Position numbers and translations under genes: made by a program | NCBI RefSeq assembly: GCF_000023945.1 | Contig: NC_013158.1 | Span: forward strand, 1-64,000 | Source of the DNA: Halorhabdus utahensis DSM 12940 | GTDB lineage: Archaea > Halobacteriota > Halobacteria > Halobacteriales > Haloarculaceae | Length of the DNA stretch: 64,000 bases | Direction: 5' to 3' | The notes under the pieces: generated by a model | Seen by the model: only the letters and a program-made list of their open reading frames with translations | Database searches by the model: none | What the model was told of the DNA's origin: nothing | Part shown: in pieces, positions 1 to 64,000 of the stretch | Layout: the number at the start of each line of letters is the position of its first letter | Numbering within the stretch: the stretch's first letter is position 1

Positions 1-72
1 GTGTTTTCGTGCGGTCGATCGGCCTGGCCCGCAGTGGGAATTCTCAAGGGCCGGCGAGCCAAACGGCCCCAC

Positions 73-2172
73 ATGGTAGATGCCGACGCCGGGATCTCGG
101 TCTCCGTCAAGGGGGCAAAGAAGCGTGACGCCGGGAGAGGAATCGCCCGGCTTCCGGAAGCAGTCCGTAATCGACTCGGCGTCCTGAGCGGCGATCCGGT
201 GTGTATCGAGGGCGACCGCCAGACTGTCGCGAAGGTCTGGCCCGACGATGGCACCGGTGAGTACGTGCGCATCGACGCCGATACGCGATCGAATGCCGAC
301 GTGACTGTCGGCTCTGAGGTCTCCCTCCGCCGTGCCTCACTCCAGGACGCCGAGCGGGTCGAACTCCGGCCGATCGACGGGACGATCGAAGGCAACGGTG
401 TCTCGACGATCGACGATCGACTCGGGAACGTCCCGGTCCGACCCGGTGACCGCGTGACCGTCCCGGAGGTCGGGACGTTCCACGTCGAGGACACTGACCC
501 GGACGGGACGGTTCGCGTCGTCGACGGGACCACGTTAACCGTGGGCCAACCGATAGACGACCCCGAGCCCAGTGAGGACGACACTACGGAGTCGGGAGAC
601 GCGAGCGAGCCCGGCTCGGTCACCTACGAGGACATCGGTGGCCTCGACGACGAACTCGACCGGGTTCGGGAGATGATCGAACTGCCGCTGTCTGATCCCG
701 ACGTGTTCGATCGGCTCGGGATCGAGCCGCCGAAGGGCGTCCTGTTGTATGGTCCGCCGGGCACCGGGAAGACGCTGATCGCGAGGGCGGTCGCCAACGA
801 GGTCGACGCCTACTTCGAGGCCATCTCCGGCCCGGAAATCGTCTCGAAGTACAAAGGCGAGAGCGAGGAACAGCTCCGGGAAGCGTTCGAACGGGCCGAA
901 GACGAGGCCCCGTCGATCCTGTTCGTCGACGAGATCGACTCCATCGCCGGCGCGCGAGACGACGACAGTGACATGGAAAACCGCGTGGTCGCCCAGTTGC
1001 TCACGTTGCTCGACGGATTGGAATCCCGCGGCCAGGTCGTCGTCATCGGCGCAACTAACCGGGTCGATGCCGTCGATCCGGCGCTTAGACGCGGCGGGCG
1101 CTTCGATCGGGAGATCGAGATCGGCGTACCCGACCGCGAGGGCCGCCAGGAGGTACTCGAAGTTCACACCCGCGGTGTGCCACTGGACGAGGACGTCGAT
1201 CTCGAACGCCTCGCCGGCCGGATGCACGGCTTCGTCGGGGCGGACGTGGCCTCGGTCGTAACTGAGGCGGCGATGGAAGCCCTCCAGCGCGAACGCGACG
1301 AACCATCCGTGACGCGGGCGGACTTCGAACAGGCCCTCGCCGGTGTCGAGCCGTCGGCGATGCGGGCCTACGTCGCCGAGTCACCGGCTGGCGATTTCGC
1401 GGACGTGGGGGGTCTCGATGACGTCAAGGAGACCCTCAGAGAAGCTGTCGAGTGGCCGCTCCGATACGGCCCGCTGTTCGAAGCGACCGACACGGATCCG
1501 CCGACCGGCGTCCTCCTCTATGGCCCGCCGGGCACCGGGAAGACGCTGCTGGCTCGGTCCCTTGCCGGGGAAACCGACGTCAACTTCATCCGCGTCGCGG
1601 GTCCGGAGTTGCTCGACCGCTACGTGGGCGAGAGCGAGAAGGCAGTTCGGGAGGTGTTCGAGCGTGCCCGCCAGACCGCACCCTCGATCGTCTTCCTCGA
1701 CGAGATCGACGCCGTCGCCACCCAGCGGGGCGAGAGCCACGAAGTGACCGAACGCGTGGTCTCCCAACTACTAACGGAGCTGGACGCGGCCGGCGAGGAT
1801 CCGAACCTCGTCGTCCTGGCGGCGACCAATCGCCGGGACGCCCTCGACGACGCGTTGGTTCGGCCCGGTCGGCTCGAAACCCACGTCGAAGTGCCCGCGC
1901 CCAGCCGGGACGCCCGGCGGGCGATTCTCGACGTGCACACGGCGACCAAGCCGCTGGATGCGGACGTCGATCTGACCGAAGTTGCGACCGACACGGCGGG
2001 GTTTTCCGGGGCAGATCTCGACGCGTTGGTCCGGGCCGCCTCGATGCGAGCCATCAGGCGGGTCGCTGCCGGTACCGACCCGTCTGTCGCCAACGAACGG
2101 ACCGACGAGGTCACGATCCGCAAGCAGGATTTCGCGGCTGCTCGCGAACGGATCGAGCCAAGCCTGGGCTAA
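73..2172 (+). CDS. Cdc48/VCP-type AAA+ ATPase
   Basis: Hexameric AAA+ unfoldase of the Cdc48/p97/VAT family, which extracts or unfolds protein substrates in the cytoplasm. The 699-aa product has an N-terminal double-psi-barrel-like region (about 1-190) and two AAA modules. Walker A GPPGTGKT is near residues 227-234 and again at 484-491. Walker B DEID motifs (FVDEIDSIAG, FLDEIDAVAT) keep the catalytic Glu in both rings. The frame is open from base 1 with a GTG, but ATG at 73 fits better because the upstream residues are basic and unlike the family. The C terminus ends SLG, with no HbYX proteasome-docking tail visible. It is probably monocistronic and converges on the next gene. Haloarchaea carry several paralogues, so no symbol is given. 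Confidence 0.93.
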   Translation: MVDADAGISVSVKGAKKRDAGRGIARLPEAVRNRLGVLSGDPVCIEGDRQTVAKVWPDDGTGEYVRIDADTRSNADVTVGSEVSLRRASLQDAERVELRPIDGTIEGNGVSTIDDRLGNVPVRPGDRVTVPEVGTFHVEDTDPDGTVRVVDGTTLTVGQPIDDPEPSEDDTTESGDASEPGSVTYEDIGGLDDELDRVREMIELPLSDPDVFDRLGIEPPKGVLLYGPPGTGKTLIARAVANEVDAYFEAISGPEIVSKYKGESEEQLREAFERAEDEAPSILFVDEIDSIAGARDDDSDMENRVVAQLLTLLDGLESRGQVVVIGATNRVDAVDPALRRGGRFDREIEIGVPDREGRQEVLEVHTRGVPLDEDVDLERLAGRMHGFVGADVASVVTEAAMEALQRERDEPSVTRADFEQALAGVEPSAMRAYVAESPAGDFADVGGLDDVKETLREAVEWPLRYGPLFEATDTDPPTGVLLYGPPGTGKTLLARSLAGETDVNFIRVAGPELLDRYVGESEKAVREVFERARQTAPSIVFLDEIDAVATQRGESHEVTERVVSQLLTELDAAGEDPNLVVLAATNRRDALDDALVRPGRLETHVEVPAPSRDARRAILDVHTATKPLDADVDLTEVATDTAGFSGADLDALVRAASMRAIRRVAAGTDPSVANERTDEVTIRKQDFAAARERIEPSLG

Positions 2173-2195
2173 CAATCGAAGACGAGGAGACGGGA

Positions 2196-2217
2196 GCCGG
2201 TTGTCCGGACAACCGGC
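2196..2217. terminator. 22-bp perfect palindrome between convergent genes
   Basis: The half-site GCCGGTTGTCC is followed immediately by its exact reverse complement. It lies 23 bp after the stop of the Cdc48-type gene, in the convergent space before the SRPBCC gene. It could fold as a hairpin in transcripts from either side, or be a protein-binding site. There is no adjacent T run, so the terminator reading is tentative. A shorter GC palindrome (GCGCCGGCGC, 2275-2284) follows. Confidence 0.4.
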
Positions 2218-2357
2218 ATCGAGGCGCGGCCGAGCAGCGTGGCGGGTGTGTGCCGGCTAGGCGAGAAAAGCGCCGCGCCGGCGCCTGAATTTTCCAGCCC
2301 TGGATAAATAAATGTCTGCATCCGTCGCCGAACCCGGAGTCCCCCCGCGATTTTCAC

Positions 2358-2783
2358 TCACTCGCCGTCCAGATACGCGTCGAGACCGTCGCGCAAGTTT
2401 TCGAACTCGGCTTCGAGGTTTTTCTTGAAAAAGCGTTCGACGCCGGGGATCCGCCCCTCGACAGTGAAGGTGTTCGTGAGACGCGTTCCCGTCTCCGTCG
2501 GCGTGAGTTCGTGTTCGCCGACGACGCGCACTGCCTTCGACCGACCGACGAACTTGACGAACTCCGGTTCCCGGCGCTCGACGTCTTCCGTCTCGACGGT
2601 GATCGTCCGATTGATCACGGGGATCGGGAGCGAGATCTCCCAGGTCGCCGATCGGTCGCCGTCGACAGTGTAGTCCTCGACGACACTGATGTATTTTGCA
2701 CGCTGTTCCGGATCAGCGATAAATCGCCAGACTTCCTCCGGCGTCGCCGACACCTCGATCACTTGCTCCAGACGGATCGACAT
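2358..2783 (-). CDS. SRPBCC-family (CoxG/polyketide-cyclase-like) protein
   Basis: Small 141-aa protein of the START/SRPBCC helix-grip fold, a family that binds hydrophobic ligands. Visible features are the N-terminal strand followed by ATPEEVWRFIADPEQ, typical of the first strand and helix of SRPBCC proteins. A central region of alternating charged strands (RREPEFVKFVGRS) and a long C-terminal helix (FFKKNLEAEFENLRDGLDAYL) follow. Ligand and role are not recognisable. It stands alone, convergent with the Cdc48-type gene and upstream of another minus-strand small gene. Confidence 0.8.
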   Translation of the reverse strand: MSIRLEQVIEVSATPEEVWRFIADPEQRAKYISVVEDYTVDGDRSATWEISLPIPVINRTITVETEDVERREPEFVKFVGRSKAVRVVGEHELTPTETGTRLTNTFTVEGRIPGVERFFKKNLEAEFENLRDGLDAYLDGE

Positions 2784-2819
2784 AGGCGAACCTGGGACGG
2801 GTCGGCAAAAAGTCCGCCG

Positions 2820-3044
2820 CTAGCTCCGGGTCACTCGCCAGGTTGTCGACCGCGCCCGCCCCCACTTCTCGATATCTACTTCGTCGGCCTTCTCCGCGAG
2901 GTGTGGGAGCCGAACACCGACCTGCTTGGCCGAGAGCCCGATGCTCTCGGCGATGTTCTTCGCGCGGAAGTAGCTGTCACCGCTGGCGACCCGCGTCCGC
3001 AGGTACTCCAGGATGCGCTGTTCTTCCTCGTTCAACTCGACCAT
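2820..3044 (-). CDS. Small winged-helix-like protein (DUF7123 type)
   Basis: Conserved haloarchaeal 74-aa protein. The start at 3044 gives MVELNEEEQRILEYLRTRV; a longer frame to 3215 has an upstream part without conserved character. Residues 5-50 look like a helix-turn-helix (EEEQRILEYLRTRV, FRAKNIAESIGLSAKQVGVRLPHL), and the C terminus has WGRARSTTWRVTR. This suggests a single winged-helix DNA-binding domain. I recall the family label DUF7123 (not checked). Target genes are unknown. Confidence 0.8.
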   Translation of the reverse strand: MVELNEEEQRILEYLRTRVASGDSYFRAKNIAESIGLSAKQVGVRLPHLAEKADEVDIEKWGRARSTTWRVTRS

Positions 3045-3081
3045 ACCTAGAGTAACGGCTGTAGCGATAAAAGCCGTTTGT

Positions 3082-3264
3082 TCAATCAAAGGCGTGGCTG
3101 GCGGCGACGGCCGCCGAACCCGCGCCGATGGCCAATGCGAACCCCGCCGCAGCGACCAGATTGTCGGCCGCACCCAGAAGCATGACGAGTGCCCCGGCGA
3201 GTGCGAGGACGCCAAAGAGAATCGTCAGCCCAAAGCCTTTCTCGGAGTCGATCGTGGCTGGCAT
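3082..3264 (-). CDS. Small two-helix membrane protein (DUF7525-like)
   Basis: A 60-aa protein starting MPATIDSEKGFGLTILFG, with two hydrophobic helices (about residues 12-32 and 36-57) joined by a short GAADN turn. The start at 3264 is preferred over the frame start at 3339 because the extra residues are polar and not family-like. It resembles small haloarchaeal membrane proteins labelled DUF7525 (recalled). Function unknown. It is divergent from the flavoprotein that follows on the plus strand. Confidence 0.65.
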   Translation of the reverse strand: MPATIDSEKGFGLTILFGVLALAGALVMLLGAADNLVAAAGFALAIGAGSAAVAASHAFD

Positions 3265-3371
3265 GCCCGCTGATTCGCGTCCATCCCGCTTGTAAGTTTG
3301 GCTGCCGGAGAAGACTGAAGCACGTGCCTCCATCGTCAAGGCCTATAGGCAGCGGCCTGTTTCGCGAGCAT

Positions 3372-4454
3372 ATGCATGACGTGATCGTGGTCGGTGCCGG
3401 CCCGGCGGGCAGTCGGTTCGCTCGGCGGGCCGCCAGCGATGGGCACGACATCCTCGTCTTCGAACAGGGGGAAATCGGCGAGCCACTGGCCTGTTCGGGC
3501 CACGTCAGTACGGACGTCCTGGAGTTCGTCCCGCCCGACGACCGCGATAAGTTGCGGCAAAACGAGATCTACGGTGCGCGGTTTCACCTCGGCGGCCCGG
3601 CGAGCCGAGCCTATCCCTTCTACAAGGACGAGGTCGTTTCCCGAGTCATCGACCGGGTCGAACTTGACCGGACCCTCGCCCGCGCCGCGAGCGAGGCTGG
3701 CGCGGACGTTCGGGACGGCCATACTGTCACAGACGTCGAGGAACGCGATGATTCCGTCGTGGTGACGGTCTCCGGACCGGACGGCGTCGAGACCCATCAG
3801 TCGCGGATGGTCGCCGGGTGTGACGGCCCACAGTCCCGCGTCCGTGACGCGGTTTCCCTCCCGGAACCCGACGAACTTCTCCACGGCGTCCTGGGGTTCG
3901 ACGACGATCCCGACGACGGTGACTTCGTCGACGTCCACCTGACCGTGCCCCGCTTTTTCGCCTGGCGGATCCCCCGTGGTGACGCCGGCGTCGAGTACGG
4001 GCTCGCCGTCCCACCGGGTGAAGCCGCCGGGGATCGCTTCGAGGCCTTTACCGATTCCTACGGCGTCGAGACGGATCGCCGCTGCTCCGGATTGATCCCG
4101 ATCGGCCCGCCGGATTCGGTCACGAGCGAGCGGACGTTTCTGCTCGGCGATGCGGCGGCCCAGACGAAACCGTTCACCGGCGGCGGGATCCGCTATGGCA
4201 TGACCGCAGCTGATCACGCCGCCCGCGAGATCGACCCGACTGATCCCTCGACACTGGCTGCGTACGAGCGTGCCTGGCGGCGGGATCTGGGCCGAGAAAT
4301 CTCCCTCGGGTCGTGGGTTCGTCGTGGGTACTCGTTCCCGGCGCCGCTTCAGCGAGTCGGCCTGGGGCTGTTGGCGGGCGAGATCGGCGTTCACATGGAC
4401 GAACCGTCGTCGCTGTTCTCGCGGGAACAGCTCGCTGCACTCCGGTCCCGATAG
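3372..4454 (+). CDS. Geranylgeranyl reductase-like FAD-dependent oxidoreductase
   Basis: Flavoprotein of the geranylgeranyl-reductase/PHBH-like superfamily, which reduces isoprenoid double bonds or hydroxylates substrates. The 360-aa product starts MHDVIVVGAGPAGSR, giving a Rossmann GxGxxG at residues 8-13. A Glu ends the second strand (LVFEQ) and a second FAD motif FLLGDAAAQTKPFTGGGI lies around 257-274 (G259-D260). ATG at 3372 sits directly before the Rossmann strand; the frame extends upstream to 3189 without recognisable sequence. The substrate cannot be told from sequence; saturation of archaeal lipid chains or menaquinone side chains are possibilities. It converges on the sugar-kinase gene. 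Confidence 0.85.
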   Translation: MHDVIVVGAGPAGSRFARRAASDGHDILVFEQGEIGEPLACSGHVSTDVLEFVPPDDRDKLRQNEIYGARFHLGGPASRAYPFYKDEVVSRVIDRVELDRTLARAASEAGADVRDGHTVTDVEERDDSVVVTVSGPDGVETHQSRMVAGCDGPQSRVRDAVSLPEPDELLHGVLGFDDDPDDGDFVDVHLTVPRFFAWRIPRGDAGVEYGLAVPPGEAAGDRFEAFTDSYGVETDRRCSGLIPIGPPDSVTSERTFLLGDAAAQTKPFTGGGIRYGMTAADHAAREIDPTDPSTLAAYERAWRRDLGREISLGSWVRRGYSFPAPLQRVGLGLLAGEIGVHMDEPSSLFSREQLAALRSR

Positions 4455-4480
4455 CGACGCCTGGTGGGGCCGGTCGACGC

Positions 4481-5419
4481 TTACTCGAGCTGTTCGACGA
4501 GGCTCTCGACGTCCGTCCGATCGAACGCGGGGATCGGTCCGGGTGTCGTGCGTGTCAGCGTCGCTGCGGCGACCGCGTGTGAGAGTGCCGCGTCCGGTCG
4601 ATCACCGGCGAGCAGTTGGGCGACGAACGCGCCACTGAAGGCGTCGTGCTGGCCGGCAGCGTCGACCGTCTCGGCTTCGACACTCTCGATCTCGTGGACG
4701 ACGCTGTCGTCGATGACGAGTGCTCCATGTTCGCCACGAGTCATTGCGAGCAGATCGATATCCCACTTGGAGGCGACGCCGTGAGCTGCTTCCCGGGGAT
4801 CACCTGTCCGTCCGAACACCGTTCGCAACTGGTTTTCGTTGGCGATCAGGACATCAACGTGTTCGAGCATGGGGGTCAGCGTCTCGCGGGCGTCTTCGGC
4901 GTCCCAGAGGCGCGGGCGATAATCGAGTTCGAACACTGACAGTCCGTTGTCGCTCCCACTGGCCCTGAGGACGGCGGCGACCGTCTCGGCTGCCGTCTCC
5001 GAGAGGGCTGCCGAACTCCCGGCGACGAAGACGCCATCGGCCGCCTCGACGTCGTCCATCGGGATGTCCGCGGGCGTCATCGAACCGGCCGTCGCCCCGT
5101 CGCGGTCGTGGATGATAACCGGCTCTCTCGGCGGGACGCCGGGCTGGCGGAATTCGAGTCCGACCCGGCCGCTTTCCGTCCAGGCCACGTCGGTCTCGAC
5201 GCCGTATTCCCTGAGTTCGCTGACGACCCGTTTGCCCAGTTGCGTCGACGGGAGTTTCGACGCCCAGGTCGCGTCCGCACCCAGGGCAGCCGCCGCAATC
5301 GCCACGTTACTTTCCGTTCCCGTTGCCGTCAGCTGGACGGTCTCACTGCCGACAAATCTGCGGTTCCCCGGCGGACTCAGCCTGAGCGGCGTTTCCCCGA
5401 CCGTGATGAGAGAAGGCAT
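4481..5419 (-). CDS. PfkB-family carbohydrate kinase
   Basis: Ribokinase-fold sugar kinase of 312 aa, expected to phosphorylate a sugar or sugar acid with ATP. The N-terminal GETPLRLSPPGNR and the ATP-site region near the C terminus (DAAGQHDAFSGAFVAQLL) match PfkB signatures. The usual anion-hole GAGD is GQHD here (residues 256-259); the catalytic Asp259 is kept. The start at 5419 (MPSLITVGE) aligns with family N termini; the frame continues upstream to 5584 without family features. 2-keto-3-deoxygluconate kinases and fructokinases share this architecture, so the substrate is open. Confidence 0.82.
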   Translation of the reverse strand: MPSLITVGETPLRLSPPGNRRFVGSETVQLTATGTESNVAIAAAALGADATWASKLPSTQLGKRVVSELREYGVETDVAWTESGRVGLEFRQPGVPPREPVIIHDRDGATAGSMTPADIPMDDVEAADGVFVAGSSAALSETAAETVAAVLRASGSDNGLSVFELDYRPRLWDAEDARETLTPMLEHVDVLIANENQLRTVFGRTGDPREAAHGVASKWDIDLLAMTRGEHGALVIDDSVVHEIESVEAETVDAAGQHDAFSGAFVAQLLAGDRPDAALSHAVAAATLTRTTPGPIPAFDRTDVESLVEQLE

Positions 5420-5481
5420 AACGCATTCATCTGCGGCAACATGCTTAATTGATACGGTCGAGCAACGGCCCATCCACAGAC

Positions 5482-7611
5482 TCAATCGAGTCGTCTCGTC
5501 GTATGGCCGGGATAGTCCCGCTCGAAGCGCTCGGCCAGTTCGTCGGCGTCGATCTCGACGACGACTGGGCGGCCGTGCGGACACGCATAGGGGTTCTCAC
5601 ACGCCTCGAGCCGTTCGAGCAAGTCGACGATCGACCCCTCTGTCAGCGACGTGTTCCCGGTGATCGACGGATAGCAAGCGAGGTCGGCAAGCACCGCCTC
5701 GGCCGCCGCCTCGACGGTCGCCCCCGGATCGCTGTCGCTATCGACGAACGACGAGAGCACGTCCCGAAGGAGCTCGGGATCGGCAGTCTCGGCGACCAGC
5801 GACGGCACGGTCGTGACTGCAACGGTCCGGTCGTCGACCCGTTCGGCACTGAACCCGAGTCGCGCGAGCGCCGCCTGGAAGTCCTCGAACAGCGAGGATT
5901 CCCTGGCCGTGAGATCGATCTCGACCGGCTGGGCCAGCGCCTGCGTCGTCGTCTCACCCGCGAAGGCGTCCCGGAGACGCTCGTAGTTGATTCGTTCGTC
6001 AGCCGCGTGCTGATCTATCAAGACGAGTCCGGTATCCGTCTCGGCGACGACGTACGTCTCCTGGAACTGCCCGAGAACCCGCATCGACGGCAACGAGTCG
6101 AACGTCTGCTCGAGCGGCTCCTCGCCACTCTCCAGGCGGGTCTGGGAACCGGCATCGACCACCGCCGTCTCGGCATCACCAGCCCCACGCCGTTCGGGCT
6201 CGCCGGATCCTTGAGACGTGCCCTCACCGTGGCCGGCGGACGCCGGTGATCCCGTCTCTGCCGGAGGGGCCGCGCTGTCCGGTTCGGTTCCGTGCTGTGT
6301 GCGCCCCGTCCGGCGTTCCGGCTCCGTATCGGTTTCAGCCTGATTGGGCGCTTTCGTGAACCCATGCTCACTTTCGGTCCGCTGGCTCGCATCCGATTTG
6401 CTCGCCGCTGGAGTCGGTTCGGCTGACTGGTCGCTACCCGAAGGTCTCGACGCATCGTTGGTCCCTTTGGCGATCGATGGCTCACTTTCGGACTCCTCCC
6501 GACTACTCTCTGACGTACTCACGCCACTGTCGGGTGTGGTCGCCGTCGGATCGATCTCGGTCTGTTCGGGCGCAGACTGGCCGCGGGGGGCCCCGGAGCG
6601 GATCAGTCCGTTTTCCAGCAGTGTCTCCTCGACGGCGGCCCGGACCTGCTCTCGGAGTCCAGCCTCGTCAGCGAACCGGACTTCCATCTTCCGGGGGTGG
6701 ACGTTGACGTCGACCGTCCCCGCGGGCAATGAAAGGTCAAGCACGGCGAATGGATACCGATCCGGGGACAGCTGGTTGCCGTAGGCTTCGACGATGGCGT
6801 TGCGCGCGGCGCTCGATCGGACGTACCGGCCGTTGACGAACGTCGCTACGTACTCGCGATCCGCCCGATTGGTCTCGGGATGGCTCACCAGCCCGTCGAT
6901 GGCGTCGAGTGGTCCCGCCGGCAACTCCCGGGCGTCGACGTCGATCATCGACTCCGCCACCTCACGCCCGTAGACGGCCATTACCGTCTCGCGAAGCGAG
7001 TCACCGCCCGTCGTCGCGAAGGTCTCCCTGCCGTCGTGTTCGAGTGCCACCGCGACAGCCGGATTGGCCAGCGCGTAGTTACGCACCACCGTGTTGACGT
7101 GGTCGAACTCGGTCGCGTCCCGGCTGAGATACTTCCGGCGGGCCGGCACGTTGTAAAAGAGGTCCGCGATCTCGACGGTGGTCCCTTCCGGACAGCCAGC
7201 GGCTTCGACGGTCGTCACCTCACCACCCTCGACGCGGAGTCGGGTCCCCCGATCGCCGCCGCGTGGCCGGGTCGTGATCGTCATGCGCGAGACTGCGCTG
7301 ATCGCGTGGAGTGCTTCCCCACGGAACCCCAATGTGCCGACACCGGATTCAAGGTCCGAAATGTCTCGAATCTTGCTCGTCGTGTGTTCGCGGACCGCCG
7401 CGCGGGCGTCTCCCTCAGTCATTCCGACGCCGTCGTCGCTGACCCGGATCGATTCGGTCCCGCCGGCCTCGACGGCGACCCGCACGCGCGATGCATCGGC
7501 GTCGAGACTGTTCTCGAGGAGTTCCTTGACGACGGAGGCCGGGCGCTCGACCACCTCGCCCGCCGCAATGCGCTCGATCGTCGTCTGATCGAGTTCCCGG
7601 ATCTCGTCCAT
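5482..7611 (-). CDS. mutL: DNA mismatch repair protein MutL
   Basis: MutL ATPase/endonuclease acting with MutS in mismatch repair. The 709-aa product starts MDEIRELDQTTIERIAAGEV. GHKL ATPase motifs follow: ELLENSLDAD (motif I), DDGVGM, and GFRGEALHAISAVS. Residues about 330-495 are a Ser/Glu/Thr-rich, low-complexity linker. The C-terminal domain carries the metal-dependent nicking motif DQHAADERINYE (533-544), matching DQHA-x2-E-x4-E, and CPHGRP near the end, so this is the endonuclease-bearing type. No mutS lies within the window. ATG at 7611 faces a divergent promoter shared with a zinc-finger gene. Confidence 0.95.
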   Translation of the reverse strand: MDEIRELDQTTIERIAAGEVVERPASVVKELLENSLDADASRVRVAVEAGGTESIRVSDDGVGMTEGDARAAVREHTTSKIRDISDLESGVGTLGFRGEALHAISAVSRMTITTRPRGGDRGTRLRVEGGEVTTVEAAGCPEGTTVEIADLFYNVPARRKYLSRDATEFDHVNTVVRNYALANPAVAVALEHDGRETFATTGGDSLRETVMAVYGREVAESMIDVDARELPAGPLDAIDGLVSHPETNRADREYVATFVNGRYVRSSAARNAIVEAYGNQLSPDRYPFAVLDLSLPAGTVDVNVHPRKMEVRFADEAGLREQVRAAVEETLLENGLIRSGAPRGQSAPEQTEIDPTATTPDSGVSTSESSREESESEPSIAKGTNDASRPSGSDQSAEPTPAASKSDASQRTESEHGFTKAPNQAETDTEPERRTGRTQHGTEPDSAAPPAETGSPASAGHGEGTSQGSGEPERRGAGDAETAVVDAGSQTRLESGEEPLEQTFDSLPSMRVLGQFQETYVVAETDTGLVLIDQHAADERINYERLRDAFAGETTTQALAQPVEIDLTARESSLFEDFQAALARLGFSAERVDDRTVAVTTVPSLVAETADPELLRDVLSSFVDSDSDPGATVEAAAEAVLADLACYPSITGNTSLTEGSIVDLLERLEACENPYACPHGRPVVVEIDADELAERFERDYPGHTTRRLD

Positions 7612-7703
7612 GCTACCTCTCCGGCATCGGCCCGGAAAAACGTACGGTGCGCGGCTTGCCGCTACTCGAACTATTTTTACATATCCTGTCGAACAAACTG
7701 ACA

Positions 7704-7847
7704 ATGTCAACGAACACGAGTAAACTCCAGTGTTGTCCGCGATGTGGCAGCGACGACCGCGACCGCGTCGGCACTGATATCGTCCCCGGCGGCACCGACT
7801 GGCGATACTTCGAGTGTCAGTCCTGTGGGAACGAGTGGCGAGAATAA
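7704..7847 (+). CDS. Small CPxCG-type zinc-ribbon protein
   Basis: A 47-residue protein with two Cys pairs, CPRCG near residue 11 and CQSCG near residue 39, spaced as a zinc ribbon like those of TFIIS or RpoM. The start at 7704 (MSTNTSKLQCC) lies about 30 bp after a TATA-like ctatttttac, which suits a leaderless transcript. Haloarchaea encode many such tiny zinc-finger proteins, some affecting stress or biofilm phenotypes; this one's partner is unknown. Confidence 0.8.
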   Translation: MSTNTSKLQCCPRCGSDDRDRVGTDIVPGGTDWRYFECQSCGNEWRE

Positions 7848-7923
7848 CACACCACCCGGCACTCCCTGAAACCGAGTGTCCGCAACCGCTATCGTTTTGA
7901 GCGCCGCTTCCGTCCGGCTTCCT

Positions 7924-8670
7924 ATGGCAGGTGTCGGCCGTCGGTTCGAACGCGCAGTTGGCACTGTTTTCGACGCCGAGCTCCCGTCATCGCCGGGCCG
8001 ACCGCAGTACGTCGCGCCGCTTCCAACCTGGCTCGAAGACATCGCGCTCCGGCTTGCGTGGCCGATCGCCATCGTCAACCTCGTCGGGACGGTCTTTGGG
8101 TTCTGGTATTATGCCGGCCGGCCACTGAACGTCGAAGCGCCACTTCTGGAAGGGCAACTCGGTGCTGCACCACTCCCGGCCTGGCCAGTCGTCCCCGATA
8201 GCCCGATGGCGACGTTGCTCATCGCGCTGTCGTTGCTCGCCTGGCGGCTGGATTTGCAGGCCAACTGGCTGCACGTACTGGCCTTCTTTGGCTGTCTCAA
8301 ACTGGGGCTGTGGACGCCGTTCGTGCAACTGTTCGTCAACGGCCCCGAGGGCATCGCCACCTGGTTGTACGTCTTCCTGATCACGAGCCACCTCGCGATG
8401 GTGCTGGAAGCGTTCGTGATCCATCGCTACGCGGAGTTCACGCTGTCGGCGATCGGCGTCGCCACTGTCTGGTACGGATTCAACGATCTCGTCGATTACT
8501 TCTGGCCGGTGCTTGACGGCCCGCATCACACCGTCTTGCGTGCCGAGCCGTACGTCGACGGGGCGTACGACCACGCAGTCCTCGCACACGATCTGGCGGC
8601 TGCCGCCGCGGTCGTGCTCACGATTAGCGCGATCGTCCTGGCGCTTGGAACCTACCGCTCGCAAGCGTGA
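7924..8670 (+). CDS. DUF1405 multi-pass membrane protein
   Basis: A 248-aa integral membrane protein with about six hydrophobic helices. It has the DUF1405 hallmarks NLVGTVFGFWYYAGRP, VVPDSPMATLLIALSLL and KLGLWTPFVQL. Its biochemical role is unknown in any organism I can recall. ATG at 7924 was chosen over the in-frame start at 7876 because the residues before MAGVGRRFERAV look like untranslated sequence. It converges on the pilus-like operon on the minus strand. Confidence 0.85.
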   Translation: MAGVGRRFERAVGTVFDAELPSSPGRPQYVAPLPTWLEDIALRLAWPIAIVNLVGTVFGFWYYAGRPLNVEAPLLEGQLGAAPLPAWPVVPDSPMATLLIALSLLAWRLDLQANWLHVLAFFGCLKLGLWTPFVQLFVNGPEGIATWLYVFLITSHLAMVLEAFVIHRYAEFTLSAIGVATVWYGFNDLVDYFWPVLDGPHHTVLRAEPYVDGAYDHAVLAHDLAAAAAVVLTISAIVLALGTYRSQA

Positions 8671-8708
8671 TGAGATCTGTCCGAAGGACCGCCCAGTCAC
8701 AAACGGGA

Positions 8709-9221
8709 TTATGAAAGCCGGCCCCGAATCGACTCGAGGGCCTGCCGGATCGATCCCCCGAATCCACGCTCGTCGGGGTCGCTCTCCTGACTCGTTTGCT
8801 CCACGGAGGGGAACTCTTCACGACGGTCGTGGTTGGTTCGACCGTCGATTGTCTCCGCAGCATCGCTTCGCTCCGAGCCGTCTGCGTCCGGTTCAGTGTG
8901 GGGCACGGCGGTATCCGTCGCCACCGCTTCGACCTCCTCGAGACGCTGTTCGAGTCGATCGACTGTCGCCATTGCCGAGTCCGCTCGACGTTCGACCGCC
9001 TCGTTCACTGATTCGACCTTCGAGACGTAGCCATCGATCGCCTGCACAGTCGATTCGAGGTCGGCGACCCGTGAATCGAGTGCGTCGAGTCTGGATTCGA
9101 GCTGTTCGATGTCCGGGTCCGAAGAGCCGGTGTCCTCGAGCACCGTCCCATCGTGGTCTCCATCGACGACGGTCCGCTCGATGGCTGCCAGCCGCTGTTC
9201 GAGTCTGTCGATATCAGTCAC
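8709..9221 (-). CDS. Coiled-coil protein of pilus-like operon (DUF7310-like)
   Basis: A 170-aa, strongly acidic protein with a GTG start. Residues 1-95 form a long heptad-repeat coiled coil (MTDIDRLEQRLAAIERTV, IEQLESRLDALDSRVADLES, VDRLEQRLEEVEAV). A disordered Asp/Glu/Ser tail follows and then a short amphipathic end, GFGGSIRQALESIRGRLS. There is no signal peptide or membrane segment. It is the last gene of the minus-strand Tad-like operon, 140 bp after its neighbour. I recall the label DUF7310 for such proteins. A cytoplasmic scaffold or regulator for the secretion ATPase is an inference only. Confidence 0.7.
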   Translation of the reverse strand: MTDIDRLEQRLAAIERTVVDGDHDGTVLEDTGSSDPDIEQLESRLDALDSRVADLESTVQAIDGYVSKVESVNEAVERRADSAMATVDRLEQRLEEVEAVATDTAVPHTEPDADGSERSDAAETIDGRTNHDRREEFPSVEQTSQESDPDERGFGGSIRQALESIRGRLS

Positions 9222-9361
9222 GGCTGTTCGTCCCCGGCTGTCGGCGCTGAACGGTCCCGTCCCCTGTTCCTCGCTGATTTTGGCTGTTGGTTCTCATATG
9301 TTCTCCATGTATCTGTTCTTCGTCCCCTGTCCGCCCCTGATTTCCGCAGTCCGTTTGTCGT
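9222..9361 (-). repeat. Intercistronic spacer with a 24-bp imperfect direct repeat
   Basis: The only sizeable gap inside the pilus-like operon. Bases 9258-9281 and 9321-9344 form a direct repeat sharing CGTCCCCTGT and CTGATTT (19 of 24 bases identical by eye). Read on the coding strand, the copies could encode repeated NQGRTGD/NQRGTGD peptides in another frame, but no credible gene was found. It may be a small regulatory or duplicated leader element. Confidence 0.4.
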
Positions 9362-9877
9362 TCATGCGTCGACGAGGACGAGTGAGGTCCCATCGATATC
9401 GATCCGGCGAACGATGAGTTCGCCGTCGGCCCGCTGCCACTCGACGCCTTCCCTGTCGATCCGGTTTCGTGTCTGCTCGGCCGCCGAGAGCAGTGTTGTG
9501 GTACCGAAGCGGTACTCAGCGACGACTGACGCCGGCCGCTGTCCGTGAACGATTCTGTCGAGTGCTTCCCGGATGGTGGCGTTCTCGACCGCGGCCACTG
9601 GTGTGAGCGAGCCGAAGGCCACGGACTCACGAGTGGTGCCACCGTCGTTTCGCATCGCAACGCGACGAGTGTCGATCTTGATCTCGACGGCGTCGTGGGG
9701 ATAGCGCGCTGCCGATTCCTGGGTTCCACCGGCCACTCGATCGATCGTATTGACGGCTTTGGTCGCGTCGGGTGGGGGCTGTGAGGGCAGTCCGAGCACG
9801 AACGCGAACAGTGTCACACTCACAACGCCGACACCGACCCAGACGTACCACGCGTCGACTGGTGCTTCGAAGTCCAT
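9362..9877 (-). CDS. Single-pass membrane protein of pilus-like operon (DUF7311-like)
   Basis: A 171-aa protein with one N-terminal membrane helix (about residues 10-30, WYVWVGVGVVSVTLFAFVLG). An extracytoplasmic region follows with repeated strand patterns (AVEIKIDTRRVAMRNDGG, ELIVRRIDIDGTSLVLVDA). No catalytic motif is visible. It begins 6 bp after the stop of the giant prepilin-like gene, so the two are translated from one transcript. It resembles haloarchaeal DUF7311 proteins (recalled). A minor pilus-assembly or periplasm-facing accessory role is inferred from position. Confidence 0.7.
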   Translation of the reverse strand: MDFEAPVDAWYVWVGVGVVSVTLFAFVLGLPSQPPPDATKAVNTIDRVAGGTQESAARYPHDAVEIKIDTRRVAMRNDGGTTRESVAFGSLTPVAAVENATIREALDRIVHGQRPASVVAEYRFGTTTLLSAAEQTRNRIDREGVEWQRADGELIVRRIDIDGTSLVLVDA

Positions 9878-9883
9878 GACTAC

Positions 9884-12800
9884 TCATCCGCCACCCTGGC
9901 CAAATCGCGTGCAGGAATTGCCGTCCGTGTCGACGACGCCGACCGCCGGATACGTCGGGGAGCATTCAGGGTTCTCACCGTCAGTATCGCCCACACCGAC
10001 GCCGGTCGGCGTGATGACGATCAGCAGCGAACGGCCGGTGAAGTTGATCGGCTCGACGCGGCCGAGGCTGCGTGACTCACCCGCGATATCAGCAGTCACT
10101 GTCTGGTTCTCCCGGACGTACGTCGTTGCCGTTGTCTGCGTCGGAGACCCGACGTTTGCCGTCACTTCGAAGCGTGCGTACTCGCCGGCGACGGTGACGT
10201 CCCAGGCGTTCATCGTCGCGTACCAGTGGGTGGGAACCGGTAGCAACGGCACCCCGCCCGCGATTCTGGCTGGCCGCTTGATTTTCTTCGACCACGATCC
10301 CGCCCACTGATCCATCTTGTCGCGAACCCGCTCTTTGGCCTCTTTCGCGACGTCTTCGAGCCGTTTCTCGATCGCCTCCGAGGCGACGTTCCCGATCTTG
10401 GTTTTGACTGCCTGTTCGATGATTTCGACGTTTTTGTTGTGCTCGATATCTACCTCGATCGCACTCGCGTTCTCGATCGCCGGCCGCAGTGCTGACTCGA
10501 CCAGAATCCGCCACTGATCGTCGTCGTCGCTCTCGAAAACGGTTGCGTGGCGGTAGGCGTCGGCATCGATCGCGTCGCTAACCCCCTCGAGTATCGGCTC
10601 GGTAGCGTTGCCTGTCCCGATCGCGATCGCTTGCCGTCCCGTCGTGTTGTAGCGATCCAGCGCCACGTCGGTACGCCGTTCGATCTCCGTGTGAGCGGCT
10701 GTGATCGTTTCGATCAATGACTCGCTGTAGCGATCCGAACACGTCACGCCCCGTCCAGGAGCGCTCCGTCCCTCACTCACGACGCAGGCTGCTGGTTCCG
10801 TGGGATACAGTTGCCGGACAGTGTCGTCGGCGACGCTTTCGCCAACTGTCGAGACCGATTCCGCAACCTCCACTTCGAATGTGTCCAGCGCCCCCTCGAA
10901 ACTGCTGTTGGTGATCGGGTTCTCCTCGGCGGCGTCGGCTAGATTCCCGGCCAGCAGCACGTCGCCTGCGGTCTTGATCGGTACCGTCCCGTCTGGACCC
11001 CCGAGATCGAACACACTGAGGACAGCCTTGACAATATCCCCCGTTATGTCGTCGACCGGCGAATCGAATAACTCCTCGTTTCGCATCGCAAACGGTGTGA
11101 ACGTGGTGTTGGCCGCGATCGCTGGAACATCCCGCTTCGTGAGATTCTCCGCGACGAGATACGTCGGCGACCCCGTGACTTCATACGAGACTCTCCCTGT
11201 CAAATTCGAGGAATTGAGCGGAACAGGGTCCGGCGCTTCTGCCGAAACCCCTTCCTGCAGAAACGTCAGCGCCTTCTCGAGGCTCAATCCGACAGCGCTG
11301 AATTGCTCGTCGATTCCCCCGACTGCACTCTCGTGGCCGTCCTCCAGTGTTTCGAGTTCCGCGATCAGCGCCTGGAGATATGCGTACCGCGCCTCATAGA
11401 TCACCTTCTGTCCCACGCTCTCGTAGGGCTCCGTTCGGTCGAGATACTGTGTCGTCAGGTTCGTTTTCGTCCGCTCGATGAGTCCTGTCACCGGACTTTG
11501 CGTGCCCCGTTTGAGCAGGTCCGTCCGTGAATACTCGGCTGTGATGGCTGCGGCAGCACGTTGCATCTCGTCGAGGTCCGAAACGATCGCTGCAGCCAGG
11601 TTCGCATCGAGGAACTGCTCGTGATCCAGCGTCACTCGGGTTTCGACAGTCAACTCGTCATCGAGATGCGTGGTCACGTTCGCTTCAGTGTCGATCCGAT
11701 TCGGTAACGCCGCTTCGACCCACGCCGCGTATGCGTCCGCGCTGGTGTCACCTCCCAGCAACGACGCTGTCAGTTTCTCGCCCCCTCCGTCGTAGTTCCT
11801 GAAATCCGCCGGGAGGCCGTCGATTCGACTTCCCCGAGCGTATTTGTGCTTCCCGATCGAAACCGAATTCATTTCGTCGATCCTGGCGTTCGGATTCGCG
11901 TCGGCTTCCTCGAACGTCGTTGCGACTTCAAACGTCACGCTATCGGTGGCGACAATCGGGTTCTCCGGCTCGGGGTGACATCTTTTGTACTTTGTTACAC
12001 GCGCTTGGACGGTCGCTGTCGCGTCGTAGTACTCGTCCTGTGGCATCGCGTCCGTGATGGTCGTTCCATTGACTGGCTGCCAATCGGTGATTGTGTACGT
12101 CCCGTCTGCATTGTTCGAGTTGTTACACGTGGCGTTTCCGGAGAGATCGAGTGAATCGGTGACTGTCGTTTGCGTCTTCGCTTGTCCGTCGATCGTATAG
12201 ATCCGGTCGATGGCACTCTCGATGGCATGCTCACCGTCTCCGGCGGCCATTTTGGCAAGTGGCACGTACGCCGTCTCGTTGACCCCGATCGTATCGGTCG
12301 TGTTCATCGCTGGCGCGTCCCCACGGAGGTCACCGATTCCAGGTGCAGACGGCAACTCCCCCGTCACCTGGTCGCCGAGGGCCATCTCCGCTCCCGAACA
12401 GAGCGTGTTTGCCACACTACTGCCGTCAGCCGGCACGCTGGCTGCGAAATCCGATCCGTTCGAACGCTCGAAGACCAGTTCATCGCCAGTATAGGTGCTG
12501 TTCCCGTAACTGACATCGTTCGACCCCATGTACTCGTCGAACATCGCACCGCCGTCTTTCAGTGCCATACACGTCCAGCCGAGGCGGTTTGCATCCTGTA
12601 GCTCAGGGTCAGCGGCTCCGAAGATGTCCTTTTGTGTCCGGTAGACGGCGTCGTTCGCGGCGGGTTCGATGTGTCTGTTGGCGAGTACTTGCGCGATCGG
12701 TGCCTGATAGTTTTGGGCGTACCCTCGTGCCCAGCCGAGCGCGTAGATCCGCGCGTTGAATCGCTGCGTGAATCCTCGCTCGGTCACCCCAGCGTCGAGG

Positions 12801-13504
12801 GCGTTCTCGAACCGTTCGACACGCTGATGCAGTTGCATGATCGGCGTCGCGATCGACACTGTCATCGTCGTCTCACGATCCTCGATCACCCGGCCCCCGG
12901 ATCGAGCGATGAACGTGACGTTTTCGATCGTGACCTCGAGGACGCCATCTTCTGGCTGCGCAAGGGAGACACGATCGATCGCTGCTCGAAGATCGGCCGG
13001 CGCTTCGATCGTCGGCACCGAGACCGTTGTCTCGACGTCGCCGGATTGCTGTCCAGCGCGTTCCAGTGACGATTCGACGTCACGGTAGATCATCGCCCGG
13101 AGGTAGTTCCGGAACGTATCGGTTGTGCCAGGTTCGGTAGCGATTCCGCCGGCATCCGGCCCGACAGTGCCCGTGGCCTTCCCCTGGAGAACTCTCCCCC
13201 AATCGGTCTCGCTGGCTTGGGTCAGTGGTTGGGCGGCGGCGGCTTCGACGCCGCGCTGTGCCCCGGTCCGGATCGCCGACTGGGCGACACTTTCCGTCTG
13301 GGAGATGGCGACACTCGCGTCGACGTCAGTGGTCACGCCCGATCGCGTCAGGGTATGGCCGACGAACGTGACGCTCGTTAGCAGGAGCAATACCCCGATG
13401 ATCGCGAACGGGACGCGCCCCCGATCGTCACCCTCCAGACGACTGAGCGGGTTTCTATTCGACTTTCGCGCGTTTCGATCGCGAGTGTTGTCTCTTACTC
13501 CCAT
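9884..13504 (-). CDS. Giant prepilin-like surface protein (DUF7286-like)
   Basis: A 1,206-aa protein whose N terminus has a basic, prepilin-like start: about 28 polar residues, then DDRGRVPFAIIGVLLLLTS as a single hydrophobic helix. The rest is predicted to be outside the cell: long helical stretches, Asn/Thr-rich segments with many N-x-S/T sequons, and scattered Cys. The C terminus holds a hydrophobic, Pro-rich stretch. It overlaps the previous gene by 10 bp. Pilins are normally 100-200 aa, so this could be a tip adhesin or filament-associated protein secreted by the same machine. I recall the family label DUF7286. No enzymatic domain was recognised. Confidence 0.72.
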   Translation of the reverse strand: MGVRDNTRDRNARKSNRNPLSRLEGDDRGRVPFAIIGVLLLLTSVTFVGHTLTRSGVTTDVDASVAISQTESVAQSAIRTGAQRGVEAAAAQPLTQASETDWGRVLQGKATGTVGPDAGGIATEPGTTDTFRNYLRAMIYRDVESSLERAGQQSGDVETTVSVPTIEAPADLRAAIDRVSLAQPEDGVLEVTIENVTFIARSGGRVIEDRETTMTVSIATPIMQLHQRVERFENALDAGVTERGFTQRFNARIYALGWARGYAQNYQAPIAQVLANRHIEPAANDAVYRTQKDIFGAADPELQDANRLGWTCMALKDGGAMFDEYMGSNDVSYGNSTYTGDELVFERSNGSDFAASVPADGSSVANTLCSGAEMALGDQVTGELPSAPGIGDLRGDAPAMNTTDTIGVNETAYVPLAKMAAGDGEHAIESAIDRIYTIDGQAKTQTTVTDSLDLSGNATCNNSNNADGTYTITDWQPVNGTTITDAMPQDEYYDATATVQARVTKYKRCHPEPENPIVATDSVTFEVATTFEEADANPNARIDEMNSVSIGKHKYARGSRIDGLPADFRNYDGGGEKLTASLLGGDTSADAYAAWVEAALPNRIDTEANVTTHLDDELTVETRVTLDHEQFLDANLAAAIVSDLDEMQRAAAAITAEYSRTDLLKRGTQSPVTGLIERTKTNLTTQYLDRTEPYESVGQKVIYEARYAYLQALIAELETLEDGHESAVGGIDEQFSAVGLSLEKALTFLQEGVSAEAPDPVPLNSSNLTGRVSYEVTGSPTYLVAENLTKRDVPAIAANTTFTPFAMRNEELFDSPVDDITGDIVKAVLSVFDLGGPDGTVPIKTAGDVLLAGNLADAAEENPITNSSFEGALDTFEVEVAESVSTVGESVADDTVRQLYPTEPAACVVSEGRSAPGRGVTCSDRYSESLIETITAAHTEIERRTDVALDRYNTTGRQAIAIGTGNATEPILEGVSDAIDADAYRHATVFESDDDDQWRILVESALRPAIENASAIEVDIEHNKNVEIIEQAVKTKIGNVASEAIEKRLEDVAKEAKERVRDKMDQWAGSWSKKIKRPARIAGGVPLLPVPTHWYATMNAWDVTVAGEYARFEVTANVGSPTQTTATTYVRENQTVTADIAGESRSLGRVEPINFTGRSLLIVITPTGVGVGDTDGENPECSPTYPAVGVVDTDGNSCTRFGQGGG

Positions 13505-14484
13505 GTTCTCACCGTGATCGTGACTGTCCCGGTCGAGATGCGCTCGGCAGCAGTCGTTGCGTTGCCAAGCGGCCCGGCGGCTGGCCGCGTCGAATCTTCG
13601 GGTTCCAGATAGGCTTCGAGTTGCGTCGCGAGCGCCTGTGTCAACGCCGCGTTTGCCGTTGAGGCATTGGCGGCCCGCCGCTGAAGCGCCGGTGCGACGG
13701 CCGCCTCGACATCGTTTGATTCCGTCCCCAGAACCTGTGCCATCCGATAGTATCGATACGCCGTGAGATCGCGGGCGACACCGTTGCTTTCGAGTGCCCG
13801 CTGTGATTCTCTCGTCGGAAGATATCCGTCGATCAGCGCTTTCGCAACCGTATCCGCGACGACATCGAAATCAGCTGGATCGTCAACCCGATCGATCGCT
13901 CGCTCACGGACCGATGGCACGTCGACCGGAACGGTGAGTGTCGTGGCACTCACGTCGGTCTGTGGTGGGGGGCGCTGACCGAACTCGGCCGACCCTCTCA
14001 GTGGTCCGCCCTCAAGTGGTTCCCAGACGGCGATCACCTGTGTGTCGAAACTCGACTCGACGAGGCGCGTCTGCATGGCCGCATCGACAGCGGGTTCGTA
14101 TGCGACGGCTTCCCTGGACAGTCCGACGGTCCCTCGGCTTGCCTCCGGCTGTAGCTTGTCGAGATCGAATTCGAGGTTCAACACCGCGGCTGCCGCGGCG
14201 TGAGCGACGATCGGTCGGTGGGCGAGTCGCCTGAGATTGTCGTCGGTGTACTCCCGCTCCACACCTCGAAGGCGCTCGTATTCTTCGAGTGCCTGCTCGA
14301 CATCGTAGGTGACGTTCATCGTCCCCGACGCGATCGTTTCGGCGGTGTACGCCGCAGTCATCGGATCGTGGCCCACGTCGTCGCGCTCGACGAACGTCAC
14401 GAGCACGCCCATCGCTGCGACGACGAGCAAGATCGCGAGCGTGACGTCCGCGACAGTACTGACCGCTCGATCCGTCTCGATCAC
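13495..14484 (-). CDS. Pilin-like protein (DUF7284-like)
   Basis: A 329-aa protein with a class III-type (archaellin/pilin) signal: METDR-like start, then AVSTVADVTLAILLVVAAMG as the hydrophobic core, with probable cleavage after DR. The remainder is an extracytoplasmic domain rich in Ala, Glu and Arg helices. The start overlaps the preceding gene by 4 bp (ATGA), and its end overlaps the giant gene by 10 bp. This tight coupling argues that all three are parts of one surface structure. The label DUF7284 is recalled, not searched. Confidence 0.72.
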   Translation of the reverse strand: MIETDRAVSTVADVTLAILLVVAAMGVLVTFVERDDVGHDPMTAAYTAETIASGTMNVTYDVEQALEEYERLRGVEREYTDDNLRRLAHRPIVAHAAAAAVLNLEFDLDKLQPEASRGTVGLSREAVAYEPAVDAAMQTRLVESSFDTQVIAVWEPLEGGPLRGSAEFGQRPPPQTDVSATTLTVPVDVPSVRERAIDRVDDPADFDVVADTVAKALIDGYLPTRESQRALESNGVARDLTAYRYYRMAQVLGTESNDVEAAVAPALQRRAANASTANAALTQALATQLEAYLEPEDSTRPAAGPLGNATTAAERISTGTVTITVRTWE

Positions 14485-14933
14485 GACCAGACCACCACCG
14501 AGAGTGTGCCTGGCTGGACATCACCGGGACTCACCCGGACCGGCACCGATCGGTTGCATCGCTCGGCGGTTGTCGGCGGCTCCGTCCCGACCACGTCCCC
14601 CTGGGCGTCGACGGTCACTGCACCGGCTGGTACAATTCGCCCCGTGTCACCGACGTACGTCACAGTAACCTGCACACTCGCGCCGTGCGGGATCGTCGAG
14701 GCATCGATCAGGGACGGGAGATCATCGCCACTGTCGTAGATGCCGTTCGTACCGATCGCCTCCCAGACTCGTTCCGCGGTAACGTCGCCGAGTGCTCGGT
14801 CCTGGCCGACCCCGTCGAGAACCTCGCCGTACAGTCCGGTATAGAGGGTGATGGCGGTACAGACGAGTGCGATCGCCGCGAGTGCAGCTAGCGGTTCGGT
14901 CTGTCCCCGAGGCGTCAATGGATCCGTTCGCAT
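14481..14933 (-). CDS. TadE-like pseudopilin (DUF7285-like)
   Basis: A 150-aa protein starting MRTDPLTPRGQTEPLAALAA. The RGQxxxE-type junction directly before a hydrophobic helix resembles TadE/TadG pseudopilins, where the Glu lies at position 5 after cleavage. The exterior part is small and beta-rich (ASVQVTVTYVGDTGRIVPAG). ATG at 14933 is preferred to the in-frame GTG at 14945. The gene lies 55 bp after the TadC-like gene and overlaps the next by ATGA. Confidence 0.72.
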   Translation of the reverse strand: MRTDPLTPRGQTEPLAALAAIALVCTAITLYTGLYGEVLDGVGQDRALGDVTAERVWEAIGTNGIYDSGDDLPSLIDASTIPHGASVQVTVTYVGDTGRIVPAGAVTVDAQGDVVGTEPPTTAERCNRSVPVRVSPGDVQPGTLSVVVWS

Positions 14934-14988
14934 GTGCGCATACACCCCCTGGCCCGGGTATCGTACTTAAAGTCAGAGACGCAGACAC

Positions 14989-16695
14989 TCAGAACGTCAG
15001 GCCGACGGCGACCACGGTGAGCACGTAGATCGTGACGGCTCCGACCAGTGACCGACCGATCCGATAGCCGATGAGTGGTCTGTCGAGTCCGTCCTCGAGC
15101 GCGACCGAGAGCGGTACCAGGATGAACGACAGCGAGACGACGTACGCCCCGATCACGAGTCCGAGCTGGTCGGTCGGTAACGTCGTTGCGCCCTCGATCG
15201 CTGTCGTCCCATCGCCGGACAGACCTCCGGCGAGCCCGACAGTTGCCCCCGCAACCATCGGGCCGAAGAAGGTTGCCGTGTGGTCGATCGTTTCGGTGAT
15301 CGTCGAGAGCTGTCGTCTCGTCCGTGCCTCGACGTCCCGGAGTTCGTCGAGGTGGTCGGCCATCGAGACGATCGCGCGTCCGGCCGGTGCGCCCTGTTCG
15401 GCTGCGATCGCGAGTAACTCGACCGTGGCTCGGACTCGTGGACTTGGAACGTCGCTGACAACACCGTACTCCCCGAGGAACGCGTCGTGCACGCTCAGGT
15501 GCAGCCGGCGCTGAAGTCCGGCTGCTTGTTCGAGCAATTCCCCGGTCGCGGCCGGAACCTGATCGCCAGCCCGCTGGATCGCCGTTTCGACGGATTTCCC
15601 GTCGTCGACAAGTCGCCCGGTGAGGTACAGCGCGTCGGTGAGATTCGACTCGACGTCACGGATGTACGTTCGAACGTGGAGGATCGGGCGGACGTACGCA
15701 ATCAACATGGCACCAGTGCCAAGTCCAGCCGAGGCCACCGGTGCCAGATGCGCGACTCCCAGGACGTTCACGAGTGAAAACCCCGCGAGGACGCCGATAG
15801 CCCCCCACAGCAGCGTGGGAAGAAACCGCGATGGGACGTCCGGATGGGACCGGGTCACCTTCGGTGGGGGAAACGCGATCGGTCGACGGACGAGCAACCA
15901 GAGGCACGCCCCGGTCAGTGTGATCGGCAAGACGATGTCGTACCCGACGACGAGATACCAGATACTGATCTCGTAGCCAACGAACCCAAGCGCCGGGAGA
16001 AGCGCGACAAGCGCCAGCGGGATCATCACCCCAAACGCGTACAGGATCGTCGTCGGCCCGCGAATGGCGTTCGTGAACTCGGCCATCCGATCTCGCGTTC
16101 CATCGAGAACGGCCCCAAGCGATCGATCCAGCGTTCGGGCACGTTCACCGGCTGGTGCCTGCTGTGCACTCGCAAGCAAGTACGCTGACCGCTGCATCGC
16201 CGGAAACCGGTCGGACCATTCCTCGGCGAAGGACAACAGCCCGGTTCGTGGTGTGCCGACGGCAGCATCGATGTGCGTCGACAGATTCGCCGCGAGTGAA
16301 CTCGATCCGGTATCGGCGGCGAATCTGACGGCTGATTCGGTCGCGGGCTCGATCTGCATTCGCAGGACTGCTCGCCCGATCAAGTTCGGTGCGTCGCCGA
16401 GCGCTTCGGTTCGCTTGAACGCCGCCTGCACGTGCGGGAGTGACTGAATCCCGTGGATGGACGCCAGCGAGCAACTCAGCGAGGTGACGACAACGACGTA
16501 CCATGGTAGCCACGCTGTGAGCATGACCGGGAGGAACCCACCGACGATCCCGCCACCGAAACCGGCGCTGACGTAGGTTTCGGGCTCGTAACTCACATCG
16601 AGAAACGTCACTGAATCTGCGAGGGCGTCACTTGCCTCGACCTCGAACGGATACAACCGAGCAAGCCCACCCAGGATCGTCGATCCAATCGACAT
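14989..16695 (-). CDS. Type II/IV secretion platform membrane protein (TadC/PilC-like)
   Basis: Polytopic platform protein of the T2SF family (568 aa) that couples the secretion ATPase to filament assembly. It contains two repeats of a cytoplasmic helical domain plus membrane helices. Examples are GGIVGGFLPVMLTAWLPWYVVVV near 50-72, helices around 215-265 and 290-330, and a final set from about 470. The T2SF pattern LYLTGRLVDDGKSVETAIQRAGD is clear in the second repeat. Its start overlaps the ATPase stop by one base (TGATG), the classic pairing of archaeal pilus/archaellum systems. It probably works with the ATPase and the three prepilin-like products. Confidence 0.88.
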   Translation of the reverse strand: MSIGSTILGGLARLYPFEVEASDALADSVTFLDVSYEPETYVSAGFGGGIVGGFLPVMLTAWLPWYVVVVTSLSCSLASIHGIQSLPHVQAAFKRTEALGDAPNLIGRAVLRMQIEPATESAVRFAADTGSSSLAANLSTHIDAAVGTPRTGLLSFAEEWSDRFPAMQRSAYLLASAQQAPAGERARTLDRSLGAVLDGTRDRMAEFTNAIRGPTTILYAFGVMIPLALVALLPALGFVGYEISIWYLVVGYDIVLPITLTGACLWLLVRRPIAFPPPKVTRSHPDVPSRFLPTLLWGAIGVLAGFSLVNVLGVAHLAPVASAGLGTGAMLIAYVRPILHVRTYIRDVESNLTDALYLTGRLVDDGKSVETAIQRAGDQVPAATGELLEQAAGLQRRLHLSVHDAFLGEYGVVSDVPSPRVRATVELLAIAAEQGAPAGRAIVSMADHLDELRDVEARTRRQLSTITETIDHTATFFGPMVAGATVGLAGGLSGDGTTAIEGATTLPTDQLGLVIGAYVVSLSFILVPLSVALEDGLDRPLIGYRIGRSLVGAVTIYVLTVVAVGLTF

Positions 16696-18629
16696 CAGTC
16701 AGCTCGGATCCGTCCGGCGTACGCGCCGGCGACCTCCGTCGGATCAGTTCGGCCGTCCCTCGCGAGCCGTCCGAGACGGTCGGCTCGCTCGGCCATCGAT
16801 TCCCGGATGTCGGCGTAGGCTTCGCCGGGATCGGATAACTGATGGATGAACCGACTCTCTCCCTGGTCGATCCGGCCGGTCGGTCGTGCGGCGGTGCCGT
16901 CGCTCTCGTAGAGCGGCTCGAACCGAACGTCACTTCCGTCGTAGACTACCTCCTCGATGCGTGACACTCGGCGATCACGGCCCTGCGGCGTCGGCAAAGA
17001 TTGGATCGTGACCACCAGATCGGTCACGGCGAACGACGACGGATCCACACCGAGATCTGAAACTACGCGCTCGTAGACGTCCGTCGCCCCGTCGCCGTGG
17101 ATCGTGCCGAGGACGGCGTTGGCGTTCGCGCCGATCCGCATGGCTTCGTACAGTACCTGGGCCTCTTCACCACGGATCTCGCCGACGACGAGGGCACCAT
17201 CACCGAGTCGAAGCGCCGTTCGGAGTGCCCCCGAGGGCGTCACCTCCGGCCCGTGACTGGTGCCGGTTCGGAGTGCCTGGACGTCCCGTCCGACAGACTG
17301 CAACGATTCGACCGGCAACTCCGGCGTATCCTCGATCACGACAGTTCGCGTGTCTGCTGTGAGTTCATACAGCAATGTGCCAAGGAGTGTCGTCTTTCCA
17401 GCCCCGCGCGTGCCGGCGATGAGCGTTGCAGCGTTGCCCTCGACTGCCACTGACAGGAACCCGGCCACGTCCGGAGTGACTGTCCCGTTCTGGACAAGTT
17501 TCGGCAGCGTGAACCGGTCGCTGGCCTGCTGTCTGAACGCGAACGCGATCCCGTCGGAGACTGGTTTGGTCACCCCGGCCACCCGGACGTCAGTCTCACT
17601 ATCTAGGGTCGCTTTCGCATCCACGGTCGGCGTTGCACGCGAGAACGCCCGGCCACTCGTTCGCCTGATCCGTGACGCGAGGGCGGCCGCACCGTCGGCA
17701 CTCAAAAATACATTTGTGGACATCGATTCGCCATCTCTGAGAATTCTGAGCGGATTCCGTGAGACCGGTGCGGTAACGTATACGTCAGTTATCTGGGGGT
17801 CGGCAAAGAGGTCCTCGAGAATGCCATACCCCTGGGTGTGCTTCCGAAGGATCGACGTCAACAGCGGATCCACGCTACCGTCGCTCGCTGCCTGGATCGC
17901 GTGTGTTGAAGCTCTTTCGCCCGTGATATCGCCGTTTGCAATCCGATCGTATCCATCCAGCAGTCTTTCCCGCTCCGGTTCGGACAGCCTGAGTTCGGCC
18001 ATATCGAGTGCGTACCGCGGAATCGCGTCCGAACGCGCGTAGATCCGGGCCTCAGTGCCGGTGTCGAGGTCGATGACTTGCTGGAGTCGGGAGTCATCAT
18101 CGACGGATTGGTCGACGAAATAGTGGCCGATTGTGAGGCCGATCTCGGGCGTGAGTACCTCGCTCACGCTGTCGATCTGCGCCGCTGTTTCGAGCAGTCC
18201 GGATTCGACGCCGACGTCCGCGATCGGATCGACTCGTTCACGGAGTTCCGAAGCCACCGCGAGGGGCTCTGTTACAACCCGCTGTTCGATGGCCCGCTCT
18301 CGATCCCCGAGGAGGTTGATAAACCGGCCCGCAGCCGACAGGAGGGCGGCTGCGTTGTTTCGATAGCGGTGCCGACAACCGTTCGACTGGACCAGGATTT
18401 CATCAGCCGGACCGGCAACGAGATTACGCACGACGGTTTCTCGACAGTCCGGCGACGCCTCGAGATCACCGTCACACTCGCTTGCGTCGAGACGTAACTG
18501 ATTGCCAGCTTCTTCCGGCACACAGTCACACGCGTCCGAACGCTTCTGCTGTAGCACCTCCAGCAGGGTTTCGAGCCCCAGCTTCCGGGCGAGTTCCGTG
18601 GCCGACGATCCGGCGGCAGTGTCTGACAT
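16695..18629 (-). CDS. Type II/IV secretion system ATPase (TadA/PilB-like)
   Basis: Hexameric secretion ATPase (644 aa) that powers assembly of type IV pilus-like filaments from the cytoplasmic side. It has an Asp box EDTPEL (433-438), Walker A GTRGAGKTT (406-414), a Walker B region ALVVGEIRGEEA (479-490) and a His box GTIHGD (508-513). An unusual feature is an N-terminal Cys cluster (C34, C36, C52, C62, C85) ahead of the ATPase core. A TATA-like GAATATAAAC lies about 27 bp before the ATG, so the operon transcript is probably leaderless. It is the first gene of a seven-gene operon. Confidence 0.92.
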   Translation of the reverse strand: MSDTAAGSSATELARKLGLETLLEVLQQKRSDACDCVPEEAGNQLRLDASECDGDLEASPDCRETVVRNLVAGPADEILVQSNGCRHRYRNNAAALLSAAGRFINLLGDRERAIEQRVVTEPLAVASELRERVDPIADVGVESGLLETAAQIDSVSEVLTPEIGLTIGHYFVDQSVDDDSRLQQVIDLDTGTEARIYARSDAIPRYALDMAELRLSEPERERLLDGYDRIANGDITGERASTHAIQAASDGSVDPLLTSILRKHTQGYGILEDLFADPQITDVYVTAPVSRNPLRILRDGESMSTNVFLSADGAAALASRIRRTSGRAFSRATPTVDAKATLDSETDVRVAGVTKPVSDGIAFAFRQQASDRFTLPKLVQNGTVTPDVAGFLSVAVEGNAATLIAGTRGAGKTTLLGTLLYELTADTRTVVIEDTPELPVESLQSVGRDVQALRTGTSHGPEVTPSGALRTALRLGDGALVVGEIRGEEAQVLYEAMRIGANANAVLGTIHGDGATDVYERVVSDLGVDPSSFAVTDLVVTIQSLPTPQGRDRRVSRIEEVVYDGSDVRFEPLYESDGTAARPTGRIDQGESRFIHQLSDPGEAYADIRESMAERADRLGRLARDGRTDPTEVAGAYAGRIRAD

Positions 18630-18650
18630 GCAGGGGATGGCTGCCCACTC

Positions 18651-18660
18651 GAATATAAAC
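18651..18660 (-). promoter_or_regulatory. TATA box of the pilus-like operon
   Basis: GTTTATATTC on the coding strand is centred about 27 bp before the ATPase start codon, so transcription would begin at or next to the ATG. The rest of the 272-bp divergent space up to 18901 contains no gene I can support. Confidence 0.6.
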
Positions 18661-18901
18661 GCACGCGACAGGGTCGAGCCATCGGATGGACTGGCAATCT
18701 GCTACAGCCAGCGGGTCGGCGTCCGATCTGCGTGAGGAGGCCACACTTCGTGCTGACCAGCCCATCGATATACTGGACGATTACGCGCGATCTCTCGTTG
18801 CATCTTCCCGAGAAAGCGTCGAGAATCAACGCATTTGACGGAATGTGATACAGAGGATCCCGCCCGGAACGTTCTTTTCTGTCGCTGCTCATTCGATTCG
18901 T

Positions 18902-19180
18902 ATGGACGTTTCCTGGAAGTTGTTCGCGACGCTTCGGGAGGCCGCCGGGCAGGCGGAGGTGCAGGTTGCAGTTGGGACGGACGGGACAGTCGCTGACGCG
19001 CTCGAGGAACTCCTTGAGGAGTATCCCACACTCGAAACGGACGCGCTTGACGGGAACGAACTCCGGGCGCACATCAGCGTCGTTCACAATGGCGTTCGTA
19101 TCGATGAGCCCCTGGCATCTGATCGTGAGCTGGCTGACGGTGACGAACTTGCGTTGTTACCCCCGTTGAGCGGCGGCTGA
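18902..19180 (+). CDS. samp1: MoaD-like ubiquitin-like small archaeal modifier protein (SAMP1 type)
   Basis: Beta-grasp protein of 92 aa ending LLPPLSGG. The diglycine tail is the site adenylated by the E1-like UbaA. In Haloferax, SAMP1 both tags proteins and acts as the MoaD sulfur carrier for molybdopterin synthase. The start MDVSWKLFATLREAAG is typical of MoaD/ThiS. A second start codon region upstream is not family-like. Its neighbour moaC and the MobB-MoaE fusion at 39.2 kb support a role in molybdenum cofactor synthesis. The SAMP1 name rests on length and tail, not on a search. Confidence 0.85.
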   Translation: MDVSWKLFATLREAAGQAEVQVAVGTDGTVADALEELLEEYPTLETDALDGNELRAHISVVHNGVRIDEPLASDRELADGDELALLPPLSGG

Positions 19181-19255
19181 TCGCTTTGGTTTCGTCCGGT
19201 CGGGCCCACGGGCGATCCCGGAACCTACAACTTGCCGAGGACCGACCGATCGCCC

Positions 19256-19741
19256 ATGGGAGAGGAGTTTACGCACGTCGATGATGGCGCGGCTGATATG
19301 GTGGACATCAGTGACAAGCCGGCGTCGAAGCGTCGGGCGGTCGCCACGGGAGCGATTGAGCTCAGTGACTCGACCATCGAGGCGATCCGCGAAGACGAGA
19401 TCGGAAAGGGAAACGTTCTCGCGACCGCACGCGTCGGGGCGATCCAGGCCGTCAAACACACCTGGGAGACAATCCCGCTGTGCCACCAGATTCCGATCAC
19501 GAACGTGACAACGGACTTCACTGTCGGCGAGGACGCGGTACAACTCCGGGTAACTGTCGAGACGATCGGGCAGACTGGGTGTGAGATGGAGGCCCTAGAG
19601 GGCGTCACCACGGGTCTGAACGTCGTCTGGGATATGGTCAAGGCCGCTGAAAAGGACGACGACGGATCCTATCCTGAGACGGCGATCCGAGACGCAACCG
19701 TTGTCGAAAAGACAGTCCAACAAGCAAGTGAGTCAGAGTAA
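19256..19741 (+). CDS. moaC: Cyclic pyranopterin monophosphate synthase MoaC
   Basis: Second step of molybdenum cofactor synthesis: conversion of the cyclic GTP derivative made by MoaA into cyclic pyranopterin monophosphate. The 161-aa protein has all family marks: MVDISDKPASKRRAVATGAI, CHQIPIT with the conserved Cys-His, and TGCEMEALEGVT near the active site. ATG at 19256 is preferred over the in-frame ATG at 19232, since MGEEFTHVDD fits the usual MoaC start. It lies 75 bp after samp1 in the same direction. No moaA is present in the window. Confidence 0.95.
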   Translation: MGEEFTHVDDGAADMVDISDKPASKRRAVATGAIELSDSTIEAIREDEIGKGNVLATARVGAIQAVKHTWETIPLCHQIPITNVTTDFTVGEDAVQLRVTVETIGQTGCEMEALEGVTTGLNVVWDMVKAAEKDDDGSYPETAIRDATVVEKTVQQASESE

Positions 19742-19871
19742 CCAGCATTGGGATTGATCGCTGCGCCAGGATGGCAGATTCTTTGTGGGGCCACCAGCGC
19801 GTCGAGAACTGCCCCTGTCCGAGGCGACAGTCCACGATGTGGCGAAGATGTTCGCTGCAAGGTCTTTCACG

Positions 19872-20225
19872 ATGAGTCCCGTGGCTTCGTCCATGTCGGG
19901 AGCGACGGGAGATGATACAGCGGTCGATCCGGACGTGATTGCCCGCCGGGTTCGTAATCGTGCCGAGCAGACGAAACGCCGAGAAGTTGCCGTCGCGACC
20001 GCAAAACTCGACGGACGCTATCACGAAGAACTGGAAGCGCTCAGTGAGCAATTAACCGGCCGGCTTCTCGCGGGGCCGCTGGCCGCACTCGAGGTGGCCG
20101 CCGAACGTGACGACCAGACACTCGCAGGGGACGTAGCGACGTTGTTCGGTGTCGACCGCTGTGCGGAAACAATGGAGGCGACTGGTGACGACATCCAAAA
20201 GCAGGTTACATCACTTGAGCATTAA
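19872..20225 (+). CDS. Stand-alone GluTR-dimerisation-like helical protein
   Basis: A 117-aa, all-helical protein. Its core (IARRVRNRAEQTKRREVAVA, then ALSEQLTGRLLAGPLAALEV and AAERDDQTLAGDVATLFGVD) resembles the C-terminal dimerisation domain of glutamyl-tRNA reductase (HemA). No catalytic or NADPH domain is present, and no hemA precedes it. Candidate starts are 19848, 19872 and 19893; 19872 is a compromise. It sits between moaC and narO, next to the nitrate respiration operon. A role in heme supply or in binding HemA is possible but purely inferred. It could also be a relic of a duplicated hemA tail. Confidence 0.6.
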   Translation: MSPVASSMSGATGDDTAVDPDVIARRVRNRAEQTKRREVAVATAKLDGRYHEELEALSEQLTGRLLAGPLAALEVAAERDDQTLAGDVATLFGVDRCAETMEATGDDIQKQVTSLEH

Positions 20226-20244
20226 GTATCGCAGTGTCGCGTGG

Positions 20245-20931
20245 TTATTGTCCGTGACTTGATTGGATGGTCGTGTCGGACTGGTTATCTGACCCGTCCA
20301 GGAACCCTTCCAGGAGATTGCGCTGGGCGGCCGCCAGATGTTCGGTGAACGTCGGCGTCGCGACGTCAAGTTCCGTTGCGACCGCTTCAGCAGTGGCGTT
20401 CCGTGGATATTCGAAGTAACCCATTTCGTATGCAGTCTCTAAGACTTCCCGTTGGCGGGCCGTCAATTCGCCAGGATCAGTGACCCACAGCGGCCCCGAT
20501 TCGCTCTCCGGCGGGGCTCGGACGAGTGTTCCTACCTGGACGCCATCACGGGATTCTCGAAGTGTTGAGACAATGGCTCTGATGCCATCGAGATCGGCGG
20601 CAAGGACGGTCACGAACAGCGTTCCGTCGACGACCTGTACGTCTCGAACGGTACAGCCTTCTCGCTCGATACATTCACAAGCACAGCCCTGGCCACGGGA
20701 TCGCGCCAGCCGATAGATCGTCCGGCGATCATCCTGAAAGATCGCTGTGGCGTCACCCAGCGTGTCCGGACAATCGCCCTCGCGGACAGTGAACTCGTCG
20801 TGGACCCGCCCATCCTCGTCCGGGACGGCGCTCCGTGACACCGATGCCACTGGTCCACAGTCCCGGGACACAGCCGCGACGTCACACTGGGGTGGTTCCT
20901 CGATGACGAGTTTCGCCCGAATACCCTCCAT
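20245..20931 (-). CDS. narO: NarO-like oxygen-responsive Bat-type transcription regulator
   Basis: A 228-aa regulator. The C terminus has the bacterio-opsin-activator type HTH (LTARQREVLETAYEMGYFEY, then AEAVATELDVATPTFTEHLA). The N-terminal half carries Cys16, Cys25, Cys54 and the cluster Cys83-x-Cys85-x7-Cys93 (with Cys87 inside). This matches the CXnCXCX7C motif described for NarO of Haloferax volcanii, which activates nitrate and nitrite reductase genes without oxygen and whose four Cys are needed. It is encoded directly upstream of, and divergent from, the nar operon, as in Haloferax. The related DmsR has similar Cys, but the nar context favours NarO. Confidence 0.85.
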   Translation of the reverse strand: MEGIRAKLVIEEPPQCDVAAVSRDCGPVASVSRSAVPDEDGRVHDEFTVREGDCPDTLGDATAIFQDDRRTIYRLARSRGQGCACECIEREGCTVRDVQVVDGTLFVTVLAADLDGIRAIVSTLRESRDGVQVGTLVRAPPESESGPLWVTDPGELTARQREVLETAYEMGYFEYPRNATAEAVATELDVATPTFTEHLAAAQRNLLEGFLDGSDNQSDTTIQSSHGQ

Positions 20932-20970
20932 TGGTGTACATACGGGCGGTGGATCGGTAACCTGTTTGGG

Positions 20971-20984
20971 CCGAACTGGTTCGG
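20971..20984. promoter_or_regulatory. Putative NarO operator of the nar operon
   Basis: CCGAACTGGTTCGG is a perfect inverted repeat (CCGAAC-TG-GTTCGG, or CGAA-N4-TTCG) in the narO-nar intergenic region. It is about 40 bp from the narO start and 185 bp before the first nar gene. A TATA-like CTTAAAG begins at 21004, about 30 bp downstream centre to centre, and a second A+T-rich element lies at 21021-21030. The same pattern recurs before nirK. Confidence 0.65.
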
Positions 20985-21003
20985 CTCTGCTCCCGCAGAG
21001 AGA

Positions 21004-21030
21004 CTTAAAGGTCGTCCCGAATATATTTTA
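21004..21030 (+). promoter_or_regulatory. Likely nar operon core promoter
   Basis: CTTAAAG at 21004-21010 and ATATATTTTA at 21021-21030 are the two best TATA candidates before the nar operon. Either implies a 5' leader of roughly 110-140 bases before the ATG at 21169. This is long for a haloarchaeon, whose transcripts are often leaderless. Confidence 0.5.
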
Positions 21031-21048
21031 CAAACTTTCAACATAAAA

Positions 21049-21064
21049 CCCCTCAGCGTTGAGG
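21049..21064 (+). ncRNA. Small hairpin in the nar leader
   Basis: CCTCA-GCGT-TGAGG forms a 5-bp stem with a 4-base loop inside the predicted nar leader, flanked by A-rich and U-rich bases. It could affect translation or mRNA stability. It is short, so chance occurrence cannot be excluded. Confidence 0.3.
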
Positions 21065-21168
21065 TTCTAGCTCTTTGGAGAGTGCCCATCATTATCTAGG
21101 GGACCGGCGTCTTCACCCGGCCAACCCCGGTGGTCGGCCGTGGGACGCGTCAGTACACAGTGATCACT

Positions 21169-21744
21169 ATGAGACGGTCCACACTCGTTATCGCCATCGT
21201 CGTGCTCGCCGTTTTGCTGCCAATGTGGTTCGTGGCGTTACACGGCGAGCCGCCCGCAGAAGAGATCGCGATCGATCAGAGCGTCTCCGAGATGCACCCG
21301 CTGGAGAGTCTGATCGATACGCCGAACAAACTTTCGCCGAGCCAGGTCGGGGTGATCGTCTGGATCGCGCTGTTTGCCCTCGTCGGTGTCCTGGCCGGTG
21401 CCCATCGGTTCATGAATCGGGCAGTGCGACGGTCCGATCCGGGTGATTCCCCATCGGCCTCGGACGGGATGCTCCCCTGGCTGGAGACCGAAGACCGATG
21501 GATTGTCGCCTACGAGGACGCGCCTGATTCGATCGAGGGGCTGGTTGCGATGGCCGGCCTGACGATACTTTCGATCGTCTGTGCCGCGTTGTTCACTGGC
21601 GAGTATCTCACCCTGGCGCGCACCCAGTACTTCGGACTGTACGCGACCGGGCTGTTCCTGTCGCTGGCCACGCTTACGGTTGCCTATTACGCCTGGTTCA
21701 TGCCCCACGTTGCGGTGGCTGAACGGAGGGGTCACGGTGAGTGA
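21169..21744 (+). CDS. narA: NarA-like membrane protein, first gene of the nar operon
   Basis: A 191-aa membrane protein with three or four hydrophobic segments: residues 5-24 (VIAIVVLAVLLPMWFVALHG), about 61-82, about 122-142, and a C-terminal one near 150-180. No cofactor motif is visible. In Haloferax mediterranei the nar operon order is narA (unknown membrane protein), narB (Rieske), narC (cytochrome b), an unknown, narG, narH, an unknown, narJ; the same order holds here, which is the basis for the name. It ends inside the Rieske gene (8-bp overlap). An anchor or accessory role in the quinol-oxidising module is inferred. Confidence 0.75.
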   Translation: MRRSTLVIAIVVLAVLLPMWFVALHGEPPAEEIAIDQSVSEMHPLESLIDTPNKLSPSQVGVIVWIALFALVGVLAGAHRFMNRAVRRSDPGDSPSASDGMLPWLETEDRWIVAYEDAPDSIEGLVAMAGLTILSIVCAALFTGEYLTLARTQYFGLYATGLFLSLATLTVAYYAWFMPHVAVAERRGHGE

Positions 21745-22366
21745 CGAGTGCCCCTGCGACCACGACGGTGAGGCCTCCGGTCCCGTCCGACCCAGCCTCT
21801 TCGATGACGACCGGGCCGAACTCCAGCGGCGTGACATCGCCAAGCTCCTGGCGACTGCGGGCGGACTCACCGGCCTGGCCAGCCTCGCTGCACCGCTTGC
21901 CGGCCTTCAGCAGGTCTTTCAGCGTACCTATACGGGGCCGATCTACGGCGAGAGCATCCCGCTGGTCGACGGCGAGGGCAACCGGATCACGCCGGATCGC
22001 CTCGAGGAGGGCGAGCAACTGACGGTGTTCCCCGAGCCCCGACCGGGCATCGGGGACGCGCCGACGCTGCTCGTTCGCTTTCCCGAGACGGAGTACGGTG
22101 GTGGGACCGAACTCGCCTACACCGTCGATGGCTACGCCGCGTATTCGAAGATCTGTACGCACGCGGGCTGTACGGTGTCCGACCGGGAGGGGGAGACGCT
22201 CGTCTGTCCGTGTCACTACGGGAAGTTCGACCCCACGAACGGCGCCGCCGTCACGGGCGGGCCCCCGCCCCGGCCGCTTCCACAACTCCCGATCACGCTC
22301 GCGAGTGAGGGCCATCTGATCGCGACGGGCGACTTCGACGGCCACGTCGGCGCGGGGGGTGAGTGA
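21737..22366 (+). CDS. narB: Rieske [2Fe-2S] protein of nitrate respiration
   Basis: Rieske iron-sulfur protein (209 aa) passing electrons from quinol toward the extracellular nitrate reductase. A Tat-like anchor [20 protein letters not shown] (31-50) precedes the domain. Cluster ligands are Cys140 and His142 in box I (CTHAGC) and Cys157 and His160 in box II (CPCH). Cys145 and Cys159 are placed for the usual disulfide. The start is GTG at 21737, overlapping the upstream stop by 8 bp; a Cys-rich leader (DECPCDHD) precedes the Tat motif. Its end overlaps the cytochrome b start by one base. With cytochrome b it replaces the membrane NarI subunit of bacteria. Confidence 0.92.
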
Positions 22367-23784
22367 TGTCGCGAAGTCAGCGCGTCTACGCGTGGTTCGA
22401 CGATCGTCTCGATCTGGACGAGGCCGAGCAGTTCATGGGGAAGGCCTTCCCGGCGGAGGACTCGTTCCTGCTCGGTGAGGTTGCGCTGTTCTCGTTCGTC
22501 ATGCTCGTCCTCACCGGCATCTTCCTCGGGTTCTTCTATGAGCCCTCGACCACGGAGATGACCTACGAGGGCAGTGTCGCCCAGTTTCAGGGCGAGTCCT
22601 TGCCGGCGGCGTTCGGAAGCGTTCTCCAGCTGACCTACGACGTGCCCTTCGGCATGTTCATCCGCCGGTTCCACCACTGGGCGGCCCACCTGTTCGTCGC
22701 CTCGATCGGCCTGCATATGCTGCGGGTGTTCTTCCACGGGGCCTACCGCAACCCGCGTGAGATCAACTGGGTCGTCGGGACGACGCTCGCGATCCTCGCG
22801 ATGGGTGCGGCATACACCGGCTACGCGCTGCCCTTCGACGAGTTCGCCTCGACGGCGACCGGGATCGGCTACAACATCGCCGGCTCGATCCCGATCCTCG
22901 GCGACCCGATCGCCGCCATCGTCTTCGGCGGGGACTTCCCTTCCAGCGCGACCATCCCCCGCCTCTATTTCCTGCACGTCTTTGTCATCCCCATCCTGAT
23001 CGCCGGTGGCCTGGCGCTCCACATGGGACTGCTCGTCCGACAGAAACACACGGAGGCACAGCGGGAGGACGACGTCAAACCGGTCGATTCGGGAACCGCC
23101 GAAGCCGCCGCCGACCGCAACCGCGAGACCGTCGATCGTGAGGACGACAGCGTCGTCGTCGGGCTGCCGGCGTTCCCCAACCAGACGGCAGTCAGCGCCG
23201 TCGTCTTCTTCCTCACGCTGGCGACGCTGTCGGCGCTGGCAGGGTTCCTGCCCGTCCACAACATCGCCGAGTACGGCCCGAACAACCCTGCGGGCACGCC
23301 CGCGCTAATCATGCCCGACTGGTTTTTCATGTGGCTGTATGGGTTCCTGAAAGTCCTTCCGTCGTCGCTGGGCTTTCACCTCGGGCCGATCGAGATCAGC
23401 GCCGAGTTCCTCGGTGGGGTCGCCCTGCCGTCGCTGGTCTTCCTGGCCGTCTTCGCCTGGCCCTTTATCGACCGACGACGGGATAGCGTCCACTTCACGG
23501 CCGATCCCTTCGAGCGCCCAGTCCAGACCGGGGTCGGCGTCGCCGGCGTCGTCTTCGTCATGATCGCCTCGATCGCCGGCATGAACAACCTGCTGGCCGA
23601 GGCGCTGGGGACGACGACCGGGGCCGTCAATCTGCCACTGTTGCTCGCGATGATTGTCGGTCCGATCGCGGCCTTCGGGGTCGTCCATCGGGCGATCAGC
23701 CGCGAGCGGACGACGGCCGATACCGCGGCGCAACCGGACGGGGACGACAGGACTGAGCCACCGGAGGTGACCGACGATGAGTGA
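22366..23784 (+). CDS. narC: Cytochrome b/b6-type subunit
   Basis: Diheme cytochrome b (472 aa) that likely oxidises menaquinol together with the Rieske protein. Heme-ligand pairs are His103/His104 with His117 in [16 protein letters not shown], and His204 with His219 in [18 protein letters not shown]; the second pair has 15-residue spacing as in cytochrome b6. The quinol-site PEWY motif appears as PDWF ([14 protein letters not shown]). About eight membrane helices are present, followed by an acidic tail. ATG at 22366 overlaps the Rieske stop (TGATG); a GTG lies one codon earlier. It overlaps the next gene by 8 bp. Confidence 0.93.
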
Positions 23785-23962
23785 GCACCGGTCGGCACTG
23801 TCCGGACGGACGTACCGACGCCTGGATACGGCGAGTAAACTCGGCGGGCTGGCGCTGGTCGCTGGGGCCCTGGAAGTGGGACCGACGACTGCCGCCGGAG
23901 TCACGCTCGTCGTCATCGGAGCCACGTTCGCAACTACAACCGTCTTTATCGATAACTCATGA
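23777..23962 (+). CDS. Small membrane protein of the nar operon (orf4)
   Basis: A 61-aa protein with a basic N terminus ([11 protein letters not shown]) and two hydrophobic helices (about 24-36 and 40-57). It overlaps the cytochrome b gene by 8 bp and narG by 4 bp (ATGA), so its translation is tightly coupled. This is the position of the unknown fourth gene in the Haloferax nar operon. A structural role in the cytochrome b/Rieske module is inferred. Confidence 0.75.
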
Positions 23963-26814
23963 GTGATCCAACCCAATCCGACGACAGTACAGACGGCGTC
24001 TCACGTCGCGACTTCCTGCTGGGTGCCGGCGCGGCCGGCGTGGTCGGCGCGACCGGCCTGACCGTCGCCGATCGCGCCCTCGACGGGCTCGAAACCGTCG
24101 ACGATCCGATCGGCAATTATCCCTACCGCGACTGGGAGGACTTCTACCGTGAGGAGTGGGACTGGGATTCGGTCGCCCGGTCGACGCACTCGGTCAACTG
24201 CACCGGCTCCTGTTCGTGGGACGTCTACGTCAAGAACGGCCAGGTCTGGCGCGAACAACAGGCCAACGACTACCCGACCTTCGACGAGAGTCTCCCCGAT
24301 CCCAACCCCCGGGGCTGCCAGAAGGGGGCCTGTTACAACGACTACGTCGACGCCGAACAGCGTGTCCAGTACCCGATGCGTCGCACCGGCGAGCGCGGGG
24401 CCGGCGAGTGGGAGCGCATCTCCTGGGACGAGGCGCTGACCGAGATCGCCGAGCACGTCATCGAGGAGATCCAGAACGGCCGCTACGACGCGATTTCCGG
24501 GTTCACGCCGATCCCCGCGATGAGTCCCGTGAGCTTCGCCTCGGGGACGCGGCTGGTCAACCTGCTCGGCGGCGTCTCTCACTCCTTCTACGACTGGTAT
24601 TCGGACCTCCCGCCGGGCCAGCCGATCACCTGGGGCCATCAGACCGACAACGCCGAGAGCGCCGACTGGCACAACGCCGAGTACATCATCGCGTGGGGGT
24701 CAAACATCAACGTCACGCGCATCCCCGACGCGAAGTACTTCCTCGACGCGGGCTACGAGGGCGCAAAGCGGGTCGGCGTCTTCTCCGATTACTCCCAGAC
24801 CGCCATCCACACCGACGAGTGGATCGCGCCTGATCCCGGTACCGACACCGCGCTGGCGCTTGGGATGGCCCGCACCATCGTCGAGGAGGAGCTCTACGAC
24901 GAGGCACACCTCAAGGAACAGTCCGACATGCCACTGCTCGTTCGGAACGATACGGGCAAGTTCCTCCGGGCGAGCGAGGTCCCCGGCCTCTCGGTTGCAG
25001 CCGACGAACCCGAGAAGGTCATGGTCATGCAGGACGGGGAGGGCAACCTGCGTGCTGCGCCGGGGTCGCTCGGTGAACGCGAGGCCAAGTACGACGACTC
25101 CTTGTCGATCGAACTCGATTTCGACCCGCAACTGGCCGTCGAGGACACCGTCGGGACGACCGACGGCGAGGTGGCCGTCACGTCGGTCTGGAACAACCTC
25201 CGGGAGGAACTGGCCAACTACACGCCCGAGTACGTCGCCGACGAGACCGGCGTCGGGAAGGAGACTCACCAGAAGATCGCCCGGGAGTTCGCCGACGTCG
25301 ACCGCGGGAAGATCATCCACGGCAAGGGCGTCAACGACTGGTATCACAACGACCTGGGCAACCGTGCGATCCAGTTGCTCGTCACGTTGACGGGCCACAT
25401 CGGGCGGAACGGCACCGGCGTCGACCACTACGTCGGCCAGGAGAAGATCTGGACGTTCAACGGCTGGAAGACCCTCTCGTTCCCGACCGGTTCCGTCCGG
25501 GGCGTCCCGACGACGTTGTGGACCTACTACCACGCGGGCATCCTGGAGAACACCGACGCGGAGACCCGCCGGAAGATCGAGGAGGCCGTCGAGAAGGACT
25601 GGATGCCCGTCTACCCCGAGGAGCGCGGGGACGGCACCCGACCCGATCCCTCGACGATGTTCGTCTGGCGGGGCAACTTCTTCAACCAGGCGAAGGGCAA
25701 CGTCGCCGTCGAGGAGGTCCTCTGGGACAAACTCGACCTCGTCGTGGACATCAACTTCCGGCTGGACTCGACAGCGCTGTACGCCGACATCGTCCTGCCG
25801 GCCGCGAGCCACTACGAGAAACACGACCTCAACATGACGGACATGCACACCTACGTGCATCCGTTTACGCCCGCGGTCGAACCGCTGGGTGAGTCCAAGT
25901 CCGACTGGCAGATCTTCCGGGAACTCGCGGCGAAGATCCAGGAAATCGCCCGCGATCGGGACATCGACCCGATCGACGACCGGAAGTTCGACCGCCAGAT
26001 CGACCTCCAGTCGGTCCACGACGACTACGTCCGGGACTGGGTGAGCGACGAAGACGGTGCCCTGGAAGAGGACCGGGCGGCCTGCGAGGCCATCCTCGAA
26101 CACTCCACGGAGACCAATCCGGACGACGGCGGCGAGATCACCTTCGCCGACACCGTCGACCAGCCCCAGCGCTTCGAGGCCGCGGGCGACCACTGGACCT
26201 CCGACATCGAGGACGGCACGGCCTACGCGCCCTGGAAGGACTTCGTCCAGGACAAGGAGCCCTGGCCAACCCTGACGGGTCGCCAGCAGTACTACATCGA
26301 TCACGACTGGTTCCTCGATGTCGACGAGCAACTCCCGACGCACAAGCGCCCGGTCGAGACCAACGATCAGAGCGAGTACCCCCTGCGGTACAACACGCCC
26401 CACGGTCGGTGGTCGATCCACTCGACGTGGCGCGACAGCGAAAAAATGTTGCAGTTGAACCGGGGTGAGCCGGTGGTCTTCATTCACCCCGAGGACGCAA
26501 AGCACCGCGGGATCGAGGACGGCGACACGGTCGAGATCTACAACGACCTGGCGACGATCGAGGCCAACGCCAAGCTCTACCCGGCCAGCGAACCCGGGAC
26601 CGTCCGGCATTACTTCGCCTGGGAGCGCTACCAGTACCCCAGCCGGAACAACTTCAACTCGCTGATCCCGATGTACATGAAACCCACCCAGCTCGTCCAG
26701 TACCCCGAAGACTCGGGCGAGCACCTCCATTTCTTCCCGAACTTCTGGGGCCCGACCGGGGTCAACAGCGACGTCCGCTGTGATATTAGGCCGAAAGAAG
26801 GGGGTGACGACTGA
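23959..26814 (+). CDS. narG: Respiratory nitrate reductase catalytic subunit NarG
   Basis: Molybdenum bis-MGD enzyme reducing nitrate to nitrite (951 aa). Tat signal SRRDFLLGAGAAGVVGATG (15-33) shows that the active site faces outside the cell. The FS0 [4Fe-4S] ligands are His77, Cys81, Cys85 and Cys120 (H-x3-C-x3-C-x34-C). The Asp-type Mo ligand of NarG lies in YDWYSDLPPG (211-220), followed by WGHQTDNAESADWHNAEYII, a NarG hallmark that rules out Nap (Cys) or DMSO reductase (Ser). The start overlaps the upstream gene by ATGA, and the end overlaps narH by one base. Outward-facing NarGH of this kind, with Rieske and cytochrome b partners, is typical of haloarchaea. Confidence 0.97.
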   Translation: MSDPTQSDDSTDGVSRRDFLLGAGAAGVVGATGLTVADRALDGLETVDDPIGNYPYRDWEDFYREEWDWDSVARSTHSVNCTGSCSWDVYVKNGQVWREQQANDYPTFDESLPDPNPRGCQKGACYNDYVDAEQRVQYPMRRTGERGAGEWERISWDEALTEIAEHVIEEIQNGRYDAISGFTPIPAMSPVSFASGTRLVNLLGGVSHSFYDWYSDLPPGQPITWGHQTDNAESADWHNAEYIIAWGSNINVTRIPDAKYFLDAGYEGAKRVGVFSDYSQTAIHTDEWIAPDPGTDTALALGMARTIVEEELYDEAHLKEQSDMPLLVRNDTGKFLRASEVPGLSVAADEPEKVMVMQDGEGNLRAAPGSLGEREAKYDDSLSIELDFDPQLAVEDTVGTTDGEVAVTSVWNNLREELANYTPEYVADETGVGKETHQKIAREFADVDRGKIIHGKGVNDWYHNDLGNRAIQLLVTLTGHIGRNGTGVDHYVGQEKIWTFNGWKTLSFPTGSVRGVPTTLWTYYHAGILENTDAETRRKIEEAVEKDWMPVYPEERGDGTRPDPSTMFVWRGNFFNQAKGNVAVEEVLWDKLDLVVDINFRLDSTALYADIVLPAASHYEKHDLNMTDMHTYVHPFTPAVEPLGESKSDWQIFRELAAKIQEIARDRDIDPIDDRKFDRQIDLQSVHDDYVRDWVSDEDGALEEDRAACEAILEHSTETNPDDGGEITFADTVDQPQRFEAAGDHWTSDIEDGTAYAPWKDFVQDKEPWPTLTGRQQYYIDHDWFLDVDEQLPTHKRPVETNDQSEYPLRYNTPHGRWSIHSTWRDSEKMLQLNRGEPVVFIHPEDAKHRGIEDGDTVEIYNDLATIEANAKLYPASEPGTVRHYFAWERYQYPSRNNFNSLIPMYMKPTQLVQYPEDSGEHLHFFPNFWGPTGVNSDVRCDIRPKEGGDD

Positions 26815-27863
26815 TGGCCCACGACGATGTCGACATCGCGGAGGGTGTCGACCACCAGGTCGCGATGGTGATGGACCTCAACAAGTGTATCGGGTGTCAG
26901 ACCTGTACGGTCGCCTGCGAGACACTCTGGACCGAGCGGGAGGGCACCGAGTACATGTACTGGAACAACGTCGAGACCCGCCCCGGATCGGGCTATCCCC
27001 GCGACTGGGAGGAGAAAGGCGGCGGCTGGGAGTCCGCGGAGCACAACCAGCGCTCCGTCGGGGAGATTCCCTCCCAGCAGGATTACGGCGAGAACTGGGA
27101 ATTCGATCACGAGGGCATCCTCAAGGAGGGCGAAGACAAGGCCCTCGAACCCGAGAACGTCGATCCCGAGTGGGGGCCCAACTGGGACGAGGACCAGGGT
27201 GCCGGCGAGCACCCCAACAACTACTACTTCTACATGCCCCGGATCTGCAACCACTGCACCCACCCCTCCTGTGTGGAGGCCTGCCCCCGCAAGGCCATTT
27301 ACAAGCGTGAGGAAGACGGCATCGTTCTCGTCGATCAGGAGCGCTGTCGGGGCTACCGCTACTGCGTCGAGGGCTGTCCCTACAAGAAGGTCTACTACAA
27401 CGCCGTCACGAAGCGCTCCGAGAAGTGCGTCTTCTGTTACCCGCGAATTGAGGGCGAAGGCCCCGACGACGAGGTCCACCCGCCGGCCTGCGCGGATCAG
27501 TGTACCACGCAACTCCGTCTGGTGGGCTATCTCGACGACCGGGACGGCCCGATCTACAAGCTCGTCGAGCAATACGAGGTCGCCCTGCCCCTGCATCCGG
27601 AGTACCAGACGACGCCGAACGTCTACTACATCCCGCCGTTCGCCCCGTCCCAGCATAGCGAGGACGGCGAGACCGTCGACGTGGATCGGATCCCGCGATC
27701 GTACCTCGAAGAGCTGTTCGGCGAGCAGGTCAACGATGCGCTGGACACGATCGAACGTGAACGCGCGAAGGTCGAACGCGGCGGTCACAGCGAACTGATG
27801 GAGATCCTTCAGGACAAGAATCCCGCCCAGCAGTACCGCCTAGAGGTGTTCGACGATGCGTGA
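26814..27863 (+). CDS. narH: Nitrate reductase iron-sulfur subunit NarH
   Basis: Electron-transfer subunit (349 aa) carrying four FeS clusters to NarG. The Cys groups are C25-x2-C28-x2-C31-x3-C35; C145-x2-C148-x4-C153-x3-C157; C178-x5-C184-x3-C188, in which Tyr181 replaces the second Cys; and C205-x2-C208 with C226 and C230. The Tyr (Trp in E. coli NarH) marks a [3Fe-4S] cluster in this group. No signal peptide is present; it is presumably exported with NarG by the Tat system. It is joined to narG by a TGATG overlap. Confidence 0.96.
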   Translation: MAHDDVDIAEGVDHQVAMVMDLNKCIGCQTCTVACETLWTEREGTEYMYWNNVETRPGSGYPRDWEEKGGGWESAEHNQRSVGEIPSQQDYGENWEFDHEGILKEGEDKALEPENVDPEWGPNWDEDQGAGEHPNNYYFYMPRICNHCTHPSCVEACPRKAIYKREEDGIVLVDQERCRGYRYCVEGCPYKKVYYNAVTKRSEKCVFCYPRIEGEGPDDEVHPPACADQCTTQLRLVGYLDDRDGPIYKLVEQYEVALPLHPEYQTTPNVYYIPPFAPSQHSEDGETVDVDRIPRSYLEELFGEQVNDALDTIERERAKVERGGHSELMEILQDKNPAQQYRLEVFDDA

Positions 27864-27886
27864 GCGAAGCGAACCATCGTCGAGCT

Positions 27887-27905
27887 CGGGAAGCTCCGCT
27901 TCCCG
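27887..27905 (+). promoter_or_regulatory. 8-bp inverted repeat between narH and the heme-subunit gene
   Basis: CGGGAAGC-TCC-GCTTCCCG is a perfect stem with a 3-base loop, 24-42 bp after the narH stop. If the heme-subunit gene starts at 27916, the hairpin is intercistronic and may act in RNA processing or stability. If translation starts at 27856 it is inside a Ser-rich leader. Confidence 0.5.
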
Positions 27906-27915
27906 GCGTTTGACG

Positions 27916-28767
27916 ATGACTGACATCACCCACGGCAAGCGTCCGCTACTGGTCGCCGGCCTGCTCGCCGGGTTGCTCGTCGCGAGCGCCGCGCTCGCGC
28001 CGCTGATCGCCGATGCACGGCCAGCCCGGGAGATCCCCGTCGAGAACGTCGATCAGTCGCTTTCCGATCCCGGTGCCGAGGGCTGGAGTGACGTCCCGGC
28101 GGCGACGATCCCGCTGGCGAGTGCACCCAGTGGCGTCCCGAACGCCGACGACACGACAGTTCGGGAAGTCGAAGTGGCGGCGGCCACAACGGCCGAGCAG
28201 TTGTTCGTCAGGCTGCGATGGGCCGATCGGAGCGCCGATCGATCGGCAGGCACGCCACGCGCGTTCGCCGACATGGCGGCGATCCAGTTCCCCGTCAACG
28301 CGACGACTCAGCCCGCGATCGCGATGGGCAGCGCGAGCAACCTGGTGAATGTCTGGCAGTGGTCGGCCGCGGGCAACTCCCAGGAACTGCTTGCCGGCGG
28401 GCCCGGGACGACGACAGTTTTCGAGCAGCCCGAGATGAGCACTGCTGCGACCCGAAGCACAGTCGGGGACGGGGAGGGATGGAGCGTCGTGTTCGCCCGC
28501 GATTTGAACGCGACCGTCCAGAACCGAACGCAGCTGGCTGCTGATGCCGATATCAGCGTCGCCCTCGGGGTCTGGGACGGACAGAACAGCGAACGGGCCG
28601 GACAGAAGGCTGTCAGCGAGTGGTACTACTTCCCGTTCGGGCCCGAGGACGGCGGCGCGCCGTTCCAGACGATCCTCTGGGCCGTCGCCGCCGGCGCGAT
28701 CGCACTCGTGATTGCGGTCACGGCACTCAGCGTCCGGCAGGCCCGTCAGGAGGGCGAGTCAGGATGA
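27916..28767 (+). CDS. Heme-binding gamma-type subunit (ethylbenzene dehydrogenase-like)
   Basis: A 283-aa exported protein resembling the heme b gamma subunits of ethylbenzene dehydrogenase, DdhC and archaeal Nar. A hydrophobic N-terminal signal (PLLVAGLLAGLLVASAALAP) precedes a beta-rich domain with AAIQFPVNATTQPAIAMGSA and WQWSA, in which Met is a likely heme ligand. Later comes GQKAVSEWYYFPFG, where Lys is a likely second ligand. A C-terminal membrane helix anchors it. In these enzymes the subunit passes electrons between the membrane donor and NarH. ATG at 27916 is preferred; an ATG at 27856 inside narH would add a Ser-rich stretch covering the hairpin. Confidence 0.8.
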   Translation: MTDITHGKRPLLVAGLLAGLLVASAALAPLIADARPAREIPVENVDQSLSDPGAEGWSDVPAATIPLASAPSGVPNADDTTVREVEVAAATTAEQLFVRLRWADRSADRSAGTPRAFADMAAIQFPVNATTQPAIAMGSASNLVNVWQWSAAGNSQELLAGGPGTTTVFEQPEMSTAATRSTVGDGEGWSVVFARDLNATVQNRTQLAADADISVALGVWDGQNSERAGQKAVSEWYYFPFGPEDGGAPFQTILWAVAAGAIALVIAVTALSVRQARQEGESG

Positions 28768-29498
28768 CCGCGACAGATACCGGCGGGACGGACCAGCGTG
28801 ACGCCCAGCTCAAGGCGGGAGACGTTGCAACTGATCCCGCCGCCCGTGGCGTTCTCTATCAGACGCTGGCTCGGGCCTTCGCGCATCCGACGGAAGCGTT
28901 CCATGCCGCACTGGGTGCGGGCCGAATCGGTAGCGGGATACGGGACGCTATCACCCAAACACGATTGGACGTCACCGTGCCGGACCTCTCCCCAGCGGAG
29001 GACTATCAGGATCTCAGCGCACGCTACAATCACGTGTTCGCCCTCGGGATGACTGCGACCACCGACCGGACGGACGGGTCAGTCGAGAAAGAAGGGCCGG
29101 CAGTCTCGCTGTACGAGTCGAGTCATCGGGACGATGCGACCTGGGAGACGATCAACGTTGACCTGGCACGGGCATACGAATACTACGATCTCTCGGTCGA
29201 TACGGACGAACGCGATCACCACGACAACCTCGGTCTGCAACTGGAGTTCGCCGGCTACCTCGCCCGCCGGGAGGCGCTCGGCGAGGACGACGCCGCGGCC
29301 GCCCGCCGGGATCTCCTGGATCGGCATTTGACCGTCTTTACGTCGTCGCTACGTGAGGAACTGGTCGAGTTGGACACCGCCGGGGTCTATACCGAATTGG
29401 CGACGCTCCTGGAGCGCGTCGTCGCGGCCGACCACGCGGACCTCACGGACCGTCTCGGCGCTGTTCCGTCGGCGGATGAACGCGAGGTGAACTGGTGA
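28764..29498 (+). CDS. narJ: NarJ/TorD-family molybdoenzyme chaperone
   Basis: Cytoplasmic chaperone (244 aa) of the TorD/DmsD/NarJ family that binds the NarG leader and helps cofactor insertion before Tat export. Visible are the all-helical fold with YQTLARAFAHP near the start, DYQDLSARYNHVF, and the family-like sequence EGPAVSLYESSHRD. A C-terminal LQLEFAGYLARREA helix follows. ATG at 28764 overlaps the preceding stop by ATGA. Its position after the FeS and heme subunits matches narJ of the Haloferax operon. Confidence 0.9.
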   Translation: MTATDTGGTDQRDAQLKAGDVATDPAARGVLYQTLARAFAHPTEAFHAALGAGRIGSGIRDAITQTRLDVTVPDLSPAEDYQDLSARYNHVFALGMTATTDRTDGSVEKEGPAVSLYESSHRDDATWETINVDLARAYEYYDLSVDTDERDHHDNLGLQLEFAGYLARREALGEDDAAAARRDLLDRHLTVFTSSLREELVELDTAGVYTELATLLERVVAADHADLTDRLGAVPSADEREVNW

Positions 29499-30367
29499 TG
29501 AGCGGACGTGTCGTGGCCGACGAGTTAGCCCGCATCCCGACGACTGCACGTGGTGTCGGCGAGATGGATCGCACGGTGCTTGCGGTGCCGGCCGTTCTCG
29601 TGGCGGCCGCGCTTTTCGTCAGCCGATTGGCGATCAATGCACGGTCTGGCAGTCCGATCGATCTGGTTGCCTTCCAGAAGTTGCTCGTCCCGCTCACGGC
29701 GCTTGCTTGCGCCGGATCGCTGCTCGCGGTCGCGATCAGTCACGGAGAGAGCTACGAGACAGTCGGATTGGCGTTCGTCGGCGTCTTCGGCGTGGCCGGG
29801 ACGATCGCACGGCCGGCGTATCTTCCTACCATCGTGGCGATCATGGCGGGAACGGCTCTCGCGACAGGCGGTCGGTTGTTCAACGAGCCCATTCGTATCG
29901 GCCCGGTCGTGGTCGGCGGCCTTCTGATCAGTGGACTCGCAGTATCGCTAGCCGGGACGTTCGGGTTCGCGTCTGCCGCGACGCGTTCGCTGGGAACCCA
30001 GTTGACGCTCATCGGCGTCGCCGGCACGCCGATCTTTCTCGTGCGCGACCGGGCGGACTATCTCGTGGGTGCCCTCGGTACCGGGTTGCTGGTCGCCGTG
30101 GGCCTGATTGGACCGTTCGTGCTCGGTGCGACCGGCCTCGTCGCCGGTGGGATCGTCGGCGCTTCACTCCCGCTGATGGCACTCGCCGTCGGTGGACTGA
30201 CGACGACAGCGAGTGCCGCGTTGCGAACGCACCAACACGCCGCTGCCCTGGGTGCGGGGCTCCTGTTGTTCGCCGGGATTCCAGCGACGCTTCCCCGTGC
30301 GCTGGCGTTCGTTCTCGCTGTCGTCTTGCTCGTCGAGACGACGACCGGAGGTGCCGGCGATGCCTGA
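29498..30367 (+). CDS. Multi-pass membrane protein of the nar operon (orf9-like)
   Basis: A 289-aa membrane protein with about eight hydrophobic helices from residue 27 on (TVLAVPAVLVAAALFVSRLA, then repeated Gly/Ala-rich helices). No cofactor or transporter signature is clear. ATG at 29498 overlaps the narJ stop by one base, and the end overlaps the next gene by 8 bp, so it is translationally coupled. It matches the unknown orf9 downstream of narJ in Haloferax by position. Nitrate transport is less likely because NarG already faces outside; function unknown. Confidence 0.75.
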   Translation: MSGRVVADELARIPTTARGVGEMDRTVLAVPAVLVAAALFVSRLAINARSGSPIDLVAFQKLLVPLTALACAGSLLAVAISHGESYETVGLAFVGVFGVAGTIARPAYLPTIVAIMAGTALATGGRLFNEPIRIGPVVVGGLLISGLAVSLAGTFGFASAATRSLGTQLTLIGVAGTPIFLVRDRADYLVGALGTGLLVAVGLIGPFVLGATGLVAGGIVGASLPLMALAVGGLTTTASAALRTHQHAAALGAGLLLFAGIPATLPRALAFVLAVVLLVETTTGGAGDA

Positions 30368-31154
30368 GCGCGACGGCGATCACCGGTCACCGCAGGCCGA
30401 CGATCTGGCCGAGAGGGAGGGCAACCATCCCGAAGTGACCACCAGCAGGGCGGACGTGACGTTGGGGCAGGCCAGCGAGGCCGACTTCGCGGCGGCAGAC
30501 ACCGATCCCGTGGCCGACGAGAGCGAGTGCGCGCTGCTCGACCGTCTCGACGCCGACGCGGCGACCGAGCGCCAGCGGGCGGCTCTGGCGCTTGCCGGGC
30601 GCGATCCGGGCGAGGCGGCGATCGATGCGCTCGCCGATCGCACGAGGGACGATCCCGAAGCCACTGTCCGTCAGTTCGCCGTCGAAGCGCTTGGCGAACT
30701 GGCCGAGTCGATGCCGGAAGCTGTAAGGTCGGCAACGGAGGATCCGGATCCCTGGGTTCGAGCGGAGGCGATCGTCGCGCTCGATCATCTGGATCGGGAG
30801 GGCCACGCCGACCGGATCGTCGACGCACTTGATGATGAGCACCACGCTGTCCGGCGGAACGCCGTCATCTCGCTGTGGAAGGGCCGCGGCGAGGACGTAC
30901 TGCCGGAACTGCTCGGCCTGGTTGACGACGAGTCCGATCGCGTTCGGGAGTGGGTCGCGGAGCTCCTCGGTCGGATCGGCCATCCGGACGCCGAAGACGC
31001 CCTGACACAACTTCGGGCGGACGACGAATCGATCGTTGCCAAGACCGCTGCGAACGCACTCGATGGGGGCGATTCGATACCGGGACCGCCCGGCGGAACC
31101 GCCCCGGACGGGACTGATCCATCGGGAACCCGCGACCGATCACCACAGCTGTGA
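30360..31154 (+). CDS. HEAT-repeat protein of the nar operon
   Basis: A 264-aa acidic protein with about four or five HEAT-type helical repeats between residues 60 and 235. Examples are VRQFAVEALGELAE, PWVRAEAIVALDHLD, HAVRRNAVISLWKGRG and DRVREWVAELLGRIGHP. The N-terminal 55 and C-terminal 30 residues are disordered. HEAT repeats mediate protein contacts; in an operon with narJ it may assist Nar assembly, but nothing shows this directly. Its start overlaps the membrane protein gene by 8 bp. Confidence 0.82.
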   Translation: MPERDGDHRSPQADDLAEREGNHPEVTTSRADVTLGQASEADFAAADTDPVADESECALLDRLDADAATERQRAALALAGRDPGEAAIDALADRTRDDPEATVRQFAVEALGELAESMPEAVRSATEDPDPWVRAEAIVALDHLDREGHADRIVDALDDEHHAVRRNAVISLWKGRGEDVLPELLGLVDDESDRVREWVAELLGRIGHPDAEDALTQLRADDESIVAKTAANALDGGDSIPGPPGGTAPDGTDPSGTRDRSPQL

Positions 31155-31190
31155 GCCGATCTGCGGAACACGGGTTACCACCACGGAGCA

Positions 31191-31442
31191 ATGACAACCG
31201 ACACCATTTCAGCCGAAGTCAGGCGATCGATCGAGACGCTCACTCCCGAGGGAGCGGGGACGCCGGTCGAGTTGCTGTTCGTCGGTGAGGGGGCCGTGTG
31301 GCTGGTCGTCGATCCCGACCGGATCGAGAGTCACGAGGCGATGATCGACGTGTTTCGAGCCGTCGAAGACGTGCCCGGCGTCGAGACGCTCTACGTCGAA
31401 CGGAGTGACGTCAGTCGGTTCGAGGACGAGTCGCTTCCCTAG
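31191..31442 (+). CDS. Small hypothetical protein between nar genes and a radical SAM gene
   Basis: An 83-aa protein with an alternating helix/strand pattern (SAEVRRSIETLTPEG, PVELLFVGEGAVWLVVDPDR, MIDVFRAVEDVPGVETLYV) and an acidic tail. Neither Cys nor a signal is present. It is 36 bp after the HEAT gene, preceded by CGGAG, and 135 bp before the radical SAM gene. It could be a partner or substrate of that enzyme or a separate accessory. The family is not recognised. Confidence 0.6.
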   Translation: MTTDTISAEVRRSIETLTPEGAGTPVELLFVGEGAVWLVVDPDRIESHEAMIDVFRAVEDVPGVETLYVERSDVSRFEDESLP

Positions 31443-31577
31443 CGTCAATTCAGGTCGAACGTGTTCGGGACGGTCGACTTGGACAGCGAGGCGTACAGGG
31501 TACTATGGATCGCCACAGCACTCGTACCGTCGCTGTGTATCGACTCTCACGGGTCGGCCAACCGGGGGGAGAGAAAC

Positions 31578-32696
31578 GTGCGGCCCACTGACATCGACCC
31601 GAGTGAACGCCCGATCGTCCTCATCTGGGAGCTCACCCAGGCGTGTGATCTAGCCTGCAAACACTGCCGTGCCGAGGCCGAAGACCGCCGTCACCCCGAC
31701 GAACTCACGACGGCAGAGGGCAAGCAGTTGCTCGCTGACGCGACCGAGTTTGGCGATGAACAGCTGGTCGTCCTCTCGGGGGGTGATCCGCTCTACCGGG
31801 ACGACGTGACGGAACTCGTCGAGTACGGCACCGACCAGGGCCTTCGAATGACGCTGACGCCGAGCGGCACGGCCTCGCTGACGTCAGAACGCATCGAGGC
31901 GCTCGCCAGCGCTGGTCTCCGGCGCATGGCAGTCAGCCTGGACGGCCCGGATGCCGAATCACACGACGGGTTCCGCCAGGAAGCGGGGAGTTTCGAGCAG
32001 ACGATCGCCGCTGCACGGACCGCTCGCGAGAAGGGCCTCCCACTGCAGGTCAACACGACGGTCTGCGGGGAGACGGTTGAGGACCTGCCGGCGATCCGCG
32101 ATCTGGTAGCTGATCTGGGCGCGGTGCTGTGGTCGGTGTTCTTTCTCGTCCCGATCGGCCGCGGGACGGTGCTCGATCCGATCTCGCCCGAGCGGGCTGA
32201 GGACGTCATGGCGTGGCTCGCGGAGGTCCAGCGAGACGCTGACTTCGGGATCAAGACGACCGAAGCGCCGCACTACCGACGTGTCGCGCTCCAACGACGG
32301 CAAGATGGAGCAGGTGGTCGCCCGCCCATGGGGCAGCAGCGTCACTCATCAAGCGGGGACCGGTCGACGGGAATCACCGCCGGCAACGGCTTCGCGTTCG
32401 TCAGTCACACCGGCGAGGTGTTCCCGTCAGGCTTCCTCCCGCAGTCAGCCGGCAACGTCCGCGAGACGAGTGTCGTCGACATCTACCGCAACGGGGACCT
32501 CTTCGAGCGACTGCGGGATCCTGATGAACTCTCCGGGAAGTGTGGGGCCTGTGAGTTCCGATTCGTCTGTGGTGGCAGTCGCTCGCGAGCGTTCGCGACT
32601 ACGGGCGATCCGATGGCGAGCGATCCACTCTGTGCGTACGTTCCAGAGGGCTACGACGGTGCGCTCCCCGATGGAGCTCCGGAAACCGCGGACTGA
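31578..32696 (+). CDS. Radical SAM/SPASM protein, NirJ/AhbD-like (TIGR04053 type)
   Basis: Radical SAM enzyme (372 aa from GTG at 31578) with the [4Fe-4S]-SAM motif C23-x3-C27-x2-C30 (QACDLACKHC). A second cluster region of SPASM type at the C terminus has C322, C325, C331 and C352 (CGACEFRFVCGGSRSRAF, DPLC). This architecture is shared with NirJ and AhbD, which make heme d1 or heme, and with a related TIGR04053 family. The context of nitrate reductase and heme proteins fits a tetrapyrrole role. GTG at 31578 follows a GGGGGAGAG stretch and matches the family start better than the in-frame ATG at 31461. Precise reaction unknown. Confidence 0.82.
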   Translation: MRPTDIDPSERPIVLIWELTQACDLACKHCRAEAEDRRHPDELTTAEGKQLLADATEFGDEQLVVLSGGDPLYRDDVTELVEYGTDQGLRMTLTPSGTASLTSERIEALASAGLRRMAVSLDGPDAESHDGFRQEAGSFEQTIAAARTAREKGLPLQVNTTVCGETVEDLPAIRDLVADLGAVLWSVFFLVPIGRGTVLDPISPERAEDVMAWLAEVQRDADFGIKTTEAPHYRRVALQRRQDGAGGRPPMGQQRHSSSGDRSTGITAGNGFAFVSHTGEVFPSGFLPQSAGNVRETSVVDIYRNGDLFERLRDPDELSGKCGACEFRFVCGGSRSRAFATTGDPMASDPLCAYVPEGYDGALPDGAPETAD

Positions 32697-32747
32697 GGAA
32701 CAGCGACGACATTGGTGTGTGCCCGCTTAAAACTGCCCCGTGGTACG

Positions 32748-32981
32748 TCACTTCTTCGGCAACGTCGCGACGAATTTGCCCTCGCCCTGACACGCTACCT
32801 CGTAGTTGTCCGCGTCGAAGGCGTCGACTTCGGCCTGGAATTCATAAAACAGCGGTTTGGGTTCGTGGTCGTTGATGATTTCCAGTGCTTCACCGTGTTC
32901 TAAGTCCTCGAAAGCGTCGTGAATTTTCGGATGGCGCTCCGGCGGCGGCACGTCCCTGAGATCTAGCGTGGTTGCTGGCAT
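32748..32981 (-). CDS. DUF2249 domain protein
   Basis: A 77-aa protein of the DUF2249 family: LDLRDVPPPERHPKIHDAFE, EALEIINDHEPKPLFYEFQA, and a final strand GKFVATLPK. The family has a SirA/TusA-like fold and occurs near denitrification genes; its job is unknown. The start at 32981 is clear; a longer frame upstream is not family-like. A second DUF2249 gene lies 900 bp away beyond a MOSC gene on the same strand. An imperfect NarO-like repeat lies 40 bp before its ATG. Confidence 0.88.
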   Translation of the reverse strand: MPATTLDLRDVPPPERHPKIHDAFEDLEHGEALEIINDHEPKPLFYEFQAEVDAFDADNYEVACQGEGKFVATLPKK

Positions 32982-33020
32982 ACAGGCGTCTTCTGGGATG
33001 TGGCCGTGAAGCGATTCCCC

Positions 33021-33032
33021 CGAACATATTCC
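33021..33032. promoter_or_regulatory. Weak NarO-like site before the DUF2249 gene
   Basis: CGAACATATTCC fits CGAA-N4-TTC with the last base changed (C for G), between the MOSC stop and the DUF2249 start. No TATA box is obvious downstream of it, so it may be non-functional. Confidence 0.35.
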
Positions 33033-33040
33033 GCCGGTCG

Positions 33041-33817
33041 TCATCCGACGACCTTGACCGGGTCGCCGACCGCGATCTCCGATTCCCTGTCGGACTTTGG
33101 AATCGACGCGATGAGCATCAGCGTATAATAGTGATCGAACGCGTCTTCGTCGGCCCAGTCGGGGAAGGTCTGCTCGCGCATTTCGACGAACCGTTCGCGG
33201 AACGCGGGGGTCGGCTCGCCGGTGTCGGGATCGCGCTCGGGAACGACACATCTCCCGCACGGCGTCACGCCGTCGAATCGGACGCCGCCCGCCTCGAAAA
33301 TGGGGGCCTCGTCGCCGACGAAGCGATCCTCCCAGAACGCGGGCACGCCGGAAACTTCGACGTTGGCCCGGAGTCTGCGGCGCACACTCTCGACTGTCAA
33401 CTCGTCGAACCACGACGCGACTGCCTCTAGGGTCGCCGTGGAGACGACCGACGGCCCCATGTCCCGGCGGTCGACGAATCCCAGGGACTCGTCCCGGCGT
33501 AGCGTCAGGTCGGCCTCGAAAAACTCGCCGAACCACGACTCCGCCTGCCGACGATCATCCTCCACGTCGAGGTCGAACTCTCGTTGGTCGCCGGCAGGGG
33601 TTTCGACCGTCAATACACCGGTCGCCGTCTCGAAATCGGTCATCAACTCGTGGATTCGATCGGTCCGCTTGCCGTTGAAGACCTCGCCGTCGGCGTCAAA
33701 CAGTGCATACTCCCGGTCGTGTTCGAGCGTCCCTCCTTTGAGAACGCGAGCGGTTTCGACATCGATCCCGTCGAGTCCCTTGACCGGGAATACGCGGAGT
33801 CGCTCGATCCGTGCCAT
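33041..33817 (-). CDS. MOSC domain protein
   Basis: A 258-aa protein with an N-terminal MOSC-N beta barrel (IERLRVFPVKGLDGI, EHDREYALFDADG). A C-terminal MOSC domain has the conserved Cys in FDGVTPCGRCVVPERDPDTG. MOSC proteins bind sulfur or molybdopterin, as in the C-terminal domain of Moco sulfurase and in mARC. The mARC-like layout (two domains, Cys near residue 190) allows an amidoxime/nitrite-reducing role or Moco handling. Being between two DUF2249 genes and near nirK suggests a link with nitrogen oxides, unproven. Confidence 0.88.
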   Translation of the reverse strand: MARIERLRVFPVKGLDGIDVETARVLKGGTLEHDREYALFDADGEVFNGKRTDRIHELMTDFETATGVLTVETPAGDQREFDLDVEDDRRQAESWFGEFFEADLTLRRDESLGFVDRRDMGPSVVSTATLEAVASWFDELTVESVRRRLRANVEVSGVPAFWEDRFVGDEAPIFEAGGVRFDGVTPCGRCVVPERDPDTGEPTPAFRERFVEMREQTFPDWADEDAFDHYYTLMLIASIPKSDRESEIAVGDPVKVVG

Positions 33818-33865
33818 CGCTTTTTTCTTGGAACGATCCGGGGAAAATCTTGGCGTCCTCGACGT

Positions 33866-34099
33866 TCAGGCGTGCCGGATCTCGACGTGGTACTTCTGTG
33901 GACCGACCTGTTCGGTCTCATGGGTGAATCCGCGGGCTTGAAGAACGTCGTACAGCGGTTCGGGTTCAAAGCTATTGATCAGCAGGAACGATCCATCTTC
34001 TGAGAGCGTTGCCAGACCGTCCATGATTGCCTCGAAAGGCTCGCCGTCGATCTCTCGGGCGTCGAGCGTTGCCTCGTGAGCCTCTGCGTGTTGCTCCAT
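33866..34099 (-). CDS. DUF2249 domain protein, divergent from nirK
   Basis: A 77-aa DUF2249 protein: ATLDAREIDGEPFEAIMDGL, FLLINSFEPEPLYDVLQARG, KYHVEIRHA. It shares the 193-bp divergent promoter region with nirK and so may share its regulation. Sequence similarity to the other DUF2249 protein in the window is modest, so they look like separate paralogues rather than a recent duplication. Its partner is unknown. Confidence 0.85.
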   Translation of the reverse strand: MEQHAEAHEATLDAREIDGEPFEAIMDGLATLSEDGSFLLINSFEPEPLYDVLQARGFTHETEQVGPQKYHVEIRHA

Positions 34100-34229
34100 G
34101 GGGTTCCTTGTGGGTTCCCCGGTATTCGTTCTCTCCCGAACTTGTTCGCCTCTTCTCCCGTTCTGGAGTTGACGTACCCAGTGGTGTCACACGACCAGGT
34201 CTCGCGCTGGTATCCGACGCCCCACGGTA

Positions 34230-34241
34230 CGAACATGTTCT
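34230..34241. promoter_or_regulatory. Putative NarO operator of nirK
   Basis: CGAACATGTTCT contains the perfect palindrome GAACATGTTC and fits CGAA-N4-TTC(G) with only the last base different. It lies 52 bp before the nirK ATG. A weak TATA candidate TTTGATA is at 34273-34279, about 41 bp centre to centre, roughly one helical turn more than the spacing seen before nar. Confidence 0.6.
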
Positions 34242-34292
34242 GCTCAATTCCTTTCGATGGCCGTCGACGACGTTTGATAGAGGCACAGACCG

Positions 34293-35381
34293 ATGTCATC
34301 TATCCCGGTCGCCACACGACGGCGCGTTCTCCAGGCCCTCGGAGTCGGCGGCGCCGCGGCCCTCGCCGGCTGTGGTGCGTCGAGCGACACCGACGACCAG
34401 CCTGCCGAGAATACGTCACCCACCGAACCTCACATGAACGATCCCCAGATGACAGACGTCGACCGTATCGCCGCCGATCCGACCGACGTCCCTGATCCGA
34501 TCGACCGGTCCTCGCCGGCGACAGTCAACGTCGAACTCGAGACGCGCGAACTCGTCGCCGAGGTCGAACCGGGCGTCACCTACACCTACATGACCTTCGA
34601 CAATCAGGTTCCGGGGCCACTGATCCGGGTCCGCAAAGGTGACACGGTGAATATGACGGTCACCAGCCACGAGGACAACACGATGCCCCACAACATCGAC
34701 CTCCACGCGGTCAGGGGGCCAGGTGGCGGGGCCGAGGCGTCGATGGTCGCCCCCGGCGAAACCGAGACCTTCCAGTTCAAGGCGACCTACCCCGGCGCAT
34801 TCATCTATCACTGTGCCGTCCCGAACTTGGACTATCACATCGCCTCGGGGATGTACGGTCTCATTCTCGTCGAACCCGAGGACGGGCTTCCCGAGGTCGA
34901 TCACGAACTCTACTTCGGCCAGAACGAACTCTATACCACGGGCGACGTATCCCAGGATGGCCACCACGACTTCGACATGGATGCGATGACGGCCGAAGAG
35001 CCGACGTACGTGCTCATGAACGGTGAGAGTCGCGCTATTACGGAAAATCGGTATGGCCCGGTAACCGTCGACGTCGGCGACACCGCCCGCGTGTACTTCG
35101 TCAACGGTGGTCCAAACCTCACGTCGAGTTTCCACCCGATCGGGTGTGTCTGGGACGAAGTCCATCCCCAGGGTGGGATCGGGGGGCCGCCCCATCGAAA
35201 CATCCAGACGACGCCCGTCATGCCCGGCTCGGCGACCATCGCGACGATGCACTTCGAGGTCCCCGGCCCGGTGAAACTCGTCGATCACGCCCTCTCGCGG
35301 GTCGCCCGGAAAGGGCTCCTGGCCGTCGTCGAAGCCGAGGGCGACGCCCGTCCTGATCTCTTTGATCCCGATCCGGACTGA
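34293..35381 (+). CDS. nirK: Copper-containing nitrite reductase NirK
   Basis: Reduces nitrite to nitric oxide outside the membrane (362 aa). N-terminal TRRRVLQALGVGGAAALAGCG shows both a Tat motif and a lipobox Cys (27), so it is probably a lipid-anchored Tat substrate. Type 1 copper ligands are His133, Cys174, His182 and Met187; type 2 ligands are His138, His173 and His332. The catalytic Asp (Asp136) and His (His281) are present. The order fits two cupredoxin domains of the green/blue NirK family. It takes the product of NarGH, so together they form the first two denitrification steps. Nor and Nos are not in the window. Confidence 0.97.
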   Translation: MSSIPVATRRRVLQALGVGGAAALAGCGASSDTDDQPAENTSPTEPHMNDPQMTDVDRIAADPTDVPDPIDRSSPATVNVELETRELVAEVEPGVTYTYMTFDNQVPGPLIRVRKGDTVNMTVTSHEDNTMPHNIDLHAVRGPGGGAEASMVAPGETETFQFKATYPGAFIYHCAVPNLDYHIASGMYGLILVEPEDGLPEVDHELYFGQNELYTTGDVSQDGHHDFDMDAMTAEEPTYVLMNGESRAITENRYGPVTVDVGDTARVYFVNGGPNLTSSFHPIGCVWDEVHPQGGIGGPPHRNIQTTPVMPGSATIATMHFEVPGPVKLVDHALSRVARKGLLAVVEAEGDARPDLFDPDPD

Positions 35382-35426
35382 CGCTCGCCCCGGCGGGTCG
35401 ATCCCGTTCCGTCCCGTTCGGCCGAT

Positions 35427-37268
35427 TCACTCACTCGCCAGTCGGTCGCGCAGTGTCCGGACACCGGCTTTCTCGAGCCTATCCGCCGCGGCAACGATCT
35501 CGACGCGCTCTGTTCCGAGTGACACGAACGTCACGTCCAGGTCCGCAGCGGTTTCCGCCAGTGTGACCCCAGCGTCGGCGTCCCCGGCAACCACCCGCCG
35601 CGCGGGGCTCTCGAACGATCGCGTCTCGATCGTCCGGAGCGAACGCTGGAGCGTGGCTTGCGCCTCATCACGAGAATTCGCGAGTTCGTCGATCGCCGCG
35701 TCGAAACTCCCAGCGAGTCCCCACTGGGAATCGACCGTCGCCACGAGGAGATCGCCGTCGATCAGGTCATCGAGACCGGTCACGTCGTCCGGATTGCCGG
35801 TGGGAACGGCCAGCCCCCACTCGCGCTCCCAGGAATCAAGAACCACGCTCTCTGCCGGGGCTTCGATGGGACCGGCGATCACGGCCACATCCGTGACGCC
35901 GTCTTCGAGCAGGCGGACTCCCGTTCGCGATCCCTCAGCGAGATACCGAGGCCGGTCAAGCTGATCCAGTAGGTCCCAGAGGTGGGAATCGCCCTCGCCA
36001 GCCCCGAGCAACGATGGGATCGCGGCGTCAGCCGAGAACAACTCGACAGTGACGGACTCGTCCGGATCGAGATATGCCGTTTGCGCGTCGACATCGACCA
36101 CGCCGTCGGCGTCGACCAGCGTGGTGGTCGCGCCGCTGCCCTTGTCGACGGGATACGCGAGCGTCCGTCCGTCCCCATCTTCGACGAGGGCGACCGGGAG
36201 AAAGCGCCGTCGTCCTTCCTCGAAGCGTGCGCGAGTTGCCATGTCGGCCTCGACGGTCGCCGTCCGGCGCTCAGGGAGTCCGGCGGCCGCGCGGATCGCC
36301 GGCGCGACGAACACCCGGAATATCGTGAGCGCGGACACCGGATACCCCGGAAGCCCGATGTACGCCGCGTCCTCGAACTGCCCGACGATCGTCGGCTTCC
36401 CCGGCTTGACTGCTGTGCCGTGAAGCAGCAACTCCCCACGCTGCTCGATCACCCGATAGATGACGTCCATCGTACTCGCGCTCGTCGATCCCGAGGAGAG
36501 CACGAGGTCACACTCGTTTGCTGCCTGGGTGAGTGTATTCGCGATCGACCCCTCGTCGTCGCCGACGTGTGGATACACCCGGGAGCGCCCGCCCGCTTCT
36601 TCGACTGCTGCGGCGATCGTGTAGCTGTTGACGTCGTGGATCTGTCCGGGGGCGCTGTCGAGAGTATCGTCGGGCCGGACGAGTTCGTCACCGGTCGAGA
36701 TGATGCCGACGGTCGGGGGCTTGCGAACCGTAACTGCGTCACAGCCGATCGCCGACAGCAGCCCGATCTCACGGGGCGTCAGTCGCGTTTTCGGGCCGAG
36801 GACGCGCCGGCCGGCCGCCACGTCGGCCCCTGCCGGCATGACGTTCTCGCCGGGCGTCACCGCATCCCGGATTGCCACCGAGCCGTCGCGCTCGCTCGTC
36901 GCCTCGACCACGACGACTGCGTCCGCGCCCGGCGGCAGGACCGCACCGGTCGAGATCTCGATCGCCTCGCCCGCCTCGATCGATTCTGTCGGGTTCTCTC
37001 CCGCATGGAGCGTCCCAACTGTCTCAAGATCGACGGGGGACGCCTCGCCCGCGTCGACGGTGTCACCGGCTTTGACCGCGTAGCCGTCCATCGCTGCACG
37101 GTCGAAGCCTGGCACGTCAATTTCGGCCGTGATCCGCTCGGCGAGCACTCGCCCACGGGCATTTTCAAGGCTGGCTCGTTCCGTCCCGGCTTCGAGTTCG
37201 AGACTGTCGATCGTCGCGGCCAGTTCTTCGCCCGAAGCCAGATCACGGAATTCCCGTCGATCAGTCAC
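35427..37268 (-). CDS. moeA: MoeA fused to a substrate-binding-like domain
   Basis: Molybdopterin molybdenumtransferase that inserts molybdate into adenylated molybdopterin (613 aa). Residues 1-410 are MoeA: DRAAMDGYAVKAGDTVDAG, SSGSTSASTMDVIYRVIE and IGLPGYPVSALTIF. From about 415 a periplasmic-binding-protein-like domain follows (HLWDLLDQLDRPRYLAEGSR, VTDVAVIAGP), an architecture known in archaea and some bacteria. It may sense a ligand such as molybdate, but this is inferred. GTG start at 37268 makes a GTGA overlap with the second moeA gene; the frame upstream is its antiparallel-phase shadow. Confidence 0.92.
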   Translation of the reverse strand: MTDRREFRDLASGEELAATIDSLELEAGTERASLENARGRVLAERITAEIDVPGFDRAAMDGYAVKAGDTVDAGEASPVDLETVGTLHAGENPTESIEAGEAIEISTGAVLPPGADAVVVVEATSERDGSVAIRDAVTPGENVMPAGADVAAGRRVLGPKTRLTPREIGLLSAIGCDAVTVRKPPTVGIISTGDELVRPDDTLDSAPGQIHDVNSYTIAAAVEEAGGRSRVYPHVGDDEGSIANTLTQAANECDLVLSSGSTSASTMDVIYRVIEQRGELLLHGTAVKPGKPTIVGQFEDAAYIGLPGYPVSALTIFRVFVAPAIRAAAGLPERRTATVEADMATRARFEEGRRRFLPVALVEDGDGRTLAYPVDKGSGATTTLVDADGVVDVDAQTAYLDPDESVTVELFSADAAIPSLLGAGEGDSHLWDLLDQLDRPRYLAEGSRTGVRLLEDGVTDVAVIAGPIEAPAESVVLDSWEREWGLAVPTGNPDDVTGLDDLIDGDLLVATVDSQWGLAGSFDAAIDELANSRDEAQATLQRSLRTIETRSFESPARRVVAGDADAGVTLAETAADLDVTFVSLGTERVEIVAAADRLEKAGVRTLRDRLASE

Positions 37269-38467
37269 GGCGACCACTCCCAGTCCTCGACGCTGACCGT
37301 CGCTCCGGCCTCGATTCCCTCCTGTGATTCCGGGACGACGACCCACCCATCCGCCGCCGAGACGCTCGACAGCACGCCGGCCCCACCGGACCGGATCGGT
37401 TCGACACCCTCGGCGACGTGGCGAACGCGAACGTAGCTGCGGACGCCCGGTTCGCTGGCGATCTTGCGTGTCAGTTCGCCCGCTGTGGTCGGCGGCGCTT
37501 CGGGCTCCCGGTTTCCGGCCCACGCGACGGCCGGATACAGCAACTGGACGGCGTTGACGAGCGCGGAGACCGGATAACCGGGCAGCATGAGCACCGGCGT
37601 CGCCTCGACCCTGCCAAAGCCGACCGGATGGCCGGGTTTGTGCGCAACGCCGTGGACGGCCACGTCTCCGAGATCCTCGACGACCTCCGGCAGGAGATCA
37701 CGTTCGCCGACCGAGGAGCCGCCGGTCGTGACGATCACGTCGGCGTCGAGGTCGCGCTCGATCGCGTCGGCGAGGGCTTGTTGATCGTCAGTGACGATAT
37801 CTCGGTACCGCGGATCGCCGCCCCACCGTTCGACCAACCGTATGACGACGAGCCCGTTGGTCTCGACGATCTCGCCCGGTCCGGGATCGGATTCGACCAC
37901 TTCTTCCCCCGTCGGAATGACGGCGATCTCGGGAGGCTGGTAGGCCGTCACCCCTTCGATCCCGGTCGCCTTCAGAAGCCCGAGGTCCGACGGCCGAAGG
38001 CGGTCACCGGGCTCGAACAGCGTCGCGTCGGCGGCGACGTCTTCACCGGTTGGCGCGACGTTCTCGCCGGGCGCGACGGCCGTCTCGACGGCGAGTCCGT
38101 CATTTCGTTCGGTAACATCCTCGACGCGCACGACGGCGTCGGCATGCTCTGGTAGCTCGCTGCCCGTATGCACTCCCACGGCTCGGCCAGGCCCCATGTT
38201 CTCGGCTCTTTCGAGTCGTGCCGGTGCGCGTTCGCTCGCTCCCACCGTCTCCTCGGCGTTGACGGCGAATCCATCCATCGCGGCCCGATCGTAGTGTGGC
38301 ACTGCCCGTTCTGGCGTTACCTGTTCGGCGATCACGCGCCCGACTGCCGCTTCGGTCGCAATTTGCTCGGTTCGGTCGACCCCGGTGACGACTGACCGCA
38401 GTTGTTCGCGTGCCGCGGTGACGGGCGTCTGTCGCTTGAAGCCCGCCTCGTGTCGGTCACTGCTCAC
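37265..38467 (-). CDS. moeA: Molybdopterin molybdenumtransferase MoeA
   Basis: Second MoeA paralogue (400 aa, GTG start) without the extra C-terminal domain. Diagnostic motifs are HYDRAAMDGFAVNAEETV, GLLKATGIEGVTAYQPPEIA, TTGGSSVGERDLLPEVVED and LPGYPVSALVNA, plus a C-terminal MoeA domain IV. Archaea often have two MoeA forms, perhaps for Mo versus W; the sequence does not decide. It is first in the two-gene GTGA-linked unit; mobA lies 96 bp upstream. Confidence 0.95.
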   Translation of the reverse strand: MSSDRHEAGFKRQTPVTAAREQLRSVVTGVDRTEQIATEAAVGRVIAEQVTPERAVPHYDRAAMDGFAVNAEETVGASERAPARLERAENMGPGRAVGVHTGSELPEHADAVVRVEDVTERNDGLAVETAVAPGENVAPTGEDVAADATLFEPGDRLRPSDLGLLKATGIEGVTAYQPPEIAVIPTGEEVVESDPGPGEIVETNGLVVIRLVERWGGDPRYRDIVTDDQQALADAIERDLDADVIVTTGGSSVGERDLLPEVVEDLGDVAVHGVAHKPGHPVGFGRVEATPVLMLPGYPVSALVNAVQLLYPAVAWAGNREPEAPPTTAGELTRKIASEPGVRSYVRVRHVAEGVEPIRSGGAGVLSSVSAADGWVVVPESQEGIEAGATVSVEDWEWSP

Positions 38468-38563
38468 CCGGATCCCTCCCGACGATGTCTGTCATATGGC
38501 GTTGTGAAGTACCACTGGGGTAAGAAGGCTCGGCTGGTCGACCACTCGGGCCACCTGACCGCC

Positions 38564-39217
38564 CTAGTTTGAATGCTGGCGCGCTTCTGTGCCGGGGTCA
38601 TCGATCGCCCGGAGGGCCGCGACGGTATTGACGTTCGTGAGCGACCGTTCGAGCGTCGAGGGGCCGTTGTCGATAGTGACGTCCTCGACGGTCGACAGCT
38701 CCCCGAGCAGGGCGTGGAGCCCTCCGGACGCGTGGAGTTCCTCGCTGGCGTCGAGAATCGCGGCCCGGCGATAGCGTGCGTGCAAGGGCTCCCGGCCGCC
38801 GGCCGTCCGGGGGACGAGTGCGTCAGCCGTCGAGTCGGCGTCCAGAATCCACCGAACGGCGTCGACATCGAGCAGCGGCATGTCACAGCCAGTCACGAAC
38901 AGCCACTCGGCATCGCATGATCGGGCGGCCCCCATCACTCCGCCCAGCGGCCCGTCGAACCGCTCGTCGTCGACCGCAAAAGAGAGGTTCTCCGTCGGAT
39001 ATCCGTCGCCACCGAGCCGATCAGCGATCGATTCGCCCCGGTCGCGATCGGGGACCATCACCAGCGGCTGGCGATCCGTCGCTGTCGACACGGCGTCGAG
39101 TACGCGTCCGAGGATGGGTTCGTTCCCGACTGTCGCGAACGCCTTGTCCCCGTCCGCAAAGCGCGAACTCTCCCCGCCAGCGAGGACGACGCCACGGATT
39201 GATCGGTCGTCGGTCAT
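38564..39217 (-). CDS. mobA: Molybdenum cofactor guanylyltransferase MobA
   Basis: Attaches GMP to Mo-molybdopterin to make the bis-MGD form needed by NarG (217 aa). It has the nucleotidyltransferase N-terminal motif VVLAGGESSRFADGDKAF, then PLGGVMGAARSC and the metal-binding GCDMPLL. Overlap ATGA with the MobB-MoaE gene shows coupled translation. The C-terminal TLERSLTNVNTVAALRAI is family-like. Confidence 0.95.
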   Translation of the reverse strand: MTDDRSIRGVVLAGGESSRFADGDKAFATVGNEPILGRVLDAVSTATDRQPLVMVPDRDRGESIADRLGGDGYPTENLSFAVDDERFDGPLGGVMGAARSCDAEWLFVTGCDMPLLDVDAVRWILDADSTADALVPRTAGGREPLHARYRRAAILDASEELHASGGLHALLGELSTVEDVTIDNGPSTLERSLTNVNTVAALRAIDDPGTEARQHSN

Positions 39218-40032
39218 CGCTCGTGGGCCCAGAACTCCTCGGAAACGGTGACTTCCTTCTTGAACAGCGGAACTTCCGCTTTGATGCGGTCGATGCCGTC
39301 CTCGACGGTCCTGAACGCCTCTTTGCGGTGACCCGCGAGCACGACGACGTACACGACATCCTCGCCCGCCTCGACGACGCCGGTTCGGTGGTGGAGTCGA
39401 ACGTCGAAAACACCGTCCCGTGCTCGCAGTTCCTCCTGGATCGTCGCCATCTGGTCGGTCGCGACCTCGTCGTAGCGCTCGAATTCGAGATACTCCGTCG
39501 GTTCGTCGTCCGGACTATCCTTCCGGCGGACGCGGCCAGTGAACGTCGCGATTGCACCGGCTCGGTCGGCGTCCGGGGACCGTTTGACCTCGGCAACCAG
39601 CGACGACAACGTCTCGTAGGGATCGACGGACTCGATCACCTCGACTGCATCTTCGAGGTCGACATCCGCGGCGCTTGCTGCCGCCAGCATCCCGTCAGCA
39701 TCCGCATGGCCCAGTACGATCTGCGGGAGATCAATATCCGCGTATCCTTCGACGATGGCATACGCACAGTCGGTCGAGAGGGCCTCGAGTGCGTCATCCA
39801 GCGTCCGTGACTCGCCGGTCCCAAACCACGATCCGTCGGCGATTCCGTACGTCCGGTCGGCACCGGCTGCCCGATGGCGGGCGGTGTCTTTCCCGTCGGT
39901 ATCGAGCGTCGGTTCGCAGTCGACGTGCTTGACTGTCCCGACTGTGCCGCGCTCGCTCAACCGTTCGACGAGGGCCTCGACAAGTGTCGTCTTTCCCGCG
40001 TTCGACGGGCCGGTCACCCCGATGACCTGCAT
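39214..40032 (-). CDS. MobB-MoaE fusion protein
   Basis: Two Moco-related domains in one 272-aa chain. Residues 1-125 are MobB, a P-loop GTPase partner of MobA (VIGVTGPSNAGKTTLVEALV). Residues about 130-272 are MoaE, the large subunit of molybdopterin synthase (IATFTGRVRRKD, EYLEFERYDEVATDQM, HHRTGVVEAGEDVVYVVVLA, KKEVTVSEEFWAHE). The MoaE partner is presumably the SAMP1/MoaD protein at 18.9 kb. ATG at 40032 is chosen over GTG at 40038. This fusion occurs in several haloarchaea. It overlaps mobA by ATGA. Confidence 0.93.
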   Translation of the reverse strand: MQVIGVTGPSNAGKTTLVEALVERLSERGTVGTVKHVDCEPTLDTDGKDTARHRAAGADRTYGIADGSWFGTGESRTLDDALEALSTDCAYAIVEGYADIDLPQIVLGHADADGMLAAASAADVDLEDAVEVIESVDPYETLSSLVAEVKRSPDADRAGAIATFTGRVRRKDSPDDEPTEYLEFERYDEVATDQMATIQEELRARDGVFDVRLHHRTGVVEAGEDVVYVVVLAGHRKEAFRTVEDGIDRIKAEVPLFKKEVTVSEEFWAHER

Positions 40033-40098
40033 AGCCACATTTGCGGACAGGGGCGTTTGTAGGTGTCGTCTACGGCACCTTCTCGGGCAGTTGCTGAC

Positions 40099-40602
40099 CT
40101 ACTCCGGTTCGGACAGCAGACCGACGAGATGACCTAGCATCGGCGTGACGAGTTCGGCCGTCCCGAACGCCGCCGCGGACTCGCTCCCGGGGAGACAAAA
40201 GACGGGAACGTCGTCGACGATTCCGGCGGTCGCACGGGTCAACATCGCGTGTGGGCCCGCCTCCTCGACTGACCGCGCCCTGAACCGTTCGCCGAACCCC
40301 GGCAGTTCCCGTTCGAACAGCGGCCTGAGTGCCTCGATGGTCACGTCATCGTCCGTAACGCCCGTGCCGCCGGTGGTACTGATCACATCCACGTCTTCGC
40401 GGTCGGCGAAGGTCTCGACGCGTTCGCGGATGACTCCGATCTCGTCTCCAACCAGATCACGTGCCGTGACAGTGTGACCAGCGTCTTCGATCGCGGCGAC
40501 GATCGCGTCGCCGCTGTCGTCACCGTCGAGTGATCGACTCGTCGAGATCGTCAGGACAGCGACGTCGACCGCACGCCGATCGTGGTGGTGATGATCGCCC
40601 AT
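40099..40602 (-). CDS. mogA: Molybdopterin adenylyltransferase (MogA/MoaB)
   Basis: Adenylates molybdopterin before metal insertion (167 aa). It shows the MoCF-binding fold with VISTTGGTGVTDDDVTIEAL, LPGFGERFRARSVEE and the C-terminal FCLPGSESAAAFGTAELVTP. The N terminus has a His-rich stretch GDHHHHDRR that may bind metal. It is 66 bp upstream of the MobB-MoaE gene on the same strand. Archaeal members are often named MoaB; the choice between MogA and MoaB names is conventional. Confidence 0.93.
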   Translation of the reverse strand: MGDHHHHDRRAVDVAVLTISTSRSLDGDDSGDAIVAAIEDAGHTVTARDLVGDEIGVIRERVETFADREDVDVISTTGGTGVTDDDVTIEALRPLFERELPGFGERFRARSVEEAGPHAMLTRATAGIVDDVPVFCLPGSESAAAFGTAELVTPMLGHLVGLLSEPE

Positions 40603-40699
40603 TGAAATCTGATCGGTCCGCGGGCCGTTTTAGTGGTCCGGTCGGGGACCCCACCGCCGATAGTGACGCTTCCGGAGCGGCCACTCCAGTGGCCGGTCG

Positions 40700-40972
40700 T
40701 CACTTCTTTGCAGGATCGTGGGAGTCGAAGCGGGCAGCGACGTACGAGACGGCGACCAGCAGCACGCCGAGTGCGAGGCCGATCGTGACCATGCCGTAGA
40801 TGGCCATTCCCAGGGTTGTCCCAGGGAGCGCGATGACGCCGAACAGCTCTGGCTCGACGACATCCGGTCTCGTTGCGCCCAGGATCGCACCCATCAGCCC
40901 GGCGATCACGACGACGCCAAGGTAGACGCCGAGGACAACACGACGGCCACGGATCGGACTGGAAGTCGACAC
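40700..40972 (-). CDS. Small membrane protein near oxidase genes (DUF7520-like)
   Basis: A 90-aa protein with a GTG start and two or three hydrophobic helices: VVLGVYLGVVVIAGLMGAIL near 11-30 and TTLGMAIYGMVTIGLALGVL onward. It has a Lys-ended tail (DSHDPAKK). I recall the label DUF7520. It shares a 59-bp divergent promoter region with the 28-aa peptide gene at 41032. Proximity to the oxidase subunit suggests a respiratory accessory role, not demonstrable here. Confidence 0.7.
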   Translation of the reverse strand: MSTSSPIRGRRVVLGVYLGVVVIAGLMGAILGATRPDVVEPELFGVIALPGTTLGMAIYGMVTIGLALGVLLVAVSYVAARFDSHDPAKK

Positions 40973-41031
40973 ACCCCCCGATACGTGCCGGAGGCGATTA
41001 GGCTTTTCACCTGCGGCGGGTATCTTTGGGT

Positions 41032-41118
41032 ATGTCCGAAAAAGAACTCATGCTCGTGGCGCTGGTCGCGATCGCGCTGATGATGGGGATCGCCGCGTTC
41101 ATGCTCGTCCTCGGGTGA
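41032..41118 (+). CDS. 28-residue single-helix membrane peptide
   Basis: A complete frame from ATG at 41032 to TGA at 41118 encodes MSEKELMLVALVAIALMMGI followed by AAFMLVLG: a short acidic/basic start then one hydrophobic helix. A TATA-like ttaggctttt lies about 25 bp upstream, fitting a leaderless start. It is convergent with the oxidase subunit I gene. Tiny single-helix subunits (for example subunit IIa of Thermus ba3 oxidase) are known in this enzyme class, so it may be such a subunit. Expression is unproven. Confidence 0.55.
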   Translation: MSEKELMLVALVAIALMMGIAAFMLVLG

Positions 41119-41237
41119 TCTGTTTCAGGAAACGGTCCGGGCCGGGCAGATCCTGCTTCGATCCGGATGTGTGCCAAAGTCAGCAGACAGGAAAACTGTG
41201 TCTTCGAACTGTCCGCGGTTTCGCCCTGGGCGTGGCG

Positions 41238-42998
41238 CTATTGGGTCTCGTCAGATTCGCCGCCGTCGGCCCATAGATCGGCGTCTGCTTCCGTCTCGTC
41301 CGCAGTGATTCGATCCTCGTTCCAGGCAAACTCACGGGTGAACAGGCCGTCGTCCTTGAGATCCCACGGGTCGCCGTCGGTGAGTTTCGGGCCGTCGAGC
41401 CACGACTGGAGAATGTTCCAGACGAAGACGAGTTGCCCCACGAACAGGATCAGTGCGCCGACGGTGGCGGCCTGGTGGAGGAGCGTGATGACGTCGATCG
41501 GGCCGACGGTGATGGCGTTGTAGGTTGCAAGTCTGCGCGGCAGGCCGACGTAGCCCAGCAGGATCATGGCGAAGAACGTCACGTTCGTGCCGATCATGGT
41601 CAGCCAGAAGTGCCACTTGCCCAGCGTGCGCTGGTACATCCGCCCAGTGTAAATGGGGAACCAGTAGTAGACGCCGGCGAACACCGCGAAGGCGATCGCC
41701 CCCATGATCACGTAATGGAAGTGCCCGACGACGTAGTAAGTGTCCGTCAGGATCAGGTCGATCGGGATCGACGCCAGGAACACGCCAGTCACGCCGCCGA
41801 TGATGAAGTTTGCCACGAATCCGATGCAGAACAGCATCGGGGTAGTTAGCCTGATGCGGCCGTTCCACATCGTCGTGATCCAGTTGAACGTCTTGACTGC
41901 GCTCGGTATCGCGATCGCCAAGGAGACGGCCATGAAACTCGCCCGGAGTCGCGGGTCGATCCCCGTCGCGAACATGTGGTGGGCCCAGACGCCGAAGGAG
42001 AGCACGCCGATCGCCAGCGTCGAGTAGACGACGAACTTGAACCCGAACAGCTTCCGACCCGAGAACCGCGGGATGATGTAGCTTATCAGCCCCATCGGTG
42101 GCAACACCAGTATGTACACCTCCGGATGGCCGAAGAACCAGAACAGATGTTGCCACAGTATCGGGTTCCCGCCGTCGACGGCGAAGAACAGCGTCCCGAG
42201 GTTCCGATCGAGCAGCAACATGATGAGTGCGCTGCCCAGCAGCGGGAACGCGAAGAGGATGATCCCCGACTGGGTGAGCATCGTCCAGGAGAAGATGTCT
42301 AAGTTCGCCCAGGAGACGTCATCACCGCGTTCGGTGAAGATTGTGACGATGAAGTTGATCGCCCCCATCGTCGCCGAGACGCCCGTCAGATGGAGTCCCA
42401 GCAACATCATGTCCGTCCCGAGATGGGGCTGTTCGACCGACAGCGGCGCGTACATCGTCCAGGACGCCTGGGAGGGGGCGATCCCCGGGATGAGAAAGCC
42501 ACTCCAGATGAGTAACGCGCCCGGCGGCAACAGCCAGAACGCGATCGCGTTGATCCGGGGGAAGGCCATGTCGTCAGCCCCGATCAGTAGCGGGATGAAG
42601 TAGTTCCCGAAGGCCGCGATGATCGGCGTTCCGAAGAGGAACAACATTGTGATGCCGTGGCTCGTGAGCAACGCGTTGTAGAAGCTCGCACTCACGATGT
42701 TCGAAGACGGAGTGACCAGTTCGAGCCGCATGACCATGACGGCCAGGCCACCGACCGCGAGCGCAATCAGTGCAAAGAGCCCGTAGAGCAATCCGATGTC
42801 CTTGTGATCGACTGTCGTGAGCCACCGGAGCACCCCGGCGGGCTTCTCCCGGTGGCCGTATCCTGTCTCGCTGACGGTCCCGCCACTGGCCGTCGGTGAC
42901 GCGTAGCTCCGCCAGTCTTCGATACGCGTGAGAAACGCCGCAACCCCGACCAGCAAAATTCCCATCAAGACCGTCAATGCGAGCTGTTCGCCTGCCAT
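41238..42998 (-). CDS. coxA: Heme-copper terminal oxidase subunit I
   Basis: Catalytic subunit of an aerobic heme-copper oxidase (586 aa) that reduces O2 to water. It has 12-14 membrane helices, and the A-type motif FFGHPEVYILVLPP with His-Pro-Glu-Val-Tyr (CuB ligand and cross-linked Tyr). It also has WAHHMFATG (two CuB His) and VVGHFHYVIMGA (heme a and a3 His). The Glu in GHPEV indicates the A1-like proton-channel pattern. The N-terminal helix (LTVLMGILLVGVAAFL) and the acidic C terminus are haloarchaeal. No subunit II gene is in the window, so its partner must lie elsewhere. The Met start at 42998 is clear. Confidence 0.93.
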   Translation of the reverse strand: MAGEQLALTVLMGILLVGVAAFLTRIEDWRSYASPTASGGTVSETGYGHREKPAGVLRWLTTVDHKDIGLLYGLFALIALAVGGLAVMVMRLELVTPSSNIVSASFYNALLTSHGITMLFLFGTPIIAAFGNYFIPLLIGADDMAFPRINAIAFWLLPPGALLIWSGFLIPGIAPSQASWTMYAPLSVEQPHLGTDMMLLGLHLTGVSATMGAINFIVTIFTERGDDVSWANLDIFSWTMLTQSGIILFAFPLLGSALIMLLLDRNLGTLFFAVDGGNPILWQHLFWFFGHPEVYILVLPPMGLISYIIPRFSGRKLFGFKFVVYSTLAIGVLSFGVWAHHMFATGIDPRLRASFMAVSLAIAIPSAVKTFNWITTMWNGRIRLTTPMLFCIGFVANFIIGGVTGVFLASIPIDLILTDTYYVVGHFHYVIMGAIAFAVFAGVYYWFPIYTGRMYQRTLGKWHFWLTMIGTNVTFFAMILLGYVGLPRRLATYNAITVGPIDVITLLHQAATVGALILFVGQLVFVWNILQSWLDGPKLTDGDPWDLKDDGLFTREFAWNEDRITADETEADADLWADGGESDETQ

Positions 42999-43190
42999 GG
43001 TTCTCCCTCCGGGAGGTTCCCACTAAAAGGGTGCGTTAGAGGCACCATTCTCTCCCGGTTTCGGCTGTCGAAGCGAGCCGGTTTCAGGGAGCAGTTCATG
43101 ACCACGTCCACGCAACCACCGCGCCGTTTCGGCCGCTGCGCGGCGAAGCAACGATCTCACGTCTCTGGTTTCACAGTCTCGCGACGGTAC

Positions 43191-43463
43191 TCACTCGCGG
43201 GTTTCGGGCACGACGCCCGGCGGTTCCTCGGGTTCGCCGTCGGCCTCGGCCCGCGAGACGGCCCGGCCGGCGTAGTACGACAGTACGCCCAGCAGGACGA
43301 TCATCGACCCGACGATCGCGAGCTGGAGGCCGGAGGCGACGCTGTTCCAGCCGAACGGGCTGGCGACGACGAACGCGACGAAAAAGAACGTCAAGATGCC
43401 GAGCGGTATCGCATTGACCGTCAGATCGAGAACTGTCTCGCGATCGAGCTCTCCGAGTTGCAT
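43191..43463 (-). CDS. Small membrane protein upstream of coxA (DUF6684-like)
   Basis: A 90-aa protein with two hydrophobic helices (PLGILTFFFVAFVVASPFGW and LQLAIVGSMIVLLGVLSYYA) and an acidic, Pro-rich tail. I recall the family label DUF6684, usually found with haloarchaeal oxidase genes. It is 192 bp upstream of coxA in the same direction; that spacer carries no gene I can support. Likely an assembly or accessory subunit of the oxidase. Confidence 0.75.
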   Translation of the reverse strand: MQLGELDRETVLDLTVNAIPLGILTFFFVAFVVASPFGWNSVASGLQLAIVGSMIVLLGVLSYYAGRAVSRAEADGEPEEPPGVVPETRE

Positions 43464-43562
43464 GTGAAAGGCTTCGCCGACAGAGATAAATAGGCTGTTG
43501 AAACCGGAAAACGATGGTCGGTCCCAGCCAATCTTGAGCAGCGGTGTGACGGCCCGGGCGAG

Positions 43563-43952
43563 TCACTCCAGCAGCGCGCCTGTGAGCCCGACGGCAACCA
43601 GAATCCCGCCGGCTCCTACGATCGACAACCCACGCCCGACGACGCCGTTCGGGTCTTCCGTGAGGGCGAGTACGTCGAGACCAGCCGGACCTACCTGCGT
43701 GGCGAGGACTGCGCCCCCGATCACGGCGAATCCGACGCCGAGTCCAGCGAGCGGTCGCCAGAGGTCGGCCGTGTAGCCCGACTCACGGAGGATGCCGGCG
43801 ACACTCGCCCCGAGGAGGAGGATGCCACCGACTGCGACCGGATAGAGGCCGATGAACACGCCGAGTTCCGACAGTGCGAACCCGAGTGCGACGAACAGCG
43901 GCCACGGACTGGCACGCCGGCTGGGGGCCTCCACGTTGGAGTGTTGGCTCAT
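43563..43952 (-). CDS. Membrane protein of oxidase cluster (DUF7541-like)
   Basis: A 129-aa membrane protein with four hydrophobic helices (WPLFVALGFALSELGVFIGL, VAVGGILLLGASVAGILR, and two more Gly-rich helices). Its start MSQHSNVEAPSRRASPWPLF is preferred to the longer frame. I recall the label DUF7541. It lies 99 bp before the DUF6684-like gene on the same strand, so the two and coxA may form one transcript. A 161-bp divergent promoter region separates it from the next plus-strand gene. Confidence 0.72.
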   Translation of the reverse strand: MSQHSNVEAPSRRASPWPLFVALGFALSELGVFIGLYPVAVGGILLLGASVAGILRESGYTADLWRPLAGLGVGFAVIGGAVLATQVGPAGLDVLALTEDPNGVVGRGLSIVGAGGILVAVGLTGALLE

Positions 43953-44113
43953 ACGAAACCCTCGTGCGGTAGCGTCAAAGGTCCATCGGAGCCGACAATG
44001 CCGTCCGGGACATCGCTGGATCGTTGCACTGTGTTGGACTCCTGTTGTCCCCCATCGTGTGAACTCGATCGCTGGCACAAAGTATATGCCTCGCATGGGA
44101 CTTGTTCTGGACA

Positions 44114-46657
44114 ATGACTACACGTGCAATCGAGCGCGTCGACCAGTGGGAGACGCGCTCGTTTACCGGGGGCTATCGCGGCCTGCACGAACTCGCCGAG
44201 GCGGAATTCTCGGGCGTCGTGCGCGCGGGAGCGGCCACGTTGTGTATGCTAAATGGAACCGTCATTGGCGTTCTTGACGGCTCGATCGAGGACTTCGAGG
44301 CGGCGGAGGGTACCGCCTACGCCGCGCCGACACCGGCGCTGCCGCTTCTGGTCGTGATGCAGGAGCGAAGCGACGAGGTCCGGGCGAAGTACTACACGGA
44401 AGATACGCCGTTGTCAAAAGTCGATGAGACGCTCGCTGACGGCAAGTTCACGGGTTTCGTCGAACTCTCGGAGAACGTCCTCAGCGGGGACTACTACGCT
44501 GTCTATCACGCCGGCCGCTCGATGAGCGTCGCGTTTGTCGGCGAGCGCGGAGAACTGCTTCGCGACGAGGAGGCGTTCGAGCGAGCCGACGACGAAGTCG
44601 GGATCTACGAGGTCCGACCGGTCGACATCGACGTCATCGAGGTGCCCGATGTAGCGCCCGAATCAGACGACTCGCCGTCGAGCGATCTTGCGGCCGGCGG
44701 TGGCGTCGGTGGTGACGAAGTCGACGCGTCCACCGAAGACCCACCCGTGGTAGACGACGAGACGGACGAGACGGACGGGACGGACGAGACGGACGAGACG
44801 GACGAGACGACGCGAGAGGTGGAATCCACGCTTGCCGAGCGTGAAGACGATGACGTAGCTGCTGAGACAACCGGCCAGGACGGCGCTGTGGATGACACTG
44901 GCCACGAAGCACCAGCCGATACTGAGAGCGACGCGGCCGCTGAGGCCGACAGTGATACCGAATCAGCCGGTACTGACACGGATGCACCACCGCAACCGGC
45001 CGACACTGCCACTGACGGTGCTTCGGACACGGCGGACTCGTCGCGCCCTGACCGACAGACTGCGGGCGAGCGACAGTCCTCACCACCGGAGGCTGATTCG
45101 GCACGGACGCGGGAGGCTGACACTGATCAGACTGCTGAGGGGACACAAGCAGAGGTCGAACAAACGGAGTCAACTGACGACCCAGAGCGATCGGGAAACA
45201 GCGACCGTTCCGGGGCGTCATCAACGACCGAGTCTCGTTCCATTCGGAGCCAACAGGCGGACCGACAGCGGACTGATACAACTGCGTCGAACCACCCTGG
45301 AGCGGCGGCTGCCAGGCAAACGCAAACAACGTCGAGTGTTGCTGCCGGGACACCCTCCGACCTCGAGATTCGAACGATACCCTCGCTTGATCCGGACAAA
45401 TCCTGGGGCACAGACGAGAATGGACCCAAGGCCAGTGCTGCACCGGTTCCGCCTGTCGATACTGGTCACGCCGGGTCGGCTTCCCAGGACACGGTGGATC
45501 ATCGTCGGGAGCGAAACGAGTCGACCGCACACTCTCAAAGCGATATTTCGGAGCAATCGGAGTCGGAGGAGTCTCCGCGACAAGGCACGGCCACCACGCA
45601 GTCCCCGAGCGGATCGGACGCCGAGACGGACAACCAACCGTCCACCCGAACCCAAAACGAGCCCAACCAGACCGATGGCCAGGTGCGTGAACTCAAGGCA
45701 CAAATCGAGGAGCGTGAGGCCCGCATCGAGGACCTCGAAGATCGCGTCGAGACGACCGAAGCCAATCGTGACGAACTCAAGGCCGAACGTGACGAGTTAC
45801 AGGCCGAACGTGACGAACTGCGGGAAGAACTCTCGGACGTTCGAGCCGAACTCGAGTCCCTCAGAGAGGAGCGCGACAGCCTCGAAGCGAACCTAGAGGA
45901 ACTCGACGTAAACGCCGACACTGTCACACACCGGATGAGCCGCCAGGAGGCGATCGAAGGGACGAACCTCTTCGTTCGATACGATTCGAAGAGCGCGCCC
46001 ACGCTTGCGGCCGCTCGCGAGTCCGGAGCAAGTCAGTCCGATGTCAAAGAGAACCTCTCGGTCGAGTACCACACCCAGTTCGAAGTCGAGGGGGCCCACG
46101 TCGAGGGCCAGCCCTTCGAACAATTTCTGCGCGACACGATGGAACACCGGTACGTCACCTGGGTTGTCGAGGAACTCCTCTTCGAGATCCGCGACACCGG
46201 CCACCGCGAGGCGATGGCCGATCTCTACGACGCGTTGCCCCACATCGATCGTGTCGAACTCAATGGCTCGGTCGGCGTCGAATACGACGAGGACGGACAG
46301 ACCAAACGCTCTCAGGAGTCTTTCGACGTCGTCTTTCGCGACCGGATGGGGAATCCGCTCGTCGTCGCGAACCTGAACGATTCGCGACAGGCGGCGACCG
46401 AGAACCAGATGAACTCGCTGGTCACGGCTGCGACACGGGTCGGTGAAACGAGCGATTCGCTCGCGGGGGCGATGTTCGTCACCTCGAGTTTCTTCGAACC
46501 GGCTGCCCTGGAAACGACTGCCGAGGCGACCGGCGGTGGCCTACTCAGCCGGGACAAACGGGAGAGTTTCGTCAAACTCTCGCGAAAACAGGGCTATCAC
46601 CTCTGTCTCGCCGAAGCACGTGACGATCAGTTCCACATGGCCGTCCCTGAACTGTGA
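44114..46657 (+). CDS. Long acidic coiled-coil protein (DUF7527-like)
   Basis: An 847-aa, strongly acidic cytoplasmic protein. Residues 1-190 form a conserved N-terminal domain (ERVDQWETRSFTGGYRGLHE, GDYYAVYHAGRSMSVAFVG). Residues 190-510 are disordered Asp/Glu/Ser/Thr-rich sequence with a 9-bp tandem repeat. A long coiled coil (about 525-600, LEDRVETTEANRDELKAERD) leads to a conserved C-terminal domain with a restriction-endonuclease-like feel (RYVTWVVEELLFEIRDTGHR, VVFRDRMGNPLVVANLNDSR). The last similarity is an impression, not a search. I recall the label DUF7527. A TATA-like aaagtatatg about 30 bp upstream suggests a leaderless transcript. Function unknown. Confidence 0.75.
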   Translation: MTTRAIERVDQWETRSFTGGYRGLHELAEAEFSGVVRAGAATLCMLNGTVIGVLDGSIEDFEAAEGTAYAAPTPALPLLVVMQERSDEVRAKYYTEDTPLSKVDETLADGKFTGFVELSENVLSGDYYAVYHAGRSMSVAFVGERGELLRDEEAFERADDEVGIYEVRPVDIDVIEVPDVAPESDDSPSSDLAAGGGVGGDEVDASTEDPPVVDDETDETDGTDETDETDETTREVESTLAEREDDDVAAETTGQDGAVDDTGHEAPADTESDAAAEADSDTESAGTDTDAPPQPADTATDGASDTADSSRPDRQTAGERQSSPPEADSARTREADTDQTAEGTQAEVEQTESTDDPERSGNSDRSGASSTTESRSIRSQQADRQRTDTTASNHPGAAAARQTQTTSSVAAGTPSDLEIRTIPSLDPDKSWGTDENGPKASAAPVPPVDTGHAGSASQDTVDHRRERNESTAHSQSDISEQSESEESPRQGTATTQSPSGSDAETDNQPSTRTQNEPNQTDGQVRELKAQIEEREARIEDLEDRVETTEANRDELKAERDELQAERDELREELSDVRAELESLREERDSLEANLEELDVNADTVTHRMSRQEAIEGTNLFVRYDSKSAPTLAAARESGASQSDVKENLSVEYHTQFEVEGAHVEGQPFEQFLRDTMEHRYVTWVVEELLFEIRDTGHREAMADLYDALPHIDRVELNGSVGVEYDEDGQTKRSQESFDVVFRDRMGNPLVVANLNDSRQAATENQMNSLVTAATRVGETSDSLAGAMFVTSSFFEPAALETTAEATGGGLLSRDKRESFVKLSRKQGYHLCLAEARDDQFHMAVPEL
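44756..44809 (+). repeat. 9-bp tandem repeat encoding Asp-Glu-Thr
   Basis: Six in-frame copies of GACGAGACG (one with G for A at the fifth base) encode DETDETDGTDETDETDET inside the disordered region of the DUF7527-like protein. Copy number could vary between strains by slippage without breaking the frame. Confidence 0.85.
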
Positions 46658-46760
46658 GGGAGCGTCCGCTCACTGCAAACGGTGAAAGGGTGTCCGGTAG
46701 CTGAACGTAGACAGTAACAGCTATCGCCGCGTCGGACGACAGATGACGTCGAAACGAATC

Positions 46761-47066
46761 TCAGCCTTCGATCTCGGCCGCATCCTCGATCTTCATGCCT
46801 TCGAGCTTTTCGATGGTCTGATCGACCTTGTTGTCGAGGTCGTCGACGAACTCGTGGGTGTGGTCTGTCGTGATTGCACCCTGGCTCGAGGGCTCGATGA
46901 GGTTCTCCTCTTCGAGAACTCGCAGGGAGTACCGTACCTTGTGATGGGGGTAACCCGTCTCGTTGGACATCTTGACGATGCCGATCGGTTCGTTCTCGAT
47001 GACCATCCGGAGAACCTGGAGATGCCGCTCCAGCATGTCGACTTCCTTTTCGAGCCTATCTATCAT
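46761..47066 (-). CDS. Winged-helix transcriptional regulator
   Basis: A 101-aa protein: N-terminal helix MIDRLEKEVDMLERHLQVLR, then a winged helix (IVKMSNETGYPHHKVRYSLR, VLEEENLIEPSSQGA), then a C-terminal helix likely for dimerisation. This is the COG3432-like archaeal class. A TATA-like TTTAAA lies 25-30 bp before the ATG, and an imperfect palindrome (CAC-N2-GTTAAC-N2-GTG, 47069-47084) overlaps the leader region and could be its own operator. It is convergent with the long coiled-coil gene and divergent from purA. Confidence 0.82.
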   Translation of the reverse strand: MIDRLEKEVDMLERHLQVLRMVIENEPIGIVKMSNETGYPHHKVRYSLRVLEEENLIEPSSQGAITTDHTHEFVDDLDNKVDQTIEKLEGMKIEDAAEIEG

Positions 47067-47229
47067 GGCACGTGTTAACTTGTGTTCGGAGGGTTTAAAG
47101 GTTGCTGTCCGGTGGTCGAAAAACAACTGAAGATGCTTTGTGAGCGTCGGATATAACCCTTGTGATAGAGTGACTATCAGGACGCGCCGACCGTAATCTG
47201 TTTATCGGGGTGGAAAAAACGGGCGAGTG

Positions 47230-48618
47230 ATGACCGTTACGATCGTTGGGTCACAGCTCGGCGACGAGGGAAAGGGCCGGGTCGTCGACCTCTACAGCGA
47301 CGAAGCCGACGTCGTCGTCCGGTATCAAGGCGGCGACAACGCCGGTCACACGGTGTGTCACAGCGGGGAAGAGTACAAGCTGTCACTGGTGCCAAGCGGC
47401 GCGATCCGGGGGAAAGTGGGCGTCCTCGGGAACGGGTGCGTGATCAATCCACGGACCCTGTTCGACGAACTACAGATGCTCCGGGACCGGGATCTCGACC
47501 CCGACGTGCGCGTTGCCGAGCGTGCACACGTGATCATGCCGTTCCACCGCGTCCTCGACGGGATCGAGGAGGACGTCAAAAGCGAGGACGACCAGGAGGT
47601 CGGCACCACCGGTCGTGGGATCGGTCCGACCTACGAGGACAAAGCCGGCCGTCGTGGCGTCCGAATCGGCGACCTGCTCGACCCCGGTGTCCTGCGGGAT
47701 CGACTCGAATACGTCGTTCCCCAGAAGCGTGCGATCGCCGAGGACGTCTACGGTCTCGACGTCGACAACGTCGAGGAATACCCGAGCGCCTTCGATATCG
47801 ATGCGCTCTTCGAGGAGTTCAACGAGTACGGTCGCCGGATCGAACGGGAAGACATGGCCGTCAACGCCGGCGCGTTCCTGTCCGAGGCGCGGGCCTCGGG
47901 CAAGTCCCTCATGCTGGAGGGGGCCCAGGGGACGATCATCGACATCGATCACGGGAACTATCCGTTCGTCACCTCCTCGAACCCGACCGCGGGCGGCGCA
48001 ACGGTCGGCACCGGGCTCAGCCCCGGCGTCATCGGCGACGGCGAGGTCGTCGGCATCGTCAAGGCCTATCTCACGCGGGTTGGCAGCGGGCCACTCCCCA
48101 CGGAACTGGGCGGCGTGCCCGGTGACACGCCGGGCTACGACGGCGACCCCGAGAACCCGCGGACCGAAGCTGAGGAACTCGCGACGTACATCCGCGACGC
48201 GGGCGACGAGTACGGGACCGTCACCGGCCGACCACGCCGGGTCGGCTGGCTCGACATGCCGATGCTTCGCCACGCCACCCGTGCCAGCGGTTTCACCGGG
48301 CTGGCGGTCAATCACGTCGACACCCTCGCCGGGCTGGACGAACTCGAGGTAGCCGAGGCCTACGAACTCGACGGCGAGCGTCTCGAGACGATGCCGCCGA
48401 CCACCGAGCGATGGGCCGACTGCGAGCCCGTCTTCCGGACCTTCGACGGCTGGGGCGAGCAGGACTGGGAAGCAGTCGCTGCCGAGGGCTACGACGCGCT
48501 CCCGGCGGACGCTCGTACCTATCTGGAATACATGAGCGACGAACTCGATGTCCCGATCTACGCGATCGGCGTCGGCCCGTCGCGTGAGGACACGATCGTT
48601 CGCGAGACGCCGTACTGA
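47230..48618 (+). CDS. purA: Adenylosuccinate synthetase PurA
   Basis: Converts IMP, GTP and aspartate to adenylosuccinate, the first step toward AMP (462 aa). GTP-site loop GSQLGDEGKGRVVD near residue 10, catalytic His in GDNAGHTV, VGTTGRGIGPTYEDKAGRRG, and GQGTIIDIDHGNYPFVTSSN-like sequence are all present. The haloarchaeal form is slightly longer than the common 430 aa, with acidic insertions. ATG at 47230 is preferred to GTG at 47227. A TATA-like tgtttatc lies about 30 bp upstream. Confidence 0.96.
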   Translation: MTVTIVGSQLGDEGKGRVVDLYSDEADVVVRYQGGDNAGHTVCHSGEEYKLSLVPSGAIRGKVGVLGNGCVINPRTLFDELQMLRDRDLDPDVRVAERAHVIMPFHRVLDGIEEDVKSEDDQEVGTTGRGIGPTYEDKAGRRGVRIGDLLDPGVLRDRLEYVVPQKRAIAEDVYGLDVDNVEEYPSAFDIDALFEEFNEYGRRIEREDMAVNAGAFLSEARASGKSLMLEGAQGTIIDIDHGNYPFVTSSNPTAGGATVGTGLSPGVIGDGEVVGIVKAYLTRVGSGPLPTELGGVPGDTPGYDGDPENPRTEAEELATYIRDAGDEYGTVTGRPRRVGWLDMPMLRHATRASGFTGLAVNHVDTLAGLDELEVAEAYELDGERLETMPPTTERWADCEPVFRTFDGWGEQDWEAVAAEGYDALPADARTYLEYMSDELDVPIYAIGVGPSREDTIVRETPY

Positions 48619-48633
48619 TCGCCCACCGCAGGA

Positions 48634-49728
48634 CTACGTTTCGCTGTCGGGGCCGACCTCGCCCGCCGCCACCATCGCCTCGAACGGATTGTCGTCGATC
48701 GTCAGCGGGAAGTCGACGCGCCCACGCCGGCGAACTGATTCATACCCGCCGAAAATTATCTCGGCGGTGTTCAGCCCATGACGCGCCCGAAGTTCGGACT
48801 CGCGGTCGCTCCCGACGGCGTCGATCACGTCGTCGATCGCTCGTTGGTGATAGGCGTTTCCGTATTCGTACTCACCCGTTCCGGCGTGATGGAGCGTCTC
48901 GCCGTCGACGTCGACCGTCTCCCACGTCCCTGAGCCGGCTCGCCGGACTTCAAGCATCGGGCCGTCGTCGGCGTCGATTCGGATTTCGCCATCGTTGCCG
49001 ACGAGGTGAAACGCGGCCCCGACCAGGTCGGATCGATCGCCCGTCGAAAGGAGCCCATCGACGCCGTTGTCGTACGTCCACTGGGCGAGCATCTGGTTCT
49101 CCTGGTGCATCCCGAAGCGGACATCTTCCTCGCGGTAATCGAGTTGTGCGAGGACCCACTCTGCCTGGGGCTCGCCGGCGAACATCCCCGCGAGGTCGAT
49201 GCTGTGTGCGCCGGTGTCATAGAAGTCGTCCCACCCGATCTCGACCCGCTGGAGGTCGCCGATCTCACCCGCGTCGAGTAGTTCCGTCGCGGCCCGAAAC
49301 GGCCGGCCGAAGCGACGCATTCGGTGGAACGTCAACTGGGTGTCGGCCCGCCAGGCTGCCTGTGCCATCCGTTGTGCGCCGGCCCACGTGGCTGCCATCG
49401 GCTTCTCACAGTGGATCGCCTCGACGCCGCGACGGGCAGCGGCCACCGTGAGGTCTGCGTGAGCCTCGGGCGGGACCGTCAGACTCACCACGTCGGGATC
49501 GACGGCGTCGAACAGCTCGATCGCGTCCGAGAACCGGCCGTCCTCAGGCAGGTCGAACGTCTCCGCGAATGCTTCGACGCGATCGGAGTGCCGGTCGGCC
49601 GCGGCAACCAGCCGTGTCTCGTCGTTACGTTCGTAGGCTTCCGCGTGGCGATACGCCATCGACCAGCTGTCCGTTGTCGGGTTCTCGGGTTCCGCACCCG
49701 TTCCGACGACGGCGACGTCGTAGGTCAT
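48634..49728 (-). CDS. Gfo/Idh/MocA-family oxidoreductase
   Basis: NAD(P)-dependent sugar or inositol dehydrogenase-like protein (364 aa). The Rossmann start MTYDVAVVGTGAEPENPTTD is slightly altered (GTGAEP in place of GxGxxG) with an insertion before SWSMAYRHAEAYER. EKPMAATWAGAQRMAQAAWR is the typical catalytic-Lys motif (Lys in EKP). The C-terminal domain has the beta-sheet dimer region and DFYDTGAHSIDLAGMF with a His suited for catalysis. The substrate is unknown. It is convergent with purA and divergent from the Trm112-like gene. Confidence 0.88.
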   Translation of the reverse strand: MTYDVAVVGTGAEPENPTTDSWSMAYRHAEAYERNDETRLVAAADRHSDRVEAFAETFDLPEDGRFSDAIELFDAVDPDVVSLTVPPEAHADLTVAAARRGVEAIHCEKPMAATWAGAQRMAQAAWRADTQLTFHRMRRFGRPFRAATELLDAGEIGDLQRVEIGWDDFYDTGAHSIDLAGMFAGEPQAEWVLAQLDYREEDVRFGMHQENQMLAQWTYDNGVDGLLSTGDRSDLVGAAFHLVGNDGEIRIDADDGPMLEVRRAGSGTWETVDVDGETLHHAGTGEYEYGNAYHQRAIDDVIDAVGSDRESELRARHGLNTAEIIFGGYESVRRRGRVDFPLTIDDNPFEAMVAAGEVGPDSET

Positions 49729-49837
49729 CGTCTTGGCCGACGGACGGGGCACGTATCGGCGTTTCGGGAACGGGTGTTCCCGTAAATCAATCCGACGCGA
49801 GCGGCACGTTTTTGCCGCGGGGGGCGTAGGTAGAGGT

Positions 49838-50032
49838 ATGCAAGAAGACCTGATGGACATTATCTGCTGTCCGCTCGACAAACACGATCTCGAACTCGAC
49901 GTCGAGGAACGCGAGGACGGGGAAATCGTCGCCGGGACGCTGACGTGTACCGAGTGCGGCGAGACGTACCCGATCGAGGACGGCATTCCCAACCTGCTCC
50001 CGCCGGACATGCGCGAGGACGCACCGGCCTAG
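49838..50032 (+). CDS. Trm112-like methyltransferase activator
   Basis: A 64-aa zinc-binding protein with two Cys pairs: ICCPLDKHDLELDVEER and LTCTECGETYPIEDGIPNLL. Archaeal and yeast Trm112 stabilise several tRNA/rRNA/protein methyltransferases; the C-terminal IPNLLPP fits the family. The ATG at 49838 was chosen because the upstream residues are not conserved. A T6 run follows the stop within 10 bp. Confidence 0.88.
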   Translation: MQEDLMDIICCPLDKHDLELDVEEREDGEIVAGTLTCTECGETYPIEDGIPNLLPPDMREDAPA

Positions 50033-50034
50033 AG

Positions 50035-50041
50035 CTTTTTT
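50035..50041 (+). terminator. T-run after the Trm112-like gene
   Basis: CTTTTTT follows the stop codon by 2-3 bp. Archaeal RNA polymerase can end at such U-rich tracts without a hairpin. The next gene begins 25 bp later, so it could equally be its promoter T-tract. Confidence 0.3.
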
Positions 50042-50065
50042 ACCGGTCCCGTCGGAGAGACACGT

Positions 50066-50623
50066 GTGGTAGACCCGCTCCCCGTCCACGTCAACCGCGA
50101 GGAACTTCACGACATAGCGGTGCCCACGTCCTTCGAAACCACCGGCACGTTCGACGTTCGACTCGTCAATCACGGCCAGCCACTGCACGTCCACCTTCAT
50201 CTCGACGACGACCTCTCGACCGTCGCAAGCCTGGAGGCGACCAATCACTACGTCGACGGCGAGAGCGAACGGCGCGTCACGGTCTCGGTCCGGGACGGTG
50301 CGACCATCCGGGGCAAGCTCAAGGTCGTCAGCGGCTACGGTGCCCAGACGCGCTACGTCGACGTGATCGTAACCGAACCCGACGAGGAGGAAGACTCCGT
50401 TCGGGTCGACGAATCGCTTGCCGAACCCCAGCCTGTCGCCGCGGACCAGACCGAGGGGCTCGTTGCCGACGGGCCGGCCGTGCCGGTCGCTGCCCTCGCT
50501 ATCGGTGCCCTCGTCGTCACCGCCGGGATCGCATTTGCTCTCCAGGCGTTCGTCGTCGGTCTCGGTGCGCTCGTGGTTCTGGCCGGCGTGATCGTCGCAC
50601 TGTACGTCCTTTTCGTCGAGTGA
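50066..50623 (+). CDS. C-terminally membrane-anchored protein (DUF7524-like)
   Basis: A 185-aa protein with a GTG start. The first 130 residues are beta-rich, with paired strands (FDVRLVNHGQPLHVHLHLDD, ERRVTVSVRDGATIRGKLKV). The C terminus has two tightly spaced hydrophobic helices (about 140-160 and 163-184). I recall the label DUF7524. An Ig-like or cupredoxin-like domain facing outside or inside cannot be settled. It is followed closely by the next gene on the same strand. Confidence 0.7.
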   Translation: MVDPLPVHVNREELHDIAVPTSFETTGTFDVRLVNHGQPLHVHLHLDDDLSTVASLEATNHYVDGESERRVTVSVRDGATIRGKLKVVSGYGAQTRYVDVIVTEPDEEEDSVRVDESLAEPQPVAADQTEGLVADGPAVPVAALAIGALVVTAGIAFALQAFVVGLGALVVLAGVIVALYVLFVE

Positions 50624-50674
50624 GCGTCACGGCCTCGCAGTACAGTTATGGTGGTGTCCGCCGGAGACGAACGT

Positions 50675-51142
50675 ATGACGCTGGCAGCGAGAGCCCGCGA
50701 AGCCGCCCGCGCCCACCCGTTCGTCCACGAAGGCCTGCGTGCAGGCGTGATCAACTACTCCGCCGCCGCGCGGCTGCTCGACGTCGGTGACGAGGAAGCG
50801 GTTGCCGCTGCGCTTCGGCGATACGCCGCGGAACTCCCCGAACGTGATATCCCGGATGGGTCCCCACGGGTCACGATGCACAGCGGGCTGGGCGCTGTAG
50901 AGCACGGCGACGGCGGGTTACTCACAGTCGGCGAGACGACGTATGCCGAGAACGCCGGGTCGCTGACCGGCGTGGCGGCCACCGGCACCATCGACGCACG
51001 ATCACTGGTTCGGGTGCTCGCCCGACTCGACGCCGAGGACGTCGCCGTCGAGGCTGCCGCCGTCGCCGACGGGTATCTCGTCCTCGTCGTCGATCGCCGT
51101 GACGGGCCGGACGTGGTCCGGTTCGTCGAAGCGATGATCTGA
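50675..51142 (+). CDS. Conserved haloarchaeal protein (DUF7523-like)
   Basis: A 155-aa protein: an N-terminal helical part (MTLAARAREAARAHPFVHEG, then VINYSAAARLLDVGDEEAVA) that resembles a small HTH, followed by alternating strands. The strand part includes LTVGETTYAENAGSLTGVAA and VAVEAAAVADGYLVLVVDRRD and is ACT-like by eye. ATG at 50675 follows GGAGACGAACG and is preferred to the in-frame start at 50648. I recall the label DUF7523; an ACT-like regulatory role is only an impression. Confidence 0.72.
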   Translation: MTLAARAREAARAHPFVHEGLRAGVINYSAAARLLDVGDEEAVAAALRRYAAELPERDIPDGSPRVTMHSGLGAVEHGDGGLLTVGETTYAENAGSLTGVAATGTIDARSLVRVLARLDAEDVAVEAAAVADGYLVLVVDRRDGPDVVRFVEAMI

Positions 51143-51209
51143 GAGACGTGATCGGCGTGTCGGGCCGGCTTCGACGGATTGAAGCGCTCGCCCCGTCGAC
51201 CGTCCCACG

Positions 51210-52700
51210 ATGACCCTACGCGTGACGAACACGCTCTCGGGCGAACGTGAGGCCTTCGAGCCACAGGATCCGGACGCGGTCACCTTGTATTACTGTGGCC
51301 TCACGACGTCCGATCCGCCCCACCTTGGCCACGCTCGCGGCTGGGTGCACGTCGACGTGATGCATCGCTGGCTGTCGTGGCTTGGCTACGATGTCCACCA
51401 CGTCGAAAACTTCACCGACGTCAACGAGAAGATCGTCGCCCGCGTCGGCGAGGTCGGCGGGAGCGAAGCCGACGTCGCCCGGACGTATATTCAGGACGTG
51501 ATCCGGGACATGCGGTCGCTGAACCTCAAACGCGCGGAAGTCTACCCCCGCGTCTCCGAACACGTCCCCGAGATCATCGACCTCGTCGAGACGTTGATCG
51601 ACCGAGGCTACGCATACGAGGCGAACGGCTCGGTGTACTTCGACGTCACCGCGTTCGAGGACTACGGCGAGCTCTCGAACCAGACGGTCGAGGAACTCGA
51701 CGCCCAGGGTGATCCTGACGAGCGGGGGGAAAAGCGCCATCCACAGGACTTCGCGCTCTGGAAGGCCGGCGGCGTCGACCCCGCGGACATCGGAGCGCAC
51801 CGCCATGCTGACGCTGCACCCGCCGAGGACGCCTGCCGGACAGCGCAGACGTGGGATTCGCCATGGGGCCAGGGCCGGCCCGGTTGGCATATCGAGTGCT
51901 CGGCGATGAGCATGACCCATCTCGGCGAAACCATCGACATCCACGTCGGCGGCCAGGATCTGGTCTTTCCCCATCACGAGAACGAGGTCGCCCAGAGTGA
52001 GGCGGCGACCGGCGATCGGTTCGCCAACTACTGGCTCCACGTCGGGTTGCTCGAAACCGGCGAGGAGAAGATGTCTTCCTCGCTCGGGAACTTCGCGACT
52101 GTCGAGGACGCCATCGCCGAATACGGCCTCGGCGTCGTCCGGACCTTCCTGCTGTCGACGGCCTATCACAGCCGCGCGGCCTACACCGAGGAGACGCTCT
52201 CGGAGGCGACAAAGCGGTTCGAGACGCTCGAACGCGGCTACGAACGCGCCGTCGAGGCGGCCGACAGCGTCGACGCGACCGCCAAGACGACTGACGACGC
52301 GCTCCGGGAAGCAGTCGAAACAGTCCGCGAGGCGATCCCGCGTGCGATGAACGACGACTTCAATACCCGTGAAGCACTGGCAGCGCTGGTCGAGTTCACG
52401 AGCGCGGTCAACCGCCACGTCGACGAGGTCGAACCCTACGACTACCGTGGCCTTCGACGCGCGATCGACGTGTACGACGAGTTTGCGGTCGGCGTCCTCG
52501 GTCTCCCGCTGGGTGACGGCGGGAGCGACACCGGCGACGTTCGCCTGGCCGAGGATCTGGTCGAACTCGTCCTCGACGTTCGTGCCCAAGAGCGCGACGC
52601 CGGCAACTACGAGCGCGCTGACGAGTTACGCGACGAACTCGCCGCACTCGGTGTCGAGGTCCAGGACAGCGACGACGGCCCGACCTATCGGCTGCCCTGA
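51210..52700 (+). CDS. cysS: Cysteinyl-tRNA synthetase
   Basis: Class I synthetase charging tRNA-Cys (496 aa). N-terminal YYCGLTTSDPPHLGHARGWV contains a Zn-ligand Cys and the HIGH-type motif HLGH. Later come GWHIECSAMSMTHLG and HHENEVAQSEA (Zn ligands Cys and His), and the KMSKS-type EEKMSSSLGNF. The C-terminal DALR-like helical domain begins near 350. Starts with ATG at 51210. An insertion of about 20 residues (AHRHADAAPAEDACRTAQTW) around the Zn site is haloarchaeal. Presumably monocistronic. Confidence 0.96.
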   Translation: MTLRVTNTLSGEREAFEPQDPDAVTLYYCGLTTSDPPHLGHARGWVHVDVMHRWLSWLGYDVHHVENFTDVNEKIVARVGEVGGSEADVARTYIQDVIRDMRSLNLKRAEVYPRVSEHVPEIIDLVETLIDRGYAYEANGSVYFDVTAFEDYGELSNQTVEELDAQGDPDERGEKRHPQDFALWKAGGVDPADIGAHRHADAAPAEDACRTAQTWDSPWGQGRPGWHIECSAMSMTHLGETIDIHVGGQDLVFPHHENEVAQSEAATGDRFANYWLHVGLLETGEEKMSSSLGNFATVEDAIAEYGLGVVRTFLLSTAYHSRAAYTEETLSEATKRFETLERGYERAVEAADSVDATAKTTDDALREAVETVREAIPRAMNDDFNTREALAALVEFTSAVNRHVDEVEPYDYRGLRRAIDVYDEFAVGVLGLPLGDGGSDTGDVRLAEDLVELVLDVRAQERDAGNYERADELRDELAALGVEVQDSDDGPTYRLP

Positions 52701-52771
52701 GATAGTCGCTTTCCCCGTTCGGTCGGATTTCTCACGCCAACGCTTTTTTCACAGGCTCACGAGGAACGGAT

Positions 52772-52939
52772 ATGCGAATGCTGATGGCCGGAGTAGTGCT
52801 TTCGCTTCTCGGCTTCAGTGGCTACCTCGCGGGCATCGCCATCTCCTATCCGAGGCGATCAATCTCGCTTGCCGCGATCATGATCGGGCTCACGTTCGTT
52901 GCGATCGGTCGGGCGAGTGCGATGGAGGGATCGGCGTGA
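52772..52939 (+). CDS. 55-residue membrane protein coupled to corA
   Basis: A complete 56-codon frame encodes MRMLMAGVVLSLLGFSGYLA, then GIAISYPRRSISLAAIMIGL and TFVAIGRASAMEGSA: two hydrophobic helices with a YPRRS loop. It follows a TTTTTT-containing leader, and its stop overlaps the corA GTG by 4 bp (GTGA). The coupling suggests the two are translated together, perhaps as a small subunit or modulator of the magnesium channel. Not noticed as a known family. Confidence 0.7.
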   Translation: MRMLMAGVVLSLLGFSGYLAGIAISYPRRSISLAAIMIGLTFVAIGRASAMEGSA

Positions 52940-53913
52940 TCGACGCACTCGTCTACGACGGGACCGGCGTCGAGTCCGTCGAGGATATCGCCGCCGCACG
53001 CGCGGCAGACGGAACAACGTGGGTCCACGTCGAGGATGCGAGCGACGCGGAGATCGATGCCGTCGCCGACGCGTTTGACCTCCACGCGCTGGCGATCGAG
53101 GACGTGCGCAACAACGTCCGGGCGAAGGCCGAGGAGTTCAGCGCCCACACGTTCGCCCTGGTCAAGACCGCCCGCCTCACGCGGGGCGAGACCACCTTCG
53201 AGGAGGAGATCGACGACGAGCCGGTTGGCCTCTTCATCGGCGATGACTGGCTGGTCACCGTCGCCACCGGCAGCGCCGACCCGGTCGCTCGTGTTCAGGA
53301 GAGCGTCCGTCGTGGGGACGAACGGCTGCTCGAACGGGGGCCGGATTTCACCGCCTATCGAGTTCTGGACGTGCTCGTCGACAGCTACTTCGAGATCCTC
53401 GAACATCTAGAGGGCCAGATCGAGGCCATCGAGGACGAGGTCGTCGAGTCGCCCGACGCCGACCTGCTCGGGGAGATCAACAGCGTCCGCCGGGAGTTAC
53501 TGTCGTTCCGGAAAGTCGTCTGGCCCGTCCGGGAGACGCTCGCCGTCCTGGCTCGTGGCGATGTCCGTGGTATCCAGCCGGACACCCAGAAGTACTACCG
53601 CGACGTCTACGATCACCTGGTGCAACTCGTCGACTTGCTGGAGACGTACCGTGATCTGGTGGTCGGGACGCGGGACATCTATCTCAACGCCCTCTCACAG
53701 TCGACCAACGAGGTGATGAAGGTCCTGACCGTCGTCGCGACGATCTTCATCCCGCTGACCTTCGTCGCCGGCGTCTACGGCATGAACTTCTCCGGCGGGC
53801 CGTACAACATGCCCGAGTTGACCTGGGAGTTCGGCTATCCCGCTGTCATGCTCGGCATGGCCGGCGTCGCGGCACTGATGGTGTTTTACTTCCGGCGGCA
53901 GTCGTATCTCTGA
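52936..53913 (+). CDS. corA: CorA-type magnesium/divalent cation channel
   Basis: Pentameric Mg2+ channel (325 aa, GTG start). The N-terminal cytoplasmic alpha/beta domain (VHVEDASDAEIDAVADAFDL) leads to a long stalk helix. Two C-terminal membrane helices follow: the first ends in the signature YGMNF (GVYGMNFSGG), the second (AVMLGMAGVAALMVFYF) ends with a basic tail RRQSYL. Starts at GTG 52936, overlapping the 55-aa gene; a longer frame runs upstream into cysS in another phase and is ignored. Confidence 0.94.
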   Translation: MIDALVYDGTGVESVEDIAAARAADGTTWVHVEDASDAEIDAVADAFDLHALAIEDVRNNVRAKAEEFSAHTFALVKTARLTRGETTFEEEIDDEPVGLFIGDDWLVTVATGSADPVARVQESVRRGDERLLERGPDFTAYRVLDVLVDSYFEILEHLEGQIEAIEDEVVESPDADLLGEINSVRRELLSFRKVVWPVRETLAVLARGDVRGIQPDTQKYYRDVYDHLVQLVDLLETYRDLVVGTRDIYLNALSQSTNEVMKVLTVVATIFIPLTFVAGVYGMNFSGGPYNMPELTWEFGYPAVMLGMAGVAALMVFYFRRQSYL

Positions 53914-54598
53914 GAAAGTAATGCTGTCTGTGGCCTTCGCTGCCACGTTAACGGCTCAATTGTTCAAGACGAACGTGTTGAGTGTAGTCATGCTTCGTTG
54001 GATGCCCTTCGTATGTCACATTTCCCTGCTGTGACTGTCCGCTATCACTGAGAACTCATGAACAAACCACTTTAAAATAGACATTTCATGTTTGAGACTG
54101 TATCCTCTCTCGCAAAACAATAACAGCCACAAAAGACATAATCGTGAGAATCACGGATGGTAGAGATGTCCGTATACCCATGCGATAGACGCTGTCATAC
54201 ACCCATACAGAGAAAATGAATGGGATAACGAAAAGCACGTTCCTTTTTGAAACAAATATGTCAAAATATGCGAGGGTGCCAGCAATCAGTGATAAGACGG
54301 CAATGACCTTCGTTGCAAGCATCTCTGGACCGAAAAACATAATCAGACATATGAATATCAAAATCCCAAATAACAGTCCTCGTATCTTTTGTGAATACAG
54401 TGGATTGTCGTGCATGGGTTAGGTATACTTTCGATCGTTTCTTTCTGGGTTTTCCGGTGTAATTGGTACTGTATCAACGTGAATTTTCGTGGAGACGGAA
54501 TCGGTACCAAACGATATCGGATTATAGCATACTAAATCATTCTGTCTGAGTATCACTCGCTGTTTGAACGATCCAGACATACGTCGCCTCATTCTCAC
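53914..54598. other. A+T-rich patch, probably acquired DNA
   Basis: Composition changes clearly from the surrounding GC-rich sequence to A/T-rich (for example cactttaaaatagacatttc and gattatagcatactaaatc). The patch holds one orphan membrane-protein gene. No inverted repeat ends, transposase or tRNA-derived repeat was found on either side, so the boundaries are only compositional. Flanking stretches 53914-54085 and 54416-54598 contain no gene I can support. Confidence 0.6.
54086..54415 (-). CDS. Orphan four-helix membrane protein in A+T-rich patch
   Basis: A 109-aa protein with about four hydrophobic helices (IRGLLFGILIFICLIMFFG, KVIAVLSLIAGTLAYFDIFV, NVLFVIPFIFSVWVYDSVY, SVILTIMSFVAVIVLRE). 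Amino acid use (Ile, Phe, Lys) differs from its Asp/Glu-rich neighbours and codon use is A/T-shifted. I do not recognise a family. It may be a gene from a virus, plasmid or other mobile source. Confidence 0.6.
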   Translation of the reverse strand: MHDNPLYSQKIRGLLFGILIFICLIMFFGPEMLATKVIAVLSLIAGTLAYFDIFVSKRNVLFVIPFIFSVWVYDSVYRMGIRTSLPSVILTIMSFVAVIVLRERIQSQT

Positions 54599-55840
54599 TC
54601 ACACGCCCAAGATCAACGGGCCGATCAACACGCCCATCAGCGAGACACGTCGGGCACCCAATCTGGCAGGGATCAGGCCGACCAGCGTGCTGACGGCGAA
54701 GACGACAACCCCGATCGGCCCGGCGAACAGCGCCGAGAGCAACGCCAGTACGGCGAGCACACCAACCGATAGCCGGACGTGATCGAGCCGTCTGACTGCC
54801 CGGAGATACCAGTCGCCGACCACCACGACGAGGACGAACCCGACCGCCGCCGCGATGAGAACCGAAGCGACGAGAAGCGGCCAGGCGAGCGGCGCGCCCG
54901 AGCGGTCGAGCGCCACGAGCACGCCGGTTCGTGGATTGCCGAAGGCGATCAACGCACAGAGCGCGAAGAGGGTATTCGACGTATTCACGCCGCTGGTGGT
55001 CACGACGAACCCGCGGCTGCCGTACTTCGACGGGGCGCTGACGAGCGCCAGCGTCGCCGCGATGGCGCTTGAGACGCCCGGCAGATACCCCACGATCGCC
55101 CCCGAGACGGTGCCCAGCAGCGCGAGTCCGCCGACTGACTTTCGTGTCGTTCGGACGGTGGGGTCGTCCTGGCTCGGGACGCCGGCGCCACGCATGGCGT
55201 CGATCAACACCGGCGCGCCGAACAGCCCGCCGAACAGCGGCGCGAGCATGCTTCCGACCGGGAGGACGCCGTCGGCGGGCACGTCGAGCGTGACGACGCC
55301 AAGGGCGGCACTGACGAGAAACGACAACAGCGCGGCCTTTCGGGCGTGATTCGTCGGCTCCGTCGCGATGACTGCGGCTGCGATGGCCGTCAACACGACT
55401 GGCAATCGCTCGGCAAGCATGGGATAGACTTCCAGCATGACGAGCGTCACCGGGACCGCGAGCGGGAGCGCGAAAACGACAGCGAGCCCGCTCCCCAGTG
55501 CCGAAAGTCGAAGCGCCTCGCGACCGCGCCCGCCGAGGACGAGACGATGGCTCGGCAGCGCGCTCGCGGCCATCGCGGGATCGGGGACCCCCAGCGCGAG
55601 TGCGGGCACGAAATCCAGAAATGTATGCACGACGCCGGCGGCGAGCATCGCCGCGCCGACGAGCCGCGGCGGGGCTGGTACGCTCGGCGCGACGGCTGCC
55701 AGCAACAACGCGAAGTTGTTGGCGTGCAGGCCGGGCGTCAGCCCACTGATCGTCCCGAGGCAGATCCCGCCGGCGATTGCCACGACGGCCAGGACGGTCG
55801 ATTCGGGGGCGAACGCGATTCTGACGCCGAGATCAAACAC
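54599..55840 (-). CDS. TctA-like permease (COG1784 type)
   Basis: A 413-aa membrane protein with about 10-11 helices, GTG start. The signature GLTPGLHANNFALLLAAVAP near residue 35, the repeat GYLPGVSSAIAATLALVSAP in the second half, and TSGVNTSNTLFALCALIAFG resemble the paired repeats of tripartite tricarboxylate transporter permeases. In archaea this family is often orphan; no TctB or TctC partner is in the window, so the transported compound is unknown. GTG at 55840 is the likely start. Confidence 0.85.
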   Translation of the reverse strand: MFDLGVRIAFAPESTVLAVVAIAGGICLGTISGLTPGLHANNFALLLAAVAPSVPAPPRLVGAAMLAAGVVHTFLDFVPALALGVPDPAMAASALPSHRLVLGGRGREALRLSALGSGLAVVFALPLAVPVTLVMLEVYPMLAERLPVVLTAIAAAVIATEPTNHARKAALLSFLVSAALGVVTLDVPADGVLPVGSMLAPLFGGLFGAPVLIDAMRGAGVPSQDDPTVRTTRKSVGGLALLGTVSGAIVGYLPGVSSAIAATLALVSAPSKYGSRGFVVTTSGVNTSNTLFALCALIAFGNPRTGVLVALDRSGAPLAWPLLVASVLIAAAVGFVLVVVVGDWYLRAVRRLDHVRLSVGVLAVLALLSALFAGPIGVVVFAVSTLVGLIPARLGARRVSLMGVLIGPLILGV

Positions 55841-55963
55841 GGCGGAAATGGGCCCTCTCCCTGATTTAAACCCTCGCTCGGAAAGTGGACACCACTCCGG
55901 CGTTGGGACGCGCTCCCCCACGAAAGCGACTTGTTAAGTGAATCCACGGCCAACCCGGAACCA

Positions 55964-56869
55964 ATGACGGAAACCGATCTCGAAGATCTACGTCGGGGTA
56001 CTGATCTCGTCAAGCGTGGCTTCGCGAAGATGCAAAAGGGCGGCGTCATCATGGACGTCGTCAGCCCGGAACAGGCCCGGATCGCCGAGGACGCCGGTGC
56101 TGTCGCCGTGATGGCCCTAGAAGCGGTCCCGGCGGACATCCGCAAGCGCGGCGGCGTCGCGCGGATGGCCGACCCGGCGGATATCCAGGAGATCATCGAC
56201 GAGGTTTCGATCCCGGTAATGGGCAAGTCCCGGATCGGCCACACCAAGGAAGCCCAGATCCTCGAAGCCATCGGCGTGGACATGGTCGACGAGAGCGAGG
56301 TCCTGACGCCCGCCGACGACGCCTATCACATCGACAAGCGCGACTTCACGACCCCGTTCGTCTGCGGGGCGCGCAACCTGGGCGAGGCCCTGCGTCGCAT
56401 CGACGAGGGCGCGGCGATGATCCGGACGAAAGGCGAGGCCGGCACGGGCGACGTCAACCAGGCCGTCCACCACCAGCGAACGATCAAGGGCGCGATCCGC
56501 CAGTTGGAGGGGATGAGCCACGAGGAGCGCGAGGCATGGGCGCGTGAGCACGAAGCCCCAGCCGAACTCGTCCACGAGACCGCTGAGATGGGTCGTCTCC
56601 CAGTCGTCAACTTCGCCGCCGGTGGGATCGCGACGCCTGCGGATGCCGCACTGATGATGCACCACGAGTGTGACGGCATCTTCGTCGGGTCGGGTATCTT
56701 CGGTGCGGCGGACCCCGAGGCGATGGGTCGGGCGATCGTCGAGGCCGTCAACAACTACGACGACCCCGAACGGCTGGCCGAGATCGCTGCCGGGACCGGC
56801 TCCGGGATGAAGGGCGACGCCAACGTCGACCTGCCGGAAGACGAGCAGTTGCAGGGCCGAGGCGTCTGA
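55964..56869 (+). CDS. pdxS: Pyridoxal 5'-phosphate synthase lyase subunit PdxS
   Basis: Makes PLP from ribose 5-phosphate, glyceraldehyde 3-phosphate and ammonia with glutaminase PdxT (301 aa). Motifs: [40 protein letters not shown] (Lys for Schiff base), [15 protein letters not shown], and [20 protein letters not shown]. The start at 55964 ([12 protein letters not shown]) fits SNZ-type family N termini; upstream in-frame residues are not conserved. No pdxT lies next to it. Confidence 0.96.
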
Positions 56870-56980
56870 GGCTCTTTGCGGCCCATTTGACGGCGGTCGA
56901 TGACAAGTCGTTTTTTCACGTGGCCGACAGTGGTCACCGTCACAGTAACACCCAAGTCCGTTCATCCCGCTGTGCCCTGT

Positions 56981-58165
56981 ATGGTCTCTCTTGTCTCCAT
57001 GGTCTCGGAATTTCGGCAGTTTCTGGAGGAGTTGGCAACGACGGAAGCACGCATCGCCGCGAGCGTCGGCGTCGCGGTACTCGCGATCATTATTGCGGCG
57101 TTCGTCCTTCCGTTCGGCCTCGAACGAGCGTATCGGCTCATCGCGACCCGTCTCGGGACAAGTCGTGTTGCCGACGGGGTTCGCCTCGTCGGCGGGTACG
57201 TTCCAGGTACCGTCGCCGAGGGCTTCGTTCGTCTGGTGCAGGTACTGGTCCTGGCGGCGGCCGGGATTTCATTGCTGGTTATTTGGGGACTCGTCGACAC
57301 CGCCGAGATGGTGCTCACGTATTTCAGTGGGTCAGTTCCTTTCCTCGGCCGTGTGGGGTTGACACTACTGTTCGCCCTGCTGGCGTACGTCGGCGCCGAC
57401 CAGTACAAGCAGATGGTCGTCCGGATCGGGGAGGAGGCCACCTGGCTGACCGATCATCAACGGGAGATCGTCATCAGGATGGGGCAGATAGCGATCCTTC
57501 TGGCTGCCGGACTGATTATTCTCACCGTCTGGGGGATCAATCCGGAGGGGCTGTTGGTCGGCGCGGGCTTTCTCGGCATCGTCGTCGGCCTCGCGGCCCG
57601 CCAGACGCTGGGCGCGCTGATCGCCGGCTTCGTGTTGATGTTCTCGCGCCCGTTCGAGATCGGTGACTGGGTCGAGATCGGCGACCAGGAGGGCGTCGTC
57701 ACCGACATTACGATCATGAACACGCGCCTGGAGAACTTCAACGGCGAGGTCGTCTATCTGCCGAACGACCGCGTCAACGAACGGGCGATCGTCAACCGGA
57801 GTCGACGGGGATCACTTCGCCTTCGTGTCGACGTCGGTATCGACTACGAAACCGATCCGGAACACGCCAAGAATGTCGCCATGGAGACCATCAAGCAGAT
57901 CGACATCATCGCGGACGCGCCCCCGCCACAGATCGTCCCGAAGTCCTTCGGCGATTCGGCGATCGTCCTCGAGATGCGTTTCTGGATCGATCACCCGACA
58001 CCACCCCGGAAGTGGAACGCGACCGAGCGGGTCGTTACCCAGGTGAAAGCAGCCTTCGACCGCGAGGGGATCAAGATCCCGTTCCCGCAGCGTGAACTCA
58101 GCGGCCGGGCCGAAACCAACGGCTTCCGTGTGCAGCAATCAGAAAACACGGTCGACGACGCCTGA
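56981..58165 (+). CDS. MscS-family mechanosensitive channel
   Basis: Small-conductance channel or paralogue (394 aa). It has an extra N-terminal hydrophobic helix region (RIAASVGVAVLAIIIAAFVL), further helices near 90-130 and 155-175, and the MscS pore-lining segment GLAARQTLGALIAGFVLMFS. This is followed by the beta domain FEIGDWVEIGDQEGVVTDIT and NGEVVYLPNDRVNERAIVN. Start candidates are 56981 and 56999. Likely involved in turgor control or small-ion release in a salt-in organism; the sequence does not tell more. Confidence 0.9.
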   Translation: MVSLVSMVSEFRQFLEELATTEARIAASVGVAVLAIIIAAFVLPFGLERAYRLIATRLGTSRVADGVRLVGGYVPGTVAEGFVRLVQVLVLAAAGISLLVIWGLVDTAEMVLTYFSGSVPFLGRVGLTLLFALLAYVGADQYKQMVVRIGEEATWLTDHQREIVIRMGQIAILLAAGLIILTVWGINPEGLLVGAGFLGIVVGLAARQTLGALIAGFVLMFSRPFEIGDWVEIGDQEGVVTDITIMNTRLENFNGEVVYLPNDRVNERAIVNRSRRGSLRLRVDVGIDYETDPEHAKNVAMETIKQIDIIADAPPPQIVPKSFGDSAIVLEMRFWIDHPTPPRKWNATERVVTQVKAAFDREGIKIPFPQRELSGRAETNGFRVQQSENTVDDA

Positions 58166-58167
58166 TC

Positions 58168-59043
58168 TCAGTAAAGTCGCGTCCCGTTACCGATCCGGGT
58201 CTGGTAGGCCCGGGCGTCGATCCCTCGTGCGTCGAACGTGTCGAGCATCGCGTTGGCAACCGACCGCTGGTCCCGGCTCCGAGTGACGGCGAGGACGGCT
58301 GGGCCGGCCCCGCTGATCGTGACGCCGGTCGCCCCGGCCGCGAGTGCCGCATCCCTGACCGCGTCGTAACCGTCGATGAGTTTCGCTCGGGCGGGCGTGA
58401 CGACATCGTCTTCCATGCCTCGCCCGACGAGTGCCGGGTCGTCACGGTACATCCCGGCGGTCAGTGTCGCCGCGTTGCCGACTGTCTCGACCAGTTTCTC
58501 GACGGTGGTCTCCGTCGGCACCACCTTGCGTGCGTCCCGCGTCGAGACGACGATCTCCGGGAGCGTGACGACGATGGAAATGTCAGTATCGATCTGTGTG
58601 ACGCCGTCGGGCGTGGCGATCGTGAACCCACCGAGGATCGCGGGTGCGACGTTGTCGTCATGGGCGTCCCCGGAGACGACAGCCTCTCCCTTGGCCGCGA
58701 TGGGGACGAGTTCTTTCCGGGACTTTCCACGATCATAGAGGTCGTTCAGTGCTACCGCCGCCGCCGCGGCGCTGGCGGCTGAGGATCCCAGTCCCGACGC
58801 TGGTCGAATCCCCTTGTCGATCTGGATGTGGGCTGGCGCGTCAAGCGCCTCGGCGACCGCACCGACGGTGTTTTTCTCGGGATCCTCCGGAATGAACTGG
58901 CTCCCGGCACCAGTCACCTCGATCGTCGTCCGATCGGCCCGCTCGACGCGAACGACGTCTGCCGGACGAGAGAGTGCGATCCCGAAGACATCGAACCCGC
59001 TCCCGAGGTTGGCGCTCGTCGCCGGGGCACGGGCCGTGCGCAT
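58168..59043 (-). CDS. thrB: Homoserine kinase
   Basis: GHMP kinase phosphorylating homoserine for threonine synthesis (291 aa). It starts MRTARAPATSANLGSGFDVF, has the nucleotide loop GIRPASGLGSSAASAAAAAV, and the C-terminal GATGVTISGAGPAVLAVT. The start at 59043 is right at the first family residues. It is convergent with mscS and divergent from the histidine kinase gene. Confidence 0.94.
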   Translation of the reverse strand: MRTARAPATSANLGSGFDVFGIALSRPADVVRVERADRTTIEVTGAGSQFIPEDPEKNTVGAVAEALDAPAHIQIDKGIRPASGLGSSAASAAAAAVALNDLYDRGKSRKELVPIAAKGEAVVSGDAHDDNVAPAILGGFTIATPDGVTQIDTDISIVVTLPEIVVSTRDARKVVPTETTVEKLVETVGNAATLTAGMYRDDPALVGRGMEDDVVTPARAKLIDGYDAVRDAALAAGATGVTISGAGPAVLAVTRSRDQRSVANAMLDTFDARGIDARAYQTRIGNGTRLY

Positions 59044-59149
59044 ACCCGCCTTTTCCGTACTGCAGTCAAAAAGGTAGCGAACCCGACTGCGACTCTCCTT
59101 CCCGTAAACATAAGCCACCGTCTCTCGAATTGGAAACAGAGTCGAGTCG

Positions 59150-61339
59150 ATGGTTCAACTGTCCGTGTCCGTCATCGTGGCTGCTGGCAGTGCTGCCGGG
59201 GGAGTCGTCGCTGCCTGGTTGACTGTCTTCGCGTGGCGACGACGCGAAGTCGAGGCCGCCACGCCGTTCGCGCTTCTCGCGGGAGCGGCAAGCATCTGGT
59301 CGTTCTGCTATGCCGGTGCCCTGCTGACAGAAAGTGCGAGCACCGCGTCAATACTGTTGCTAACGTCTGCAGTTGCCGGTGCACAGGTTCCCCCATTGTG
59401 GGTCGTCTTTTCGATTGTCTATACCGGGTTCGAGCGATATCGACGATCGGTCCTCTATCCGGTACTGTGGACCGCCCCACTCGCGTACGTACTGTTGGTG
59501 ATTACAGCGCCGGTTCATGGGCTGGCGGAGACGACCGTGCAGTTCCAGACTGTTGCCGGTATCACTGCTCCGGTCCCGCAGGATGACACAGCAACTGCGG
59601 CCTATACGGCCCTCTCGTATCTCTTCCTTCTCGGCGGCTACCTCCAACTCGTGCGGTTTCTGGTCGCCGCCCGGAACGTCTACCGCAAACAGACGGTCGT
59701 CATCATCATCGGCAGCGTCTTTCCACTTCTGGCAAACGCCTTGTACGTGATGGGCTTTAGCCCCCATCCTGGATTGGATCCGACGCCGCTCGCCTTCGTC
59801 CTTACCGGCGGGATCGTCGGCTGGGCGCTGTTCGAGTACGATCTGCTTTCGATTGTGCCACTCGCAAGCGACCTTGTCGTCGATGAGTTACCCGATCCGG
59901 TGATCGTCCTCGACGACGAAGACGTCGTCGTCGACCACAATACGGCTGCGAAAGCGGCTTTCGGGACGGACGATCTTTCGGGACGAAACCTTTGGGACGC
60001 CGTTCCGGAGTTCACCGACCGTCCTGCAGGCGATCAGTTGATATCGGCGAGTTCGACAACAGACACAGGTGAGGACGGGTTGTACAACCCGCAGACGACT
60101 GAGATCACCGACCAGCACAACCAGTATCGTGGCCGGTTGATCGTCTTCCGGAACGTCACGGCCCAGCAGCGGCGCCTCGACCGGATCGAGGCGCTCCAGG
60201 CGGCGACGGAAGGGCTCATCGATGCCCGGATCGACGACGAAATCGCCGATATCGCGGTGTCGTTCATCGATCGGATTCTCGATCAGGAGATCGCTGTCGT
60301 CTTTCTGGCCACTGACGACGACAACCAGCTTCGACCCGCTGCTGTCTCCTCGGCGATCGAATCAGTGAGTGACGACCGTCCGCCGAACCTGACTGTCGAG
60401 GACGAAACGCTCTGGTCTCGATACGAAGAGGCCGATTCGGATGGCGTCGTAACTGGCGACTGGGAATGGGGGCCACTGGAATCGGTCGATGCCGACGAGA
60501 TGCTTGTTCTCTCGCTGGGCGATCATGGGTTGTTCTGTATCGGGTCAGCGGAGACTGACTATTCGCGTGGGGACCGACAGTTTGCAAGAATCCTTGCCGA
60601 TGGGACGGAGACTGCGCTGGACCGAGTGGTTCACGAACAGCAACTGCGGGAGAACCGGCGAATCGTCAGACAACACACGGAACAACTCGAGTTTCTAAAT
60701 GGTGTCCTCCGACATAACATTCGTAACGGGATGCAGGTCATCGACAGCAACGCGGATCTCCTCGGCGCACACATCGGCCCTGATCCGGACAGTCAGCGGT
60801 ATCTCGACCGGATTCGGGCCCGGACTGCGGAACTCTCGGACCTCACTGCCAGAATCCGTTCGATCACCGACACGGTAACAACTGATCCCGAAGACCGTCT
60901 CTGGCCCGTCGAACTCAAGCCGGCACTAACCGAACAGATCGCGGTTATCGAGGACCGTCACGACAACGTCGACATCGAATTTCGCTGTGAAACCGAGCCC
61001 ATCGTGCGGGCGAACGGACTGATAGAGGACGTCTTCGAGATCATCCTCCAGAACGCCGTCGAACACAACGATGCCGACCGCCCCCGCATCGAAATCGAGG
61101 TCACCCACGTCGGGGACTGGCTGCAGGTTCACGTGGCCGATAACGGCCCCGGCATCTCCGATCACCTGAAGGAATCACTCTTCGAGCGGAACGTCTCGGT
61201 CAGCGAGACCGCACACGGATTCGGGTTGTATTTCGTGTCGCTGATACTCGATCTCTTTGGCGGGGAAGTCTGGTTCGAAGACAACGAACCGCGTGGGACG
61301 ATCGCTGTATTGGAGTTTCAACGAGCCCCAGACGAGTAA
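59150..61339 (+). CDS. Sensor histidine kinase with 7TM-like input and PAS domain
   Basis: A 729-aa signal transducer. Residues 1-205 are seven-helix membrane input of the 7TMR-HisK type (IWSFCYAGALLTESASTAS, PLWVVFSIVYTGFERYRRSV). A PAS domain (about 230-325, PDPVIVLDDEDVVVDHNTAA) and a GAF-like segment (about 340-480) follow. The phospho-acceptor His522 is in GVLRHNIRNGMQVID, the haloarchaeal HisKA type. The HATPase domain has an N box (DVFEIILQNAVEHND) and G1 box DNGPGISDHL. No response regulator is adjacent, so the partner is unknown. ATG at 59150 is 106 bp from the divergent homoserine kinase start. Confidence 0.92.
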   Translation: MVQLSVSVIVAAGSAAGGVVAAWLTVFAWRRREVEAATPFALLAGAASIWSFCYAGALLTESASTASILLLTSAVAGAQVPPLWVVFSIVYTGFERYRRSVLYPVLWTAPLAYVLLVITAPVHGLAETTVQFQTVAGITAPVPQDDTATAAYTALSYLFLLGGYLQLVRFLVAARNVYRKQTVVIIIGSVFPLLANALYVMGFSPHPGLDPTPLAFVLTGGIVGWALFEYDLLSIVPLASDLVVDELPDPVIVLDDEDVVVDHNTAAKAAFGTDDLSGRNLWDAVPEFTDRPAGDQLISASSTTDTGEDGLYNPQTTEITDQHNQYRGRLIVFRNVTAQQRRLDRIEALQAATEGLIDARIDDEIADIAVSFIDRILDQEIAVVFLATDDDNQLRPAAVSSAIESVSDDRPPNLTVEDETLWSRYEEADSDGVVTGDWEWGPLESVDADEMLVLSLGDHGLFCIGSAETDYSRGDRQFARILADGTETALDRVVHEQQLRENRRIVRQHTEQLEFLNGVLRHNIRNGMQVIDSNADLLGAHIGPDPDSQRYLDRIRARTAELSDLTARIRSITDTVTTDPEDRLWPVELKPALTEQIAVIEDRHDNVDIEFRCETEPIVRANGLIEDVFEIILQNAVEHNDADRPRIEIEVTHVGDWLQVHVADNGPGISDHLKESLFERNVSVSETAHGFGLYFVSLILDLFGGEVWFEDNEPRGTIAVLEFQRAPDE

Positions 61340-61418
61340 CTCCGTCCGGTATTCCCTGTCGAGAGTGAGCGGTGAAGACAGCAAAAGGCCTATTCGCTGA
61401 AGCGCCAATAGCCAGGAC

Positions 61419-62732
61419 ATGATTGGCGTCGTCGGCGGCGGAGTCGCGGGGCTGGCAACGGCCCGTCGGCTGCTGGAGCAGGGACATCAGGTAACCGTGT
61501 TCGAAGCGAGTGAGGACCTCGGTGGGTTGGCGGCGACCTACGAAACGGCCGGGCACCCGATCGAGCGGTACTATCACCATCTCTCGAAGTCCGAAGAGAC
61601 GATCGTCGAGTGGATCGACGAACTCGGCCTCGAATCCGACCTGGCGTGGGGGTACAGCAGTACCGCATACTACGTCGACGGGGTCGTCCATCCGATGGAC
61701 AAACCCTGGGAGATCCTCGCCTACCCGCACCTCTCGGTCTACGACAAGTTCCGCCTTGGCATGCTCGTTCTGGATATAGACGTTCGCGGTGGCATTCCCT
61801 CGTTCGACACCTACGAGCGACTCGAAGACTTCGAGGACGTTCCAGTGAAGGAGTTCATCATCGATCACACGTCCCGCGGGTGCTTCGAGCGGTTCTTCAA
61901 GCCACTGCTGGAAGCGAAATTCGGCGATCGATGGGATGACGTCAGTGCTGCCTGGCTCCTGGGACGCGTGAAGTTCCGGGGCGAACGGGACCCACTCAGG
62001 GGGGAATTACTGGGCTATCCAATGGGTGGATTCGGTCGCCTGATCGACGCGCTGGTCGATGCCGTCGGAAAGATGAACATTTTCACGGGATCGCGAGCGG
62101 TCGACATCGGTATCGAAGGCGGTGCCGTCAAGTCCGTGACCGTCGAAACGGATCAGGGGAAGGTCCCACACGCCGTCGACGGCGTCGTCATCGCCACGAT
62201 GCCCGACGTGCTGGAATCCCTGACGGGCTACGAGTGCGAGATCGACTTCCAGGGCACCGTCTGTTCAGTCATCAGTCTGGAGGAGGCGCTGACGGACACG
62301 TACTGGCTCAACATCGCCGACGACGCTCCGTTCGGCGCGCTCATCGAACACACTAACCTCGTCTCAGCAAAACAGTACGGTGGCGAACATCTGTTGTACG
62401 CCGTCAAATACATCCAGGATCGCGAGGACGAACTCTGGCAGATGGACGACGAGGGCGTCGAGGAAACCTGGCTCACCGGCATCGAGGACCTGTTTCCGGA
62501 GTTCGATCGCGAGTCAGTCAACTGGATCGAAACCTCGCGAAGTCCGAAGACGGCACCCATCTACGAGCGGGGCTATCTCGAGAAAGTCATCCCGTATGAT
62601 CTGAGCGAGTACGTAGCCGAAGGCGTCTACTACGCCGGCATGGCGTCGCGAGCCCAGTACCCGGAACGCTCGCTCAACGGCGCGATCGTTGCCGGCGAGA
62701 CCTGCGCCGAGTTGATCGACCACGACGAGTAG
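61419..62732 (+). CDS. FAD-dependent amine-oxidase/protoporphyrinogen-oxidase-like oxidoreductase
   Basis: A 437-aa flavoprotein: FAD motif IGVVGGGVAGLATARRLLEQ, then VFEASEDLGGLAATYETAGH (the dinucleotide-binding Glu and RxGG-like stretch). The central LLGYPMGGFGRLIDALVDAV and the C-terminal GVYYAGMASRAQYPERSLNG lie near the FAD. The shape is that of the phytoene-desaturase/protoporphyrinogen-oxidase superfamily, also similar to UDP-galactopyranose mutase-type and sugar-modifying proteins of archaea. The substrate cannot be stated. It has no close operon partner. Confidence 0.85.
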   Translation: MIGVVGGGVAGLATARRLLEQGHQVTVFEASEDLGGLAATYETAGHPIERYYHHLSKSEETIVEWIDELGLESDLAWGYSSTAYYVDGVVHPMDKPWEILAYPHLSVYDKFRLGMLVLDIDVRGGIPSFDTYERLEDFEDVPVKEFIIDHTSRGCFERFFKPLLEAKFGDRWDDVSAAWLLGRVKFRGERDPLRGELLGYPMGGFGRLIDALVDAVGKMNIFTGSRAVDIGIEGGAVKSVTVETDQGKVPHAVDGVVIATMPDVLESLTGYECEIDFQGTVCSVISLEEALTDTYWLNIADDAPFGALIEHTNLVSAKQYGGEHLLYAVKYIQDREDELWQMDDEGVEETWLTGIEDLFPEFDRESVNWIETSRSPKTAPIYERGYLEKVIPYDLSEYVAEGVYYAGMASRAQYPERSLNGAIVAGETCAELIDHDE

Positions 62733-62881
62733 CGCTGTCAGGAAGTTCGGCCAGGACGCTGGGACTGTATCGAGGCGTTTCTCAGCTCCCACTCTGGCCG
62801 TGGGCCCCAGGCAGCCAAAAGATTTCTCCGCTGGAAACGACACCGAAATATTCATATTGCCTGTGTTTGACGGCCACAGAT

Positions 62882-63781
62882 ATGTTTGGCTTGGGAAACC
62901 TTGGCGGGACGGTCATGCAACTGGGAATCGGGACGATCGGGCGGTGGGTGCTCTTCCTCGTTGTGCTGGGGCTGTTCCTCGTCCCGGCGCTGTACTTCGG
63001 AGTCAGGTACTTCCGTCAATGGCTGGCACTGCGAGGGGCTGGCGAGACGTCGGTCGCCGAAGCCGCCAATACGAACGGCTTAGTGGGCCTCGAAGGCACG
63101 GCCGTGGCGGACAAGCCGATCGAACCGGCGCTCGCCGACGAGCGGAGCGTTGGCGCCAAGTACTACCTCAAGGGGATCGCCCCATTGCGCTTGGCCCATG
63201 AGTGGAACCCGCTGAATCCGATCGAGAGCCCGCTTGAATCCGGAGCGAACTTCGCTACCCCGTGGCGGACTGTCGACGAGGGCCAGATGACGACCGGGTT
63301 CTGGCTCGAAGACGACACGGGACGGATCCGCGTCGAGCCTGAGGACGCCTCGGTGTACGTCACCGGCGGGAAAGTCCACGCCGAGGTCGATACCGATCGT
63401 GACCTCGAATCACAACTGTCTGACGTGCCCGAAGACGAGATCGTCCGGGACAAACGCGAAATCTACGACGGGAAGGGCGAGATCGTCACGTTCGTCTGGT
63501 CGGTATTGAACTGGGGCGACCGGTGGTACCGGGAGGGGCACATCGAGAATGGCGACCAGGTGTTCGTCGCCGGGCCGGTCGAGACTGATCAGTCGGTATC
63601 TGACGAATCCGGAGCGGTCAACGCCGTCGTTCGGTCCGACGGCAGCGATGGCCCCTTTTTCGTGACGAACCGATCCCGGAACGAACACACGAACAAGCTG
63701 CTGTACGTGAGTCTGCTGATCTTCGCTGTCAGTGCCGTGTTCATCGGGCTGGTTGGGTGGGGCCTTCTTCAGGCTGTCTAG
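62882..63781 (+). CDS. GIDE-domain-like membrane protein
   Basis: A 299-aa protein with N-terminal hydrophobic segment VLFLVVLGLFLVPALYFGV (about 23-41) and a C-terminal one (LLYVSLLIFAVSAVFIGLVG). Between them lies a domain beginning LVGLEGTAVADKPIEPALAD and containing FWLEDDTGRIRVEPEDASVY, which resembles the GIDE/BAM domain of mitochondrial E3 ligases. It has no RING domain, so ligase activity is not suggested. The start ATG at 62882 is preferred to a TTG at 62867. Function unknown. Confidence 0.75.
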   Translation: MFGLGNLGGTVMQLGIGTIGRWVLFLVVLGLFLVPALYFGVRYFRQWLALRGAGETSVAEAANTNGLVGLEGTAVADKPIEPALADERSVGAKYYLKGIAPLRLAHEWNPLNPIESPLESGANFATPWRTVDEGQMTTGFWLEDDTGRIRVEPEDASVYVTGGKVHAEVDTDRDLESQLSDVPEDEIVRDKREIYDGKGEIVTFVWSVLNWGDRWYREGHIENGDQVFVAGPVETDQSVSDESGAVNAVVRSDGSDGPFFVTNRSRNEHTNKLLYVSLLIFAVSAVFIGLVGWGLLQAV

Positions 63782-63850
63782 CTTTCGACGGTTGCCCGCC
63801 GACCGCGATCTTCTGTGTCTGGAGCGTCGGCATCACAAACCATCACTGCG

Positions 63851-64000
63851 TCACCGGGTCAGACGGTATACGAGCGCTACAAGGAGCAAGCCGAGATAGA
63901 GACCGAGCGCGTTGCGAACGGCGATCCACGCCGGCGAATGTTGTTGGATTCCCAGTCCCAGATCCCCGATTCCATAGCCGAGAAGTACCACGAATCCCAT
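63851..64000 (-). CDS. Partial membrane protein at the right edge
   Basis: The open frame on the minus strand runs from the window end to TGA at 63851-63853 and encodes at least 49 residues with two hydrophobic stretches (GFVVLLGYGIGDLGLGI and ALGLYLGLLLVALVYRL). An ATG coincides with the last bases of the window but the gene probably begins beyond it. No family can be named from this fragment. Bases 63782-63850 hold nothing recognisable. Confidence 0.5.
   Translation of the reverse strand: MGFVVLLGYGIGDLGLGIQQHSPAWIAVRNALGLYLGLLLVALVYRLTR

Follow-up and report, generated by a model that had tools for sequence, protein, structure and literature searches.

A palindrome, mostly at a fixed distance from start codons, marks low-oxygen and denitrification genes in haloarchaea

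Which haloarchaeal genes are marked by the inverted repeat CGAA-N4-TTCG, and which protein reads it? The question arises from a 64-kb window at the beginning of a complete haloarchaeal chromosome of 3.117 Mb, whose closest named relatives, judged by nirK, are Halapricum and Haloarcula. An earlier note had placed copies of the repeat before nar, nirK and a DUF2249 gene, next to a NarO-like regulator. The bacterial regulators of denitrification are not known from haloarchaea. Direct reading of the window located all three repeats at the coordinates given earlier: CCGAACTGGTTCGG between narO and nar (20971-20984), and CGAACATATTCC (33021-33032) and CGAACATGTTCT (34230-34241) with one mismatch each to CGAA-N4-TTCG. 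The window also holds exact sites that had gone unlisted, at 34137-34148, 31456-31467 and 19843-19854, as well as a degenerate second copy at 21018-21029 (Table 1).

Table 1. Palindrome copies, promoter elements and genes in the window
Feature	Position	Strand	Remarks
Site CGAAGATGTTCG	19843..19854	+	38 nt upstream of GlutR-dimer gene ATG; equal spacing in three relatives
Small protein with GlutR dimerisation domain	19893..20225	+	Domain search
narO-like regulator, DmsR_N + HTH_10	20245..20931	-	Domain search; C16 and C83-x-C85-x7-C93
Palindrome CGAACTGGTTCG	20972..20983		Between narO and nar operon; 40 nt from narO ATG; kept in 6/6 same-genus genomes with narO
TATA-like CTTAAA	21004..21009	+	nar side, 20 bp past palindrome; TATAAA in four relatives
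Degenerate second copy CGAATATATTTT	21018..21029	+	CGAACATATTTC or CGAACATATTTT in four relatives; then conserved AACATAAA
nar operon	21169..29498	+	Small membrane protein, Rieske/cytochrome b-type genes (Rieske gene named from operon layout), NarG, NarH, PF09459 subunit, chaperone (TIGR03482)
Palindrome CGAACGTGTTCG	31456..31467	+	Precedes radical SAM gene; TGAACATATTCG at corresponding place in G072
Radical SAM/SPASM gene, TIGR04053 (AhbD-like)	31461..32696	+	Profile match
DUF2249 protein A	32748..32981	-	PF10006, 1.5e-23
Degenerate site, GGAATATGTTCG on coding strand	33021..33032	-	39 nt upstream of DUF2249-A ATG; genus relatives have orthologous sites
DUF2249 protein B	33866..34099	-	PF10006, 4.7e-19
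Palindrome CGAACTTGTTCG	34137..34148	-	37 nt upstream of DUF2249-B ATG; 37-38 nt in five relatives
Site CGAACATGTTCT	34230..34241	+	51 nt upstream of nirK ATG; kept in G072
nirK, copper nitrite reductase	34293..35381	+	TIGR02376, 8.1e-128

Conservation of the palindrome at promoters

The bare pattern is too common to be evidence by itself, and its count was therefore dropped. Pattern searches, on which all genome-wide statements here rest, found 177 exact copies of CGAA-N4-TTCG in the genome, and the window contains 71 matches with at most one mismatch versus 53 ± 8 in shuffled sequences. The tighter form CGAAC-N2-GTTCG occurs 20 times genome-wide. Three of these 20 perfect copies fall in the window, where 0.41 would be expected (P ~0.01, Poisson estimate), namely the nar site, the copy at 31456 before the radical SAM gene and the copy at 34137 before the second DUF2249 gene.

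Conservation was assessed with a motif fixed from the window and applied, allowing at most one mismatch, to loci picked by protein rather than by motif. Two kinds of control were used, palindromes assembled from permuted half-sites and an ATG window moved to another distance; a reversed pattern alters composition and was passed over as the main control for that reason. Within 200 bp upstream of nirK, the palindrome was present in 26 of 30 cases (permuted-control mean 0.14). Single-domain DUF2249 genes of the host family carried it in 33 of 40 promoters, 18 of them perfect (control mean 0.28), and orthologs of DUF2249-A in seven other families in 28 of 34 (control mean 0.24). The promoter of R2, a regulator with BAT and HTH_10 domains, had the palindrome in 30 of 30 genomes, 28 of them perfect (control 0).

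These counts bear on the possibility that the repeats arose by chance in a GC-rich genome, which we consider extremely improbable overall. The abundance of the bare pattern is what speaks for such an origin; against it stand conservation at nirK, DUF2249 and R2 promoters far above that of permuted palindromes and a fixed distance between palindrome and ATG. For the promoter copies, chance is refuted. The earlier note had itself proposed checking conservation upstream of nirK and DUF2249 genes and had named chance frequency across the genome, or a lack of conservation at orthologous promoters, as grounds for abandoning its idea. The bare pattern did prove common, yet the orthologous promoters are conserved.

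In the DUF2249/nirK intergenic region, the site positions are identical to those of a near relative (G072) at 24 of 24, versus 138 of 169 over the remaining stretch. Both neighbouring DUF2249 proteins score well above the curated profile cut-off of 29.5 bits (82.8 and 68.4 bits), as does a third copy at 170.7 kb (54.1 bits). The weak site at 33021 is probably real because it is orthologous to better-matching copies in relatives. Conservation with G072 likewise suggests that the true start of the radical SAM gene is a GTG near 31585. A domain search placed a MOSC gene between the two DUF2249 genes.

Target genes, spacing and promoter layout

Sites lie 37-41 nt upstream of the start of a varied set of genes in this genome. 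The set is made up of narO, the GlutR-dimer gene, DUF2249-A and DUF2249-B, together with three further loci. One encodes a COX1-like membrane protein, whose site has one mismatch to the tighter palindrome. At 170.7 kb, the third DUF2249 gene lies behind a 170-aa gene of unknown function that has the site. At 1.309 Mb, R2 and a polyketide-cyclase-like protein are encoded divergently. The GlutR-dimer gene is a likely additional target. Across the host family, DUF2249 genes were the commonest class among the loci examined, with 45 instances in 25 loci that were partly chosen by motif. The suggestion that a shared cis element marks a small low-oxygen and denitrification regulon that includes DUF2249 genes is strongly supported by conservation. 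Calling the DUF2249 gene a possible new member went too far, as DUF2249 genes had already been placed in the regulon in Haloferax mediterranei (PMC11218638).

The palindrome-ATG distance peaks at 38 nt in the host genus, and all 33 DUF2249 promoters with a palindrome have an in-frame ATG 38-41 nt away. Over 109 genomes, spacings of N36-40-ATG numbered 693 versus 324 for N46-50-ATG, counts that are not phylogenetically independent. Downstream of the palindrome, DUF2249 promoters share a G at +1, AA at +5/+6, A or T at +12 (33 of 33) and WA at +28/29 in an otherwise GC-rich stretch, and 97 non-DUF2249 promoters show an identical but weaker pattern. Read from sequence, the AA at +5/6 and the W at +12 agree with BRE and TATA positions. 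The layout fits a TFB recognition element adjoining the operator, with a poor TATA box and transcription starting at or near the ATG, and such promoters are probably TATA-poor, activator-dependent and leaderless. The sites lie farther out at Haloarcula-type nirK (103 nt upstream) and at nirK and nor of named Haloferacaceae (66-67 nt), which therefore would have leaders. Another conserved site (2.4276 Mb, spacing 30 nt) was discarded as it lies inside a ribosomal-protein coding sequence.

Reading of the nar and nirK promoters led us to reject a further idea, that the repeat lies 30 bp from the TATA box at nar and 41 bp from it at nirK, about one helical turn apart. In the nar promoter, 20 bp separate the repeat from the start of the TATA-like CTTAAA, and the nirK promoter has its marks at the usual +5/6 and +12 positions. 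In the nar intergenic region, conservation extends to TATAAA, the second, degenerate copy, another TATA-like element and CCCTCAGCGTTGAGG. Possibly, the degenerate copy belongs to a second nar promoter.

Candidate readers of the palindrome

The earlier note had assigned the repeat to NarO on the strength of adjacency. NarO has cysteines at positions 16, 25, 54, 83, 85, 87 and 93, and it combines the HTH_10 domain with the CXnCXCX7C motif described for this regulator; the noted Cys83-x-Cys85-x7-Cys93 arrangement was confirmed, with Cys16 as the upstream cysteine. The gene is encoded beside the nar operon, and the divergent narO-nar arrangement recurs in six genus genomes. NarG and NarH of this operon match TIGR03479 and TIGR03478, which are type II DMSO-reductase-family models.

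Could NarO itself bind CGAA-N4-TTCG and directly activate nar, nirK and the DUF2249 genes? The gene adjoins the nar site, the site is present in the narO promoter of 6/6 genus members, and the cysteine motif is intact. Moreover, narO is reportedly required for denitrifying growth in H. volcanii, where its deletion abolishes such growth according to Hattori 2016, which also weighs against R2 as sole reader. Even so, we consider direct action by NarO unlikely, given where the sites persist. A genome of the same genus (G073) is without nirK and NarO, and presumably without nar as well, since it has no narO-nar locus. The protein in it that best matches NarO is 94% identical to a different paralog encoded in the present genome, yet G073 retains 38-nt sites at R2 and the divergent neighbour. 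The sites and their spacing also persist in other genomes with R2 and without NarO. In other genera, the site was found at 10 of 24 NarO-like genes versus 30 of 30 for R2. Finally, H. mediterranei reportedly lacks NarO, yet uses the motif (PMC10062603). Attribution to NarO by adjacency is therefore unsupported as the main reading, and NarO as binder is doubtful on these distributions. G073 does retain a further DmsR_N paralog whose recognition helix resembles that of NarO.

Site distribution favours R2 over NarO as the reader of CGAA-N4-TTCG. Family-wide enrichment of sites was 607:253 in genomes with R2, 272:113 in those with R2 but not NarO, and 86:71 in those without R2; these are counts by genome that are not phylogenetically independent, R2 presence is confounded with denitrification and DUF2249 content, and the E-value thresholds used to call R2 and NarO were chosen with the data already in view. 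R2-like genes, read by hand, lie at most ~7 kb from nirK in at least 17 genomes. On plasmids of Haloferax larsenii, Halobellus limi, Halomarina and Halorussus, R2 is part of the nor-nirK cluster, where many genes have a site 37-46 or 66-80 nt upstream. Most records annotate R2 only as a helix-turn-helix protein.

A broader possibility is that several HTH_10 paralogs (R2, NarO/DmsR-type and others) share the palindrome and answer different signals, so that it has no single owner. Most genomes do have at least 12 HTH_10 hits, DmsR_N-type regulators in denitrification clusters also bear the site, and nar has two differently spaced copies. However, the R2 promoter is far more uniform than the NarO-like promoters, and R2 and NarO have different recognition helices. 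We rate shared ownership as slightly less likely still than direct action by NarO, and R2 remains our preferred candidate.

Published counterparts and a proposed mechanism

Much of this regulon has been described elsewhere. The CGAA-X4-TTCG element was reported for Haloferax volcanii denitrification genes, with a role at nirK, and for ahbD, in the part of PMC5746218 that cites Hattori 2016. In H. volcanii too, nirK and an AhbD-type radical SAM gene are preceded by this palindrome, and activation is anaerobic. What differs here is that the element is traced across the family at a fixed distance from the start codon, that DUF2249 genes are its most frequent target among the loci examined, and that R2 is the likelier binder. 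The CGAAYATDKTYG motif of H. mediterranei corresponds to the element studied here and is linked to nir, nor, nos and DUF2249 genes (PMC10062603, PMC11218638). Mutating it reduces nos and nor promoter activity (PMC10062603), and the published point mutant TGAACATGTTCG weakens nosp. The effect of nar and nirK motif mutations was not significant (PMC10062603), a result that we count against our best explanation. Whereas the narp mutation had no effect in that species, the nar intergenic copy is kept in 6/6 genomes of the genus studied here. The protein reading the motif was still called undisclosed in 2024 (PMC11218638). The H. mediterranei nirK-nor cluster contains a bacterioopsin-activator-like gene proposed as regulator (PMC10062603, PMC11218638), which, from its position and domain type, we infer to be R2.

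Since the palindrome, its mutagenesis and DUF2249 membership have been published, along with the roles at nirK and ahbD, the discovery proposed earlier was known in outline. The regulon here is real and mostly known, in a new host. Our additions are the constant distance to the start codon at most targets, the layout of the promoter, how widely DUF2249 genes are tied to the motif, and arguments for R2 as its reader.

We propose, as a moderately probable account, that CGAAC-N2-GTTCG is the operator of a haloarchaeal low-oxygen and denitrification regulon, with R2 as the likeliest direct binder and NarO as a target or extra input. A dimeric HTH_10 activator would sit on the palindrome, directly adjoining the TFB recognition element, and would recruit TFB and TBP to promoters with poor TATA boxes, much as GvpE does at gas-vesicle promoters. 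The GvpE UAS next to the BRE is essential and must lie close to it (PMC4390858). The two systems would share a dyad activator site directly beside the BRE of a haloarchaeal promoter, whereas GvpE is leucine-zipper-like with a 20-nt element and R2 is a BAT+HTH_10 protein with a 12-bp palindrome as its proposed site. Most targets are probably leaderless, which would hold the operator 37-41 nt upstream of the start codon, and nirK, nor and nar would have leaders in many genomes. The activator would control nar, nirK and nor, the AhbD-like radical SAM and single-domain DUF2249 genes, a COX1-like membrane protein and cupins, and also the genes for the regulators. R2, encoded at 1.309 Mb here and presumably autoregulated, would bind CGAACATGTTCG. 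For NarO, a place among the targets and a further, cysteine-based input are more likely than a role as sole binder. The sequences themselves show the sites, their spacing, the promoter marks, the conservation and the target genes; from these we infer which protein binds, that it binds and activates, and that the mRNAs lack leaders. The full, class-wide version is in our judgement evenly balanced between right and wrong: R2 would be the direct, autoregulated activator of TATA-poor leaderless promoters with the palindrome 37-41 nt before the start, single-domain DUF2249 genes would be the most constant targets, and NarO would act downstream or in parallel.

Control of DUF2249 proteins together with nitrate respiration has a bacterial likeness in DrpA/DrpB of Thermus thermophilus, which are proposed nitrate sensors (PMC6282519). 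Unlike the haloarchaeal case, that system is bacterial and DnrT-dependent. A candidate binder that is conserved and probably autoregulated, together with a strictly arranged promoter, makes the question of what binds the motif testable. The candidate and the layout together would also permit a sharper listing of low-oxygen genes in any haloarchaeal genome. The site upstream of most single-domain DUF2249 genes firmly ties a family of unknown function to the low-oxygen response.

Further dyads in nar and nirK promoters

Besides the CGAAC site (CGAAC-N2-GTTCG), a second palindrome, CCTCAGCGTTGAGG, is kept in the genus, where six nar promoters contain it. In Haloarcula-type nirK promoters (locus L026 and similar nirK loci), a resembling sequence, CTCAGCGGCTGAG, lies between the CGAAC site and the TATA element. 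This second palindrome could serve another regulator, perhaps NarO, the DmsR_N+HTH_10 protein encoded beside nar. A further conserved dyad, GTTCTTACCGAGCAAGAAC, sits between the CGAAC site and a CTCAG palindrome in Haloarcula-type nirK promoters (L026, L027 and others).

Coordinates of the features described
Feature	Location	Position	Strand
CCTCAGCGTTGAGG	window	21051-21064	
CTCAGCGGCTGAG, nirK promoter	L026	1426	
170-aa protein gene	L199	2929-3441	-
CGAACGCGTTCA, MoeA-like genes (G071 and G070)	L100, L101	8705, 8686	
Short ORF	window	31505-31592	
Insertion (L079/L080)	G072:C1	about 1354000-1355800	

Additional genes with the 38-nt site

A protein of 170 aa that matches no Pfam family is conserved in many genomes, where its gene carries the 38-nt site and adjoins DUF2249 and COX1-like genes. 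CGAACGCGTTCA occurs 38 nt upstream of the starts of MoeA-like genes adjoining nar in two comparison genomes; upstream of the window moeA, no site of this type was found.

The radical SAM gene

The radical SAM gene is preceded by a site whose first following ATG, 37 nt on, begins a short ORF in a different frame. Read by eye, this ORF spans ~28 codons in the window and 22 in the near relative G072 (L079/L080), with unrelated sequences; it ends at or just beyond the gene's probable GTG start. In G072 the small ORF and the radical SAM gene are separated by a gene-sized insertion that the window lacks.

R2 promoters

Many promoters of R2, the BAT+HTH_10 regulator, contain an extra palindrome copy 4-12 nt upstream of the R2 start (L221-L225, L227, L233, L234, L237, L247 and L250). 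Such a position would suit negative autoregulation of R2.
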